64,000 nt of DNA, from assembly GCA_964036045.1 (NCBI GenBank), contig OZ038382.1, positions 4,467,789-4,531,788 on the forward strand, given 5' to 3'. The notes beneath the pieces are model-generated. The model did not search any database. It saw only the letters and a program-made list of their open reading frames with translations, and was not told where the DNA came from. This DNA comes from Eutreptiella sp. 'Long Island Sound 2002'. Its lineage: Eukaryota > Euglenozoa > Euglenophyceae > Eutreptiales > Eutreptiaceae. Both the position numbers and the translations under genes were made by a program. How positions within the stretch are numbered: position 1 is the first letter of the stretch; each line of letters starts with the position of its first letter. Positions 1 to 64,000 of the stretch are shown in pieces.

Positions 1-224
1 GTTGAGGTGGTCTCGCGGAAGGCCGTTTCAGCGACAGAGGGCGGATGGGTTTAGGGGGCTGGTCGGCGTGGTTTTGAGCTTTGGCTTGTGTCGCTGGTGA
101 AGGGGGGCGGCGGCGCTTTGGAGGCTTGTGCACGACTTTGTCAGGGAGGGGGGAGGGAGGGCGGTAGGGGGGGGGGGCGTTGCTGGGTGCCGTGTGAGGT
201 GCTGTAAGGCACCCAGGGGCCTCG

Positions 225-575
225 TCATGGGTGTGGGCCGGTGGGGGGAGTGAGGGGGGCTGGGGGGGGATGGTCGTTAAGCCACTCCAGCGTGCGGTAC
301 AGAGCATTGAGGAGCAAGGGAACTTGAGCTGCCAGGGCGAGCTTTAAGTCATGACAGTGCGCTGGATTGCTTTGGCCTGAGAGGGGGATTGTGAGGTTTG
401 TGTACAGGGACTTAGGGACCAGTCCCAGGACGACATTGCCCCGTTCTCCTACATGCGCGGTCGCGGACCACCATTGGGACACTACTGTGGCAAAGGGAGG
501 GTGCCAGCATTGGACGTAGGTGTGTACCAGGTGTTTGCACGTGGGGCAGTGCGAGACGAAGGAGATGACGTCCAT
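225..575 (-). pseudogene. C-terminal Cys/His knuckle of element A
   Basis: The translation begins with FVSHCPTCKHLVHTYVQCWHP, a Cys-x2-Cys-x4-His-x4-Cys arrangement typical of the zinc knuckle that ends many LINE ORF2 proteins. The remainder is a hydrophobic C-terminal tail without motifs I recognise. It lies directly downstream of the RNase H piece on the same strand, which supports the assignment more than the short motif does alone. Confidence 0.5.
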
Positions 576-778
576 GGGGTGTGGGTCAGGTCAGGCGTGG
601 CAATGCCAAGGACGTAAGTCATTGTGGAAAGCAACGGACGCCATGTTTAAATTTCCGGTGGACCAATTGGATGGGAGGCCTTTGAACCATGATGTGCGGT
701 TGAAAAAGTGGAAGCTGGATTGCACGTTGATGTCATCGTCTTTGTGGCGGGAGAGGAGATGTTTGATTGAGGTGGTAG

Positions 779-1954
779 TCAGTTTGTGAGTGACGGGGAG
801 GGATCCTCTGGATATGCACCCCAGCGGGGGGGGGGGGGAGGGAAGGAGGGAGGGGTCCCAGACCAGCGCGCGGGCGGCCGGCTTTGAGTAAGCATCCGAA
901 ATTTTGTTTCCCCTAGTCCGGTGCGACCCTTGATCCACGCCCATCCCTGGATCATCCCTTGGCGTTGGGAGGCCTGGATTGATTGAAGGGAGAACTCCCA
1001 AGTGCCAGCTGGCGAGCGCGACGGAAGGCCTGGGGGGTAGCACGGAATGAGAACAGTCACAACGTGGAGGTTGTCCCCTAGCACGGCAAAGGTGAGGCGT
1101 GGGAGAGACACGAGGGCCCATCCTAAGAACAGGATAGCCGCCAACAACTCCGATCCCTCTGAGGACTGGTACGGGGATGTTTGGCACAGGACCCATCAGG
1201 TACCAGTCGGAGAGAATAGGGTGGCTGCAGACCCGTAGCCCAAGGGGCCTGCGGAGCAATCCAGGTACACCCAGGTGCTGTGGGGGGGGGCTGTGTGGAG
1301 GAAGGCAAGGCCTGAGGCGCAGCTCCAGTCCTCGACGTCATCAGGGTTAAGGGAGTGAGGTTCATCCGGGAGCCGGTACAGCTTGCCATGCAGTGACGAA
1401 CCGATTAGGAACCCGGCGTGTTGCCCGGGGGGGGAGGGGGGTCGGGATGTACTCTTGGGGGTGGGGAAGGGGGGGGGGGGAAGCAGTTCGTGGCGTCCCG
1501 TTAGCCGGGGGCGAATTGATATAGCTGGGTTTTGAAAAGTGTACTTTTTTTCGTTGCGGTGGAGGCTAGGGTCTTTGAAGGTGTGGGTGGTGCCGTCTGA
1601 GAACCGGAGGGTGGCTGATTCTTTGTGCACCTGCGTGACTGTTCCCAAGTGGAATACTAGATCCTGGGGTTTTTGTCTTAGCCGGTTGCCAAATTTGCTG
1701 TACTGTGGTGTCGGCTTGGTGGCCTGGAATCGGACTTGGATTTGCTCTTTCAGGAGGAAGAGGGGGGGGGGGGGGCATGAGGCCCAGAGGCCGGTACTGT
1801 GGTATCGGAGGCCTATGGCATAGCACGCATCCACGACGGTCTCTTGGAAAGCATCACGTGTGGTGGAGAGCTTTGCCTCGGCAAAGTCTCGTTTGTTGAG
1901 GTGGGACCATCCCCGTTGAGGTACCTGAGTGCGGTGTTCACCATGGCCATGCAA
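779..1954 (-). pseudogene. Linker plus RNase H domain (element A)
   Basis: This frame continues the RT fragment. It has a basic linker, a short beta-rich segment with SDGTTHTFKDPSL, then an RNase H domain: VYLDCSAG carries the first Asp, SSEGSELLAAILFL the Glu, and LGDNLHVVTVL the next Asp. An in-frame TGA (1196-1198) interrupts the domain between the first Asp and the Glu, yet the frame continues cleanly on both sides. It is therefore a substitution-type nonsense change, not an indel. LINE RNase H normally follows RT, which agrees with the position here. Confidence 0.65.
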
Positions 1955-2640
1955 AGGGAAAAAGTGAAATGGCGGAGTCCCAAGCCCCCCTGCTGGCCGG
2001 GGGCGTAGCGGGCCTTAGGAGAGACGAGTTGGGAAGTCCTGTTGGCTTTCTCTGGGGAGGGGTCGTGCGAAATGTTCTGCCAAATCATGGTTTGGAGGAT
2101 TCCCAACTCGTTCAGGACCAGGGGGTGTGCCATGAGGCGGTAGGACAGAATAGAGATAATCTGTACATTTAATAAGAGGACATACTCGGAAAGGGTGAGC
2201 CGGAGGGGCTGGAGGGTTGTGAAGAAGGATTGTATCTCTGACTTAGCCAAGGCCGGTTTTTGTGTCGCATGGTTGGTGGTGAAGATGTACACCCCTAGGT
2301 ACTTATAGCACGTGTGTGGTTGCCCGGTTTTCTGGTTGATCGTTGACAGGGGGGGGCCCGAGGGGGTGGTAAAAGTCCTGGGGGGGGCGGTGCCCATAGC
2401 ATGGATCTTGGTGTTACTGAGGTTGAGGTCTAGACCCCACTCCCTGGCAACCATGTCGAAAAAATTCAGAATTTGCTCTATGCTGTCTGCACATTCGGAT
2501 CGGTATAGGAGGTCGTCAACAAAGGCTTGGCCCGATTCGTGTGAGGAGGGAGGTGCAGTGACGTGAGACGACAGGGCGAAAAGGAGTACGTTCAAGTAAA
2601 GGCAGAAAAGGATGTGTGACATGGGGTACAATTGGATACT
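1813..2640 (-). pseudogene. Reverse transcriptase palm fragment (element A)
   Basis: The translation contains the RT palm signature AFVDDLL (F-x-D-D form of the catalytic box) followed by LNLSNTKIHAMG and YKYLGVYIF, which match the order of RT motifs C, D and E in LINEs. A segment with LFCLYLNVLLFAL just before it fits the motif B2/C spacing. The ORF's nominal start near 2691 lies in the neighbouring Ty3 fragment, so the real left edge is the junction near 2640. Upstream RT motifs are absent. The reading frame is lost at about 1.9 kb, so no active polymerase can come from it. Confidence 0.75.
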
Positions 2641-3478
2641 CCTCAGAATCAGGAGAATCTTGTGACGTGACATCGTTAGCTGCAACAACACGAATTCCCC
2701 TATGAAGCTCCGTCAAAGAGACAGAACCCCTTAGCTGAACACTGTCCAGGGCTGGCGGTCGCGACGCCGCCTGAACCACGGAGCCTATTGCTCGCACTTC
2801 TTGCACAACTTGAGGCCCGGCACCGACTAAGGCCTCATTCGACGCTCCCAACTTCGCACACAAGACCCACACACAAAAGCAACTCTTCTCCTGTTCTACC
2901 TCATCACGAATAATATTTCTCATTTCTTCGTCATCCTCTGGTGATCCATGAATACTCACATTCATGACGCCAGCAGGATACACGTAGCGAGACAAAGCAT
3001 CAGGAACCACGTTCATCTTACCAGGTACATACTCTAAATGAACATCAAAATGACCTAACAACTGGTGCCAATGGGCCTGACGTCCTGGAGGGCCAGTTGG
3101 TGTGGCAAACTGCTCAGTTGCCCACTTCTCCAAACTACGATGATCAATGATCACTATAACTGGGTGACGTCCCACCCAACCAGCATATTTCTTCAGTGCA
3201 CAAAGGATGGCATAAGTTTCCTTTTCGTGTACTCCCCATTCAGAGGCTTGGGCATGCGTCAGTTTTCTGCTTAGAAATGGCACTGATTTTATCTTGCCTG
3301 CCAGCACATCTTGCCTAGTTGGAACATCCCGTGACTCTGGCACCTGCTCTAGACTAGCCCCCACCGCATACTTGCTAGCATCGCAGCGAAGCACAAAAGG
3401 CCTATCCGGGCTGACAGCTTGCAGTCGTAAGCCGGATAGCAAGACCTGTTTTAGCTTCTCAAAATAAAAATATGACAC
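2640..3478 (-). pseudogene. Ty3/gypsy RNase H fragment
   Basis: FVLRCDASKYAVGASLEQV carries the first RNase H Asp, followed by KETYAILCALKKYAGWVG (Glu region), VIIDHRSLEKWATEQ and YVPGKMNVVPDALSR, the standard Ty3 RNase H ladder. The segment continues into a tether region with no recognisable integrase before the junction with element A. It shares frame with the RT piece through a TGA at 3479-3481. Confidence 0.75.
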
Positions 3479-4194
3479 TCATGTTGCGTGAAAAAAAACG
3501 CTAGCAGAGCTACTTTTCTTTGCGTCCTCTTTACCAACCTTCACGTTCCCTTGCACAGGACCCGCATAACTGGCATAATCTTTAACATATTCACTGTAAT
3601 AGTTGCAAAACCCCAGAAAACCACGCAACGTGGTGATGGTGCCTGGCAAGGGCCACCGCTGTAACGCCATCAACTTCCCTGGCTGTAGTTCCCGTATTCA
3701 CCGTAAAAGCCGATGCCCACAAAATTCTATGCGTTTAGCAAACAAGGTAGCTTTGTCCCAATCAGTAACCAAACAATGTTCCCCAAGGTTTTGCAGTACA
3801 CGACGAACATCCCTATCATGCTGAGCAATCACCTCAGACTCATTCATTCCCGACTGCATACACGTACCCCCAACCAGGTCATCTATATCCTGGTCACAAA
3901 CATCACGGACGCCATGGAGTACCCATTCTATCATGCGTCGCCATATTGCCAGACTATTCTTCAACCCCTGTGGCATGCAACGCGGCTGTAAAACTCCTAT
4001 TGGGGTAGCCTCGGCTGCCAATGACCGACTATCCCTATGCAAGGGTATCTGGCTCAAAGCATCCTTCAGATCAATGACACTCCATATGTGGCGGCGCTCC
4101 TGGCGTTCCAGAATATCGCTGATGTGCGGAAGTTTATAGGCATCAACGACAGTTTGTTCGTTCAACCCCCGGTAATCAATAACCACCACCGCAG
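3479..4194 (-). pseudogene. Ty3/gypsy reverse transcriptase fragment
   Basis: Visible motifs are VVIDYRGLN, a DLKDALSQIPLHRDSR segment, MPQGLKN, the palm box DQDIDDLVGG (DIDD in place of the usual YVDD/YIDD), and, after the TGA at 3698-3700, PGKLMALQRWPLPGTITTL and RGFLGFCNYYSEYV of the RT/RNase H connection. The match to the element D protein is continuous across the stop. It is a pseudogene: the front of RT is missing and two in-frame stops are present. Confidence 0.75.
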
Positions 4195-7121
4195 CCAGCG
4201 GACCCCAGCCAGGAGTGGCGGGGCACCGCACCCAGGACCCTCGGCCAGGAGTGGCGAGGGACCACCCACCACCAACACCAGCGGGCCCCCAGCCAGGAGT
4301 GGCGGGGGACCGCACCCGGGGCCCTCAGCGGGGAGTGGCGAGGGAACGCCCACCCAGAACCCACAGCTGGCAGCGAGGACCACGCCCTGCAAACCGGCGG
4401 ACCTCAGCCAGGAGTGGCGAAGGCCCGACCCCCACCAACACCAGAGGACCCCGGCCAGGGGTGGCGGGAAGCCACACCCAAGACCCTCATGCAGGAGTGG
4501 CGGGGGACCACCCGCCGCCACCGGCGGCGAACCGCATCCAGGGGAGGCGGGGACACGCACACAAGCAACTCGGCCAGGAATGGCGAGAAGCCGCCCCCCC
4601 ACCACCACTGCCCCACCCCACCCAGGAGAGACGGGAAACCCATCACCACAAACCACACAGCGAAAGGGGCGGCGGGACGAAAGGGGCCCAGGGGAAACGC
4701 AGGCGTGGGACCCAACCTCAGGGGTTTTGTGGGCCCCCCCGGTGACCGTATCGGCCCCACCTGAGCACATGCAATAAGGTCGGATACGCCCGGGACCGTT
4801 GGTCAGCGGCCCGCGGTGGCACCGGCCTGGGGGGGTGACCAATGGGCCTGACCAAGAGCACTCCCCACGGCACGTACTGCGGTTCAGGCCAAGCGAGGGG
4901 CTGCGGGTAGGGCACACCGTCCATCGGGGCATGCAAGAGACACGCCTGTCCCGCAAGGACTCCCCTGCGACCCACAGTGTACCCGACCCCGGTGTGGGGA
5001 ACGGCTGGAGTACCTGGCTCGGGAGCAGGTCCATTTGTACCGAGCGGGTACAAATGGACGGCCCGTACAACAGAGTTACACCCTGACTGGGAGTGCAAGC
5101 ATCGGCCCCCCGGAGGGGAAACACCAGGGGAAGGGACCCAAGCCAGCGTCAAGGACCCTCCCCCCCCCCCCAACCCACCACAGCCGGGTAGGCCCGGGCA
5201 AGGCGCCAGGAGAACACCGCCCCAAACGACGCGGCAAAGGGAAAGAGGGGGGAGGGCACGCAAAGGGGGCGGCGGGGGGACACACCACCACCAACAAACC
5301 CCAGCCAGGGGAAACACACCCGGACCCCACAGCCGGGGCGGGGGAGGGGCCACGACACACGGCCCCCGCACCCACACAGAGCCGCCAAACCAAGCCCATA
5401 AAGGCGAGGACAGGCACCCAAACGCACCACCAACACACTGCACACACGCCCACGCGCGCACACAACACACACCGCCACAGTCGCCACCGACACAAGCCCC
5501 ACAAACGCACGCCAGACACCAAAGTGCGAACACCGCCCGCACCACAAACGCACACAACACACGAAAACCCAAAGAACAAGAACCCAGCAACCCCCGCCAG
5601 GGGAGCTGCAGGGCTGCCAGAAACACCGCTAGGACACAAGGGTAGACCCACCAAGCCCTCAGCCAGGAGTGGCGAGCGCCCACACCCAGTAGCACCCAAC
5701 GACCAACCACGCCCACACCCACGCCAGAAACAGCGACACCCACACCAGCACCGCCACCAACACCCCAACCACAACCACCCGAACCAAACGCCACAACACC
5801 CTCACCAGGGGAAACACCTGGAGCTAACAGAGACACCGTCCGCAGCACCAGCAACCCCAGCACCCAGTACAAAACCTAAGACACCCTCGCCAACATCAAA
5901 CCAACACAAGAAGCCACCCAACACGGACCAACGACCACACCCGCGCCACCCACCAACCCGCACCCAGAACCGCCACCGCCAGCATCCACACCATCGGGAC
6001 ACACCAACACCACCAACAATCATGCGAGCACAACACCCTCACCATCACAATCGCCGGCGGTGCCGCCGTACTCACCATTGCCTACGATACCTGCGCACAC
6101 CAGCACCGGGTGCAACACCTACATCACCCAAGCCAACGGCATCAACAACACCATCGCCAGCACCACCCCACCATCAGCGTCGCCACCGGCAACCTCCGGC
6201 ACCAGAGGCAACCAACGCCACCACAACCGGTAAACGAACAAACCACCAACCCTCAGCCAGAGGAGGCGAGGGCACACGCCCAGAACCATCAACAACAACA
6301 CCCTCGCCACCAAAGCAACCACAGGGCGCCATCCACCACGCAGTCACCAGCGGCACCCACACCATCGGCGCCACCAACACCACCCTCACCCACGACATCA
6401 CCCGGGGCATCGTCTGCACCACCCTCACCAACGGCATCACCAGCGGCCCACACCACCTACTGCTCACCCTCCGTCAGAGCCAAAGGAACCAGCCAGCGCC
6501 CACCCCCAAACACAAGCCACTGACCACCAGCACGCAGACCCACACCAACCACCAGCAGCATCAGCAACATCAGGGACGTCGTAAACCGTAGCAACGCCCG
6601 CAATGACCTCACCACCGGCATCACCGACAGCACCACCGACAGTGAGACCTCAGCGACAGCAACCCGGAGCGTCAACGACAGCCACCACCCGGTACAACGC
6701 CTACAACACCATCGGCATCAACGACACCAAGGCAGGCCAGGGCCAACACACCGGCCAGCAACGCCCACGGGAACCTCCGCCAGGAGTGGCGGGGTCCCAC
6801 CCCCACCGACAGAAACCACCATCCACCAGGGCATCACCTACAAGGCCCTTGCCATCGGCATCACCGGCGGCGCCAACACCCAGAGCTCCGCCGGCAGCGC
6901 CCTCACAAGCACCGCCACCAGCACCACCGACAGCGGCACCACAGAGAGACCGCCACCCACCCACAGCATCGACACCCTCGACCACAACCGGTGCAACACC
7001 TGCCACTACAGACCCAAAGACAGCCGAAGGAACTACCCCAACACCAGAGACAAAGGGCACCACCAGAACCACAAGCCAACCAACCACCAGCCACGAGTGG
7101 CACGCCCGGAACCGCCGACCA
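4195..7121 (+). mobile_element. C-rich leader of non-LTR element B, left half
   Basis: About 2.9 kb of strongly C-rich, G-poor plus strand. Open frames run through it (longest 5035-6591) but encode only Pro/Thr/His-rich low-complexity sequence with no domain, so I do not call a gene. A motif close to GCCAGGAGTGGCG recurs (around 4207, 4249, 4297, 4409, 4455, 5661, 6780, with decayed copies). The same composition and motif resume after transposon El1 at 13777, so this is one block split by an insertion. By position it precedes the ORF1-like pseudogene at 16.1-19.0 kb and may be an untranslated leader comparable to the monomer array of the giant element. Confidence 0.45.
5029..5059. other. Perfect 13-bp inverted repeat (hairpin)
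   Basis: The arms GTCCATTTGTACC (5029-5041) and GGTACAAATGGAC (5047-5059) are exact reverse complements around a 5-base loop GAGCG. The stem is AT-richer than its C-rich surroundings, which makes it stand out. It lies in an otherwise featureless part of the element B leader. Function unknown. Confidence 0.8.
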
Positions 7122-7143
7122 CCCTAGGAACCCGTTTTGCCCA
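7122..7143 (+). repeat. El1 left terminal inverted repeat
   Basis: Starts CCCTAGGAACCCGTTTTG and continues to 7143. Its reverse complement is found at 13755-13776 with a single A/T mismatch at the fifth base. The C-rich flank switches to AT-richer DNA immediately inside this repeat. Confidence 0.85.
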
Positions 7144-7149
7144 GGGAGA

Positions 7150-7246
7150 GTTGCACAGAAAATTGATGTTTGCACGCAGTTGCACTAAATTTCTGCCAGT
7201 TGCACAGAATTGCACTGCAGTTGCACAGTGCAATCCCTGTGCAATC
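7150..7246. promoter_or_regulatory. Subterminal TTGCAC cluster of El1
   Basis: Within about 100 bases of the left end there are about five TTGCAC and two GTGCAA hexamers, in both orientations, lying between the TIR and the transposase start. Clustered subterminal hexamers are known transposase-binding sites in several plant DNA transposons, so a binding or promoter role is a reasonable inference. Nothing here proves it. Confidence 0.5.
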
Positions 7247-7332
7247 GCGCTGGCGCCGCCGTCGCGACTGACGTCGTTGGTGCCGCATCTTAAATTTCAC
7301 GAGAAATTTACTAGCCATTTGCCAGATTTGCA

Positions 7333-9287
7333 ATGGTTTTGCAAGGAAATGCTATTTCCCAGTTTATTAGAACTACTTACGATAGTTTTAGCAGCGTGGA
7401 CTTGATGGATGACCTTGTGGGAGTATTTACCTCAACGGCACCGGGTACCGCCCTATTGGATCGCCTCAATGCACGCATCAATAAGCAAAAACAATACAAG
7501 AAACGCGCAAAGGACGCCATTCGGCAGGTTTACACACCTACCGAGGCTGTCCGCCTCGTTTTGGAGCTTGAAATGCCACAAAAAAGGTGATGTTTCTTGC
7601 TATGTCGCTTTTTTGCGTTATTGATGCATTGTGCACCCCCCCTTGTGGTGTGCAAGTGACCACTTGCACACTTTTGAAGCCATATCATTCTCATACATCG
7701 TCAAATGTGGTCATTCACTCCATACGAGATACCTACATACTCTAACTTGCACACTAGGACATCGTATAACACCACATTCATAAAAATAGTGCGATGATGG
7801 CAACGTTACGCTTTGTGCAAACATGTGTACAAGTAGTTTATTGCACCGTTTGCACACGGTTGCACTTGTGCAACTACTAATGTATGCCTCTCCCTTTTTA
7901 GGTACAAGAACCTTATCCGTTGGGTATCCAAGCTTCGCAATGATGGGAAGGGGCGCCTCCCCGCTAATTGGGAGCACCCCTTTCCATCGTTTAAGGCTTT
8001 CAGGATTGCTTGGCGGGAGCTTGGGAGCAAGCAAATCCTAGTCCCAAGCGATTACAATGGAAAGGTAGGTGTTTGTTGGCATCTTGATGAGTTTTTTAAG
8101 TATATCTCAACTCAAGACGATATACTTGATACAATATCATTCCCGCTTTTGGATGGGGAACGACCATATGTTTTGATCGTTCGGGGTGACGGATTCCCTT
8201 GTGGATCTCGCCCCTGGGTGCAATTGGCCTTTGGGTTTGCCAACCTTGGTCAGAAGGCGCGCACCCTAGCTTATAATTGGATCATCGATGTCGCCCTCAC
8301 AAGTGAGCACGACATCGATGCTCTACGTGCAATTTTTTCAAAGACTTTGGAGGCAATCCAAAGTATTATAAATACCGGATGGATCCTCATTCGTGAAAAA
8401 TGGTGTCGTGCCCGAGTCATGTTGGGTGGTGACTCCCCATGGCTCTGTAAAGTGCTAGGAATTTCAAGCTATTTTTGCATTGGGAGTATTGATACTTACG
8501 CGACGTGGTGCGAGGTCAAGGGAAAGTGGGAGGACCGAAAGTGGCGGCGTTCAGGCCCAAGAGTGACAAAAAAATATATAAACTTCATAAGAAGGGGTTG
8601 GATTGTACCACCGCCAAAGGATGTGTGAGTGACCCCTTGTTGCATATAGAGGAACGGTTCAAAGTTGTGGTTGTGTGCATATTGCATCTTGTTATTCGGG
8701 TTGGTGACTACCTCCCCAAATTCATTACCAAGAAGTGCAAGCACCTTCCGCCGGCCACTAGGGATCGTGTTCAAGATCGCCTCAATTGTGCCAAGACCAA
8801 AATTAGTCTCAAGGGCGATGCCTCTCCGGATGGGGAAGAGACATGGCTCTTGTTGGCAAACTGGCGTCATATTGCCAAGGCCATGAGGCTTCCAAACCAT
8901 GTCATTGATGTTGTTGTACAAATGGCCTCTTTACGTACGGCACTACAAAGTTGGGAGTTCAATTCCAACGCCCTCAGTTGTAAATCCATCGCGAAGAAGT
9001 TCAAACGAACAATTTGTCCTACCATTCGATCGCCATATTTGTTATGGCTACAATTTGATGCTCCCAGGGTTCTGAAAAATGTGCATCTGTGGGGTTGCGG
9101 TATGTTTAGCGGCGACATTGTCGAGTCGCTAAACTACCTCTTTAAGGACCATTTTTCGTGCTCTTCGGCTAGGGGAGGAGGGAAAGGCACTCCAACAGAA
9201 CGCGACACGCGCCTCGTCACGCAAGCGCTAGAAGGTCTCTTCCTCGCAAAGGAGATGCCTCGATGGCAACGTGCAAATGCTGATTAG
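7333..9287 (+). CDS. Putative DDE-type transposase of El1
   Basis: Probable exons are 7333-7586 and 7902-9287; joining them restores a frame that matches the El2 protein across the junction. The start at 7333 aligns with the El2 start (both begin M-V). In order: an alpha-helical N-terminal domain, YVLIVRGDGFPCG with the first candidate catalytic Asp, VMLGGDSPWLCKVLG with the second, GCVSDPLLHIEERF and CILHLVIRVGDYL, then LQFDAPRVLKN and DIVESLNYLFKDHF with a candidate Glu. The GDG...GGD...E order fits an RNase H-fold transposase. The frame changes once between about 8500 and 8580 (plus-one type), so this copy may be broken or misread there. The name rests on the TIR context and residue pattern, not on a search. 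Confidence 0.6.
7587..7901 (+). other. Intron 1 of El1 transposase gene, with TTGCAC repeats
   Basis: Begins GTGATG after an AG exon end and ends TTTTTAG. Removing these 315 bases joins codons into ...MPQKR-YKNLIRWV, which aligns with IPRRR-LRVLSRFI of El2 without a gap. The intron carries about nine TTGCAC or GTGCAA hexamers, especially at 7645-7665 and 7838-7875. Confidence 0.75.
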
Positions 9288-9380
9288 CTGTGTGTGTTCA
9301 TGTGCATGTCATCTAGTAACCGATTGGACCGCAATGTGTTTGGACATGTGCATGTGTGTCGTACGCCGGACGCGGAGCCT

Positions 9381-9460
9381 TTGCATGTCTTGTGCAAGTG
9401 GTGTGCAACGTGTGCAAGTGGGTTGTTGCATTGTGCAACCGCACGTTGTGCACTCTCTTC
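9381..9460. repeat. GTGCAA cluster in the spacer between El1 genes
   Basis: Several GTGCAA hexamers in about 80 bases, between the transposase stop (9287) and the start of the next gene (9498). Likely the upstream region of the second gene. Confidence 0.55.
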
Positions 9461-9497
9461 TCATATTTCTTTCCGTAGCGGTTGCGCATGGGCGACC

Positions 9498-12400
9498 ATG
9501 GATCCACAACTCCAACACCTCCAACAATTATTTCAACTCCTACAAGCAAGTGGGAACGGGAGTGGTAGTGGAGCGTCAAGTGGAGCGCCAAGTAGACCCG
9601 TACAAGCAAGTGGGAGCGGGAGTCAAGGCAGCGGGAGTCAAGCGTCGACTAGTAGTGGTTTGACAACGCCGAAGAAGCCGCATATTGATGAGCAAGCGAG
9701 CAACTCATCAGCCGAGCAAACCACCCCGCCCCGATTGCAATCCCACTTCCCATGTGAAAGCGAGTTGTTGGTGCACCATAGTTGTCACATGGACGCCCCG
9801 CTTGCCGATGATAGTTTGGAATGGCGTTGGCTTTGCGATGTAACGCCAAAATATTTGTATAGGCGCGCATTGTGTCATTGGCTCAAGAAGTGCCGGCAAG
9901 TCGACCCCTCGGGAATTATCACGTATCCGTGGCAAGGCTCCGCCTTCACCGCCACGCGGTGCAGTGATTGGAAAATCTTGAGAATTCGCCTCCGAGGCTA
10001 CGCGGAAGCATGCATGGTGCTCAGTGAGGCCGCCTTGTATGCCTTATTCATGGTGTGGCAAAAGGCTGGGTTGGGAGAGGCCATGGCAGCCAAGTGGGTC
10101 AGCGGCGGCAATCCAAGAGCCTGTGCGGGCGGCCACGGACATGGGCATGGCCCTCAGTTGTTTTTTCCACGATGTCGGAGGCATTTCGGAAGAAGTATAT
10201 GACGTTCACAACGATGGGGCATATGGTGCGTCACCCCCATCATTATTGGAGGCCGGGGCAACAATTTCAGGAGGCAATCGGCGCACCGCGAAAGCCGTCG
10301 GCGCCGTGGCACACTCCAATGCACCGCCAACAACACCGAGTCCTCTGACGTTGATGGCGCCAACGTACACCCCCGTTGAGAAGGTGTGCAACCGCTGTGC
10401 AAGGGTGTGCAAGTGCCGTCGTGCACACACTCCATGTGTCAATGATTGTAAGACGGCTGGGTAAGCGGCCAGTGGTGCAACCAGGGTGATGTTTAGCATT
10501 GATTCCTTTATTGGACATGCATCTGATGCCCCATTTACGGTCCCACACATTAATCCGTTCATTTTGGCTATGGTGTTTGTCTATGCGGAGGTGTTGTGCA
10601 ACCACACCCTTGCACACCTTGCACCTGTGCAACCGCCCTTCACAGCTCACCGCGACGGACGTGCTGACCGCCATGTTCGTTTGCGACAAGCCTGGCCCCG
10701 GTGTGATCGTGAGTGGAGTGTGGCCGCCGATCCCCATGGACGAATGGCAGCTCATCATGGATCCAAGAAAGGTGGAGGAATTTAGGAAGAAGTGGACAAA
10801 AGATATGAAGGCCGCTCTACGGGAGTTGGACGGGAGCGTGGGAAGCCCGGATCAAGGGACGAAATCGCAACCACGGATCCGGTCGGAGAAGGCCGCGCCT
10901 CACCTCCCTTCCCCAAGTGAGTTTCCATTGGGTTTTGCAACGCAGCAACAACGGGTCCGGGTGGACAAGGCCGCGCCTCACCTCCCTTCCGCAACAGAGT
11001 TTCCATTGGATTTGGCAATGAAGCTCGAGGAAACGTTTGAGAACGATAGTGAGTTGGGCAACCCCATTGTGGATAAGAGTGATTGGGCACCCCCTACGGA
11101 ACACAAGCCAATGGAGATGGAGAAGCAAGAGAAGCCCGCACCCCCCCGGCCACCGCCCGTTCCGCAAGGAGGAAGCCAAAAAGCGTCCCACGTCTCACCG
11201 AAGATGATGTTGCTCAAGGCCCATCACGCATTGAAGGAGCGTGTGGCCAAAGACACGACGAAGACCAAGAAGAAGAAAGACGGGCGTGGGGCAAACTCGA
11301 GCAAACTGAAGAGACTTGCGGTGGAATCGGATAGCAATACGACAGCCGGAAGTGAGGCAGATGAGGAGAAGCCCGCCACGAAGAAAGAGAAGGGAGATGG
11401 AGGCAAGAGCGTACAAGCGAGCGCGCCAAAGAAGAAGAAAAGTGCAAAGGCGAGCGTACCACAACCGCAAGAGGGCCCAAAACAAGATCCAAAAGAAGAG
11501 AAGAGCCCAAAAAAAGCAAGTGACCATGGCACACCGCATGCAAATGAGCCGGACGCACCCGAAAAGGCCACATCCGCCGCGGAGGTGTGACACCGTCGTG
11601 TTTACTTGCATTCCATGTTACATAGCTTGTGCAACTAGTGTGCAACCCTTGTGCAACTTATGCAAGCACTCACTTTTGCGCGGTTGCACACACTTGCACA
11701 CCGGTTGCACATCTTACCTTCGTAGGACCTCGCGAGGCAACGGCGGAAGGAGGCCGCGGACAAGCGTGCGGAGGCGTGCAAGAAGTTCCGCCTTCCGCCT
11801 GGTTGTTGTGTACGATGGTGCTTGTCTGAAGGACCGAATGGTGGCTACCGACTCTCTGTCGGCGGCAAAAGCCAATCGCAAAAAGGCGACAAGAAACCGA
11901 AGAAGGGACACGAGTTGGTCCGAATCCCACCGCAACGAGAAGATGATGAGGAGGTGGCGGCAGACGTCATGTGGTCCGTATGCGTCGTCCCGGGAAAGAC
12001 CTCATTTACAAACGAAGACGACGCGGTGCAAGCACTCAAAAAGATGAACGAGGGGCACGAGGACAAGGGCGTTGGCAAGGAGGACAATGCGGTAGTGGCG
12101 GTAGCCAATGAGGACAATGACAAAGTGGCGGAAGCCACCGAGGACAAAGAAAAAGAGACGGTGCCGGATGCCAAGGCCAAGGGTGGTGGCGACGAACCCG
12201 ATCAGGATGACATTGCCGTGTCGAGTGGGGCCGGCGAAGGCGTGATGGAGCCCAATGGTGACGGTGGCCGCGACCTGCAAACAATGGACGAAGGGGAGTC
12301 CCCAACCAAGGCCGATGAAGAAATGGTGTGTACCGACGCAAAGGAAGGCACGAAGGAAGAGGATGAACCCATGCAAGAGGGAGAGCAAGGAGAGGCAAAG

Positions 12401-12559
12401 CCCACGGAGGATGTCAATGACCAGCCCGCCACCCCAAGTGACACAAATGTGGCCGTGGCGGAAGAGGGGAAGAGCGATGAGGCACCCAAAGCGAACACGC
12501 CGAACATGGAGGGTTTGGGCGCAACGCAAAAGCTATGGAGCTCGCCACCTCCGCAATGA
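9498..12559 (+). CDS. El1 second gene: Gln/Ser-rich start, Lys-rich and acidic tracts
   Basis: The start MDPQLQHLQQLFQLLQ (9498) follows the spacer cluster. A Gly/Ser-rich linker leads to a folded-looking domain with WRWLCDVTPKYLYRRALCHW and SEAALYALFMVWQKAG. Two introns are well supported by frame: 10384-10645 (exon resumes LTATDVLTAMFVCD) and 11585-11725 (exon resumes DLARQRRKEAADKRAEACKK). The third part is rich in KKKK runs, resembling nuclear localisation signals; the last is strongly acidic and ends at a TGA (12557-12559). The frame between 10.05 and 10.38 kb is unclear: three frames each look partly coding, so there is an undetected small intron or an indel. El2 has a gene of the same position and layout. 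Function unknown; a nuclear accessory or DNA-binding partner is an inference. Confidence 0.5.
10384..10645 (+). other. Intron in El1 second gene, TTGCAC-rich
   Basis: GTGTGCAACC donor after GAGAAG, and CCTTCACAG acceptor. Both flanking codons are in phase 0. It contains about eight GTGCAA/TTGCAC hexamers concentrated at its two ends. Confidence 0.6.
11585..11725 (+). other. Second intron in El1 second gene, TTGCAC-rich
   Basis: Donor GTGTGACACC after GCGGAG, acceptor CTTCGTAG; 141 bases. Without splicing the frame stops at TGA 11588-11590; with splicing it continues in the same frame to 12557. About six TTGCAC/GTGCAA hexamers lie in the last 100 bases. Confidence 0.7.
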
Positions 12560-13153
12560 CTAGCCGACACCCTCGTTCAACCGCTACGTCATGCAAGGGG
12601 TTGGGAGACCATTGAGAGACATGGCACCCACTATCAGAGGCTCTTCGTTGGGGCCGTTAAGGCATTTCCAAGCTTTTGCAAGGAGATTGTAATTTCCGCA
12701 CGGACCTCCAAAATGGAGCCATTGGTGCAATGTATAAATAATTTTGTGCGACGACACCTCCCCCATTTGTCCTACACAAGCATTGCTCTTGTGCATGGCG
12801 CGGGGAGTGCCCCCATGAACCTTCATACTCATGGCCACGACGATTGTGCTCTCACCAGCGAATTCACCATTGGTGATTACGATGGGGGTTACCTTTTCAC
12901 GACAGGTTATTTGGGTGGGGGGGAAGTCCAGGCCCGTGCATGGGCACATCGGGGGGAGCGACTCGTATGGGGATGCTTGGTCGATGCAAGAGCCGGCGTC
13001 CTCTTCAATGCATATCATTTGCATGGACCTACGCGTTGGCGTGGGGAACGCTATGCTATTTTATGCTACACGAGTGCATCGTGGGCACGCGTGACGCCCG
13101 TGGTGCGACAAGGACTCCTTGAAATGGGGTTCCATTGTGGTGATGACATGTGA
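12560..13153 (+). CDS. Possible 2OG-Fe(II) oxygenase-like domain of El1
   Basis: This open frame follows the acidic gene in the same frame, separated only by TGA 12557-12559. The stretch before the first ATG (12713) also reads as protein (WETIERHGTHYQRLFVGAVK), so the domain may be the C-terminus of the upstream protein, interrupted by a stop or an unseen intron. The pattern NLHTHGHDDC, FTIGDYDGGYLF, then LFNAYHLHGPTRWRGERYAI and a final Thr/Ser-rich strand is like the metal- and 2OG-binding core of oxygenases (His-x-Asp, Gly-Asp-x-x-Gly-Gly, His, Arg). The usual His-x-Asp reads His-Thr-His here unless the later His-Asp-Asp is used. Oxygenases of the TET/JBP type are known to travel with KDZ transposons in fungi; a parallel is inference only. 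Confidence 0.4.
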   Translation, partial: LADTLVQPLRHARGWETIERHGTHYQRLFVGAVKAFPSFCKEIVISARTSKMEPLVQCINNFVRRHLPHLSYTSIALVHGAGSAPMNLHTHGHDDCALTSEFTIGDYDGGYLFTTGYLGGGEVQARAWAHRGERLVWGCLVDARAGVLFNAYHLHGPTRWRGERYAILCYTSASWARVTPVVRQGLLEMGFHCGDDM

Positions 13154-13754
13154 TTCCAATGATGGAGGATGCGTCTTTGCTCGTATTATGTGTGTTTTGT
13201 AGTGCATTGTCCACATGTGCTCGCATTGCATGGATTCTTCTTTTTTTGTACTATGGCGCGCACCGCGCGTAGCATGGTGGTTGCACACGGTTGCACACGG
13301 TTGCACGAGTGCAACCCGTGAAATTGGGGGGTTGCACACACCAATGGGCGTAGACAAGAAGCGGTTTTAATGTGAAATATTGTGGTGTGTGATGGTAAAA
13401 AACATGGTTCACCTCTCTCTACAACCTATTCATTACAAGCAAACCGTGGAAGCACGGTCCCTTTGGTTAGGATGGCATGTCCAAGGGGTTGGTTGTGCAA
13501 GGGGGCGGTTGCACAACCGCCGCATTTGGGAATTTTGGGGGGGGGTGTTACATGGGTATGGGACACACTTTTGGGGCATGTGAGAGGTTTGGGTCATAGT
13601 ACACTAATGGAATATGCCATGGGATATTCGGTGGCACCCAAAAACCAGCAAAAAAGAGGGTGAAATGAAAGTTTGGGTTGGGTGTGCAAGGGGTGTGCAA
13701 GTGGCCTATGTCACACTTCATCACAGGGGTTGCACACTGGTGCCGCCATCTACA
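13154..13754. other. El1 3' noncoding and subterminal region
   Basis: No supported gene. TTGCAC/GTGCAA hexamers cluster at 13282-13340 (four in a row with spacing of about 11 bases), 13493-13517, 13683-13702 and 13728, mirroring the left subterminal cluster. Confidence 0.6.
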
Positions 13755-13776
13755 TGGGCAAAACGGGTTCCAAGGG
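13755..13776 (-). repeat. El1 right terminal inverted repeat
   Basis: Read on the minus strand it starts CCCTTGGAACCCGTTTTG, pairing with 7122-7143. Directly outside, at 13777, the C-rich leader of element B resumes. Confidence 0.85.
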
Positions 13777-16115
13777 CACCCAAGCACAGGCCGCGCCCAG
13801 CACCAACACCAACAACACCCACGCCATCGGACCACCACGAGACACGCCAACCACCAGGTATCACCTATGACACTCTCACCATCGACAACACCAGCGTCGC
13901 TAACACCCACGGCACTATCCACACCACCGCCAACCCCACCAACGACGTGCCAAGGTGCCGTCACCTACAACACCCCTACCATCACCACCACGACCCCGGC
14001 ACAGAAAAACACCTACGCCCCCACTGTCGGTGTCAGTAAAGACGCCAGAAGGGCTGGCGAACACACGCCACCAGCGCCACCCACCGGGCCCCCAGCCAGG
14101 GGTAGCAGCAGCAACAGCACACACTAAACCCACCAACATCAACGCCAGCGGCACCACAGGGCAACACACCGCCTACCTAAAACACCCTCACCATTTGCAT
14201 CACCGCCCACCACATCCACATCACCCGGAGCATCGTCAACAACCACCCCAGGCAGCACAAACAACCACAACAACACCATCACATCCACCACCCTCACCAG
14301 CAGCGACACCAGCGGCACCCTCCGCCAGGAGTGGCGAGGAGATAACCCAACAACGAGGAGCCGCACCCAGCGTCCCGGGAAAGCTCATCATCGGAGCATC
14401 ACCACCGGCACCAACCCCCAACACGCCACCATCACTGTCACCAACGCCACCGACGCCTGACACAACAACCACACGGCCCGCACCAACGGCATCAGCCGAA
14501 CAGACACCACCTGCACCAACCTCCCCGGCGGCATAACCCGGTTAACCACCTGCGACCGCAAACCGCAGGCACTAAAAACCAGGACATCGCCGACAACACT
14601 CCCGGCCAACACCCGCACCGCCCTCAACAACACCCCCGAAAGCAGCACCGTCGACCGATAGGCACATCACCCTCACAAGCCACCTGGATACGGATCCCCC
14701 ATCCCACCCCCCGAAAAACAACAGCGGCATCGCCTACACCCCCCACCATCTGCACAACCAGCAACACCATCACCAGCACCAGCCGAAACACAGAAGACGG
14801 AAGCCTCACCAACAACCGACACCCCCACTACCACTGTCACCTGCGCCACCACCACCAGTCACGCCACCCACCGTCGGCGCCACCCACCAACGACGCCAAC
14901 GCCGCACCCTAAACCACACCTACACCCAAAACCTGCAGCAACGCCCGCGGAAACCACACCAGCGACATCACCCTCCACCAGAAGCGGCCACCCAACGCCG
15001 ACAGGGCCAGAAGACGATGATCAGCACCAGCAGGAAAGCCAGCCCTTAGCGCCCACAATGGCCCAAAGACCTCCCGCACCCGGACCCACACCCAGAAGCA
15101 GCACCTACGCCGACCCCCCATCAGTGTCACCAACACCCGAGAAGACATCAACCTCGAAGAACTAGTGACCACATCACAGCCGCCACCGCACCCACGCCGT
15201 CAGCATCACTACCAGAGCACCCCGCCGGGCCGTCATTGGCACTGCTGCCCATGGCACCACCCACACTCACCAGCGCCACCACCACCCCGCGCAAGGCCAG
15301 GAGCATCGCCAACGGCCTATACGAATGTCGGCACCACCAACACCACCATCACCGGACGGGGTCTACCCAGAGACCAAGAACAGCTCCCCCACCATGAAAC
15401 AGTACACCACCCGCGACACCCCACCATCGCCAACACCACCCTTACCACCACAGCACCTACCACACCTCCACCGCCGGCAGAGACATCGGCCACACCACTT
15501 GTCATGTACAGCACCCTCGCCACCACGGCCACGTCCGGCCCACAAAGGTTACGCCCACTATGGCCAGAGACAACACCCTCACCATCGACGCCACCGGCAA
15601 CACCACATACGCCCCATGCGTCCCAGGCTCACCAACCATCACCCTCACCATCAGTGTCCACCACACCACCTGAGGCACCAACGCCACGGGACGACGATAG
15701 CGACAACAGTGACAGGCTGACCCACCAACTAATCAGCATCAACTAGCCCTGCACCAACCTCATCTACACTAACGCCCGTACCACCCTCACGAACGGCATC
15801 GCCAGCGGCACAATCATCCACTCCAACACCCACACCAACCTCACCGCCAACATCACCACCACCCCCCAAGGGTCAGGGCTCGCGGGGAACGGAACAGCAG
15901 AGCGAGCACGCCACCACCCGCGCGTCTCGCCCACCCTACCGTACACCATTCCGCAACACCGCCCCCCCGCTTCCCCCGACAGGACGTGTGCTGCAGCCCA
16001 CTGCTGGGACGACGACTACAACGTCCTCCCGGCCATTCGACACCTACTGGCAGCCACGGCCCCGCGCCCACAAGACCACCAGCAACCCACGGAACCGCCG
16101 GAGCTCGACCACCCC
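13777..16115 (+). mobile_element. C-rich leader of element B, right half
   Basis: The C-rich Pro/Thr/His-coding composition of 4195-7121 resumes directly outside the El1 right TIR, including the GCCAGGAGTGGCG-like motif (14087, 14323). No domain is visible in any frame. It leads into the ORF1-like pseudogene that starts at about 16.1 kb. Confidence 0.4.
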
Positions 16116-18976
16116 ATGCCACCACGCTCCATATCCCCCGCGTCCGCCGCAGACCAGGACGCGGAGCACCAGCGAGAGGAGCCCGAGCCCGACAGCGCCG
16201 CCACGCCCCCAACCCCCCCCCCCCCCCCCAAGGACATCTACGCCACACTAGCCGGCACCCTGGCCCCCATGGACGCCGAGCAGTACTACCAGTTCATCCA
16301 ACGAGACCTCCCGGAGGACCACGCGACCCTCCAGGAGTGAAACAGGAGAAGAGGAACGACAACGAGTGGGGCACGGAGGAAGACCTTCTCTTGGAAGACA
16401 CCTGGAAAGGCACCATGGGGGCCTTCCTGGAAGCAGCAGCCGAAACCTACCCCCGTCCGCCCGGGGACACCAGGCACGGCCTCCACGCCCTCCTAGCGTT
16501 CCACAGCTGGAAACACCGCCACACCATCACCCTCCACCCCCTCGACCACAATCCACACTGATGGGAACCTGAAGACGACGCCACCGCCGCTATCACCGTA
16601 CAGCAAAGCCCCGAGAACCCGGGAGAGTACCACATCACCTGGAACGATCCGGCATCCCACCCCCCCGCCTCCCCCACCCTCCCAGATGTCTTCGCCACCA
16701 TCAGCGCAGAACTGCAGGAGGCGAAAGCCCCACAACAACCGGACGAAGAGATGCCCCAAGCACCATCCCCACCAACCACACAGGAAAGCCCCCCGCACAG
16801 AGCCCCTCACCCACCCCATCACCACAATGGAGCTCCCCCCACAGCACCGCACAGCCCCCGGACCGCAACGGGTTCCGGAACCTGCCACGGGAATGGGCGG
16901 TCCACAACGGCACACTCCGATGGGACGAAATCACACCGGGGCTCAAGGCCAACCGCCTCCACTCGATCACCGAACCCACCACCACCTGGGCACTACCGAC
17001 GGACCGCCACCACCTCCTCCTCACCGTCCAAGGGGATGCCACAATCACACTAACGGAGGGAGACCCCATAACAGCAGCCCCCACCCACGCCGTCCACGTA
17101 CCCCCGCAAGCAACGTCGGCACCTATGACGGTACATCCAGGCCCCACCCCATGGCAAGCCATCGTCATCACCTACCCCACCCCCAAACGACCACACACAC
17201 ACCTGGCAGCAACGGTGGGAGGACATCCGGGAGGACCTCCTCCAAGAACACCTAGGGCTCACGCGCTCCCACCACACCCTCCACCCGGTACGAGGAGTAG
17301 GGCAAGCACCAAACGGCATACACACCCCGGGAGTATGGGCGTACGCCACACCCATAAACCCACAAGCAGCAGAGGATATCAGGACCGCGCTGTCCATCCA
17401 GCAAGCCCAGACAGAGACCCAGCACCGCAACACCCAACGAGGCTACAGCATTTGGTGGGCATATCAAGACCACGACACCCTCACCCCACAACCAGGGCCC
17501 CCCCCTCTGGACACCAACACAACCGCCCTCCTCCAAGCCGCAGCAGCGGCAGCCACACAGGTAGAAGCCCCGGAAACCTGGAGCCCGCAATACCTGCTCG
17601 AAACCAAAGTGTCGCCCCACGGGAAGGCCCAAGAAAAGCCCCCATCGCCGAAGCCACTCCACCCCCCACTCAAGCTGGACGCGGAGGAGCACACCCCCCA
17701 CGACGAATGGGCAACCCACTACATCATCCCCCACACCACCACCCGCAAGACCGACGCCGCAAAGATCACCGTCACCCGCCACCTCCCGCACACCACACAG
17801 GTGTGTGAGCTGACGGCCCCCGACGTCCTTGTCACCCGTTGCCGACACGACGAGCAATACACCATACAGGCGGAGGGGGCCGCCGCGACCACCCTGTACA
17901 CATGGGCAACACGGGGGGACCTCCCAGACCCCACCCTCCACCACGCCCCCTCCTGGCCCACCCCCTTCCACACAGCAGACCGCCCCAACAAGAAGCCCAA
18001 ACACACAGGCATGCACAGCCCCGCCCAGGAGGCCCAGCACCGACACGATGCAAGGCGCAAGGCCCGCACCCTCCACGGAGACCAGACCATCCCCGGCATC
18101 AGCGCCCCCCCCGCCAGAGTGTCAGATGCCACCCGCAACCGCACGATCACAGGCATCATCACGGACTGCCTGAACCCAGCGGCGTCGCGGGCAGACGCAG
18201 TGTGGATCAGCGAAGGGCGCTCCCACACACGGGCGGTGGCGCGCCTCAACAACATCCAACCCCACAAACTCCAGCGCGTCGTCAGACCCTTCGCCGTACA
18301 CATCACCCCGTACGGCATCGACCACCCCCGGTGTGAGCACCATGACCCGCCCTGCTCCACCCCATGCACCTCGCCCATGCGCAGACCGCTCCAGGCCCCC
18401 ACCATCACGGGCAACATGTACCTGGGCACCGTACCGGGAGACCCGGGCATATACATCCTCCCCAACAGGTCCAGGGAACACGCCATCCCCCTCCACGGAG
18501 TGGAGTCCCTCGCCCTGGGACCGCCCCCACCAAAACACCAACAGCAGCACATTCCGGGGGACAAACGGACGCAGGCACCAGACGGGGGAAAGAAGGCCCA
18601 CCAGCGCGCCCTAGCCCACATCACCGTCCACCCCACAGCCCAGCTGACTTCGACAGGGAGCGCCACATCGTCCTGGAGGGGCAAGCCCACCACATCATCA
18701 CCGCCGCCCTATACACCCTCGCCGCCCACGAACGCCACTGGGACCCCAAAGCCATCCCAGCGATGCCCCCACCACCGCAAGGCCTCAACGATCCCGTCAG
18801 CCCCTTCCACATCGATCAACTCCTAAGCCGCAGGGCCACCCCACACCTCCGCCCCTCCAGGATAGAACTAGCCATCGCGCCGTGGGACACCCTGGACACG
18901 CCCCCTCAACAACCCGCCATCCACATCCTCAAAGCGGACGCCCAATGGTGGGTCCTCCACTGGGCACACGGCGCTT
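16116..18976 (+). pseudogene. ORF1-like pseudogene of non-LTR element B
   Basis: Coding-like sequence runs through several frames: DIYATLAGTLAPMDAEQYYQ (near 16.25 kb), DTRHGLHALLAFHSW (16.47 kb), an in-frame TGA at 16559-16561, then LLLTVQGDATITLTEG (17.0 kb), QRWEDIREDLLQEHLGL and TPGVWAYATPINPQAAEDI (17.2-17.4 kb), and PAIHILKADAQWWVLHWAHG (18.9 kb). Three of these resemble, in order, VQGQALIHAEG, TPGVLHALHRASALTKQL and the QAIVHGHAGG...WAVWHS segment of giant-element ORF1b, so I call it an ORF1 relative. Frame changes coincide with poly-C runs (16207-16231) and an ACACAC stretch near 17195. It is cut off at 18976 where the LTR begins. Confidence 0.4.
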
Positions 18977-19281
18977 GGCATTCGGCGGAGGTAACCCATT
19001 GCTCTTGCGATTTCTCCAAAACCCGTTCTCCTTGTTTATTCAAACTCTTGTAACCTCAAACTCTCAAAACCTTTGACGTTAGTTCCCCTTAGTGGTTGCT
19101 GCTTTTCCTTGCTTGTTCTGCACTCCTTGGATCCTGCTTGTTCTGCACTCCTTGTATTTTGCGCTGTGCATGCACTGATCTACAAATCCCGCACGCAAAC
19201 CTTGCACCTTCATAAGCACCAAGCAGTTTTGATCTCCATTGTCGTTGTGCAGCACGGAGTCCCTTGCTTGCCTGAGCGGTC
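18977..19281 (-). repeat. Left LTR, distal part (interrupted by El2)
   Basis: Matches 48432-48735 of the right LTR with only a few substitutions. Together with 23921-24187 it makes one complete LTR split by El2. The first five bases present in the right copy (TGTAA) are missing, so the end of this LTR is slightly damaged or diverged at its junction with element B. Confidence 0.8.
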
Positions 19282-19321
19282 CCCATGAGACCCACCACTG
19301 GGGGTATTTTCTTCGAACGAA
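19282..19321 (+). repeat. El2 left terminal inverted repeat
   Basis: Begins CCCATGAGACCCACCACTGG and continues through GGGTATTTTCTTCGAACGAA to 19321. It pairs with 23882-23920 with a 3-base indel (CAC) and a G-run length difference. Confidence 0.9.
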
Positions 19322-19565
19322 ACATTCGAACGAAGATTATTTCTTCGAACGAAGAAAAGTTTTGAACTGTTCGAACGCCTTTGTTGTGGCCGTTTTGCTG
19401 CAAACATTGCGATAAAATGCTCAACACAGGTATTATTGAGGGTTTGGTTCTTTAGATTCAGCCTGCAACCACCTGAATGCCCTGAAAGTGTGTCTTCGAA
19501 ATGTGGTGGACTTTTCTTCGAACGAACCTTCGAATGTTCGAACGAAGATATTTTTCGAAGAAAAA
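19310..19565. repeat. TTCGAA palindrome clusters at El2 left end
   Basis: Two clusters (19310-19375 and 19494-19565) of TTCGAACGAA and TTCGAA in both orientations. They lie downstream of the second gene's stop (19655) and inside the left TIR. Possible transposase-binding or 3'-end signals. Confidence 0.65.
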
Positions 19566-19654
19566 GACGCGGCGTTTACAAATGCACATACAGGCAACAA
19601 CAGAACCGCAGAACCACCAATGTCCCTGTCCAATGTAGCTCTCTGAGTCCTGGC

Positions 19655-21647
19655 TCATGACTCACTGCCTGACACTAGTACTGCAACCTCGTCTTTCTTT
19701 TCCGTATCCTCTTTGTCTCCCTCTCCGGCATCTTCTTCTTCTTGCTTTCCACCACTCTTCGTTGGCGTCTTCTTCTTCTTCTTTGGCCTCTTTGCCTTCA
19801 CTTCCTTCTTCCTGGCACTTGGAGCTGGCACGCCACCTCCGTTGCGTAGCTTCGGGCCGCAACACAATACTCCCCCACAGAATGCCACATGGCAGAGTTG
19901 TAGTCTGCAGGGACTCAAAAGATTGTACCGGCACGGCCCAGTTTGGTCTTCTGCTGCAGGATGTCTCTGGGTATCTCCGTTCGCCAGGGGCGCCACTTCG
20001 AAATGGGCACTCCTCTCCACGCTCCCCACTGGTCCTCTTGTTGGAGGGGAAGCCATGCCCACGGCAGTGCCCCTCGGTCTGGAATCTGTGTCTCCTGGGT
20101 TTCGTCTTCATCGTCATCATCTCGGGCAGGCGGCTCCTCCTCCTCATCTCCGGAAGGCGGCTCCTCCTCCTCATCTTCTTCAGTGTCTTCGAACTCCTCA
20201 CTCTCCGAACTCTCACCCGGCAGCAGCCTTGCCTTTTTCTTCGGAGGTTCCTTAGCCGCTGGCTTCGTTCGTGGTCTCTTCTTCGGCTTCTTTGTCTTCT
20301 TGTAAGACGAGAGAATCTCGGCAAGGTTCTTTGCCCGTCGTCCGGACACAACGGGTTGTGGATCTTTGCCCCGCACACCAGCTCTGGTCGTCGACGCTTT
20401 TTTTTCGGTTGCCTCAGGGGAATGCAACGTGGAACCACCCTGGCTCAGGTTGACCCACGTTGGCATCGACTTCACGTTTCTGCGACCTTCTTCATGGTTT
20501 TGGAGTGCTCCGAGGACCGTCAGTGCTCTCGCAGGCTTCGTTAGGAGGTCGTTGAGCAGGCTGCCCGCAGTCACGGTCGTCTCAATTCCACGACTTGGTA
20601 GCTGAAGCTTCCACCTGACGCCAACGGCGCTGGTTTGCGTTGCTGCAACCTGTGGGCAGTGGAGCGGTAAAAGACTTCGAATACAATCTTCGTTCGAAGA
20701 TTCGAATGTTCGAACGAACGGTTTTTTCTTCGAACGAAGAATGTTTTTCGAAGAATAACGTAGAGGACGCATGCATGGTCAAAAGCGCTCAGCTACAAGG
20801 TAAATGCGGTACCTCCCATTCAGGAATGTCCCCTCCCATGTAGCCATGCTGCACTCCTGCTGCAACTGCTGCCTGGAGCACCGTCTGCCACTTCGCCGGT
20901 GTTGTGCTTTGCAATTGTTGTACTCCCCCGGCTTGCTGCGCTCCTTCGTCCGTCTGGGCTGCCTCACCACCACCCCGCGCCTGAGGGGTGACCTTGACGC
21001 CTTTCAAGCGGCCCGTTGATGTACATTTGCCCCACCCTGGGGGCTCTGAGGAGGGGAATCTGAGCATCACGGTACGGTCTTCACGCCAGCTCTCCACTGC
21101 GCCGTAGGCGTGCCAAACAAGCGCAAGCATACGTATTATCGGGGTTGGGGTGCCTTTTTTGTTCGGGACTGCGAAGGGGAAGGCGCGGGCGACCAGTGCA
21201 CAAGGCAAGTCCCTCTCCACAGCCACATCCTTGCAATCGGCTGATAAACACTTTCCGAAACAGCGCCCATAGGTTGACAGTGGCGTAAGCCAAGCGTACT
21301 TCGGGTCCCCGAAAATGGGCGTATGCGGATTGGGTACGGAATTCCCCTAGAATGAGGTCAAGGTAGGGGCGGGTGACTCCGGATTCAACGATTACCTGGC
21401 GGCAAGTGTCGAACTCGGCGCTGACATCGAACACTTCGTTCACCACCACGTAATCCGGATCATATTCTTCTGAATCCTGGGATCCAAAATCTAGCGGGTC
21501 ATCCAAACGGCGAGAAGGGGATGGTGACGGCTCCAAATCCGCTGAACGCTGCGGCGCTGGGTGCTGAGCCAGTTGTGTACTACTCTGGGAAGGTGTTCCT
21601 GGCGCTGATCGTGACGCTGGGGCAGAAGTTGGGTGCGCCTGAAGCAA
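19655..21647 (-). CDS. El2 second gene: domain plus Lys-rich and acidic tail
   Basis: Minus strand. The first part (21647 to about 21250) has an acidic stretch, then VFDVSAEFDTCRQVIVE and YATVNLWALFRKVF. Reading continues in another frame as AVERDLPCALVARAFPF ... GGDIPEWE to 20813, implying a small unseen intron or indel near 21250. A GT..AG intron at 20812-20650 joins WE to VAATQTSAVGVRWKLQL in frame. The next exon has KKTKKPKKRPRTK and KEPPKKKARLL basic clusters followed by long Glu/Asp runs; a final frame with KRPKKKKKTPTKSGG ends at 19655. Position, order and the basic-then-acidic tail match the El1 second gene, while sequence identity is weak. Function unknown; basic clusters suggest a nuclear protein. 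Confidence 0.5.
20650..20812 (-). other. Intron in El2 second gene, TTCGAA-rich
   Basis: Donor GTACCG after TGGGAG, acceptor CTGCCCACAG; 163 bases, both junctions phase 0. Its middle (20676-20757) is a dense run of TTCGAA and TTCGAACGAA palindromes. Confidence 0.75.
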
Positions 21648-21659
21648 CTCCTGAGCACA

Positions 21660-21780
21660 GCGCGAAAGATTCGAAAAATATCTTCGAACGAAGATTCGAA
21701 TATTCGAACGAAGAAAAATCTTCGAACGAGAGTTCGTTCGAGGATTCGAAGATTCGAACGAAGACTAAATTCGAAGGACT
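21660..21780. repeat. TTCGAA palindrome cluster between El2 genes
   Basis: About ten TTCGAA-containing motifs in 110 bases between the transposase stop (21857) and the start of the second gene (21647). It corresponds in position to the GTGCAA spacer cluster of El1 at 9381-9460. Confidence 0.75.
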
Positions 21781-21856
21781 ACAACGCATGCCTGCAGGGC
21801 TTGGAGAATAACACATACCGCCACCAGTCTTGCGACATCGGCCTTGTCTTCCTTTG

Positions 21857-23589
21857 TCAGCACCATTGAGCGGCATCGTCTATTAAGGATTCGAACAATG
21901 CAGCGTTTGGGCAAGAGACCGGGCGCGTTGTACCGTGAGCTACAATATGGGAGTGCGTGTACAAGAAGGCATGCTCCATGGTTTGTAGTAGAGCAGAGAG
22001 CTGGTAGTCATCTGTGGTGCTGCCCCCTCTGTTTGTGAACCGCACGTAGAAATCCTTTAGCTTGGCATTCGTGGTTTCAGCCAAGTCCTGGCAGTACTTC
22101 CCAAGCCCGTAAGGTGCTATCGCCTCTAGGATTCTGGGCACATCGAACTGCAAGATTATCAGATAATGAGAACGGGTATCAGGCAAACAGTGTGCGCGAA
22201 ATTCCCAGGCCGCCTGCCGACAGTCCGCTGGGAGGTCAATGTCGATGCGCTGATAGGTGCGATAGAGCCGTTGCATCACGTCCCGCAACCGCATGACAGC
22301 CTGGTTACCCAAGTGCTCGTCGGCCAACCCCAAAACATGAGCAATACCATCCCATATAAAAAACAAACGCTTGGTTTCTTGTCCATCAGGTCTCTAGGGT
22401 CTACAAGTTCCACCTAGCTGCCAACCACACAGAGCAATCTTCAGCATGTTATTGATAGCGTTGCGTGCTTCCCTGCTGGCGGACAAGCATAGCTTTTCCA
22501 AGTATTCCCCAAGCAAAGCACCAATTCGCATAAGCATATGAAGAACACAAATAATGGCATGGTGTCGTGGCACTTGAAGCAAAGGTTTTGAAGCGCAGCC
22601 ACGAGCTCCCTTGCAGATAGGGGTCTTGCCAAGTCGGGACGCATCACCCGTGCGCGTTCTGCGCCGGTGACAGCCCAGGTACCGCCTCTTGAGAGGGTTC
22701 CAAAGGCCCAAGTTGTGAACTGACGGTATATACCAATGCTCAGTAAGTCCCAAAAATTTCTTCAAAAACGGTAAATCCCCGCCCAGCATAACACTTGCCG
22801 CACAGCGTGCGCCCTTCACGATGACGGATCGCGTAGTTATGATCCGCTGCAGGACCTAGTAGCGTGCAAAGCGCAATCAAAATTTTGTTCGAAAAACATG
22901 TTCGTTCGAAGGAAAAGCTTTGTTCGAAAGTTCGAAGGTTCGAACGAAGGCAATATTCGAAGAAATAACACACCCTCAGAATCTTTTTCCAGACCCGGCG
23001 CAAATCCTTCAGATTGGAGTCCCCACAGTATGCCAGCTACAGGATAACCATCGCCACTCACAATGAAAACCAACCCATCTTTGCTGGGCTGTAGAGTTTC
23101 ATAGAGGCAAGGCTGTGTGAAAACGTAGTTGATCCAGTGATCAAACGGCCAGGAGACATTTCGGATGCCAGTTTTCTTGTCGATGTGGCCAACAAGGTGC
23201 AGGGGCTCCTTCATCCTTTTCCAAGCCAAGTTGACTCTCCGGCGGCCTGGCATTGGTTTCCCAAACCTTAGGCCAGTCTGTTTGTACCATACGTCCGCAC
23301 GCTTGGAAATAAAGCGCGATAGAACCCGAAGGCGGCGTCTAGGGATTCCCAAATCGAGAAGCAAAGCAACTGCTTCTTCAGGCGAGCATTGAGCATCGCT
23401 GTGCCACCGTAGAAGTTGATTCAATCTCTGCTTGTCAGCGCCTGGGTTGACTCGTGTGTAGATTGAGTGTAAAAGCTGGCGTCCCAGGCCGGAGGAGGTG
23501 AAAAATTGCACAAGCGTGTCCTCAACGTCCTGGCTATAAGCATTCGTCGTGCCTACCGCGTTTTTGAGCGTAATTCCAAGTTGCACCAT
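21857..23589 (-). pseudogene. Putative DDE-type transposase of El2, one in-frame TAG
   Basis: Exons 23589-22972 and 22855-21857 on the minus strand, joined in frame across a 116-base intron. It aligns with the El1 protein throughout: DVEDTLVQFFTSSGLGRQLL (N-terminus), PRRRLRVLSRFISKR, LVFIVSGDGYPVAG (first Asp), SVMLGGDLPFLKKFLGL (second Asp), GCASKPLLQVPRHH and CVLHMLMRIGALLGEYL, PDGQETKRLFFIWDGIA, YLIILQFDVPRILEAI, and DLAETTNAKLKDFYVRF with the candidate Glu. An in-frame TAG at 22394-22396 falls just before PDGQET, where El1 reads PDGEET, so it is a point change in an otherwise open frame. The protein continues past the candidate Glu with GSTTDDYQLSALLQTMEHAF. The transposase role is inferred from TIRs plus the residue pattern. 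Confidence 0.65.
22856..22971 (-). other. Intron in El2 transposase gene, TTCGAA-rich
   Basis: Donor GTGTTATT after GAGGGT, acceptor CTACTAG; 116 bases, phase 0 on both sides. Its interior (22880-22965) is nearly all TTCGAA-type palindromes. El1 has its transposase intron at a different position, so the motif tracks introns and not one ancestral site. Confidence 0.7.
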
Positions 23590-23824
23590 TGGTCAAAGAG
23601 TGACACCCTTAAAGATACAACAAATCAGTTGAAAAAACAAAAATAACCCTTCTTTCTGGCACAAATCTGCGTCTCTCTGGCACAAATCTGCGTTTTTCTG
23701 GCACAAGTCTGCGGCAATCGCCTGTCAATCTGGTGCGCGCGCTGCTGTTGCTGCGCTTTTGCGGCAATTCTCCCCAGCAGCTTGGATTCAATTGGATTTA
23801 ATTGAATTGCGATTAAAGCAAATA

Positions 23825-23893
23825 CAGTCTTCGAATTCGAATCTTCGTTCGAAGATTCGAATCTTCGTTCGAAGACTGAAGTTCGTTCGAAGA
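23825..23893. promoter_or_regulatory. Subterminal TTCGAA cluster at El2 right end
   Basis: Nested palindromes such as CGAAGATTCGAATCTTCG lie between the right TIR and the transposase start (23589). This is the expected place for promoter and transposase-binding sites. Confidence 0.6.
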
Positions 23894-23920
23894 AAATACC
23901 CCCCCAGTGGGTCTCATGGG
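23882..23920 (-). repeat. El2 right terminal inverted repeat
   Basis: On the minus strand it begins CCCATGAGACCCACTGGG and runs into TATTTTCTTCGAACGAA. The outside base at 23921 resumes the LTR. Confidence 0.9.
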
Positions 23921-24187
23921 CACTGCCGGCGTCACGAGCGTGGGCAGTTTGGGGACTTTGGCACCCCTCCATGCAACATATCTAAAACAACCAAAAGAAT
24001 GCCAAGCACAGAATTAATAATAAACAAGCAACCACAAAATAACGTAACACAGAGCTTCTCTCTTTCTTTCTCTGTTCTGATTCCACTGTGGCATTTGCGT
24101 CTGCGACGCGCGAATGCGACGCGCGAATGCGCGATCGCGGCAGGGCTCCTGCAGCCCTGTCCTTGTTGCCCAGGCCGGCCTATTACA
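23921..24187 (-). repeat. Left LTR, proximal part
   Basis: Continues the LTR interrupted by El2 and matches 48736-49002. It ends TTACA (24183-24187), the complement of the LTR's TGTAA start on the minus strand. It contains the tandem GACGCGCGAAT pair. The two LTR copies differ at roughly a dozen positions over about 570 bases by eye. Confidence 0.8.
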
Positions 24188-24196
24188 CTCCCCTCC
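24188..24196 (-). promoter_or_regulatory. Polypurine tract of the LTR element
   Basis: On the minus strand GGAGGGGAG directly precedes TGTAATAGG, the textbook arrangement of polypurine tract and 3' LTR. This fixes the element's orientation as minus. A similar tract plus TGTAA occurs at 49283-49291 and 58882-58891. Confidence 0.7.
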
Positions 24197-24741
24197 TAAG
24201 ACACTACACGCAGCGTGGAGAGTCTGATATACAGCCAAAACCAACGGCTGGCCTGGGCAACAAAACCTACTAAAGGCATAACTTGGGGCGTGGGGGCGGG
24301 CTGCGGCTGCATGCTTGCTTGCAGAGCTGCAGTATTGATGGTGGAGTCTTTGCTGGCCTGGGCACCAAAGGCGCCCGGCTTCTGGCGATACTTATTGGGG
24401 CTAGAAGGGAGCTACTCTTGCTCGACCACACCCATTGCATACGTCCTACCTGGACCGTTTCCCCCACTACCCCTGTCGTAGAGGCTGACCCTTACGCGTA
24501 CTCACAACCACACACAGCACCCCACCAGCCATGCACTCGCCCGCCAGTGGGTGGGGCCTCAACTAGGCAATCACACACACACACTGCAGCCTACCACCCG
24601 CCCAGCATTCTCACATCCCGCCGTTCGTAGCACCTTTGCCCTGTTGTCCTGGTGCCTTTACTATACAACAAAAGAGGCTCCACCAAGACAAACCAGGGCA
24701 AAGGTGCATTTATACTCGATGTATATATAGCAAAAACCAAC

Positions 24742-24770
24742 GTCACCGAGGCTGTCAGCGCCTCAGTGAC
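24742..24770. other. Imperfect hairpin in LTR-element interior
   Basis: GTCACCGAGGC (24742-24752) pairs with GCCTCAGTGAC (24760-24770), ten of eleven positions, around a 7-base loop. It is just downstream of a TATATATAG sequence. Role unknown. Confidence 0.45.
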
Positions 24771-24984
24771 AAACTCATTTTGTCATCTGCCTCATTTAGA
24801 ATGCGTAATCTCGCCCGAAGAGGAGGTGGTCATCCGCTCATCCGAGCTGCATTAATCCGGCTGCTGTGTCGCTACCCTTGCCCCTGCAGACGGCGTAGAC
24901 AAGCCTCGAGGCGGTATTCGCCGGAACGCTGGCGCTGCACTATGCTCACGAGCGTGGCCTCCTGCTACGGTCCACGCATCCATC

Positions 24985-25265
24985 AGCGCTGGTACTTCAG
25001 TCCTCTTTCAGCGCTGTAGCGCAGCGCTGGTTCTTCAGGTCTCTCTCAGCGCTGTAGCGCCGCTGGTACTTCACGTCTCTCTCGCGCAGCGCTGGTACTT
25101 CGGTTCCCTCTCAGCGCTGTAGCGCAGCGCTGGTACTGCGCGAGTCTCCTTGTGCTTCCATCGGCGCTGTAGCACAACGCTGGTACTTCGGTTCCCTCTC
25201 AGCGCTCAACGCGGCGCTCATACTTCGGGTCTCTCTCAGCGCTGTAGCGCAGCGCTGGTATCGTA
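24985..25265. repeat. Minisatellite built on the AGCGCT palindrome
   Basis: Five to six degenerate units of CAGCGCTGTAGCGCAGCGCT followed by GGTACTTC and TCTCTCTC, each about 45-50 bases. The palindrome AGCGCT occurs twice or more per unit, so single strands could fold. Confidence 0.7.
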
Positions 25266-25396
25266 CCAATTTTGGTGTTGTTCTTCTTGCACGCGTCCCC
25301 CAACTCAGCTGGCTTTGCCCTGCTGCTCGCTCGCTGCACCGTGCACTCGCGGGGCTGCCTCAGCGCTGCAGTTGGAGAGCTTCGGGGCATTCGTAC

Positions 25397-25412
25397 TTAG
25401 CTGAGAGTTTTG
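25397..25412. repeat. Target site duplication, left copy
   Basis: TTAGCTGAGAGTTTTG, identical over 16 bases to 48413-48428. The two copies bracket the giant non-LTR element. Flanking bases differ on both sides, as expected for a target duplication. Confidence 0.8.
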
Positions 25413-25430
25413 AGGTTTGAGGTTTGATTT
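25413..25430 (-). repeat. 3' tail of giant element
   Basis: On the plus strand AGGTTTGAGGTTTGATTTTG follows the left target duplication; on the element strand this is a short CAAACCT tandem tail in place of poly(A). Short-repeat tails occur in several LINE clades. Confidence 0.55.
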
Positions 25431-26539
25431 TGCGGGTACTAGACGCCTTTCGGCCCCGGGGGGCCACCTGGTCGGGCCAGGTGATATCCTCCCCAGCGGG
25501 TCCTAGTGGGGGGTCCTCCAAGACGCACCTCCTGCCTGGTGGCGGAGTCCCCCGGGTTCACAGAGCTCGGAGCCCCGTCCTTCCCCGGCGTCCCCGTTTC
25601 GCCACTCCCCGGTCAGTGCATCAATTCGCAGCCGTGGCCGCGGGCGCTTACCCACTGCGTCGCCCCCCTAATGCGTGGTCGCCCGGGGCACCGGCGCCGC
25701 CGGGCCCGTGCTACTGGCTTGTCGCCAGTGGGACCCCCTTGGGCTGGCGTGGTGGCTGCCTAGCCTAGGGGTTGGGGCGTGGCGCTGTGCGCCACTACTG
25801 CCTTGGCGGGTGCAGTGTCCCGTCTGTGTGTGCGCGGCGCTCGCGGCCGGTTCGGGGGGGTTCGGGCCGGTTCCTGGTGTTGTGTTTCCCCTTCTTCCCC
25901 CTTCCCGCCCCGCGTATCCCGCGTTGCGTGTGGCGGGCCGTCCCGTCCGGGTGTCCCTTACCCTCGCTCGCTGGTACGCCATTCCAGGTGGTCTGTGCGT
26001 TCCGCGCGCTCGGTCCGGTTGCCCTTCTGGTGGTCCCCGCGTGTCCTTTTCGTGTGTGTGCGCTCGCGCTCTCGCGGTGTCCGCTCCCCGCTGGGTGGTG
26101 TGGCGCGCGCATCTCGCGTGGTCCCGGCACTGGGCGCTGGTAGGGCCGTTCCATGTGGTCCGTGCCCCTCCGCGTGTCCTGCCCCGGTCCCGTGCTCCGT
26201 CTGGCGTGCTTGGGGGGGGGCGGTCCGGTCCCGGTTCCCCCCTACTTGGCTTGGGGTTGCGGGGGCGGCGGCTGGGCGTCCCCGGGGGGGTGCCCTCGTC
26301 CGCGGGAGTCTCTTACGCCACTGAGGGGTGTCGTCGGCTATGTATCCTGCCCTGAGGGTGGGGCTGTGCGCCGTCCACGCGCAGTCCACGCGCACGGGGT
26401 CGGGACTGGGGAGGGGGCTGGGTGGGGTGCGTTGGATCGCCGACTGACGTGCACTGGGGTAAGTGGCGGGCAGTAGCACCACCGGGTCGCCGACTGACTG
26501 TAGGGCGGGGGGTCGCTCTGTCTCTTTCCGTCCCTCTGC

Positions 26540-28270
26540 CTTCCCTGGGCAGGCAACAAAGCGGGCGTCACTGGCGTTGCGCTGTCCATGGGGGGCGTGG
26601 CCCCCCATACCACTCCGGTTCGTGTTCACCCAGCCTCTCCGGGTACGATCTGTGCGGCGTCCCTGTGCGCAGGCGTGGGCCCGTTTGTTCTTCGCGGCCC
26701 CCTTGTGGGCCGGCGGCCGGAGCGGGGGGGCGGGTCACACTCCGGCCCCCCTCTCGGGTGGGGGGGCCCATTCCCCTTGCCTCGGGGGGGGTGTCGCGCT
26801 GCGGCCTCCCCGCTCTCGTTCCGGGCGGCGGCCTGTGGTACCCCTTTCTGGCCCTCCCCTCCGGCGCGCGTGTGCGGCCGGGGCTGACGTGCCGCCCCGG
26901 GGCGGGGGGGGGGTGAGGGGCGGCCCGTGGACCGCTCCCCTGGGGGCTCCGGCTGACCTGCAAACCCCCCCTCTTTCCCCTCGGAGTGGGCTGTGGTCAC
27001 GGGAGGGTCATGTGGGGCGCGGCCTCCTTCGTGCTCCGTTGTGCGCGTTGCTCCGGCACGCTGGTGTGGGTTCGTGGGGGCAGGTCCAGCCGCCGCTGCC
27101 CTTACCGTGTCGCCGCTCCTCCTGTGGGTGGGGGCGCCCCCCCCGCCCTGGGGGGGCGGAGGGCCGCGCCTGTGGCTCCCCAGCTGGGGTGGGTGCGGGG
27201 GGGGGGGGGGGCCACCCCGCCTGCTCTCGGGCCTGTGTGGGAGGGGGGGGGGGGGGGGGGAGTGGGGGGGGGTCCTCCGGTTCCCTGGCGATGCCCCCTG
27301 TCGGCCAAAAAAAGGGGGGGGGGGCGGCTTGGCGGTCCCAGCCCCGGGGGCCAGCCATCGGCCAGGGGGGTCGCGCCCTTCCCCCGCCCCCCTCTACCGA
27401 GTGCCGGATCCTCCCGCAGTCCCTCCCTGGGGCCCCTCATCTCCCGGCCGTTGCCGCGCGGCGCTGGCCGGCCGGGGGTGGCCGTGAGGGTCAGCGGTCA
27501 GTGGTTAGCGGGTTGCGGGGCCGCCTTCCCTGGGTAGGCAACAAAGCGGGCGTCCCTTGGCGTCGTGCTGTCCATGGGGGGCGTGGCCACCCATACCATT
27601 CCGGTTCGCGCCCACCCGGCTTCTCTGGGCACGATCTGCGCGGCGTCCCGGTGCGCAGGCGCGGGCCCACTTGCTCTTCGCGGCCCCCATTGGAGCCGGC
27701 GGCTGGGGCGTCGGGGCGGGTCACACTCCGGCTCCCCTCTCGGGCGGGGGGGTCCGTCCCTTCAGCCTCGGGGGGTGGGGGCCGGGGCCCCTGCGGCCGG
27801 CGGGCTGGCGGGGGGGCGGGGGGGGGGGGGGGGGGGTGTCGCGCCGCGGCCTCCCTGCTCTCGTTCCAGGCGGCGGCCTGTGGTACTCCTTCCCGGCTCT
27901 CTCCGCGTCGCCGGTGCTCTCCCTTCCGGCGCGCGCTTGCGGTCGGGGCTGAAGTGCCGCCCCGTGGTGGGGGGGGTGAGGGGCGGCCTCATCTGACTTG
28001 ACACCCTCCCTCCGTCACCTCGGAGCGGGCTGTGGTTACGGGAGGGTCATGTGGGGCGCGGCCTCCTTCCTGCTCCGTCGTGCACGTTGGGGGGGGGGCG
28101 GGGGCGGCTTGGCGGCCCTGGTCCCTGGGGCCAGCCCCTACCGAGAGCTGGATGCCCGCGCAGGCCCTCGCCGGGGCCCTCACCTCCCCGGCCGTTGCCG
28201 CGCGGCGCCGGCCGGCCGGGGGTGGCTGATGGTTAGCGGTCAGTGGTTAGCAGGTTGCGGGGCAGCCGGT
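26540..28270 (-). repeat. Tandem duplication in giant-element 3' region
   Basis: Two diverged copies of a segment of roughly 0.75-1.0 kb. Matching landmarks: GGCAACAAAGCGGGCGTC (26550 and 27538), GGAGGGTCATGTGGGGCGCG (27002 and 28041), and GGCCGGCCGGGGGTGGC near 27465 and 28210. Long open frames cross the region on the plus strand but encode Gly/Arg/Pro/Ala-rich shadow sequence; I see no gene. The whole stretch 25431-28401 is G-rich on the plus strand with runs of 10 to 18 G. Confidence 0.6.
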
Positions 28271-28401
28271 TCCTCCCCGCGCTTGGCGCCCCCGCACTCC
28301 CTCCCGCGGGTGGCGGCGCATCCCCGCACGTCGTGCCGTACCGTGGGGGGGGCGTAGGTCAGGGGGCCCATCCCCCCCTCCCGTGCCCGCCGTCTGGGCC
28401 T

Positions 28402-31400
28402 TCACTTGCGCCGCCGCTTGTGTGGGGGCTGGGGCTGCGGCGGCGGCGGGTTGTGCCGGCGGTAGCGCCAGTGGGCGAGGGCGCTACGCAGAGCCCGGGG
28501 GAGCCAGTTGTTGGCGTCCGCATCCGTGATGCGGAGCACCGCCCCCCCCTCCAGGAAGGCCGGCCACGTCGGCTCCCTGTCGGGCCACGCCGCCCGGATC
28601 ACTGACCTGAGGACCCTCTCGTGGTCCTCTGGTGCCGCCCACCCCCCCGGGGGTGCCTCCCGGTGTCCTCCGTCCCTCCGGAGGAGCACGGCATCGAAGG
28701 GCCGGTTCCGCGACCTCCTGGAGGTCCCCTGGTTGGCCCAGCACAACCACCCGTACACTTCCCCCACCAGGGGGAGGGTCTCCCCCCCCAGCGGGTCCGG
28801 GACTGCGCCCCAGTCCACGTTCCACGGCCGGCTCTCCTCCGCCCCCTGCGCCGGCCCCCCTCGCTGCTCCTGCACCTGCGGCGCCGATGCCACGCCCCGT
28901 CCCCCCTCCGCCGAGGCCACCCGCGCCGGCTCCGCCCTCGGCGCGGGGGGGGCTTGCTGGTGCTGGTGTCGTGGGGGTTGGGGGGGGATGAGCTCGCCGG
29001 CGTCAGGGTCGATGTTGTAGAGGTGGTGGTGGTGGTGGTGGTGGTGGTGGTAGGTGTGGTGTGCCGGCATCTGTTGGATGCCGGGGGGGATGCACCTCAC
29101 CGGCTGCACTTCCGGCTGCGGGGGTGCCCCGCCCTCTGCCCCCCTCCCCTCGCCCCGCCCTCCCCCCTGGGCTCCCGTGCCCCGTCCCTCCTGTCCCTTG
29201 GGGCCCTTGCCCTTGCCCTTGCCCTTGCCCTTGGGCCCCTTTCCGGTCCCGTGCCCATGTCGCGGGTCCCGCCTCTCGTCCCCCACACCCCGGCCCGCTC
29301 GCTCTCCCATCCCCCCTTGTCCAGCCCCCTGCGCCTGGGTACCCTGCCCGCGCCCCTGAACACCCTTCCCGTGCCCTGGCCCCTCCCCGACCCCCTGCCC
29401 GTGTCGCGGGTCCCGCCTCTCGTCCACCACGCCCCGGCCCGCTCGCTCTCCCACCACCCCTCGCTCCGTCCCCTGCACCTGGGCCTCCTGCCCGCGCTCC
29501 CGCGCGCCCTTCCCGTGCCCCGACCCCTCCCCTGCCCCCTGCCTGTCACGCCGTCCGCCGCTCCCCTCCCCCTCGCCGCTGCGCCCTTCCTGGACCACTC
29601 GCCGGGCGTCCCGCTGCCTTTGCAGTTGCGGCAGCGTGACGCCCGGCGGTGAGCGCTCGCGCTTCGGGGGGCGGTCATGCCGCTCCCGCCCCGGGGGGAA
29701 GGGCTTGGGGGGGTACGGCTTGGGGGGGCTGGTGTGGGTGTGGGCGGGGTTGGCGTGGGCGCGGTACTTCTCGCTCTCCCTGCCCACTGCCGCTGCTGCG
29801 GCGGCCGCCGGCGAGGCGTCCGCGGCCCGTGCGGGGTTCTTCCCCCGCTTGCGCGGCGTGCCAGGGGCCGCAGCCCCTCTCGCGCCCTCCGCACTCTCCT
29901 TCGCTGCCGCGGCGGCCGCCGACGAGGCGCCCGTGGCCGCGGTCGCAGACTCTCGCACATCCTTCTCGGTCTTCGCTGCTGCCGCGGCGGCCGTCGGCGA
30001 GGCGCCCACGGCCCGTGCAGGGCCCGTCGCAACCCCTCTTGCGCCCTGCTTGCTCTCCTGCGCGGCCGCGGCAGCCCTCGGCGACGCGTCCGGCTCCTGC
30101 GCCGGGGCTGCCCCCCTTGCCGGCGGTGTGCCGGGGGCCGCGGCCGGGGCCGCGGCGTGGCTCGCCGCGGTCTCCGCCTCCTGCGCGTCAGGGCGGGGCG
30201 GGGCGGCGGGGCTGGCCGCTTGGGCGGCGGGGGCGGCCGTCTCGGCTGGCCCAGGTTCACGGGCCGGCAGCGGCGGTCCGACCACCGCCGCCTCCGCCAG
30301 CCTCCGCTCCTCGCGCTCCGCGAGGGTCTCCCCCGTCCACTCTGGGGAGGAGACGGGGGAGCGGGAGCGGGACCGGCGGTGGTGGCGGTCGTCCCGCCCG
30401 AGGGACCCATCGGAGTCTGCCATTACTGTCACTCTGGTAGGCATGCGTGGTGGCAGGCGCGCCCTTCCCACTACCTCCTGGTGCATCAGTGCCGTGCCGT
30501 GGGCAGTGCCGTGTGGTGCTCTGCGGGGGGGGGGGGGGGGAGGGGGTGGGGGGCCGGCTGTGGCGTCAGCCCCGCATGGCCGGGGGTCCGCGGCCATCCA
30601 CCGGCATTGGGAGGGGAGGCGGGGGAGCCACGCGGCCCACGCGTCGCGCCACAGCTCCCAGTCTGGGACGGGGCTCAGGGCCCTGGGCCCCCGGGGGTCG
30701 TCGAGCGGTGCCGGGGGCAGCCGCACCAGATGGACCCCCGTAACGGCGGTGACCTCCTGTGTGCGCGAGAAGGTGTGTACTCCGTCCCGCGCCGCGGGCG
30801 CCGGGAGGGGGGGGCGGGGTACAGGTGTGGCCCCATAGAGGTGGGTGGGGGTGATCCCCAGGATCCGCCCCGAGCCCCCGCGGGACGCGACGACGAGGAG
30901 GAGGAGGGGGGTGCCAGGGCACTCTTGCCAGAGGACCTGCCCCCTGTGGTGGGCACCCCTGGTCCTGGAGAGGGGGGGGGACAGGTCTGGGTTAGCCCAG
31001 CCGCGGGGCGCGTGCGTCGCCGGTGGGAGGGCGGGGCACCAAGTGGGCTCCCTGGGGAACGCCTCGTAGACGACGGCGTACGGGGGGGTAGGCCCGGTGC
31101 CGTCATACACCAGGTTGGTCGGCCGGGGGCGGGCGGACGCCTCGTCCGCGCCTTCCACGAACACCGTGACCTCGCCCACCTCCAGGTCCTCGTCCGGCGG
31201 GTGTAGAAGGTGGAGCGCCGCATCCAGCTCGGACACTCCCCCCGGGTACGTGGCCCGCGCCTGGTTCAGGTACGGGGCCGCGTCCCCGGGGTAGCGCGTC
31301 CTGAGGGCGTGCAGTAGGGCTGGGGCGCTACTGCGGAGGGACATGGCAGACCCCGCTCCCGTCAGCCGGAGGGCGTCCCCCATGGACAGGGGCCGGCCCG

Positions 31401-31719
31401 ACCGATTGGACTCGCGCCACTCCATCCAGTGCCCGTAGAGGGCCGCTTCCGGGCTGATGAGCCCCGGCCGGACGGCGTTCACGATCCGGTGCATTGCCGG
31501 GAGCAACGTAGGGGCTCCCGCTCCCTTCAGGGCGCGGACGGCCGGGAGGGCGGTCTCGTTGAGGAAGGCCCTCGCACTGCCCTCCAGGTCGCACCGTGCG
31601 GCAGCGTGCGCTCCTTTTGCCTCCGCCACCGCGTCCGCCACCAGGCCCCGGACGGCCGCCTCCTGCGCTCTGCGGCGGGCCCTGGCGTGCCCCGGCCCAT
31701 CCCCCCGTCGGCGTGGCAT
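28402..31719 (-). CDS. ORF3 of giant non-LTR element, 1105 residues
   Basis: An intact frame following ORF2 in the same reading frame after TAA 31759-31761 and 13 sense codons. Residues 1-400 look folded (LLLLVVASRGGSGRILGIT, WELWRDAWAAWLPRLPSQ). Then come four Ala-rich repeats of about 30 residues with AAAAAA runs, a Pro/Lys stretch (SPPKPYPPKPFPPGRERHDR), two roughly 50-residue repeats containing GERAGRG and DERRDPRHG, a GKGKGKGKG run, ten consecutive His (29022-29052), and a compact C-terminal domain with FDAVLLRRDGG, ending in basic HKRRRK. The N-terminal domain resembles a region of element C at 56.2-57.1 kb by eye. Most LINEs have no third ORF. A nucleic-acid-binding role is suggested by composition only. 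Confidence 0.7.
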   Translation of the reverse strand: MPRRRGDGPGHARARRRAQEAAVRGLVADAVAEAKGAHAAARCDLEGSARAFLNETALPAVRALKGAGAPTLLPAMHRIVNAVRPGLISPEAALYGHWMEWRESNRSGRPLSMGDALRLTGAGSAMSLRSSAPALLHALRTRYPGDAAPYLNQARATYPGGVSELDAALHLLHPPDEDLEVGEVTVFVEGADEASARPRPTNLVYDGTGPTPPYAVVYEAFPREPTWCPALPPATHAPRGWANPDLSPPLSRTRGAHHRGQVLWQECPGTPLLLLVVASRGGSGRILGITPTHLYGATPVPRPPLPAPAARDGVHTFSRTQEVTAVTGVHLVRLPPAPLDDPRGPRALSPVPDWELWRDAWAAWLPRLPSQCRWMAADPRPCGADATAGPPPPPPPPPRRAPHGTAHGTALMHQEVVGRARLPPRMPTRVTVMADSDGSLGRDDRHHRRSRSRSPVSSPEWTGETLAEREERRLAEAAVVGPPLPAREPGPAETAAPAAQAASPAAPPRPDAQEAETAASHAAAPAAAPGTPPARGAAPAQEPDASPRAAAAAQESKQGARGVATGPARAVGASPTAAAAAAKTEKDVRESATAATGASSAAAAAAKESAEGARGAAAPGTPRKRGKNPARAADASPAAAAAAAVGRESEKYRAHANPAHTHTSPPKPYPPKPFPPGRERHDRPPKRERSPPGVTLPQLQRQRDARRVVQEGRSGEGEGSGGRRDRQGAGEGSGHGKGARERGQEAQVQGTERGVVGERAGRGVVDERRDPRHGQGVGEGPGHGKGVQGRGQGTQAQGAGQGGMGERAGRGVGDERRDPRHGHGTGKGPKGKGKGKGKGPKGQEGRGTGAQGGGRGEGRGAEGGAPPQPEVQPVRCIPPGIQQMPAHHTYHHHHHHHHHLYNIDPDAGELIPPQPPRHQHQQAPPAPRAEPARVASAEGGRGVASAPQVQEQRGGPAQGAEESRPWNVDWGAVPDPLGGETLPLVGEVYGWLCWANQGTSRRSRNRPFDAVLLRRDGGHREAPPGGWAAPEDHERVLRSVIRAAWPDREPTWPAFLEGGAVLRITDADANNWLPRALRSALAHWRYRRHNPPPPQPQPPHKRRRK

Positions 31720-31758
31720 GGTGCTGCGGGCTCTGCAAAGGGCGGCGGCGGGTGGGGG

Positions 31759-34700
31759 TTAGGGGGCGAACACGTGCGACAGGTGCGCAATGGATGTGGG
31801 GTCCCGCAGGTGCACGTGGATCCATAGAAGGGCAGCGCCCGCGGGGCCCGCCTGTTCGTGTGAGGGGGTGTGTGCCCCCTCGATGCGCCGGCGCAAGGCC
31901 TCCTCCTCTGTGCGCCTGCGCGGACCTGCGGGAGGTTCGGGCCAGGGGCACGCGGCTACCTGGGTGCACCGCTCGCACCTGTTGGCGCCTGTCGCTGCTG
32001 CGGAGGACACCGTGTCACACTCTCCGCAGAGTCGGCAGGTGTGCGGGAGGTGGGAGGGCGGAGACCAAGGGTCGAGATGGCGGAGCCAGAGGTCGTCCCA
32101 CCTCTGTCGGAGGGGGTCCCGGATCTCCAGCAAGCGGGCGCGGACGCGGCGCCGGTAGTCCTTGCCAAGCGTCTTCCGCTGGACCTCCTGCCACGTGTCG
32201 CCGGGGAGGATCCCGTGGTCGTGGAAGGCGGCGATGAGGTCGTCCCACGACGGGCGGGGGTGCCCCTGGGGGGGGCTCGCCATGTACACGTGGCGCCCGG
32301 TGAGGTGGGGCGTCAGCGCGTCCCATTGGCACCCGTTCGCGGTGTCCCTGTGGAGGAGGGCCAGTAGGGTGCCGTCCGCGACCGCTTCCCACCCCACTCG
32401 CAGCCCTTCGCAGCCGTCCAGCTCCTGGCGCAGCGCGGCTGCGATACCGGTGGGGAACATGAGGAGCAAGGGCCCCTGGGTGTCGCCCAGCCGGGACAGG
32501 GCGTCGTCGTATACCGGCCCCCCCGCTTTGAAGTGCGCCACGGTGAGTTGGGTGGCCCCGTCCTCTGGGGGTTGCCACCGGACGGTGGCCGCAGCGTGTC
32601 CCCACGTGCGTATCTCCGTGGCCCGGAGCACGTTGGCGGTGTGAAGGACGATGCGGGGCGGGACGGGCGTCCTGACGAGTGAGGATACGTCCCCAGTCCA
32701 TCTCGTTTGCGGCCCCGGGGCCGCCTGCAGCCATTCCCCTGTCGCCGCGTCCCACGGGCGGTCAGGTCCCGCCCCTCGGACCATGGTGGGTCTCGGTCGG
32801 GTGTCCGGCCCCCACCCCCGGAGCGGGATGGCGGCGTATCGTTGCGCAGGGGTCTCCGGGGCGCGCGTGGCGGCGCACCACCGGCCCCACTCCCGCGCCC
32901 ACTCCTCTCCCACGATGCGCGCCTCCCATGCGGTCATGGAGCCGCGCCCGATGATCCACGGTGGGAAAAGGGCGTCTTGCAGGTGCCTCGAGAACCCCCC
33001 CGGCAGGTCCTGATACGGGTGGGGGCCCTCTTGGAGTGGGCACTCCAGAGTGCCATTCACAACACGGAGGGAGGCTACGAAGTCCTTGTCAGGGCGCGGG
33101 GGAGGGGGAGGGTGGTCGCCCTCCGCCGCAGTGAGCCACCGGTGCGCCCGGGCCGCCGCGCTTAGGGGGTCGTGGAGGAGTTGCTCCAGCCGGTGGTTGC
33201 GGAGCTCCCACGCGAAGTCCCCTAGCCGGAGCATGTGGTGGAGGAAGTCGTCCACCGAGGTCCCTCCCGGCGGGTCGTATCGGGTTATGGCGCGGAGCTG
33301 CGCCTCCGCGTCCTCGGGCACCAGTCCGGAGCAGAACACCTCCGTCCACGTGGCGCCTGCGGAGCGCCACGAGGCCACCCACAGGGCCTTGTCCCCAGGT
33401 GGGAGGTGGCGGGCCGCCTCGTGCACCGCCTGGCGGTAGTGGGGCCAGAGGAGCCGCGAGTGGGTGCAGCCCACGTGCATGTGCACCGGGGTCTCTTCCG
33501 GGCCGCCGCAGAAAAGGCACGGCTGCGGGACGATGGCGACGCCGGAGAGCCGCTCCTTCCGGACGCGGAGCCTGCGCTGCACCGGCGTGTGGCCGTCTCG
33601 GGCCCGCAGCGCCCGGCGGTTGGTGGCCGCCGCGGTGAGGTCCCGGGCGTGGACGTAGGCCGTGGCGTGGGCCGCGCCCAGAGGTGTGTGTCCCCGGTGC
33701 GTCAGCGCATGGTCCGTCTGCGCCCGTTGTGCGACCTCGCCGAGCACCCGCATCGTGGGGGGCCGTAGATCGAGATGGCCGTCACGGCCGGCGACGATGA
33801 GTTGGGCGTGGCCAGGGTCCGGGGGCGTGTTCTGCAAGACGGTGTCCTGGGACGCCGCCCAGTCCGCCCTGTGCAGTAGGGCGTCACTGTGGTGCGAGGT
33901 GGCTCGGACGTACCAGAACGGGTGCCCGGCGTGTTGCCCCCGCGCGCACAGGCCGTCCCGGAGCCACCTCAGGGGCATCTGGTTGACCACCTTCGCTGCG
34001 CCCGCGGGGACCCCCGTGGTTCGCTCGCGATCTGCGTGCCGTAGGAGGTGGAGGATGACCTCGGCGTCCACCGTGTGGACCCATGGTCTGTGTGCACCGT
34101 AATGTAGGGGGAGGGAGGCGGCCACCCCCTCTCCGTCAGGCACCGTGCCCGAGATGGCCACCGCCCACGTGCGGGTGAGGTCGGCGGCGAGAGCGACGCT
34201 GGTGGCGTGTTTGCAGGGTCCGCCCCCGGATGCGTCAGAGGAGGTGTGTCCCCAGGCCTCCGGGATCCAGTAGTATCCGGTGGGGCTGAGCCACCCCGCG
34301 TTGAGGTCGGTGGAGTGCCACCGGACGTCGGGGTGGCTGTGGGTCAGTTGGTCCATGCTCAGCGCCCTGGTGTCGCCTGGGCTGATCGCCGGGTGGTCGT
34401 GCAGCCGGATCTCCGCTCCGGCGACCGTGCTTGTCCAGGACCGTAGCGCCGTCACATGTTCCTTGAGCCACGCCGGGCCTCCGCGCTGGTGTACCACCAA
34501 GTGTCCTGTGTCCTCCGGACGGTCCTCCAGCGCGTGCACCGCCATGTGTGGGTCGTGCGGCACCCCCGTAGCCACCAGTAGGGCGGTGCCACGGGGGAGT
34601 CCACAGGGTTCGGGCTGGCCTGCCCCCACTTGCACTATCACCCACTCGGCCCGGAGCTGTGCTTGTCCCGCCGCTTGGGTGCACTGGTCGTCTGTGGTCA

Positions 34701-37700
34701 CCAGCCACAACGGCATCGGCGCGTGGGGCCGGGGGCGTAAGGGCTCTGGCCACGCCACGTCCGCGTTGGGCTCTTGGTGCTCGCTTTCCGCGAGTACGTC
34801 GCGGAGGATGTACATGAGGGCCGCCGGCGGGTGGTACGCCGCCCCCCGCGTGGGGGGGGACAGGCCGTTCCGGCGGCGGTAGCCCCCGACGTGGAGGTGC
34901 AGGCCGTCTGGGGTCACCCGTGGGCCGGTGTGGGCGTCCTGCTTAGCCCTCGTGGGGTGGACGAGTCTCAGGCGGGGGTCCCGCGTGCCGGTGGTGTGGA
35001 AGAGGTGGGCCAGGGCATCGCGCCACCCGGGGTGGTTGGTGGGCCCTTGCTCGCGGCGGCAGTAATGGAGGTGTTCATCGGCGCATTGGTCGAGGCACTC
35101 CCGCACCGCCGTCGGCCACGGATCGTCGTTGTCGGGGAAGGGGTGGCGTGGCCCGTGGTGCCCATGCCACGGCGTTGCGTGTGGCACCGTCAGGCGGCAC
35201 GTGTCACGGTGTCGCAGCTTGGCGGTGCGCAGCGTGACAATTTTGCCCGGCGGGGACTGTAGTTGGACATGAGCCGCCCTGGGGCACTCGATGGGGTTGT
35301 ACAGTCCCACTCCCAGGGCGGCCAGGGCCCGGGGTATGCGCTGGACCCAGTCGCCTCCCGCCAGAGTTGCGAACTCCGGGACGGGGTAGTGTACCTCAGG
35401 GCATATTCCGTGCGCGCCGGCTATCTCCCAGAACATCTTGGTGACCTCCGCGCGCACGGAGGTTGCGCGGTGGTGGACGAGTGTACCCACGAGGGCCACC
35501 GCTGCCTGCTGGCACCGCGTGGGCACCCGTGTAAGCCCCAGGGTCCGGTCATCCTGCAGGCTGTCCCGCGAGGCGTCGAAGGCGTATCGTGCCCTGTCCT
35601 TCGCGACCTGGACCGTGATGTGGTCCAGGTGGCGTGCTGTGTCGGAGTCGTCGGCGATGAAAGGGGCGACGTACTGCGTCACCCCTCCGAGGATCGCCAG
35701 GATGACGTCCTGCACCACTTTCGGTGGCGCGAGGGTGTTAAGGCACCAGTGGTGCACTGCCGCCAGGCGTAGCCGGTGCTTGCGCTGCAGGGAGAACTCC
35801 CCGTCCGGCTGCAGCTGGAGTCCCAGGTAGGGGACGGAGTCCGCCGCTGGTACCCAGTGCCACGGGTTTTCCAGGTGGGGGCAGAGGCGTAGCTGCAGGC
35901 CCGGGACCCCCTCCGTGGTGGCCATGGCGCACTTGCGGGGGTTGAGCTCCATGCCCATCATCCCCAGGTACGCGGCCACCGCCTCCACGCCCTCGACGAA
36001 GTGCTGCAGCGTGTGGGCCACCACCAGCAAATCGTCGATATAGGCCTGGATGAGGCCGTGCTCGGCTCCTCCCGGCGGGCGCAGGCGGTGCCCCTGTGCC
36101 CTGAGTAGAGGCTCCAGGAGGAGCGCGTACAGCAGGGGGCTCTCGGGGTTGCCCTGCCGGACGCCGCGTAGCATGTAGACGGGCTGCGTTAGCCCGTGTG
36201 CCGTGACGATGCGCAGCCTGGCGCACGTGTGGAGGAAGAGCAGGAGGTCAATGACGTCCGGCGGCATGGAGAGGTGGCGCAGGATGAGGTGGAGGGCGCC
36301 GTGTGGGGCGGTGTCGAAGGCCTTGCGGGCGTCGAAGGAGAAGACGTAGTTGGGCCTTCCCCGCTGGAGCTGCCGCTGCGCCATGAACAGCGGGGGGCCT
36401 GTGTTGGAGCCAGGGAGGGCCCCCTGCTGCCAGTCGCTGACCACCCCGTGCCGTGTGAGCACCTCCGTGATGCGCTGGGTGAGGGGGCCCGTGAGCAGCT
36501 TCATGTCCAGCTGGCCCAGGGCTATGGGCCTGTAGTCGTCCAGTCTGGCAGAGCCCGGTACCTTGGGGCTGAGCCAGATGTGCGCGTCCCTCCAGTGCAT
36601 CGGTGGCGGGGCGCCGCGGAGGATGGCCCGGTAGGAGTGGACCAGGAGCCACTGGACGGGTGCCGGGAGGGCCTTGATGAAGCGGGCCTCCACGTGGTTG
36701 GGGCCTGGGGCCTTGCCATCGGCCTTGTCCAGGGCGGACTTCAGGTCCTGCATGGAGTACTGCTGGACCTGTGTCCAGGCTCCCTCAGGGACCCGGGGGA
36801 CGTGGCGGCCGAGGACCGCCTGGAAACCCGGGAGGTCCACCGGGCGTTTGTCATACAGTTCTCGCCAGAAGGCGCGAACTGCGAACATCACGTCGTGGGC
36901 CTCCGTGAGGAGCGTTTGGGTGTTGGGAACCCGCACGTTCCAGAGGCCTGACGGGCCTGGGGCCTCTACCTCTATGGCTCCCCGCACGGCTTTCCACCGC
37001 TGGGCGATGTCGGGGGCGTGGCGGCGCCAGAATTCCTTGATGGCGCGCTTGCGGTCTGCCGCCAGGAGGGCGCGGAGCTGGCGAATGTCCTCCTCGAGGG
37101 CGGCTGCTTGCCTCTCCAGCTCCTCCTGCAGCTGGCCCTGCGTGGTCGGGCGGAACCCGGGCGACACACTCTGCAGTTCCTCCGTGAGCCGGAGCGCCGC
37201 CTCGGACCGGATGCCATGCCTGGCCGCGTCCGCCTGGTACGCTGCCGGGGCGCGTGCTGCCAGGGTGTCATAGCGGAGGACCGCTGCCTGGAGCTGCTTT
37301 CCGCTCTCCGGGGGGTCCCCCTCCGCCGGGTCCGTTCCCGCCGGAGACGGCTGCCGGCGTCCCACCACGCGCGCCAGGGCGTCATGCGTCGCGTGGAGGT
37401 GTTCGAACACCTTGCCCACCGCAGCCGCGGGCATGGACCCGTAGTCGTGCTGCTCTGCGGGACCCAGCCAGGGCGCCAGTGAGGGTTCATCCTGCGCGGC
37501 GGTGACCGCCGCCCACAGGCAGTGTTGGACGGGCGCGGCCTCGGCGTCGTACGGGAGGAGGCAGCCTTCCGTGTGGCTGTAGGGGGTGGGCATCGCCGCG
37601 TGCCCCGCTGCGCTGAGGAGGCCCGGCAGGGCCAGGCGGACCGGGAGGTGGTCCGAGCCGACCACCTGGGGGTGTGCCATGCCGCGAGCCCAGACGCTCT

Positions 37701-38454
37701 CCCGCAGGGACCACGGCAGGAGGGGCTCGTTGACCAGGAATGTGTCCACCCTGTGCTGGGACGGGTGGAGCGTGGGGGTCATGTCCTCCTCTCCGCCCGC
37801 CGCGGCTCTTCGGAAGCCGCAGGCTTCCCAGCCCGCTCGGAAATGCTCCGTGGCCGGGTTGGCGGGGACATCCATGTAGATGTTGGTGTCGCCGGCGATG
37901 ATCACCGGGTGTCTCCCGCCGAGGCTGCGTGCCGTGGCATACATTTGTATGTCGGCCCAGAACGCCGCCCGTCCCGCCCACGGGGAGCAACCTGCTTGCG
38001 GCCCGTGGACGTTGATGAGGGTGAGGCCTCCCCCGTCCGTGCGGATCTCCAGGGCCGCGGCTTTCCCGGGGACAATTTCCGTGAAGCTGAGCACCTCGTG
38101 CTCCGCCACGTACTTGCTGCTGACCGCGGTGAGGAGGCCCCCCCCTCTCGAGGTGGAGGTGGCCCCCGTCTCCGCCAGCCGGCTGCTGAAGTAGGCGGTG
38201 TACCCCTTGTCCCGGAGCGCCGCGGCCACGTGCATCTCCTGCGCCCTGGTGGCGATCCCCGTTTCCTGGAGCATGATGGCAAAGCCCCCCTCCTGGGGCA
38301 GCATGCCGGTGATGAGGTGCTCCTTGTCGGTGCAGGCCGCCGGCCCCCTGCGCCGCCGGAGTGTGTCCCGGAGGGACCGGTCTGGCGGCACGAGGCCGTT
38401 GCGCAGGTTCCACGAGAGGAGCCACAGGGCGTCGCCCGTCGTGTCCTCCTGGAG
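31759..38454 (-). CDS. ORF2: endonuclease, RT, RNase H polyprotein of giant element
   Basis: 2210 codons from the GTG at 38391, but the endonuclease starts earlier: LWLLSWNLRNGL (38428-38393) directly follows TGA 38455-38457 and has no ATG. Numbering from 38391: endonuclease with QE (42-43), GDTN (167-170), RVD (214-216) and SDH (246-248), all expected catalytic boxes; RT about 545-870 with FDARKAFD and YIDD (784-787); RNase H about 1384-1515 with SSDASGG, TVDAEV and HRADWAAS; a Cys-x2-Cys/His/Cys knuckle near 1625-1642. A further 560 residues follow, unknown to me, containing a second zinc motif (CRLCGEC...CERC). ORF2 usually ends near the first knuckle, so this extension is unusual. No internal stop or indel: likely functional. 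Confidence 0.9.
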   Translation of the reverse strand, partial: LQEDTTGDALWLLSWNLRNGLVPPDRSLRDTLRRRRGPAACTDKEHLITGMLPQEGGFAIMLQETGIATRAQEMHVAAALRDKGYTAYFSSRLAETGATSTSRGGGLLTAVSSKYVAEHEVLSFTEIVPGKAAALEIRTDGGGLTLINVHGPQAGCSPWAGRAAFWADIQMYATARSLGGRHPVIIAGDTNIYMDVPANPATEHFRAGWEACGFRRAAAGGEEDMTPTLHPSQHRVDTFLVNEPLLPWSLRESVWARGMAHPQVVGSDHLPVRLALPGLLSAAGHAAMPTPYSHTEGCLLPYDAEAAPVQHCLWAAVTAAQDEPSLAPWLGPAEQHDYGSMPAAAVGKVFEHLHATHDALARVVGRRQPSPAGTDPAEGDPPESGKQLQAAVLRYDTLAARAPAAYQADAARHGIRSEAALRLTEELQSVSPGFRPTTQGQLQEELERQAAALEEDIRQLRALLAADRKRAIKEFWRRHAPDIAQRWKAVRGAIEVEAPGPSGLWNVRVPNTQTLLTEAHDVMFAVRAFWRELYDKRPVDLPGFQAVLGRHVPRVPEGAWTQVQQYSMQDLKSALDKADGKAPGPNHVEARFIKALPAPVQWLLVHSYRAILRGAPPPMHWRDAHIWLSPKVPGSARLDDYRPIALGQLDMKLLTGPLTQRITEVLTRHGVVSDWQQGALPGSNTGPPLFMAQRQLQRGRPNYVFSFDARKAFDTAPHGALHLILRHLSMPPDVIDLLLFLHTCARLRIVTAHGLTQPVYMLRGVRQGNPESPLLYALLLEPLLRAQGHRLRPPGGAEHGLIQAYIDDLLVVAHTLQHFVEGVEAVAAYLGMMGMELNPRKCAMATTEGVPGLQLRLCPHLENPWHWVPAADSVPYLGLQLQPDGEFSLQRKHRLRLAAVHHWCLNTLAPPKVVQDVILAILGGVTQYVAPFIADDSDTARHLDHITVQVAKDRARYAFDASRDSLQDDRTLGLTRVPTRCQQAAVALVGTLVHHRATSVRAEVTKMFWEIAGAHGICPEVHYPVPEFATLAGGDWVQRIPRALAALGVGLYNPIECPRAAHVQLQSPPGKIVTLRTAKLRHRDTCRLTVPHATPWHGHHGPRHPFPDNDDPWPTAVRECLDQCADEHLHYCRREQGPTNHPGWRDALAHLFHTTGTRDPRLRLVHPTRAKQDAHTGPRVTPDGLHLHVGGYRRRNGLSPPTRGAAYHPPAALMYILRDVLAESEHQEPNADVAWPEPLRPRPHAPMPLWLVTTDDQCTQAAGQAQLRAEWVIVQVGAGQPEPCGLPRGTALLVATGVPHDPHMAVHALEDRPEDTGHLVVHQRGGPAWLKEHVTALRSWTSTVAGAEIRLHDHPAISPGDTRALSMDQLTHSHPDVRWHSTDLNAGWLSPTGYYWIPEAWGHTSSDASGGGPCKHATSVALAADLTRTWAVAISGTVPDGEGVAASLPLHYGAHRPWVHTVDAEVILHLLRHADRERTTGVPAGAAKVVNQMPLRWLRDGLCARGQHAGHPFWYVRATSHHSDALLHRADWAASQDTVLQNTPPDPGHAQLIVAGRDGHLDLRPPTMRVLGEVAQRAQTDHALTHRGHTPLGAAHATAYVHARDLTAAATNRRALRARDGHTPVQRRLRVRKERLSGVAIVPQPCLFCGGPEETPVHMHVGCTHSRLLWPHYRQAVHEAARHLPPGDKALWVASWRSAGATWTEVFCSGLVPEDAEAQLRAITRYDPPGGTSVDDFLHHMLRLGDFAWELRNHRLEQLLHDPLSAAARAHRWLTAAEGDHPPPPPRPDKDFVASLRVVNGTLECPLQEGPHPYQDLPGGFSRHLQDALFPPWIIGRGSMTAWEARIVGEEWAREWGRWCAATRAPETPAQRYAAIPLRGWGPDTRPRPTMVRGAGPDRPWDAATGEWLQAAPGPQTRWTGDVSSLVRTPVPPRIVLHTANVLRATEIRTWGHAAATVRWQPPEDGATQLTVAHFKAGGPVYDDALSRLGDTQGPLLLMFPTGIAAALRQELDGCEGLRVGWEAVADGTLLALLHRDTANGCQWDALTPHLTGRHVYMASPPQGHPRPSWDDLIAAFHDHGILPGDTWQEVQRKTLGKDYRRRVRARLLEIRDPLRQRWDDLWLRHLDPWSPPSHLPHTCRLCGECDTVSSAAATGANRCERCTQVAACPWPEPPAGPRRRTEEEALRRRIEGAHTPSHEQAGPAGAALLWIHVHLRDPTSIAHLSHVFAP

Positions 38455-41320
38455 TCAGCTATCCCGCGTCGGCATCGCCGCCGGGTTCGCTGGTGCCGCC
38501 AGGGCATCTGGGTGCGCCGCATCCGCTGAGCCCGTTCCCAGCGGGGCCCACAAGGGGGCCCGGGGGACCGGGGGAGTCAGGGGGGCCAGGGGGGCCAGCC
38601 CCGCGGGGATGGACATGGGCCCTGGTGGGGCCGCACCGCCGGCCCCCGGGGCCGCTCCGGGTGCCTCCTCACCTCCATCTGCGTGGTCGGCTGCCTGGGG
38701 CGGGGGGCGCCGGGTGTACGGGGCGTGCCACGGGGACCTCCGTGCTCTCCCCTGCAGGATGTTGGCGGCCGCCTCCTTGCCGTCCGCCGGGGCCGCAGCG
38801 TGCACCGCGTGCCACGCCAGGTGTTCCAGCATCGCCCCGCTGGTGTAGTACTTGTCCGCACACAGGGGGCATTTCGTCGGGTCCGTGGCCCCTCGCGCCG
38901 GGGGGAGCTGCACCGACTTCCGAATGGCGCCCTCCGCCGCTGGTTCGAAGGGCAGGTTGGCCAGCGGCACCGTGTGTGGTGCCAGCGTGCGGCCCGGGGC
39001 CGCCGCATCGAGGGCTCGCGTCGCGGGCGCGGGCCCGAGGCCTCGGATGGCATCGCGCTGCACGTCTGCTTGCAGCCACGTTTGCCAGTGCGTGGAGCCG
39101 ATTTGGCGGTCGGGTTTGCTCCTCCACCGCAGGTCGTGGAAGGCCTGTAGCCAGTGGTACACCGTGGTCGGGACCGCCAGCTGGAGCTCCAGGTCGGCGG
39201 GGTGCGCCGCTGCCGGCCATACTCCCGGCCTCGCCGCCCGGGCGTTGTCCTTCAGCCTGACCTGGAGCAGGAGGGCGTGGTGTTCGCCCTCCCGCAGCGC
39301 CTTGATGATCATGCGTGTGCAGTCTGCCACGCGGATCACGGCTTCGGGCCCCGGCAGGCGTTCAGGGTCGCAGACGACGACGTGCGCGTCCGCCGGGCTG
39401 AACATGCAGACCACCCACTGTGGGTTCTGCTGCCCCCGTTGGGCCACCGCCAGGGTAGCCGCTGGGCGGGCGTGCGTGATGGGCCCCGCGTGGAGGTCCG
39501 GGACGTCCGTGGCCCTGATGGCGTCTCCCTGCCACGCGGCCCGTAGATGCTCCTCCTGGTCGGGGCTCCACACCAGTGCGGGGGGGTTGACCCACCCCGG
39601 TTCCTGCCTCTTGTTGGGGGCGCTGACCGTGTGCAGCAGGACCGCCAGCGGCCAGGGGTCCGCCGACATGTAGTAGGCCTGGGTGGGCCCCTGTCGCCAG
39701 TCGACGTGGGACAGGGGCGGGAATGCCCCTTGCCTGGCGGTGCTGTGCCAGACCGCCCATCGGCCTCCGGCCAGGACGTGCGACCGGTACCCTCCGGCGT
39801 GGCCGTGTACGATGGCTTGGTATCCTGCCGTCTGCAGTACCAGCGCCTCCCCCTGCTTAGGCCCGGGCGGGGGTGCGCCATCGCCCGCACCCCAGACGCG
39901 GGTGCGCCCGCGGAGTGTGGCATGCCACGGGTCCGATGCATCGCGCTGGGGCCCTTGTATGCACCCCGCAATTTGCGCCGGGCCGTGGTGGTGGACGAAG
40001 CTCTCCCCGCCGTCTGCTAGCAAAGCCGCCGCGACGACGTATAGTTGCTCCGCCGTGAGGGGCGCCGTCGGCTCGTGTGTCGCGGCCGGCCGTCGGGGCC
40101 GCGTGTCGCGGCAGGGGACGTGGGGCAGCAGCTGCGCCGGCCACGCCGCCACTGGACCCATGGTGACGGCCGCGACCGCGGACGCCAGCGCCGTGCGGTC
40201 CGTGGGTCTGTACTGCCGGAGTCCCGTGGTATCTCGGGTGAGGTGCCTGCAGGCTGCCATCCAGGCCACCGCTCCCCAGTTCGTGCAGTCCGGTTCGGCA
40301 CCGCTCGCATCGTCGCCTCCCCACTGCTGTACCGTGGTGGCGGTGTCGAGCGGGGGGCCCCGCTGTAGCGCCTCCGGGCCCTGCCCCGGCGGGAGGGCGG
40401 GCGGGATTGGCTGTGGGTAGTTTTGCGCGCCCCGGCGCTCCGGGTGCGTGTGGTACGGGTCCTGCCGGCGGTGTTCCGGGGCTGCCCGTGGCTGGAAGAG
40501 GAGCTGGTGCAGGTACCAGTGGCCCTCCGCGGCGGACGGATTGCGGAGCGTTAGCCACTGTTCCACCACGCCTCCTGGGTGCGCGGCCTCGACGCGGCGC
40601 TGCAACCCCAGGCGGCCTAGGCGGTTGGACGTGCCCGCGGGTGGGATGTGTGCCTGCGGGTAGAGCACCCGCAGCGGCTCCAGCGCCAGGTCCAGCACTT
40701 CATCGTTGAGCTGCTTCGTGAGGGCCGACGCCCTGTGTAGGGCGTGGAGGACCCCGGGTGTGGGGGCCGTGAGCTGTTCGAGCACCGGTCCCGGCGGGTA
40801 CCGCGTACCCGGGTTCGTCAGCCACTCCCTGGTGTGGCTCAGTACGGCCTTCCACACGTCCCTTGTAAAGGCGTGCCGGGGGGCCAATGAGGGGACCATC
40901 CGTAGGAGGCGGTGGCACGCCGGCAGCGACGGCATGGGCTGTGGGGCGGCCGCCGTGATCCACCTGCACGCCGTGCCGGGCACGATCGCCCCCCATTCCA
41001 CGGTCCCCATGCCCTCGGCATGAATCAGCGCCTGGCCTTGGACCATGGGGAAATAGGGGCTCGAGCGCCCCTTTCCTTCCCTCCACCGTACCCAGGCAGC
41101 CCCCGCCTGCAGGCTGCGGAGCAGGGCCACGCCGGGGAGGGGCGGCTGCGGGAAGGCCCCCTTGACGGCCTGGGTGGCGTGGGCCAAGGTGCCCATTGGT
41201 AAGTACCACAACGGGAGGGTCCAGGGGCCCGGCAGTGGTTGCGCCACCCCTGCGTCCCATCGCCACTCGGAGTCTGGCGGGGCGGCCGGGACCGTGCCCG
41301 TCTGCAGGAAGTGGCGTGCA
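38455..41320 (-). CDS. ORF1b of giant element, C2H2-like finger
   Basis: The frame is open from about 41320 (an in-frame TAG lies just upstream) to TGA 38455-38457. Coding-like sequence starts RHFLQTGTVPAAPPDSEWRW, with no early ATG, and continues the ORF1a product in a shifted frame, so a -1/+1 shift between about 41255 and 41320 joins them (true programmed shift, indel or assembly error). Features: VQGQALIHAEG, TPGVLHALHRASALTKQL, EQLYVVAAALLADGG, a C2H2-like finger CPLCADKYY...HLAWHAVHA, then a Pro/Ala-rich tail. The ORF1-like pseudogene at 16.1-19.0 kb shares several of these segments. Its role in the element is presumably RNA binding, as for LINE ORF1 proteins in general. Confidence 0.65.
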
Positions 41321-42157
41321 TACTAGATACTTGTCGGGGTGCCGTTGGAGGGTTGCCGCGAGGCTGAGCCCCTCCGCTGCTGGTGCCACCGGGAGGCCGC
41401 CCCGGGGCCTGCGCCAGGGGTATTCCTGGTCGGCCGGCCAGGTGTGGAGGTCCCGGGCGATGTCCTCCGCGGTCCCTGTGGGGGCGTCCTCTGGTGCCAG
41501 GTGCCACATGACGGCGAGCACCGCCCATGTGGAAAAGGGCCACGCCCGCGGGGGGGTGTACACCTGGATGGTCCACTGTGGGCACGCCCGCCGCACGCGG
41601 GACACGTGGAGCACCCCTCGGGCCATGTCCGCCGCCAGGACCAGCACCATTCCCGAGGGATCCACAATGATCCCCTCTGCGGGTCCACCGTGGCGGCCCC
41701 GGGTGTGCAGGGCCACCGCCGCCTGTCCCGCGTGGGTGACGCGGTCGACGGCCTCCTGGATGTTCACGCTGCCGCGCGCGGTCTCATCCAGGATCCAGCC
41801 CTGCGTCACCCCGTAGCGTAGGGCGGCGCGTGCGGCCGCGGGTTTCACCTCGGGCAACGCTCCGTCGTCGGCATCGGGCTGGGGGTGCTGTCTGGGGCAC
41901 CAGCCTTCGCCGGTGCAATGGCCCCGTTTCCACGCGGGGCAGATCGCGGATACGCTGCCCGCCGGCGGCGCAGGTTCCGCGGGCGCGCCCCCCGCGGGGG
42001 GCTCCGGCAGTGCCTCCAGGTCGGAGTCTGTGCCCGCGTCCTCTTGTGGGGGGTCTCCTTCGCCGTCTCTGAGTCCCAGCGCCCTGATGACCTCGTGTGC
42101 TTCGTCCAGCGTCGGAGATCGGGGGCGTGTCTTGCGTGGTGCCGCGGGTTCCGCCAT
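41260..42157 (-). CDS. ORF1a of giant element, CCCH zinc finger
   Basis: Starts ATG at 42157 (MAEPAAPRKTRPRSPTLDEA), directly downstream of the tandem array on the element strand. An acidic/Pro-rich segment leads to CPAWKRGHCTGEGWCPRQH, an exact Cys-x7-Cys-x5-Cys-x3-His zinc finger, a class that usually binds RNA. Then follow a beta-rich stretch (GIIVDPSGMVLVLAADMARG) and WAVLAVMWHLAPEDAPTG. The frame runs out of sense near 41300 and the protein continues in the ORF1b frame. Longer open frames upstream of 42157 belong to the tandem array and are not counted. Confidence 0.7.
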
Positions 42158-42231
42158 TGCTATGTCGCTGTGTCTAAGAGCAGGGGGCGGGGTGCGGATG
42201 TCCCGTGGCTGGTGCGTTGGTGCGTTGGTGC

Positions 42232-45200
42232 GTTGCTCGCTGTGGGGGTGGCGGGAGGGCGTCCCCGGGGGGGGTGCCTTCCACCGTTGTGAGGGGTGCC
42301 TGGTGTCAGGCGCCGTCCCTTCCCCGGCCGCTCGTCCTCCGGAGCGTGCAGCCAGGGTTCCGCGACCCGTGTGTCCCGGGCGCGGTCGATGCGGGCGTGT
42401 GGACCCAGCACCGGTCCCACAGCGTGCGCCCTCGCGGGCCGACGCTGCTCGCTGTGGGGCTGGCGGAATGGCGTCCCCGGGGGGGGTGCTTTCCACCGTT
42501 GTGAGGGGCGCCTGGTGTCAGGCGCTGTCCCTTCCCTGGCCGCTCGTCCTCCGGAGCGCGCAGCCAGGGTTCCGCGACCCGCGTGTCCCGGGCGCGGTCG
42601 ATGTGGGCGTGTGGACCCAGTACCGGTCCCACGGCGTGCGCCCTTGCGGGCCGGCGTTGTTCGCCGTGGGGGTGGCGGAAGGGCGTCCCCGGGGGGGGCT
42701 GCCTTCCACCGTTGTGAGGGGCGTCTGGTGTCAGGCACTGCCCCTTCCTCGGCCGCTCGTCCTCCGGAGCGTGCAGCCAGGTTCCGCGACCCGCGTGTCC
42801 CGGGCGCGGTCGATGCGGGCAGTGGACCCAGCACCGGCCCCACAGCATGCGCCCTTGCGGGCCGACGCTGCCCGCTGTGGGGGTGGCGGAAGGGCGTCCC
42901 CGGGGGGGGTGCCTTCCACCGTTGTGAGGGGCGCCTGGTGTCAGGCGCTGTCCCTCCCCCGGCCGCTCGTCCTCCGGAGCGTGCAGCCAGGGTTCCGCGA
43001 CCCGTGTGTCCCGGGTGCGGTCGGTGCGGGCGTGTGGACCCAGCACCGGCCCCACAGCGTGCGCCCTTGTGGGCTGGCGTTGCTCGCTGTGGGGCTGGCG
43101 GAAGGGCGTCCCCGGGGGGGTGCCTTCCACCGTTGTGAGGGGCGCCTGGTGTCAGGCGCTGTCCCTCTCCCGGCCGCTCGTCCTCCGGAGCGTGCAGCCA
43201 GGGTTCCGTGACCCGCGTGTCCCGGGTGCGGTCGATGCGGGCGTGTGGACCCAGCACCGGCCTCACAGCGTGCGCCCTTGCGGGCCGGCGTTGCTCGCTG
43301 TGGGGGTGGCGGGAGGGCGTCCCCGGGGGGGTGCCTTCCACCGTTGTGAGGGGCGCCTGGTGTCAGGCGCTGTCCCTCCCCCGGCCGCTCGTCCTCCGGA
43401 GCGTGCAGCCAGGGTTCCGCGACCCGCGTGTCCCGGGCGCGGTCGGTGCGGGCGTGTGGACCCAGCACCGGCCCCACAGCGTGCGCCCTTGCGGGCCGGC
43501 GTTGCTCGCTGTGGGGGTGGTGGAGGGGCGCCCCCGGGGGGGGTGCCTGCCACCGTTGTGAGGGGCGCCTGGCGTCAGGCGCTGTCCCTCCCCCGGCCGC
43601 TCGTCCTTTGGAGCGCGCAGCCGGGGTTCTGCGACCCGTGTGTCCCGGGTGCGGTCGATGCGGGCGTGTGGACCCAGCACCGGCCCCGCAGCGTGCGCCC
43701 TTGCGGGCCGCCGTTGCTCGCTGTGGGGGTGGCGGAAGGGCGTCCCCGGGGGGGGTGCCTTCCACCGTTGTGAGGGGCGCCTGGTGTCAGGCGCTGTCCC
43801 TTCCCCGGCCGCTCGTCCTCCGGAGCGTGCAGCCAGGGTTCCGCGACCCGTGTGTCCCGGGTGCGGTTGGTGCGGGCGTGTGGACCCAGCACCGGCCCCA
43901 CAGCGTGCGCCCTTGCGGGCTGGCGTTGCTCGCTGTGGGGCTGGCGGAAGGGCGTCCCCGGGGGGGTGCCCTCCACCGTTGTGAGGGGCGCCTGGTGTCA
44001 GGCGCTGTCCCTCTCCCGGCCGCTCGTCCTCTGGAGCGTGCAGCCAGGGCTCCGCGACCCGCGTGTCCCGGGCGCGGTTGATGTGGGCATGTGGACCCAG
44101 CACCAGCCCCACAGCGTGCGCCCTTGCGGGCCGGCGTTGCTCGCTGTGGGGGTGGCGGAAGGGCGTCCCCGGGGGGGTTGCCTTCCGCCGTTGTGAGGGG
44201 CGCCTGGTGTCAGGCGCTGTCCCTCCCCCGGCCGCTCGTCCTCCGGAGCGTGCAGCTAGGGTTCCGCGACCCGCGTGTCCCGGGTGCGGTCGATGCGGGC
44301 GTGTGGACCCAGCACCGGCCCCACAGCGTGCGCCCTTGCGGGCTGGCGTTGCTCGCTATGGGGGTGGCGGAAGGGCGTCCCCGGGGGGGGTGCCTTCCAC
44401 CGTTGTGAGGGGCGCCTGGTGTCAGGCGCTGTCACTCCCCCGGCCGCCCATCCTCCGGAGCGTGCAGCCAGGGTTCCGCGACCCGTGTGTCCCGGGTGCG
44501 GTCGATGTGGGCGTGTGGACCCAGCACCGGCCCCACAGCGTGCGCCCTTGCGGGCCGGCGTTGCTCGCTGTGGGGGCGGCAGAAGGGCGTCCCCGGGGGG
44601 GGTGCCTTCCACCGTTGTGAGGGGCGCCTGGTGTCAGGCGCTGTCCCTCCCCCGGCTGCTCGTCCTCCGAAGCGCGCAGCCAGGGTTCCGCGACCCGTGT
44701 GTCCCGGGTGCGGTCAATGCGGGCGTGTGGACCCAGCACCAGCCCCACAGCGTGCGCCCTTGCGGGCCGGCGTTGCTCGCTGTGGGGGTGGCGGAAGGGC
44801 GTCCCCGGGGGGGGTGCCTTCCACCGTTGTGAGGGGCGCCTGGTGTCAGGCGCTGCCCCTCCCCCGGCCGCTCGTCCTCCGGAGCGTGCAGCCAGGGTTC
44901 CGCGACCCGTGTGTCCCGGGTGCGGTCGATGCGGGCGTGTGGACCCAGCACCGGCCCCACAGCGTGCGCCCTTGCGGGCCGGCGTTGCTCGCTGTGGGGG
45001 TGGCGGAAGGGCGTCCCCGGGGGGGGCTGCCTTCCACCGTTGTGAGGGGCGCCTGGTGTCAGGCGCTGTCCCTCCCCCGGCTGCTCGTCCTCCGGAGCGT
45101 GCAGCCAGGGTTCCGCGACCCGTGTGTCCCGGGTGCGGTCGATGCGGGCGTGTGGACCCAGCACCGGCCCCACAGCGTGCGCCCTTGCGGGCCGGCGTTG

Positions 45201-46360
45201 CTCGCTGTGGGGGTGGCGGAAGGGCGTCCCCGGGGGGGGTGCCTTCCACCGTTGTGAGGGGCGCCTGGTGTCAGGCGCTGCCCCTCCCCCGGCTGCTCGT
45301 CCTCCGGAGCGTGCAGCCAGGGTTCCGCGACCCGTGTGTCCCGGGTGCGGTCGATGCGGGCGTGTGGACCCAGCACCGGCCCCACAGCGTGCGCCCTTGC
45401 GGGCCGGCGTTGCTCGCTGTGGGGGTGGCGGAAGGGCGTCCCCGGGGGGGGCTGCCTTCCACCGTTGTGAGGGGCGCCTGGTGTCAGGCGCTGTCCCTCC
45501 CCCGGCTGCTCGTCCTCCGGAGCGCGCAGCCAGGGTTCCGCGACCCGTGTGTCCCGGGTGCGGTCGATGCGGGCGTGTGGACCCAGCATCGGCCCCACAG
45601 CGTGCGCCCTTGCGGGCCGGCGTTGCTCGCTGTGGGGGTGGCGGAAGGGCGTCCCCGGGGGGGGTGCCTTCCACCGTTGTGAGGGGCGCCTGGTGTCAGG
45701 CGCTGCCCCTCCCCCGGCTGCTCGTCCTCCGGAGCGTGCAGCCAGGGTTCCGCGACCCGTGTGTCCCGGGTGCGGTCGATGCGGGCGTGTGGACCCAGCA
45801 CCGGCCCCACAGCGTGCGCCTTTGCGGGCCGGCGTTGCTCGCTGTGGGGGTGGCGGAAGGGCGTCCCCGGGGGGGGCTGCCTTCCACCGTTGTGAGGGGC
45901 GCTTGGTGCCAGGCGCTGTCCCTCCCCCGGCCGCTCGTCTTCCGGAGCGTGCAGCCAGGGTTCCGCGACCCGTGTGTCCCGGGTGCGGTCGATGCGGGCG
46001 TGTGGACCCAGCACCGGCCCCACAGCGTGCGCCCTTGCGGGCCGGCGTTGCTCGCTGTGGGGGTGGCGGAAGGGCGTCCCCGGGGGGGGCTGTCTTCCAC
46101 CGTTGTGAGGGGCGCCTGGTGCCAGGCGCTGTCCCTCCCCCGGCTGCCCGTCCTCCGGAGCGTGCAGCCAGGGTTCCGCGACCCGCGTGTCCCGGGTGCG
46201 GTCGGTGTGGGCGTGGGGGCCCGGCACCGGCCCCACAGCGTGCGCCCTTGCGGGCCGGCGTTGCTCGCTGTGGGGGTGGCGGAAAGGCGTCCCCGGGGGG
46301 GGTGCCTTCCACCATGGTGAGGGGCGCTTGGGGTCAGGCGCTGTCCCTCTCCCGTCTGCC
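42232..46360 (-). repeat. Tandem array of about 20 units of 212 bp
   Basis: Units of 210-213 bp repeat head to tail; the landmark GTGAGGGGCGCCTGGTG recurs at about 42288, 42499, 42712 and so on to 46313. Units differ by scattered substitutions and by the length of a G run (7 or 8) after CGTCCCC. Because 212 is not a multiple of three, the open frames that cross the array change frame at every unit, so these are not genes. It sits immediately upstream of ORF1a, like the promoter monomers of mouse L1. Interior units are the most alike; the units next to ORF1 are more diverged. Confidence 0.9.
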
Positions 46361-47433
46361 CGCCCACTGCCGGGTGGGTTGCCGGGGTTCGTTGGGTGTG
46401 TGCGGTGTGTGTGGTGCCTGTGCCGTGCGTGTCGTGGTGCGTGGTGCTGCTCTTTCCTTGGTCCTCCGGTGCTCCCCTCTCCGGTGACTCGGTGCGGTGT
46501 TGTGCTCGCCGTGTGCCCGCCGTGTCCCCTCCTCTGTGTGCGCCCCTTGCTCGTTCGCTGGCTTCCCCTTGTTCCTTTCGCGGCTTCGTTGCTCTTTACC
46601 CTTTCCTCTACCCCTCTCCCTGGCATGCACTTTTTCCCTGCCTCCGCTTTGTTGCGTGTCTCTGTCTTTTTTCTTGTCGGCCCGGGCTTCCTCTTTTGAA
46701 CCTGCGTAGGGAGAGAAGGGTGCGTAAGCAAGCGTGCGGCGGCGGCGGTTTTGTCGCGGCACGGCACCTCGAGCTGGCCGGTACGTCATGCGACATTCAT
46801 GTGCGACCGGCTTGCGTGTAGGTTTATCGCCCCATTTGCTCCCGGCTTGTTTCCACCCCCCTTTGGTCGCTACCTGTTCTCGTCGCCCGTTCCGCGTGCG
46901 CGGCGTGACATTCAACATACCTGCCTCTTTCCCCACTACGTGTTCTAGTCCTCCCGCCTTGTCGGGCGTTCGCTTATGTGTGACGACGGCACGACGCAAT
47001 ACTTGCCTAAGCGTCTAAGACAACCCTACTTTAACGCCCGGACGCCCGGACGACACGAGCATACGCTTCTCTGCGGGACCTGTGAGGACAGAACACGGGT
47101 GCGTGCACGTGTGTTTGTTGGGACCCGGCACTCGCCGGCGCTATGCCATTTGTGTGTTTGCTCTTCCTTTCCCCCTCCCTGGCTATTTGTGCGTTCTAAC
47201 CCACGCAACTCCGCGGTTGGCGACGTGGCACGACATGGTAACATACTTGCGTTCTTGGTGGCGGTGTGTGGCTTGTCTACTATTCGTTTGCATGCGGCGG
47301 CATACCTTTTGTTCCCTTTCGCTCCCCTTCGCCTCCTACATAAGCGGGCGTGTGGGTGGGCGGTGGGCACGTCTCGGTTACGTAGCGTAGCGTGGCAACA
47401 TACTTGGACCCCACTAGTCACGTGTGTATGCTT

Positions 47434-47468
<35 letters not shown>

Positions 47469-48412
47469 TTTTTTTTTTTTTTTTTTTTTTTTTTTTGTTG
47501 TGTTGTGCTTTACCTCGGTGGTCTTTTTGTTCCTCCCTGTTTGTTCCTTCATACCTTGCCGCTCGTCCGCGGCGGTGTTGGCCTTGCGGCTTTCCGGGCA
47601 TGCGCGTGCGGGCATACCTTTCTTTCCCTATGCGAGTGGGGGTGAGCATAGGCGTTCTTTCGGTGCTACCTCTTGTCGGTTTTCCTTGCCGGTGCGGTTT
47701 TCGTTGCGCTTTTCGTGGCGGCGCACTTTGGCGTTGCTTATCACGTTACTTGTTTTGCGCTTGTTACGGCGTTATGCACACAACATATGGCACATATGCA
47801 CATAACATACTTGCTTTCCGGCGGCCGGTGGCGTTGTTGTTGCTTGTGTGTATTTTTCACGCACGACATTCAACATACTTGGGTACATGTGCGGCTTCTT
47901 GCTCTTTTTGTTGTGATCCCCTTCGCGCGTATTTCCTACATGAGTGGGCTTGCATTGCTTGGTCGTGTACTTGTGGTATATCTCCACCGTGGTGCGGTTC
48001 GTTACCTATGTATTCTCCTTGTCTACCTCTTTCCGCGTTGTGTTTGTTTCGTTGGTTTTTCGCGGTGCGCGGCACAAAACATACTTGCTTGTCGGCGGCC
48101 GGTGGCGTTGTTGTTGTCTATGTGTGGGTTGTTTTGGGGCGCGCACAAGTCCCTAGCGCCTAGGGCACGCACTTTGCTAGGTGGTTTGGGGCAAGCAACG
48201 CTCAGTTTCTTCGCCGTCGCGACTCTATTGTTCGTCTTTTTCGGTGAGTGTCCTATATTTTGCGACCTCGCCAAACAGCGGCGTAAAATTGTTGGGGGGG
48301 TTTCTGAGGTCGGAAAAGACGATTTTTCGCTTTATTTCTGCTGGCGGTGCGTCTTTTTCTCGTAATTTTATTTTTCATCTGCTGCGATCGCGCGACGGAG
48401 GCCTTGGAACCA
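46361..48412 (-). other. 5' leader of giant element with repeated decamer
   Basis: Two kilobases without a convincing gene between the tandem array and the right target duplication. AACATACTTG occurs at 47240, 47397, about 47805, 47870 and 48078, with variants near 46914 and 47002. A segment GGCGGCCGGTGGCGTTGTTG is repeated near 47820 and 48098. The plus strand is T-rich in the middle, so the element strand would be A-rich. Confidence 0.5.
47436..47496. repeat. Long T tract
   Basis: 32 T, one G, then 28 T on the plus strand, i.e. a 61-base A tract on the element strand inside the 5' leader. It may mark an older retrotransposed insertion tail within the leader, or simple expansion. Confidence 0.8.
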
Positions 48413-48428
48413 TTAGCTGAGAGTTTTG
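48413..48428. repeat. Target site duplication, right copy
   Basis: TTAGCTGAGAGTTTTG, identical to 25397-25412. Its last two bases are the TG that opens the right LTR (48427), so the giant element inserted right at the LTR/interior boundary. Confidence 0.8.
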
Positions 48429-49002
48429 TAAGGCATTCGGCGGAGGTAACCCATAACCCTTGCGATTTCTCCAAAACCCGTTCTCCTTGTTTATTCAAAC
48501 TCTGGTAACCTCAAACTCTCAAAACCTTTGACGTTAGTTCCCCTTAGTGGTTGCTGCTTTTCCTTGCTTGTTCTGCACTCCTTGGATCCTGCTTGTTCTG
48601 CACTCCTTGTATTTTGCGCTGTGCATGCACTGATCTACAAATCCCGCACGCGAACCTTGCACCTTCATAAGCACCAAGCAGTTTTGATCTCCATTGTCGT
48701 TGTGCAGCACGGAGTCCCTTGCTTGCCTGAACGGTCACTGCCGGCGTCACGAGCGTGGGCAGTTTGGGGACTTTGACACCCCTCCATGCAACATATCTAC
48801 AACAACCAAAAGAATGCCAAGCACAGAATTAATAATAAATAAGCAACCACAAAATAACGTAACACAGAGCTTTTCTCTTTCTTTCTCTGTTCTGATTCCA
48901 CTCTGGCATTTGCGTCTGCGACGCGCGAATGCGACGCGCGAATGCGCGATCGCGGCAGGGCTCCTGCAGCCCTGTCCTAGTTGCCCAGGCCGGCCTATTA
49001 CA
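48427..49002 (-). repeat. Right LTR, uninterrupted copy
   Basis: 576 bases from TGTAAGGC to CCTATTACA, i.e. with TGTAA...TTACA inverted ends. It matches the split left LTR (18977-19281 plus 23921-24187) and lacks El2, so it gives the pre-insertion sequence GGTCACTG. On the minus strand this is the 5' LTR. Confidence 0.8.
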
Positions 49003-49620
49003 CGCCAATTTTATAACTGGCCTTTACTTCAGCAAACAAGCACGAACTCAAACTCCAGAAATCATCACTAGCCAATTAGTACCCAAATTGGCGAATCCCT
49101 TTGTACGGGGTCATGTCATATCTACACAACAATGGTTTCAATAAAAAAACACATACAAACAGGTACAAATATACATGAAATCTCATCATTCGTAATCTCG
49201 GTTTAATCTTTATCTGCACTCACGCGCGACCTACATTCTGCAACTATCGCGACTGCAAGCGCTGCAACTCATTTCCATTACACTTCCCTCCTAAGACCTG
49301 ACATACACCTATGGAGGGGTCTGAAAATCATCAAATCTTATGGGGATGAGTTGCTGTGCCATATATAATCTATTGGGTGCCTCAATGCAATCCGCAATTG
49401 GTTCAAATACACCATGGGGTTAGTCACCATGACCCTACACACTCCCCTACCAAGCTTCAGGACCCCTGCCCCTAGCTGTCTAAGGCGGGCCTACTATGCC
49501 TCAGGGCCTAGCTCTTCAAACTGCTCTATAACATGCTTCAGTCACGTTAGCTTTCTATAGACTAGTGAGCAATGCCTCAACCCCTAGCTGTCTAGGCCTG
49601 AGTGTGTATCATACAATATT
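49003..49620. other. Remnant of a related LTR element, no gene
   Basis: About 620 bases with no gene. On the minus strand GGAGGGAAG (49283-49291) directly precedes TGTAATGG, the same polypurine/LTR arrangement and the same CTCCTAAGAC neighbourhood as at 24188-24202, so part of this is a second, related LTR element. CCCCTAGCTGTCTA occurs twice about 110 bases apart (near 49470 and 49580). Confidence 0.45.
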
Positions 49621-49638
49621 TTGATATTCGGCGTCCTC

Positions 49639-50118
49639 ATGGCGGCCCAGGCCTACACCCCAGAAATAGACCCCCAAGACCCCCCACGAGGCCGGCAGCG
49701 ACTCCTCCAGGCCACCACCCTCACAGGCCGCGAAGGCGCCCCGTGGGAAGCCCTCCACACAGCACTCTACTGGGCTCAAGGGTCCCCCAGCGGCCCAGAC
49801 ACACCGGAACCCACGGAAGCCTGGGTCATGCAGGCCAAGGCCATGAGGAACTACCCCCTCCAGCACCCTTTCGACGACATCCCCGTCGCACTGCCATGGC
49901 CAACCGACCCCCCGGAGACCGTGCGCAAGCTCGCCTACCCCACGCGCAGCCACGCGAAAGCGACCATGCAAACACCGGCAGAACCCCCACTAAGGGATCC
50001 GGGCCAGCAAGCAACGCACCCCTTCTTCAAACCCCAGGCCCCCCCAGCCCCACCACCTGCCGTCCCACCAAAGCGAGCGAGACGGAAAAGGGGCGCACCC
50101 GCCCCCAACCAAGCCTGA
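49639..50118 (+). pseudogene. ORF1-like start of element C
   Basis: Starts MAAQAYTPEIDPQDPPRG and encodes about 160 residues, Pro-rich toward the end with a basic KRARRKR cluster, stopping at TGA 50116-50118. The frame continues after the stop with Pro/Ser-rich sequence and then DWIWCEGTIQYRLRDLGD. No zinc finger is visible. Assigned as ORF1 by position before the endonuclease. Confidence 0.5.
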
Positions 50119-53100
50119 AAAGCAGCGACCTCCCGACCCCCCGCACCCCCCCCGACCCACCCGGCAAACCCGGACCAAGCATCCTCGTCATCCTCCCTCC
50201 TATCATTACCACCAACCCACCCGGCCCAGGCATCCTCATCATCCTCCCTCCCGCCATCGGCACCGCCCCCACCCGAGGCGTACCCAGGATTCGAAAAGGG
50301 CGCGAAGGTCCAGCAGCCCTTCCGCAACGACCACACTGGCGACTGGATCTGGTGTGAGGGCACAATCCAGTACCGCCTCCGCGACCTGGGGGACAACGGG
50401 GGGCCACAGATCCGGGTGCTCTGGCACCGCGAAAAGGAGTTAGACCAAGGCAGCAGTGCCCCGGACAAGCCAGAAGGCCACACCCTGGCGCTCACCAGCG
50501 CCCACCCCATCCGGCTCCGCACCGACGAGAACAAGGCCCACAGAGGCACCAAAAAAACTGGGGAGCTCCCCCCGGAGTGGAGACAAGGCCTCCCCCCGCC
50601 ACGCCTACCCAAGCGCCCCCCACCTGGCAAAAAGTCCCCGGGCCCCAGTCCCCCTCCCTCACGGGGCAAGGGCCGAGGGCGCAAGCCTCCACAGCCCCGG
50701 CCCGCCCCCACTGAGGCCACCGTCAACCTCCTCGACCTCAACTACCCGGCCGTCACATACTCCAAGGATGCCACAACCGCCCTCCAGGGGCTCTTGATGG
50801 CACAAGGGCCGGAGTGGGTTCCCCACCTCCTCGCCTTCCAGGAGCAGGGCCTACAACGCGACGACCCCCCAGAAACCACCCCCATATATACCCCGGACCA
50901 GAAAGCGTACAAATGCTACTGGCACAAGGGGACCCCCCTGTACGCCCGAACCGGCATCCACGTCCACCTAGTCCACCACCTCAGCATCCCAGGGAGGCTA
51001 GGCGTCTATGAGGTCGTCGGGGACGGATGGCAACTCAACGTCATCAACGCCCACGTCCCCTTCGGCGACGCCACGGAACCCGTCCTCCAAGCCCTGGCCG
51101 AGGCATACCGCCAGATGGCCATGCTCGCCCCCACAATCATCATCAGCGACATGAACGCCGCCCCCATCCCAGCGGACCGAGGGGGACAGGCCACACCCCA
51201 GGACAATGCAGTCCGCGACACCATCGAAATGCTGGGGCTCGTGGACCTGACGGCCAACCTCGAAGGCCAACCATCCCACTTCCCCCACCAAACAGATGAC
51301 GCCCCCTCCCGCATCGATGTATGCTATGGCGACCCCACCACCATCATCCGGGCGGAGGCCCGATATGGACCCCTCCCGCTGGGACCCACAGGCCATAGCC
51401 CCCTACACATCCGCCTCACAATCCCCAACCTTCCCCCCAGCCCCCTAGAGGATGCAGACCAAGGCCTACCACCCCCCCTAAGGATGCCCCCACTGCACGA
51501 CAAACAGGCCTGGTCCCAATATCACAGGGCCATAGACCGCGCCCGGCGCACCCAACCGGACCCCACCGACCTGCTCACAGCCATGCGCACCGCTGCAGTC
51601 GCCTGCGGCTTCCAGCAACAGCCCCACACTGACGACGACCGACCACCCACTGCCCTAGGGGACATGCTCCATGACCTCTGGCATGCAAAGCAAGAACTGG
51701 CGACCCTCCTCCACACCGACGACCCCCAAACCCGCCGCCAGATACACCACTGCAGGGCGCAAATAGCCCACACCAGGACAGACCTGGGGCGGTGGCACAT
51801 TCACAGGCAGCAGCGCATCGCCCAAGAACACGAGCGGTATGCGCACAATGAACTCCCCTACAAGGCCATCCGCCACCTCAACGACGCCATGACCAACAAC
51901 GGCCACCGCACCATCACCACGGTCAGACAGGACGACAGCTTCCTCACTAACGACCCAGCCACAGTGCTCCAGGCCACCCAAGACAGCTTCCTCCGACAAC
52001 ACACGCCCACCCAAGACCCACTGGACACGGACACCCAGGACAAAATCGACCGCCTCCCTCAGGTCTTCAACCACGCCCAGAGGAGGCAACTGGAAAAGCG
52101 CCCCTTCACCATCCACGAAGTCCAGAAGGCCATCCACAGTCTCCGGCAACACAAAATTCCAGGCTACGACGGCCTCACTGCGAAGGCATACTACCACCTC
52201 CCCGCCCACCTCCTCCGCATCCTCGCCCACCGCCTCTGGGACATCGTCACGGGGCAGACCCCCCTGCCACCAGACTGGGCAAACGTTGTCCTCCCCCTTT
52301 ACAAAAAAGGGGACTGGGCCAACCCGAACAACTGGCGCCCCATAGTCTGTGCAGTCAAGGAGGTCAAAATCGTCTGGACCATCCTCCTACGCCGCATCCG
52401 CCCCCACCTGGACCCCCACATACCCGCCAGCCTCTGGGGGGCCATCCCAGGCCGGTCCCCACACGAGGCCATCTTCCTCCAGGACACCATCGCCGACATG
52501 GACCCGGTAGACCTCATCATCGCCTCCCTCGACGTCAAAGGAGCCTTCCAGAACACCCCCTGGTGCCTTCTGTAGGCGGTGTGGAAACGCCTGGGCCTCC
52601 CCTTCTACAACTTCGCCTCCAGCTACATCCGCACCCGCAAATACACGGTCCGCACTGGAGCAGGCCTCACCTCCTTCCTGGAGCCAGGCAGTGGGGTCCC
52701 CCAAGGAGGAGCAGAAGGCCCCTTCCTGTACCTCCTCGTGACGCTCCGCCTCGCCCTCACAATCGAACAGAATTACCCGGCCTACGCACCCTACCCCCTC
52801 CTCTCCCCCCTGGTGGGCTTCGCGGATGACACCAACGTCACGGTCGCACACACCCCGCACGAACCCCACACCCCAGACCCCGGGCCAAGGGTCACTAAAC
52901 AGGCCAACGACTTACTGGACGTGACCATCTCCTACCTCTCCCGCAACAACCTCATCGTCCACCCCACAAAGTCAGTGGCCATGATCAAGGGGTCTGCCAC
53001 ACCCCCCACCCTAGGGCCACAAAGGCCCCCCATGCAAGTCGTGACAACCACCACCCACCTGGGGGTAATCCAGGCCGCCAACCCTGAGGACGCCACCCTC

Positions 53101-53928
53101 CCTCCCAAGTTGCAGTCACACCTCGCCCATCTCCCCAGATATGCGTCCCCGACCACCAAGGCTCCCTCCCTGTCCCACCAGAGCCTGGCGTACTACCTCA
53201 CCGGGGTCTTGAACGCCTCCACAGGCTTCCAGGCACTCCACCTGACACACCCCACAACCGCCCTCCAATCGGCCACACGCGCCGTAACCAAGGCATGGGC
53301 AGCACACGGGGGCTGGCCCACCTCCATACCCACCCGCGCCATCCGAGCGGCATGGCCCCACTATGGGGACGCCATAGGGGACGAGGTGAAAGCGGCCTAC
53401 ACCAGACACACCGCCCTCCTCCTTCACCGCATGACCCACAACCACTCGCCGGAGGTCCGCGAGGTCGCCACAATCCGCCTCCAAGCCGCACAACGGGCCC
53501 GCAACACATGCCCACGCTGGATACTCCACCAGACGGGCATGGCCACAGACATGAACACGCGCCTGTGGAACCACCTGCAACTTCTCCTCCCATCCCCACA
53601 ACACGCCATACTCACTAACCACACGTGCCCGGAGGAAGGGCCTCTAGCGGTCCTCTGCGGGGACCTCCACCATCACCCCAAGGGCACCATCCACATAATA
53701 GACCTTGTTGGGGCCTCCATCACTGTAGTATACGTCACCCTCTCACAAATGCGGGTCCTTCACCACAGTGGAGCACACCACACCCCCTTCCTACAACTTC
53801 CTGAACGGCCGAAATACCGCCTCTTCCGCCAGTACCTCACGCAGACGGCACGAACAGCGGGCCACACTCTGCCAGGAAGCAAAGACATGCGATCAGCCTA
53901 CCGAGATTTCAAAAAGCAACACCCCTGA
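50119..53928 (+). pseudogene. Endonuclease and reverse transcriptase of element C
   Basis: Endonuclease: TVNLLDLNYPAV start, LLAFQEQGLQ (catalytic Glu), NVINAHVPFGD, IIISDMNAAPI (Asp-x-Asn), SRIDVCYGD, and TGHSPLHIRL where the usual SDH box reads TGH, so the final Asp is changed. RT: RPFTIHEVQKAIHSLRQHK, NNWRPIVCAVKEVK, IASLDVKGAFQNTPW, PQGGAEGPFLYLL and the palm box LVGFADDTNV (FADD). A TAG at 52573-52575 lies inside the RT fingers/palm between LDVKGAF and the palm box; the frame ends at TGA 53926-53928. All boxes except SDH are conserved, so decay is by substitution. Confidence 0.8.
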
Positions 53929-55890
53929 CCCATCCCAGCGACACCGCCCTACGCACCCACCGGCTCGAAACACGAACCCGTCCCCCGGGTAACGGGCCCA
54001 GTCCAGCCACTAACCCTACTACTGGCCCCGAATGAAGCCAAACCCACGCAGACCACCGTCATGCACCACGGAGCAAAATGGCGCATACCGAAGCACCACA
54101 TGACCGCCTGAGACCTACCAAAGGTCCCCCATGACTCCGAGAGCATGCCACCCACATGTTGGGCCTGTGACCCCGAGGAACCGACAACGCCATGGCCCGT
54201 ATTACACCTCATAGCACGCCACCACGCCCACCCCACAACCCACCTACCACCACAGGCCTACGCATGGGTAGCCCCATGGTTCCACCGCACCGACGCGAAC
54301 CCCACGGTAGCGTGGAACCCGGACCACACACCCAAATGGCTCTTCACCACTACACCCACCTGGCCCCGCCGCGACCCGGCAGGGGTCGCCATCCGTTACA
54401 GCATGTACGAACCAGGCAGAACAGGCAAGCACGAGCACCCCTACTATCCGCTCCACCACTCCTGCCACACACTGGAGCACCGGACACAAACCCTGACATG
54501 CCACGACATAAACCCAGACACAGACTACATCCTCCACTACATCTACTGCTACCTCACACAAGGACAGCCGGAACAGGGACTCATAGCCATGTCTCCCCAA
54601 GCGAGACACATCATCTCCAAAGGAATAGGGGTGTACGCCAACCCCGTCCTGCAGCCCACAACCCCAGTGGCCCACCTCACCACGGGCCTCGCCATATACG
54701 CCTACCTGCCCATGAACCCATGCCGCCTTCCACAACCATCACCAGCGGACCGGCTCTTCTTCACCGACGCCTCAGGCGAATCCGCTCTCACGCCCATCAC
54801 CGGGGGGGCCACCCTACAGCTAACCCACACCGGGGGACACTACCACATGGACCACCACATGGGCCACACCACCTACGGGGCCTCCTCCCACGGGGAGCTG
54901 GGGGCTATGGCCGACGCCATCGCCGAGATCGCGGCCCACCTACCCGCCCACCTCCCGCACATCGTCCGGGTCTGGTTCGTGGTAGATGCCACTGTCGACA
55001 CACACCTGCTCCTCCGCATAGCAAGGCAACCACTCCACAAAGCCACCGCGACGAGCCTCGGCACCCAAGCACTGCTGCTCTGGAAAGCCCTTCACAGCCT
55101 TCCCCCCTACGTCCAACTCCACATCGTGAAACAAGAGTCCCACAGGCACCAATACAGAAATGGTAAGGTCGACAACCAGGCAGTACACCAGCGCACAACG
55201 CACCTGCCAACCCTCCAGATCCCTGACCTCGGCCGAAACCACACACACCTCCAACACATACCCCCCAAACCCGAGCCCCATCAGACCCCGGACTGGGTAC
55301 CAGAGGACGCCCCCTATTCCTCCTACGACAGAGCATACCACTACCCCAACCCCATCCAACATCTCGCCCGCGTGCTCGGCGACACAGACAGCCGGGCACA
55401 CATCCAGGAGCTCCAGGAGAAACTGCAAATCCCCCTCTACCACTCAGCACTGCGCCCAGCAAACGTCCCAGCCCACCTCCAAAAAGGATGCATCCAGCTT
55501 CTCAGTAAGCAACTACCATTCCTCACCAGGGTCGCCAGATGGCTTGCCCGCAAGCACACCCACGTCCCGGAAGAACACACCCCGTGCCCGTGCGACCACA
55601 CCACCCCGGAGGACTGAGAACACTTCAAGAAATGCCCCCTTGGTACAGACAGGGACACGCTAGTGGGCAGGTCCCCGGCGGAAACCCTACGACAACACCA
55701 AGGCTGGCCAACCCACAGCCACGCACACCAGGCCACCAAACACCTCTTCCGGGATCCCCTGGTCAAGGAAGCCACCATGAGAGGGGCGCTGACACAGGCC
55801 CTACACCGACACCTCACCAAACACACGGAAAGCCCCATGGAGGCAGCAGCGCACCTCAAGCTAGAAGCCGTCCGCAGAGCAGCGGGCTAA
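53929..55890 (+). pseudogene. RNase H and zinc knuckle of element C
   Basis: In the same frame, after stops at 53926 and about 54106. RNase H boxes are complete: RLFFTDASGESA (Asp), SSHGELGAMADAIA (Glu), VWFVVDATVDTHLL (Asp) and GKVDNQAVHQR (Asp). A knuckle CPCDHTTPED...EHFKKCP spans the TGA at 55615-55617. The segment ends at TAA 55888-55890 after LKLEAVRRAAG. This is the standard LINE order RT, RNase H, knuckle. Confidence 0.75.
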
Positions 55891-57152
55891 ATGGTACACC
55901 GCAAACACCTCCTGTTAACACACGCGGAACAACTCACCGACCCCACCGCCAGGGAACACATGCAGCGTCTCATCCATTACCATGCCGTGCATGACCCAGA
56001 CGTCCACTTACCCACTCCGCGCCACGCACACGCCCCCCATCTCCATCCGCAGGCCTCCAAGACACCATCAAAGCGCCCCAAAGCCCACCTCTCACCCAAG
56101 AAGCCACCCGGCACCGCCCAGCCCAGCCGAGCCCAACCAGGGCCAACCATACGTCGACGTGGATGCGCAAGACCCCGGCGACCCACCCAACCCACCCCCC
56201 CCCGGACCCGGGCCACCCCCCCGTCAGACCGGCCACCATCCGCGACCCCGACCTCCTCCGAGCAACCCTCCAAGACAGGGCCCTGACCACTCCCCTGGGC
56301 TGGTACCGCCTACAAGAGGACTGGACCAAGCTCACCGTCAAAGCCCTCCAGGACCTGACCACCCCAGGCAACGGCCTCCACGAGGCCATCGAAGACCTCG
56401 TACTCTGGCGAGCCCGCCAACACACCCAGGGCCAGCACGTCTGGATCCCCCCCATTGAGTGGGGCCAGGCCCTGACACACGACACCAACATCAACGTCAC
56501 ACGGCGAGGGACCATACGCCTACGACGGGCCCCAGCGGAGAGGGACCACCCAGCAGACCCGAACTACTCGGAGCAGTGGGAACAGGCCACCCTACCGACC
56601 CGCAACACCGCCCTCCGCGCCGCCGGCCTCCGCACCCCAGACGACGACCTCCCTCCCCCATCAACAGACAGTGACCACCCCCCGCCGGAGGTCTGGTGTA
56701 GGGTCCTCGAGCGCGGGCACTACTACGTGGTAGCCGCTACAGCTACGTCCCCCGGCCCGCAATGGCTCGTCAAAGCAACAGACACCATGCTCACCCCAGG
56801 GGCCGCCCCACCAGGGGCAGTAGGGGACCCCACCACCCCGCACAGGGTCCTCAGGGGCGTCCTCCAGCCGGGGGACAAACCCCCAGCCCGCGCCCTGGCC
56901 CAAATCACCTCAGGGAAAGCGGGCTATCACCGGGGACTGGCCATGCTCTGCCTGACCCACTGGATCCAGCGCCGCTGGCCGTCCACGGGGACCGTGGCCT
57001 GGATTTGGGCCATCCCCACCGCCCACACACAAATGGAGGCAGGCCCGGACCCGCCGCCAGCCCCCCCCCCCCCAGACCACAGCACTCCCTCCCCTGCGGA
57101 TACCACGCCATCCACAGGGTCCTCAGCCGCGTGGGTCTTAGCCCAGAGCTAG
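55891..57152 (+). pseudogene. ORF3-like segment of element C
   Basis: After the TAA a basic/Pro-rich stretch (MVHRKHLLLTHAEQL) leads, through a frame change in the poly-C run at 56192-56203, to a folded-looking domain: TPLGWYRLQEDWTKLTVKAL, HEAIEDLVLWRARQH, YYVVAATATSPGPQWLVKAT, and LCLTHWIQRRWPSTGTVAWI. By eye the order of segments parallels residues 80-400 of giant-element ORF3 (WMEWRESNRSGRPLS, LLLLVVASRGGSGRILGIT, WAAWLPRLPSQCRWMAADP). If real, a third ORF downstream of RT is a shared feature of both elements. Confidence 0.45.
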
Positions 57153-58352
57153 CACACCCCCTTCCCACCACTGACCAAGAGGTCCACCAGATACGCAAGC
57201 TCGTCTGCGAAATCCTTGCCGCCGCAGCAGAAGACGGCAAGCTTCTCCTCCAAACCGCCCGGCCTACAACTGACCACGCAAGCGCGCCTCTGCGAGCGGA
57301 CACATACACCGACACAGCACACCCCGCCGCGCAATCCCCGCCCATGCGCCTCCCCTCTCACTGCTGGCCCGGAGAGCCACACACGCCTACCTTCGCGCGC
57401 ACCCCCGGGCCCCGCGACACGGGCCTCCCCCACCCGCCCGAACGCCAGCACACGCCCGCCACAGACGCACCCGCCGGACACCCCTCACCACCCCCCACAC
57501 TTGAGAAACCCGCACACAGCCACCGAGGGGAGCCCCACGCCCCGCGGCACGCCCACCCCACCCAGTGGCCCGCACACGCCCCCCGCACACACCCCAGAAG
57601 ACCCAGGCCCACCCCCCCCGGCCCCCGAATGCAGCCCACGCGAACTGTTGCCCCCCGCGGACGCCAGCCCACACAACCTCAGACATTGCAGGACCCCGGC
57701 CCAGCCAAGCCCGGAAGGAGAATGCCACAGCCCCGCGCCTCCCTCCCCCGCCGCTGCCAACCAGATCGGCCCGGCAGGCCGCCAGGTCACAACCGGGGCC
57801 CCCCAGCCGCCCGCCCCCAACCTACAGCCCAAGGACATGCCCTCAATCCTCCCCGCCGTGGCCGCAGCAGAAGCCGTCGCCCACAACCCCGCGACCGACC
57901 GCATCACAGCCCAACCCGCGTCCACCACCTCCGCCTCATCCTCAGCCTCATCAACCTCCTCCACCTCATCCTCCGACCCCCGCCCCCCCGCCGCCCTCAT
58001 CCACAAGGCCACGGGAAAAGCCAAAGCCGCGGCCGCACGCACCGACCCCCCGACCCCCACACAGGCGACTCAGGCACCCCGGCAACGCACCGGGAAGACC
58101 TCCGACGCGGCACCGGCGCCTTCACACCTCGGTACCGAGGTCGTGCTCAACATGGAACCGGACTCCAACCCCAAACCCGACCCCAAACCCAAGCTGGCGC
58201 CCAAACGAACGCACACAACACCACAATCGCAACGACGCCAACCCAAGAAACACCGCCCTAACCCAAACCCTAACTCAAACCAGGACCCCCAACCTACAAC
58301 AACCCAGGCCCCCCTCCCACCAGCAGCCGCCGCCACCACAGAGGCGGCCTGA
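57153..58352 (+). pseudogene. C-terminal low-complexity part of element C
   Basis: A second frame change in a poly-C run (57061-57074) leads into CGYHAIHRVLSRVGLSPEL and EVHQIRKLVCEILAAAAEDG, which hints at a cysteine-peptidase-like start (Cys-Gly-x-His-Ala) but is too short to call. It then becomes Pro/Thr/His-rich, with a Ser-rich run (58 kb), KPKLAPKRTH and QRRQPKKHRPNPNPN basic clusters, ending at 58350-58352. Function unknown. Confidence 0.35.
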
Positions 58353-58519
58353 AAGTGCTGCCCTGGGTCGTTGAGGGTGCCGGAGGGCTCGGGGCCGGCA
58401 AGACCAGTGGGGCAGGCACGCGAGGAGTCTCCCTGGATGTTGTTATTGGGGGTAGAACCGGATACTCGAACACCAACGGAGGCGAGAGCAGCAACAACTG
58501 AAGCAAGGTCCATGCTGAT

Positions 58520-58881
58520 TGTGGTCCGGCAGAAAATCCCAGTCTATGAAGAAAATTGATGCGAATTATTCTAAATACATCTGAGTGTCCAAAACTGTCT
58601 GAAAAGATTTAAATAATCCAATTATGTAAAAATGTTTGGCCGATCTGGCCCGCGAGCGCGCGTCGGCGGCAAATGGCGATTCCAGCTAAAATAGCCGAAC
58701 GCGGCGGATTTACGGGAAATGGACCGCGGAATCAAATCCGGCATATCAGAAATATATAGGAAATATCCTGAGACTGAGCTGCGAGGCGGCGATTCCGCCG
58801 AAGCAAAGAAAATGACCAAAATGTAGCCAATCTGGGCAGAATGTCTGAAAATCTGAGCAGATGGGGCTAGCCGCACTTACA
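58520..58881 (-). repeat. Probable 3' LTR of Ty3/gypsy element D
   Basis: On the minus strand GGAGGGGGAG is followed at 58881 by TGTAAGTGCGGC, a polypurine tract plus LTR start. The right boundary is well defined. The far boundary is not: AT-rich sequence continues to about 58.5 kb, where element C's tail ends. No second LTR copy is in the window to compare. Confidence 0.5.
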
Positions 58882-58891
58882 CTCCCCCTCC
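58882..58891 (-). promoter_or_regulatory. Polypurine tract of element D
   Basis: GGAGGGGGAG on the minus strand, directly before TGTAAG. It is the primer site for plus-strand DNA synthesis in LTR elements; position and orientation agree with the pol gene upstream on the minus strand. Confidence 0.6.
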
Positions 58892-60536
58892 AAAAACACG
58901 CTGGGGTGTGTCGCTACGTCAACGAAGAACGTAGTGCGGGTAAGTCCCAGAAAAAAATAGAAATGTAGCCTCGATGGGGCGAAATCTGCTTGATCTGACC
59001 TGATTTGGGCTGAATTGGCACTGAATCAGGCTGGATGAACCTGAAATGAGACAGAATGAGAAGTGACGAACAGTCCTCCGTGCTGTAAAACATTAGGTTA
59101 GGGGCTAAAAAGCATGTAAACGTATCGAGAATCGATACCAAACCATGCATTGGTTAGGAATGAGGTAGATTATTGGTGGATTGAGTGGGGGGATCAAGAA
59201 TTGGAGTGACATCTCAGCGCTCTGGCACAGTTTCGCTGTCGCGGGCACGCTACGGTGTCCTCGCCGAACTCTACATCGTGTTAATCCCGCTTTTCTCGTT
59301 CTGAAAAGTACAGCATGTGGCTCAGAATTGGCGCATCTGGTGGATGATCACAAGATTCAGCAAAATGAGAATGAATTTGGGCAGAGATGAAGGAGATTAA
59401 ACAATCACAGAGAGGAAAAACACATACAAATGTAGTCTACAGACCCTAAGTGAACCATTGAAGGAAGAGATGTTCTTCTGTGCACTTAGATCTAAACAGA
59501 TCTTCGAGGAATGTGAAGAGATGACAAGGAAATCAATCTGAATTGTCCTAAAATGAGGAAATTCCCTAAGATGGAGGTGAAATGAAGCGGAATGTCTGGA
59601 ACTGAAACTACTAACACTTTCGTTTAGACTAAAGTTAATATATATTGTCGTTTATTCAGCTCAATTGTGCTTTCCGGCACGTTGGTTCGCGAGCATCCAA
59701 CAGATTCATTGAAAATGTGGATCATGTGATGATGCATCATGATGGGACATGATAGCCCTGGATCCTTGGCATGTAACGCGCCAAAGGTTCGCTGAAGGCG
59801 CTTTACTGACAGTATATAACTGAGAGACACCGAACTTACAGTGGCGGTGGTGTCAATCGACTTGGACAAGGCCAATCTTTCAATGGAGTCCCACAAGACA
59901 CTTGGATTCACCATTTTCGACAGTTTCAGGTCGGATTGAGCTCACATTGGCGTGTGCCAAAAATACAACGAAGCTTACGGACTTCAGAGGTTGCTGTTAG
60001 AAGTCCCTAGAGCTCCTATCTGAAGATTGTCTGAACAATTGACGTCTGGGTTTCGTACAACAGTGGCAGAATGATGGACAAACCTGAGAAATTCAAGGTA
60101 AATTTGAGGATCCTGGATCTGAATCTGGACTTTGGCGTTAGCATCACAGCAAATGAAGATAAAATCTGAGTTCCTGGCGTTACATCTGGTGCAGCCAGTA
60201 CTACAGGGGGTGCCTGTAGGGGTGAATGTCACCGGCCGGTGTTTTTACTATGTACATGCTTCCATCTGCACGAGTAGCCAAATTCCAAAGATGCACAGAC
60301 CAACAGAGACAAGATTACCCCGAATCTGCCTGAATTAAGCCTGAGTTTGGTTTTTTCTGAACACGGCAGCACACTCCGTGGCTTTCGGCTTTCGACTTTC
60401 GATACGTTACCGAACGGAGACCAAAGAAAAATGGATTGATTGACGTCAAATTATCAAACATTCGCAGTTCTCCACATCATGACATAAACAGAAAGAATGA
60501 ACAGTGGATTGAGCAGAATGTGGTAGGATGGCTTCC
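58892..60536 (-). other. 3' untranslated interior of element D
   Basis: About 1.65 kb of AT-richer DNA between the pol stop and the polypurine tract. The longest minus-strand frame (59914-59624) starts NPSVLWDSIERLALSKS, faintly like a copia-type gag helix, but it is short and unsupported. No other feature seen. Confidence 0.45.
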
Positions 60537-63500
60537 TCAATTCGGCCAAGCACGAATACATGTGACCACCAACCTGTCTGGCCTGGCCCTCGTACGGCTT
60601 GGGCGCTGCAAATCAGCGGCCGAACTTGAAGCTTGGTCCTCATTTGGCTCCTGGGCTGGCCTGACCGCAGGAGGGGGGATCGACGGATCAGCCCTGGAAT
60701 GTGGCTGCTGAGGGCCGTAAAAGGCTGGATCTCGATTCACCACAGGTCGTTTTCCGTCGCTCTCCACTTGTCTGTCTGGTTTCGACAAACAGTCTGTCAG
60801 GAGTACGCCAATTTCGGGGTGCTTCTTCAGGAAGTCAATGAACCCCTTGGTGTATCCATGGACAAAAGATTGGGCTGGTTCCCAGTTGTTGTGACTGGAA
60901 TCAAAGCCCCTCCACTCACACAGAAATTCCCATTCGCCCTTGGCGTCACGTCTTGCTTCAACAATCCTCTTGAGTTCATACTTCCCCCCTTCGATGACCC
61001 GATCAGACAAATGTTTCGCAGTCCAAAAAAGGGGTTTAACCCGATCCTTGGGGGAGGGGATCTCTCTCTTGAGGCGATCGCCCGAAACGTCAATTTCCCT
61101 GCTGACATCCACACGAATCCTCCACCTGTTCTCACCAAGACGCGCTGTAACAGCGAATGGCCCCTCCCACAAGGGAAGAAGCTTGTCATCTCCGTCCAGG
61201 GTGGTTTCAGATTTTCGAAGCCAAACTCGATCATCGACTTCAAAATTGTGGGGGTTTTTTCGGCCTTGATTTTGGACCCAAAGCCAGTCAGCTTGATGCT
61301 TCTCGATTAATTTCGACACAGTTTTATCTGCTCGTTGGACTTCGTCCAAAAACAGCGAAGCATCTTTACAGGGGCGAGGATTATTCAACGGCATGTTCCA
61401 CCAACACTTTTTTCGTCCAAAGACAATTTCATTTGGAGAAAGGCCATGATACAAAGGCGTGTTGTGGTAACGGCGAAGCATGGCGAACAGAATCTCAAGC
61501 CAATGGAAATCCTTTTCACTCGCGAGCTCCTTACGAAGCATATTTATAAGTGAGCGGCCGGCTCTTTGGCCAGGCAGCGCTCGATGCGAGTGGATTTCAC
61601 ATCGGAGGTGGTGGATTCCAAGGCGAGCACATAATTCTCTCCACCATTCGGAGGTGTACTCTTTGCCTGAATCCGTCACCACCTCGGATGGGACGTCCCA
61701 ACCTCCCATCCAGGTCTGCGCGCACCATTTGGCGGCAGCCTTGCCAGTCATCGACTCAATGTTGCAAGGCAACACTTGAATGTAGCCGGAATGACGGCAC
61801 TGAATAAGGAGCACACCATTGACTTTTTTGTTAGTCCAATGGCACTCTTCGTCATCGAGTTCACCGAGATAGAAGAAATCACTGGTGACTCTGTTAAAGA
61901 GGCGCTCCGGAATAGGATGAGGCCTCAGATGGCCGTGCTTCTTCGCGCTGGGGGGCGTCGAGACAGCACATTGGGCACATCCGGCGGCTACTTTCATGCA
62001 GTGAGTATATAGCCGTGAGCCAAACAACCTATGTTTAATCATCGACCACAGTCGACGGCCATGTGCGTGGGGGGACTCCCATTTATGCCACCAGTTTAAC
62101 ACTCGGGGGGCCAGGGCGTCTGGTACGCACAATTTACCCTCCATCCACAGCTTCCCCCCATCCAACGAATACTCAGGAAAAATCCCATCCTTGTGAGCAT
62201 CTTTGGATTTGAGATTTCCAAAGACCTCTTTAAACATGGGATCCTGCAGGTAATCGGACGTCCAGTCACGGATTATCAGGGAATCTTTAGGCAGGGGTGG
62301 AGTTTTGGCCGGATCTCGACGCTTAATGCCCTGGATCAACCGAAATCGACTTACTCGTCGGGTGTAGTCAAACCGTTTCACACTCCCTGAGGAGGGATCG
62401 GTGACTTTTTCTACGACTTTCAGTGTTTTGGTGCAGATCTCATGAGCATGCGCCGGATCTGAGATGGCCGTGATGTCGTGACACGGTAATGCGTGTTGTT
62501 TAACAGCGCATTGCATGCATGCACGTCGAATGAGTTTCTTTTCTTCCTGATCCCATTCGATGATGACATGGCGGTCCTGCTCCGTACCATGGATGTTGGT
62601 ACTTTGCAGCCCCTCTGAAGCGGGGTAAGCCCATCGGCTCAGAGCATCCGCTACCGTGTTGTGTTTTCCAGGCAGATACGACACATGGAGGTCAAACAGA
62701 GAGAGAAATTCGTGCCATCTGGCCCGTCGACCAGCTGGGCTCGCGACAGTATCAATGTGTTCGGTGGCCCAATACTCCAGAGATCGATGATCCGTCAGGA
62801 CCTCGACTCGATTGGTGCCAACCCACGATTGGTACTTTTTTAGAGCGCAAATTATGGCATACGTTTCTTGCTCACGCGGCGACCATTGCATTTGGCGTGG
62901 GGCTAGCTTCCGAGACCAAAATGCAAGAGGGTAATGATCACCTGTGGCTTCATCAACCTGTTCAAGGACAGCTCCGATCGCGTACCTAGATGCGTCGGTT
63001 CTAATGTAGAAGGGTCGGTCGAATTGGGGCACATGCAACGTGGCGACTTCACAGAGGGCCGCCTTCAAGTGATGGAAGGCCTCCTCGCACTCGTCAGTCC
63101 ACTTGACACGAACCTTTGAACCTGCCTTGCCCGCATCTCTCCCTACCTTCAATAATTCAGTGAGGGGGGCAGCAAATTTGGCATAATTCGGCACAAAAGT
63201 GTGGTAAAAATTGCAACAACCCAGGAATCCTCTCAACTCCGTGATCGTCTCAGGGCGCTTCCACTTCTGAATAGCGACGAGCTTCCCTGGACTGGGTCGT
63301 CGGGTGCCATTCTCTAGGAGAGAACCACAAAATTCGACTGATTTTAAAAATAATTTTCCCTTCTTTGGCCCACAAATCAGCTGATTGGCGTCAAGAATTT
63401 CAAAAACTTGGTTCAGCTGCTTCTCATGTAGGGCCACCAGCTCGGCTTCGGTCAGTCCCTCCCCTTCCGTCGCGATGATTATGTCATCTATGTACACGCT

Positions 63501-64000
63501 CACGAAGGCACGAAGCTCAGGATGGGCTGTAAAAAGCACATCCTCCATCATTCTTTGAAAAAATGAGGGGGCATTCTTCAGGCCCATGGGCATGACGGTC
63601 CACTGGACTGGGCCACATGGCGTGCACATACAGGTGAGAGGTCGGCTGTCCTTCCTCAACGGCATTTGGTGAAAGCCGTGACGGAGATCCAGCACAGAAA
63701 ACAAACGACCTCTTGCCCTCTTGGCGATTTCCTCCTCAATGAGGGGCAGGGGGTGTGAATCCGCCTTGGTTTCGGCGTTGAGATTGCGAAAATCAACAAC
63801 CATTCGCCAACCATCAATGGTGTTCTGGTCTGCAGGCGGTGGCTTCGGGACTGTGGAGGGTGCACAGCACCATTCGCTGGTCATACAACCCTCAAGCCAA
63901 CCAAATTCCCTGAGATTTCTCTCGATGATTTTTCTGAGGATCTCATGTTTATGTCCATGGTTCTCATAAGGGCGCTGTTTCTTCGCCTTGTACCCTTCAC
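60537..64000 (-). CDS. Ty3/gypsy pol of element D with chromodomain (5' end outside window)
   Basis: The frame is open from the right window edge to 60537, so gag, protease and the start of RT lie beyond 64000. Visible domains: RT with DFRNLNAET, FSVLDLRHGFHQMPL and VYIDDIIIATE (YIDD near 63500); RNase H with YIRTDASRYAIGAVLEQV (63.0 kb) and ADALSRWAYP; integrase with His/Cys finger (HAHGRR...CAQC), TSDFFYLGE (first Asp), VVTDSGKEYTS (second Asp) and then HRALPGQRAGRSLI, where the usual Glu after Gly-Gln is not seen; C-terminal chromodomain KYELKRIVEARRDAKG...LCEWRGFDSSHNNWEP (about 60.83-61.0 kb). Chromodomain integrases are typical of chromoviruses and direct insertion to marked chromatin. 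No internal stop. Confidence 0.9.
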   Translation of the reverse strand, partial: EGYKAKKQRPYENHGHKHEILRKIIERNLREFGWLEGCMTSEWCCAPSTVPKPPPADQNTIDGWRMVVDFRNLNAETKADSHPLPLIEEEIAKRARGRLFSVLDLRHGFHQMPLRKDSRPLTCMCTPCGPVQWTVMPMGLKNAPSFFQRMMEDVLFTAHPELRAFVSVYIDDIIIATEGEGLTEAELVALHEKQLNQVFEILDANQLICGPKKGKLFLKSVEFCGSLLENGTRRPSPGKLVAIQKWKRPETITELRGFLGCCNFYHTFVPNYAKFAAPLTELLKVGRDAGKAGSKVRVKWTDECEEAFHHLKAALCEVATLHVPQFDRPFYIRTDASRYAIGAVLEQVDEATGDHYPLAFWSRKLAPRQMQWSPREQETYAIICALKKYQSWVGTNRVEVLTDHRSLEYWATEHIDTVASPAGRRARWHEFLSLFDLHVSYLPGKHNTVADALSRWAYPASEGLQSTNIHGTEQDRHVIIEWDQEEKKLIRRACMQCAVKQHALPCHDITAISDPAHAHEICTKTLKVVEKVTDPSSGSVKRFDYTRRVSRFRLIQGIKRRDPAKTPPLPKDSLIIRDWTSDYLQDPMFKEVFGNLKSKDAHKDGIFPEYSLDGGKLWMEGKLCVPDALAPRVLNWWHKWESPHAHGRRLWSMIKHRLFGSRLYTHCMKVAAGCAQCAVSTPPSAKKHGHLRPHPIPERLFNRVTSDFFYLGELDDEECHWTNKKVNGVLLIQCRHSGYIQVLPCNIESMTGKAAAKWCAQTWMGGWDVPSEVVTDSGKEYTSEWWRELCARLGIHHLRCEIHSHRALPGQRAGRSLINMLRKELASEKDFHWLEILFAMLRRYHNTPLYHGLSPNEIVFGRKKCWWNMPLNNPRPCKDASLFLDEVQRADKTVSKLIEKHQADWLWVQNQGRKNPHNFEVDDRVWLRKSETTLDGDDKLLPLWEGPFAVTARLGENRWRIRVDVSREIDVSGDRLKREIPSPKDRVKPLFWTAKHLSDRVIEGGKYELKRIVEARRDAKGEWEFLCEWRGFDSSHNNWEPAQSFVHGYTKGFIDFLKKHPEIGVLLTDCLSKPDRQVESDGKRPVVNRDPAFYGPQQPHSRADPSIPPPAVRPAQEPNEDQASSSAADLQRPSRTRARPDRLVVTCIRAWPN

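Follow-up and report, generated by a model that had tools for sequence, protein, structure and literature searches.

El1 and El2, two elements found in a 64,000-nucleotide stretch of contig OZ038382.1 of Eutreptiella sp. 'Long Island Sound 2002' (hereafter the window), are real DNA transposons of the cut-and-paste type. They are probably autonomous-type families of a single group, in which gene 1 would encode a DDE transposase, gene 2 a protein binding element-specific motifs and, in El1, an additional eraser. Their copies, ends and target-site duplications (TSDs) are observed in the genome, and the chemistry of transposition would be that of excision and insertion. The annotated features are collected in Table 1.

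Table 1. Features of El1 and El2 in the window (splice sites of gene 2 inferred)
Feature	Position	Strand	Remarks
El1, whole element	7122..13776	+	2-bp TSD CA on either side (7120-7121 / 13777-13778)
El1 left TIR	7122..7149	+	inverted-repeat comparison, copy ends
El1 left subterminal TTGCAC array	7151..7244	+	8 sites
El1 putative transposase, exon 1	7333..7586	+	open reading frame, alignable with El2 exon 1
El1 putative transposase, intron	7587..7901	+	GT..AG; holds TTGCAC cluster
El1 putative transposase, exon 2	7902..9287	+	GDG, GGD, late Glu; frameshift in window copy
El1 gene 2	9499..12512	+	exons about 9499-10383, 10643-11587, 11729-12512
El1 197-aa ORF	12560..13153	+	TET/JBP-like 2OG-Fe dioxygenase residue pattern (HxD, D-60-H, H-9-R)
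El1 right subterminal TTGCAC sites	13281..13735	+	10 sites
El1 right TIR	13749..13776	-	inverted-repeat comparison, copy ends
El2, whole element	19282..23920	- (genes on - strand)	no TSD in window copy
El2 TIR, 3' end in gene orientation	19282..19321	+	
El2 gene 2	19655..21913	-	three exons, two introns; frameshifted in window copy
El2 putative transposase, exon 2	21857..22855	-	GGD .. Glu; one in-frame TAG in window copy
El2 putative transposase, intron	22856..22972	-	holds TTCGAA cluster
El2 putative transposase, exon 1	22973..23589	-	GDG; L041-L043 have about 90 bp more after GDG
El2 TIR, 5' end in gene orientation	23883..23920	-	

The coordinates and terminal inverted repeats (TIRs) that a sequence-only reading had assigned to both elements are borne out by TIR comparison and by the ends of copies. 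The El1 TIR is 28 bp long and 89% complementary, and El1 inserts start and stop exactly at the TIR bases in 12 cases (the window El1 and 11 of the 20 fetched copies), all 12 being flanked by 2-bp TSDs of variable sequence; nine of these 11 fetched copies have internal deletions of 1.1-4.8 kb with both ends kept. The terminus of El2 at both sides is CCCATGAGACCC, the same in 5/5 fetched copies, and variable 2-bp TSDs flank all five other El2 copies and are absent at the window's own El2. The likeness of the TIR starts, also noted from the sequence, stands insofar as the tip CCCNNGNNACCC is common to El1 and El2, but it is not significant by itself (14 occurrences in the window versus 11.4 expected).

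Many further copies with matching ends and TSDs were found for both elements, and therefore the proposed group withstands refutation by an absence of copies. The 2.28-Gb host genome yielded 40 scored matches to the El1 5' end, its own copy counted. Among the best 150 candidates scored for El2, all 150 matches have at least 90% identity, and 144 contain no stop within the matched 178 aa; three copies (L041-L043) are mutually 99.4-99.6% identical. The El2 family is thus large and recently active. The El2 counts describe the 150 best candidates scored, and distant families fall outside such lists. In addition, the GGD-box pattern occurs at no fewer than 150 forward and 150 reverse places of the genome with none in the reversed control, and the 100 places listed read, by eye, as El1-like or El2-like words with a few variants. 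Both window copies are broken, and open copies are present elsewhere in the genome. The frameshift in gene 1 of the window El1 is absent from 7/7 aligned copies, and exon 2 is an open 460-aa exon in copies L022 and L038. The defects of the window El2 (a deletion in exon 1, the in-frame TAG and the gene 2 frameshift) are all missing from L041-L043, and its exon 2 is an open frame of 329 aa at 108 of the 150 best-scored places (hand count).

The homologous multi-exon protein proposed from the sequence was recovered: the gene 1 products of El1 and El2 align collinearly (28% identity over 548 columns by blastp, E=8.6e-55; 31% identity by MAFFT), and all the quoted boxes (GDG, GGD, late Glu, VMLGGD, GC.S.PLL, LH...R.G and LQFD.PR.L) are common to both. 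This homology, together with the copies, matching ends and TSDs, supports the reading of the two elements as members of one DNA-transposon group. The acidic residues of the joined El1 protein are spaced D-81-D-231-E, and their order and spacing are consistent with a putative DDE transposase of RNase H fold; a structural model of exon 2 (AF2, nine-row alignment) is of low confidence (pLDDT 36, pTM 0.20). No relative was found for El1 exon 2 in viral_contigs, nor for the El1 and El2 alignment in viral_contigs and genome_contigs, and a PDB sequence search with the element proteins gave no credible match, the best being a designed repeat protein (E 0.0089) without a significant stretch. A motif of uncharacterised invertebrate proteins (LGGDWKF / GGDYKFL) occurs at 12 loci of viral_contigs. 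The frames carrying it (10 ORFs and two 29-aa frames) look unrelated, and El1 and El2 reached E 0.62 at best by tblastn against these loci; the suggested link to GDG/GGD-type invertebrate proteins is therefore conjectural.

A long insert between the second Asp and the Glu, as seen in the layout of gene 1, is of the hAT/CMC/Transib/KDZ type. It is quite possible that a known superfamily includes El1 and El2 as divergent members, for example in a CMC/Plavaka-like lineage having TSDs of 2 bp, or that Repbase already lists their family; the group would then not be new. Their TSD length fits the CMCT clade (EnSpm/CACTA, Mirage, Chapaev, Transib, Plavaka, ESTA and Lanisha), which shares the long insert and for which the sections of PMC12730594 used here give TSDs of 2 to 5 bp, with 2 bp in PlavakaA, and lies outside the 7-8 bp that define KDZ (Kyakuja, Dileera, Zisupton) in the same sections. 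However, the motifs that define CMCT there, C(2)C and H(3-4)H between the second Asp and the Glu, were absent from both El1 and El2 when the alignment was inspected by eye after the second Asp and before the Glu, respectively. Moreover, the termini are CCC..GGG and not CA..TG, TGT or CATCA, and no piece scanned has a Pfam match over the curated cut-off (lowest E 0.042, an acidic tract against prothymosin). The most far-reaching combination, a new superfamily with a 'password' motif particular to each family and spread through its non-coding DNA, an element-encoded protein reading it and, in one lineage, a DNA-base dioxygenase as eraser, seems to us improbable.

The non-coding DNA of each element is dense in a short motif of its own. 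TTGCAC occurs 44 times in 1729 nt of non-coding El1 sequence versus 8 times in 4871 nt of coding sequence, and TTCGAA 35 times in 1161 nt of non-coding El2 sequence versus 3 times in 3433 nt of coding; an order-1 Markov control (200 resamplings) gave means of 4.0 (maximum 9) and 1.7 (maximum 6), respectively. TTCGAA is absent from El1, and El2 has three TTGCAC. Clusters are present in every annotated non-coding segment longer than 100 nt (6/6 in El1, 5/5 in El2); both introns between the El1 gene 2 exons hold them, as do those of El2 gene 2 (about 21670-21775 and 20676-20752), and the short inferred El1 intron 12513-12563 contains no motif. The El1 sites are helically phased (1/2000 randomisations equally strong), and no 10.5-bp phasing was found for the El2 sites. 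An apparently strong conservation of the motif between El1 subfamilies (0/10,000 permutations, L051 and L055) was rejected, the control being unfair. Corrected for ascertainment, retention is in modest excess (35/44 versus 28.8 expected, p=0.03; 33 versus 25.6, p=0.015), and copies within a burst show a similar tendency (L022, p=0.04; L029, p=0.12); selection on the El1 sites is therefore not proven.

Arrays of motifs just inside the ends are a common feature of CACTA and Ac, and subterminal repeats of such elements are the subject of published papers. The dense arrays adjoining both TIRs in El1 and El2 might, as in CACTA/En-Spm and Ac, be bound by the transposase or by an accessory protein resembling TnpA and serve synapsis and transposition only, with no role in anti-silencing. 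We find this rather unlikely, since clusters also lie inside the elements, in introns and between the genes, where synapsis has no need of them, and the exons are mostly free of the motif. An element-specific motif concentrated in non-coding segments is what characterises self-marking of the VANDAL/VANC type, and it suggests that El1 and El2 recognise themselves and perhaps un-silence themselves.

According to the parts of PMC5735166 used here, the motifs bound by VANC21 lie in introns, in intergenic DNA and in terminal non-coding DNA, and binding of VANC to VANDAL21 motifs undoes silencing in Arabidopsis. The resemblance extends to exons poor in the motif, to related elements differing in their motif and to a fast-evolving second gene. 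In contrast, El1 and El2 have 2-bp TSDs and a transposase with no Pfam match over the cut-off, to a MULE family or any other, and the VANC-likeness of their gene 2 is putative. The second genes, in which basic then acidic tracts had been noted in the same order, do have a common place and basic-then-acidic make-up, but no BLAST similarity (best E 0.33), and Pfam detects no DNA-binding domain in them. El1 gene 2, with its basic and acidic tracts, has an apparent frameshift in the window copy.

El1, unlike El2, possibly encodes a TET/JBP-like dioxygenase in its 197-aa ORF, perhaps the last exon of gene 2 joined through a GT-AG intron at 12513-12563. The ORF is found again at 62-100% identity in the best 150 of 3637 candidate places. 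Among 21 aligned copies, 20 of them drawn from the 150 scored places and chosen for having no stop, Asp95, Tyr152 and Gly162 never vary, and His155 and Arg164 hardly do; hhalign places the ORF weakly but in register on host Tet_JBP matches (E 0.12, probability 0.5%), the best profile alignment superposing His and Arg on the host His and Arg. These observations argue against an unrelated or chance open frame, to which we still allow an appreciable likelihood: by eye, just 16/21 copies retain the His assigned to HxD, Pfam PF12851 does not match the ORF and hits six other places in the genome, PDB sequences offer no credible match and viral_contigs no relative, and the single-sequence model is of low confidence (pLDDT 32.6). 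Codon-position bias was rejected as proof of coding. Between El1 copies there is no third-position excess of substitutions (59/32/29 in the 197-aa ORF), a pattern expected of decaying copies; their differences look like neutral decay and leave the measure uninformative. TET/JBP genes are carried on 11 fungal DNA-transposon lineages (PMC12730594, in part). In those described (KDZ, Plavaka, hAT7, PHISTA, EnSpm, ESTA, IS3EU and Helitron; Kojima 2025, in part), as possibly in El1 but not in El2, such a dioxygenase lies beside the transposase. However, in the sections of PMC12730594 used here no lineage has both CCC..GGG ends and variable 2-bp TSDs, and motif arrays are not mentioned; the El1 dioxygenase is putative.

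In the mechanism we favour, these eukaryotic cut-and-paste transposons, which end in CCC..GGG and have TSDs of 2 bp, would be excised and inserted by the gene 1 DDE transposase (GDG, GGD, late Glu). The gene 2 product would bind the 6-bp motif arrays of its own element, TTGCAC in El1 and TTCGAACGAA in El2, and may thereby make the element recognisable to its own machinery while protecting it against silencing, in the manner of VANC at VANDALs. In the El1 lineage, the extra domain, TET/JBP-looking by its residue pattern, may remove DNA marks at the arrays.

The El1/El2 transposase adds a group unrecognised by the Pfam copy searched. Should the arrays serve to address anti-silencing, transposons evolved self-recognition by sequence independently of the plant VANDALs, and El2, recently active with many near-identical copies, makes this idea testable. 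If the extra domain of El1 is a TET/JBP enzyme, a single element would unite address motif and eraser and would serve as a natural model for the targeted demethylation of DNA. Overall, were both the password and the eraser readings true, VANC-like sequence-addressed anti-silencing would have evolved independently, with its own eraser enzyme.

The transposases of El1 and El2, the two DNA transposons of the window, are related, as the sequence-only reading had claimed; their full-length alignment (28% of 548 columns, E = 8.6e-55) confirms it. The GDG, GGD and late Glu boxes described there are found in both proteins, as GDG, GGD and E..N...K in that order, and the conserved acidic residues of El1 are spaced D-81-D-231-E. 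One El2 copy elsewhere in the genome (L041) has a segment between GDG and the intron that is absent from the El2 of the window and closes the alignment gap. The claimed likeness of the second genes held for position, introns and composition, and sequence similarity between them was not detectable. The TIR tips have CCCNNGNNACCC in common, a string whose frequency by itself is at chance level in the window.

Features of the window, with coordinates and characteristics
Feature	Coordinates	Strand	Remarks
El1	7122-13776		TIRs of 28 bp, 89% complementary
El1 surroundings	4025-7121, 13777-19000		CAC/ACC-rich low-complexity DNA, several frames open
Duplication in El1 gene-2 exon	10867-11022		78-bp tandem duplication, 85% identical
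Candidate El1 intron	12513-12563		51 bp
El1 extra ORF	12560-13153	+	197 aa, candidate dioxygenase
El2	19282-23920	- (genes)	CCCATGAGACCC at both ends
Long open frame	31759-38454	-	endonuclease and reverse-transcriptase-like, LINE type by eye; one uninterrupted 2231-aa frame
Tandem repeat	41800-46500		long, GC-rich, unit ~425 bp, several frames open
Long open frame	50119-55617	+	endonuclease and reverse-transcriptase-like, LINE type by eye

Further genomic copies with matching ends, proposed as a check, are present for both elements. Scanning the genome (2,280,300,865 bases) with the first 179 bases of El1 gave, among 247 candidates, at least 40 matches of 93-100% identity, El1 itself included, a number that is a lower bound; 20 copies were fetched for inspection of ends and target sites. 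A 2-bp TSD of variable sequence (CA, TA, AG, AT, TT, AC) borders all 12 inserts with both ends and both flanks visible, namely the El1 of the window and 11 fetched copies, a count that leaves out nine other fetched copies (L029, with its left flank out of view, and eight that are cut, rearranged or one-ended). Nine of these 11 copies bear internal deletions of 1.1-4.8 kb, and internally deleted copies are a common trace of cut-and-paste elements. The transposase frameshift of the window's El1 is absent from all seven aligned copies, and the second transposase exon is open (460 aa) in copies L022 and L038.

All five fetched El2 copies have 2-bp TSDs (TG, TA, CA, GT, AG); none was found at the window's own El2 (flanks TG/GA). 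With 178 aa of the El2 transposase, the best 150 of 3850 genomic candidates are all at least 90% identical, the match being stop-free in 144 of them, and three near-complete copies share 99.4-99.6% mutual identity and ~99% with the window's El2; thus El2 forms a large, recent family. Copies L041-L043 are free of three defects of the window's El2: a deletion, a stop and a frameshift.

Given the ends, the TSDs and the deletion derivatives, it is near certain that El1 and El2 are cut-and-paste transposons, and DDE chemistry of their transposase is predicted with good confidence. Membership in KDZ is ruled out by the TSD length. Of the features that define the CMCT clade in PMC12730594, El1 and El2 have the TSD length but lack C(2)C, H(3-4)H and the CA..TG ends. 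There is an even chance that their superfamily has not yet been named. Some uncharacterised proteins of invertebrates, a group also mentioned in the sequence-only reading, carry GGD and LH...R boxes; the one test made for proteins of this type turned up none.

In each element one six-letter word is clustered in every annotated non-coding segment longer than 100 nt (six of six in El1, five of five in El2), that is, at both ends, in the introns and in the intergenic stretch, the exons being largely without it. TTGCAC in El1 occurs 44 times in 1729 nt of non-coding versus 8 times in 4871 nt of coding sequence, and TTCGAA in El2 35 times in 1161 nt versus 3 times in 3433 nt; when the non-coding sequence was resampled 200 times under an order-1 Markov model, the means were 4.0 (maximum 9) and 1.7 (maximum 6), respectively. 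TTCGAA does not occur in El1, and TTGCAC occurs three times in El2. The candidate 51-bp intron of El1, tallied as coding in these counts, lacks the motif. Spacing of the El1 sites is ~10-11 bp and helix-phased (equal strength in 1 of 2000 randomisations). No 10.5-bp phasing was seen for the El2 sites, where a 10-bp unit, TTCGAACGAA, forms five adjacent pairs spaced 20 bp. The older El1 subfamilies L051 and L055 (83-89% DNA identity to El1 in blastn pieces) have 47 and 46 sites versus 52 in El1; the excess of site retention is modest after correction of the control.

The extra ORF of El1 reads SYTSIALVHGAG..PMNLHTHGHDDCALTGEITIGDFDGGYLF and VLFNAYHLHGPTRWRGERYAIVCYTS in the majority of 21 aligned copies (the window's ORF and 20 chosen as stop-free from 150 scored). 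Its HxD, followed by His 60 residues later and Arg 9 further, resembles the pattern of 2OG-Fe dioxygenases of the TET/JBP sort. Asp95 does not vary among these copies, and His155 and Arg164 hardly do; by eye, only 16 of the 21 retain the His of HxD, which slightly lowers the odds of a TET/JBP-like enzyme. In a genome scan the best 150 of 3637 candidates range from 100% down to 62% identity. The ORF has no match in Pfam and only spurious ones among PDB sequences (a designed repeat protein, E 0.0089, no significant stretch). PF12851 found six places in the genome, all other than El1, of which one exceeds the cut-off and lies on a small contig of virus-like appearance; the ORF profile matched three PF12851 places weakly (E 0.12, probability 0.5%), with His aligned to His and Arg to Arg. 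Stop letters directly before the ORF are kept in all five El1 copies covering the site, and a GT-AG intron with matching phases would, judging from the sequence, join it to gene 2. No counterpart was seen in El2. TET/JBP genes on fungal DNA transposons are described for 11 lineages in the consulted part of PMC12730594. Overall, arguments for and against a putative TET/JBP-like enzyme are about balanced.

Tet_JBP places in the genome include a 534-aa ORF on a small contig (C2034:19243-19665; Pfam Tet_JBP, E 6.6e-18) with a C-terminal part that looks glycosyltransferase-like; the contig may be viral or foreign. Two host ORFs on contigs C21 and C5, 91% mutually identical, have sub-threshold Tet_JBP matches with HxD, GG and H residues, and could be TET/JBP genes of the host or what is left of them. 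The El1 ORF occurs six times at C9:44.6-46.6 Mb (L053 at 46.36 Mb and five others; 71-73% identity, two TAG each), a cluster on one chromosome that may stem from local duplication of a single old fragment; L053 showed no match to the transposase.

The closest precedent for the motif arrays is VANDAL21 with its protein VANC21, the layout in El1 and El2 being the same in kind; no other group of transposons is known to carry motif arrays in its introns. A search of the open-access literature yielded papers on VANDAL, on CACTA/Ac and on fungal TET/JBP, and no title on the El1 and El2 elements. According to the consulted part of PMC5735166, VANC21 of Arabidopsis brings about methylation loss and binds YAGTATTAY, which VANDAL21 has as arrays in its introns, between its genes and in its terminal non-coding parts; related VANDALs bear different motifs. 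A gene-2 product may equally well bind the motifs of El1 and El2 or not, and anti-silencing as the purpose of such putative binding is a more tentative proposal.
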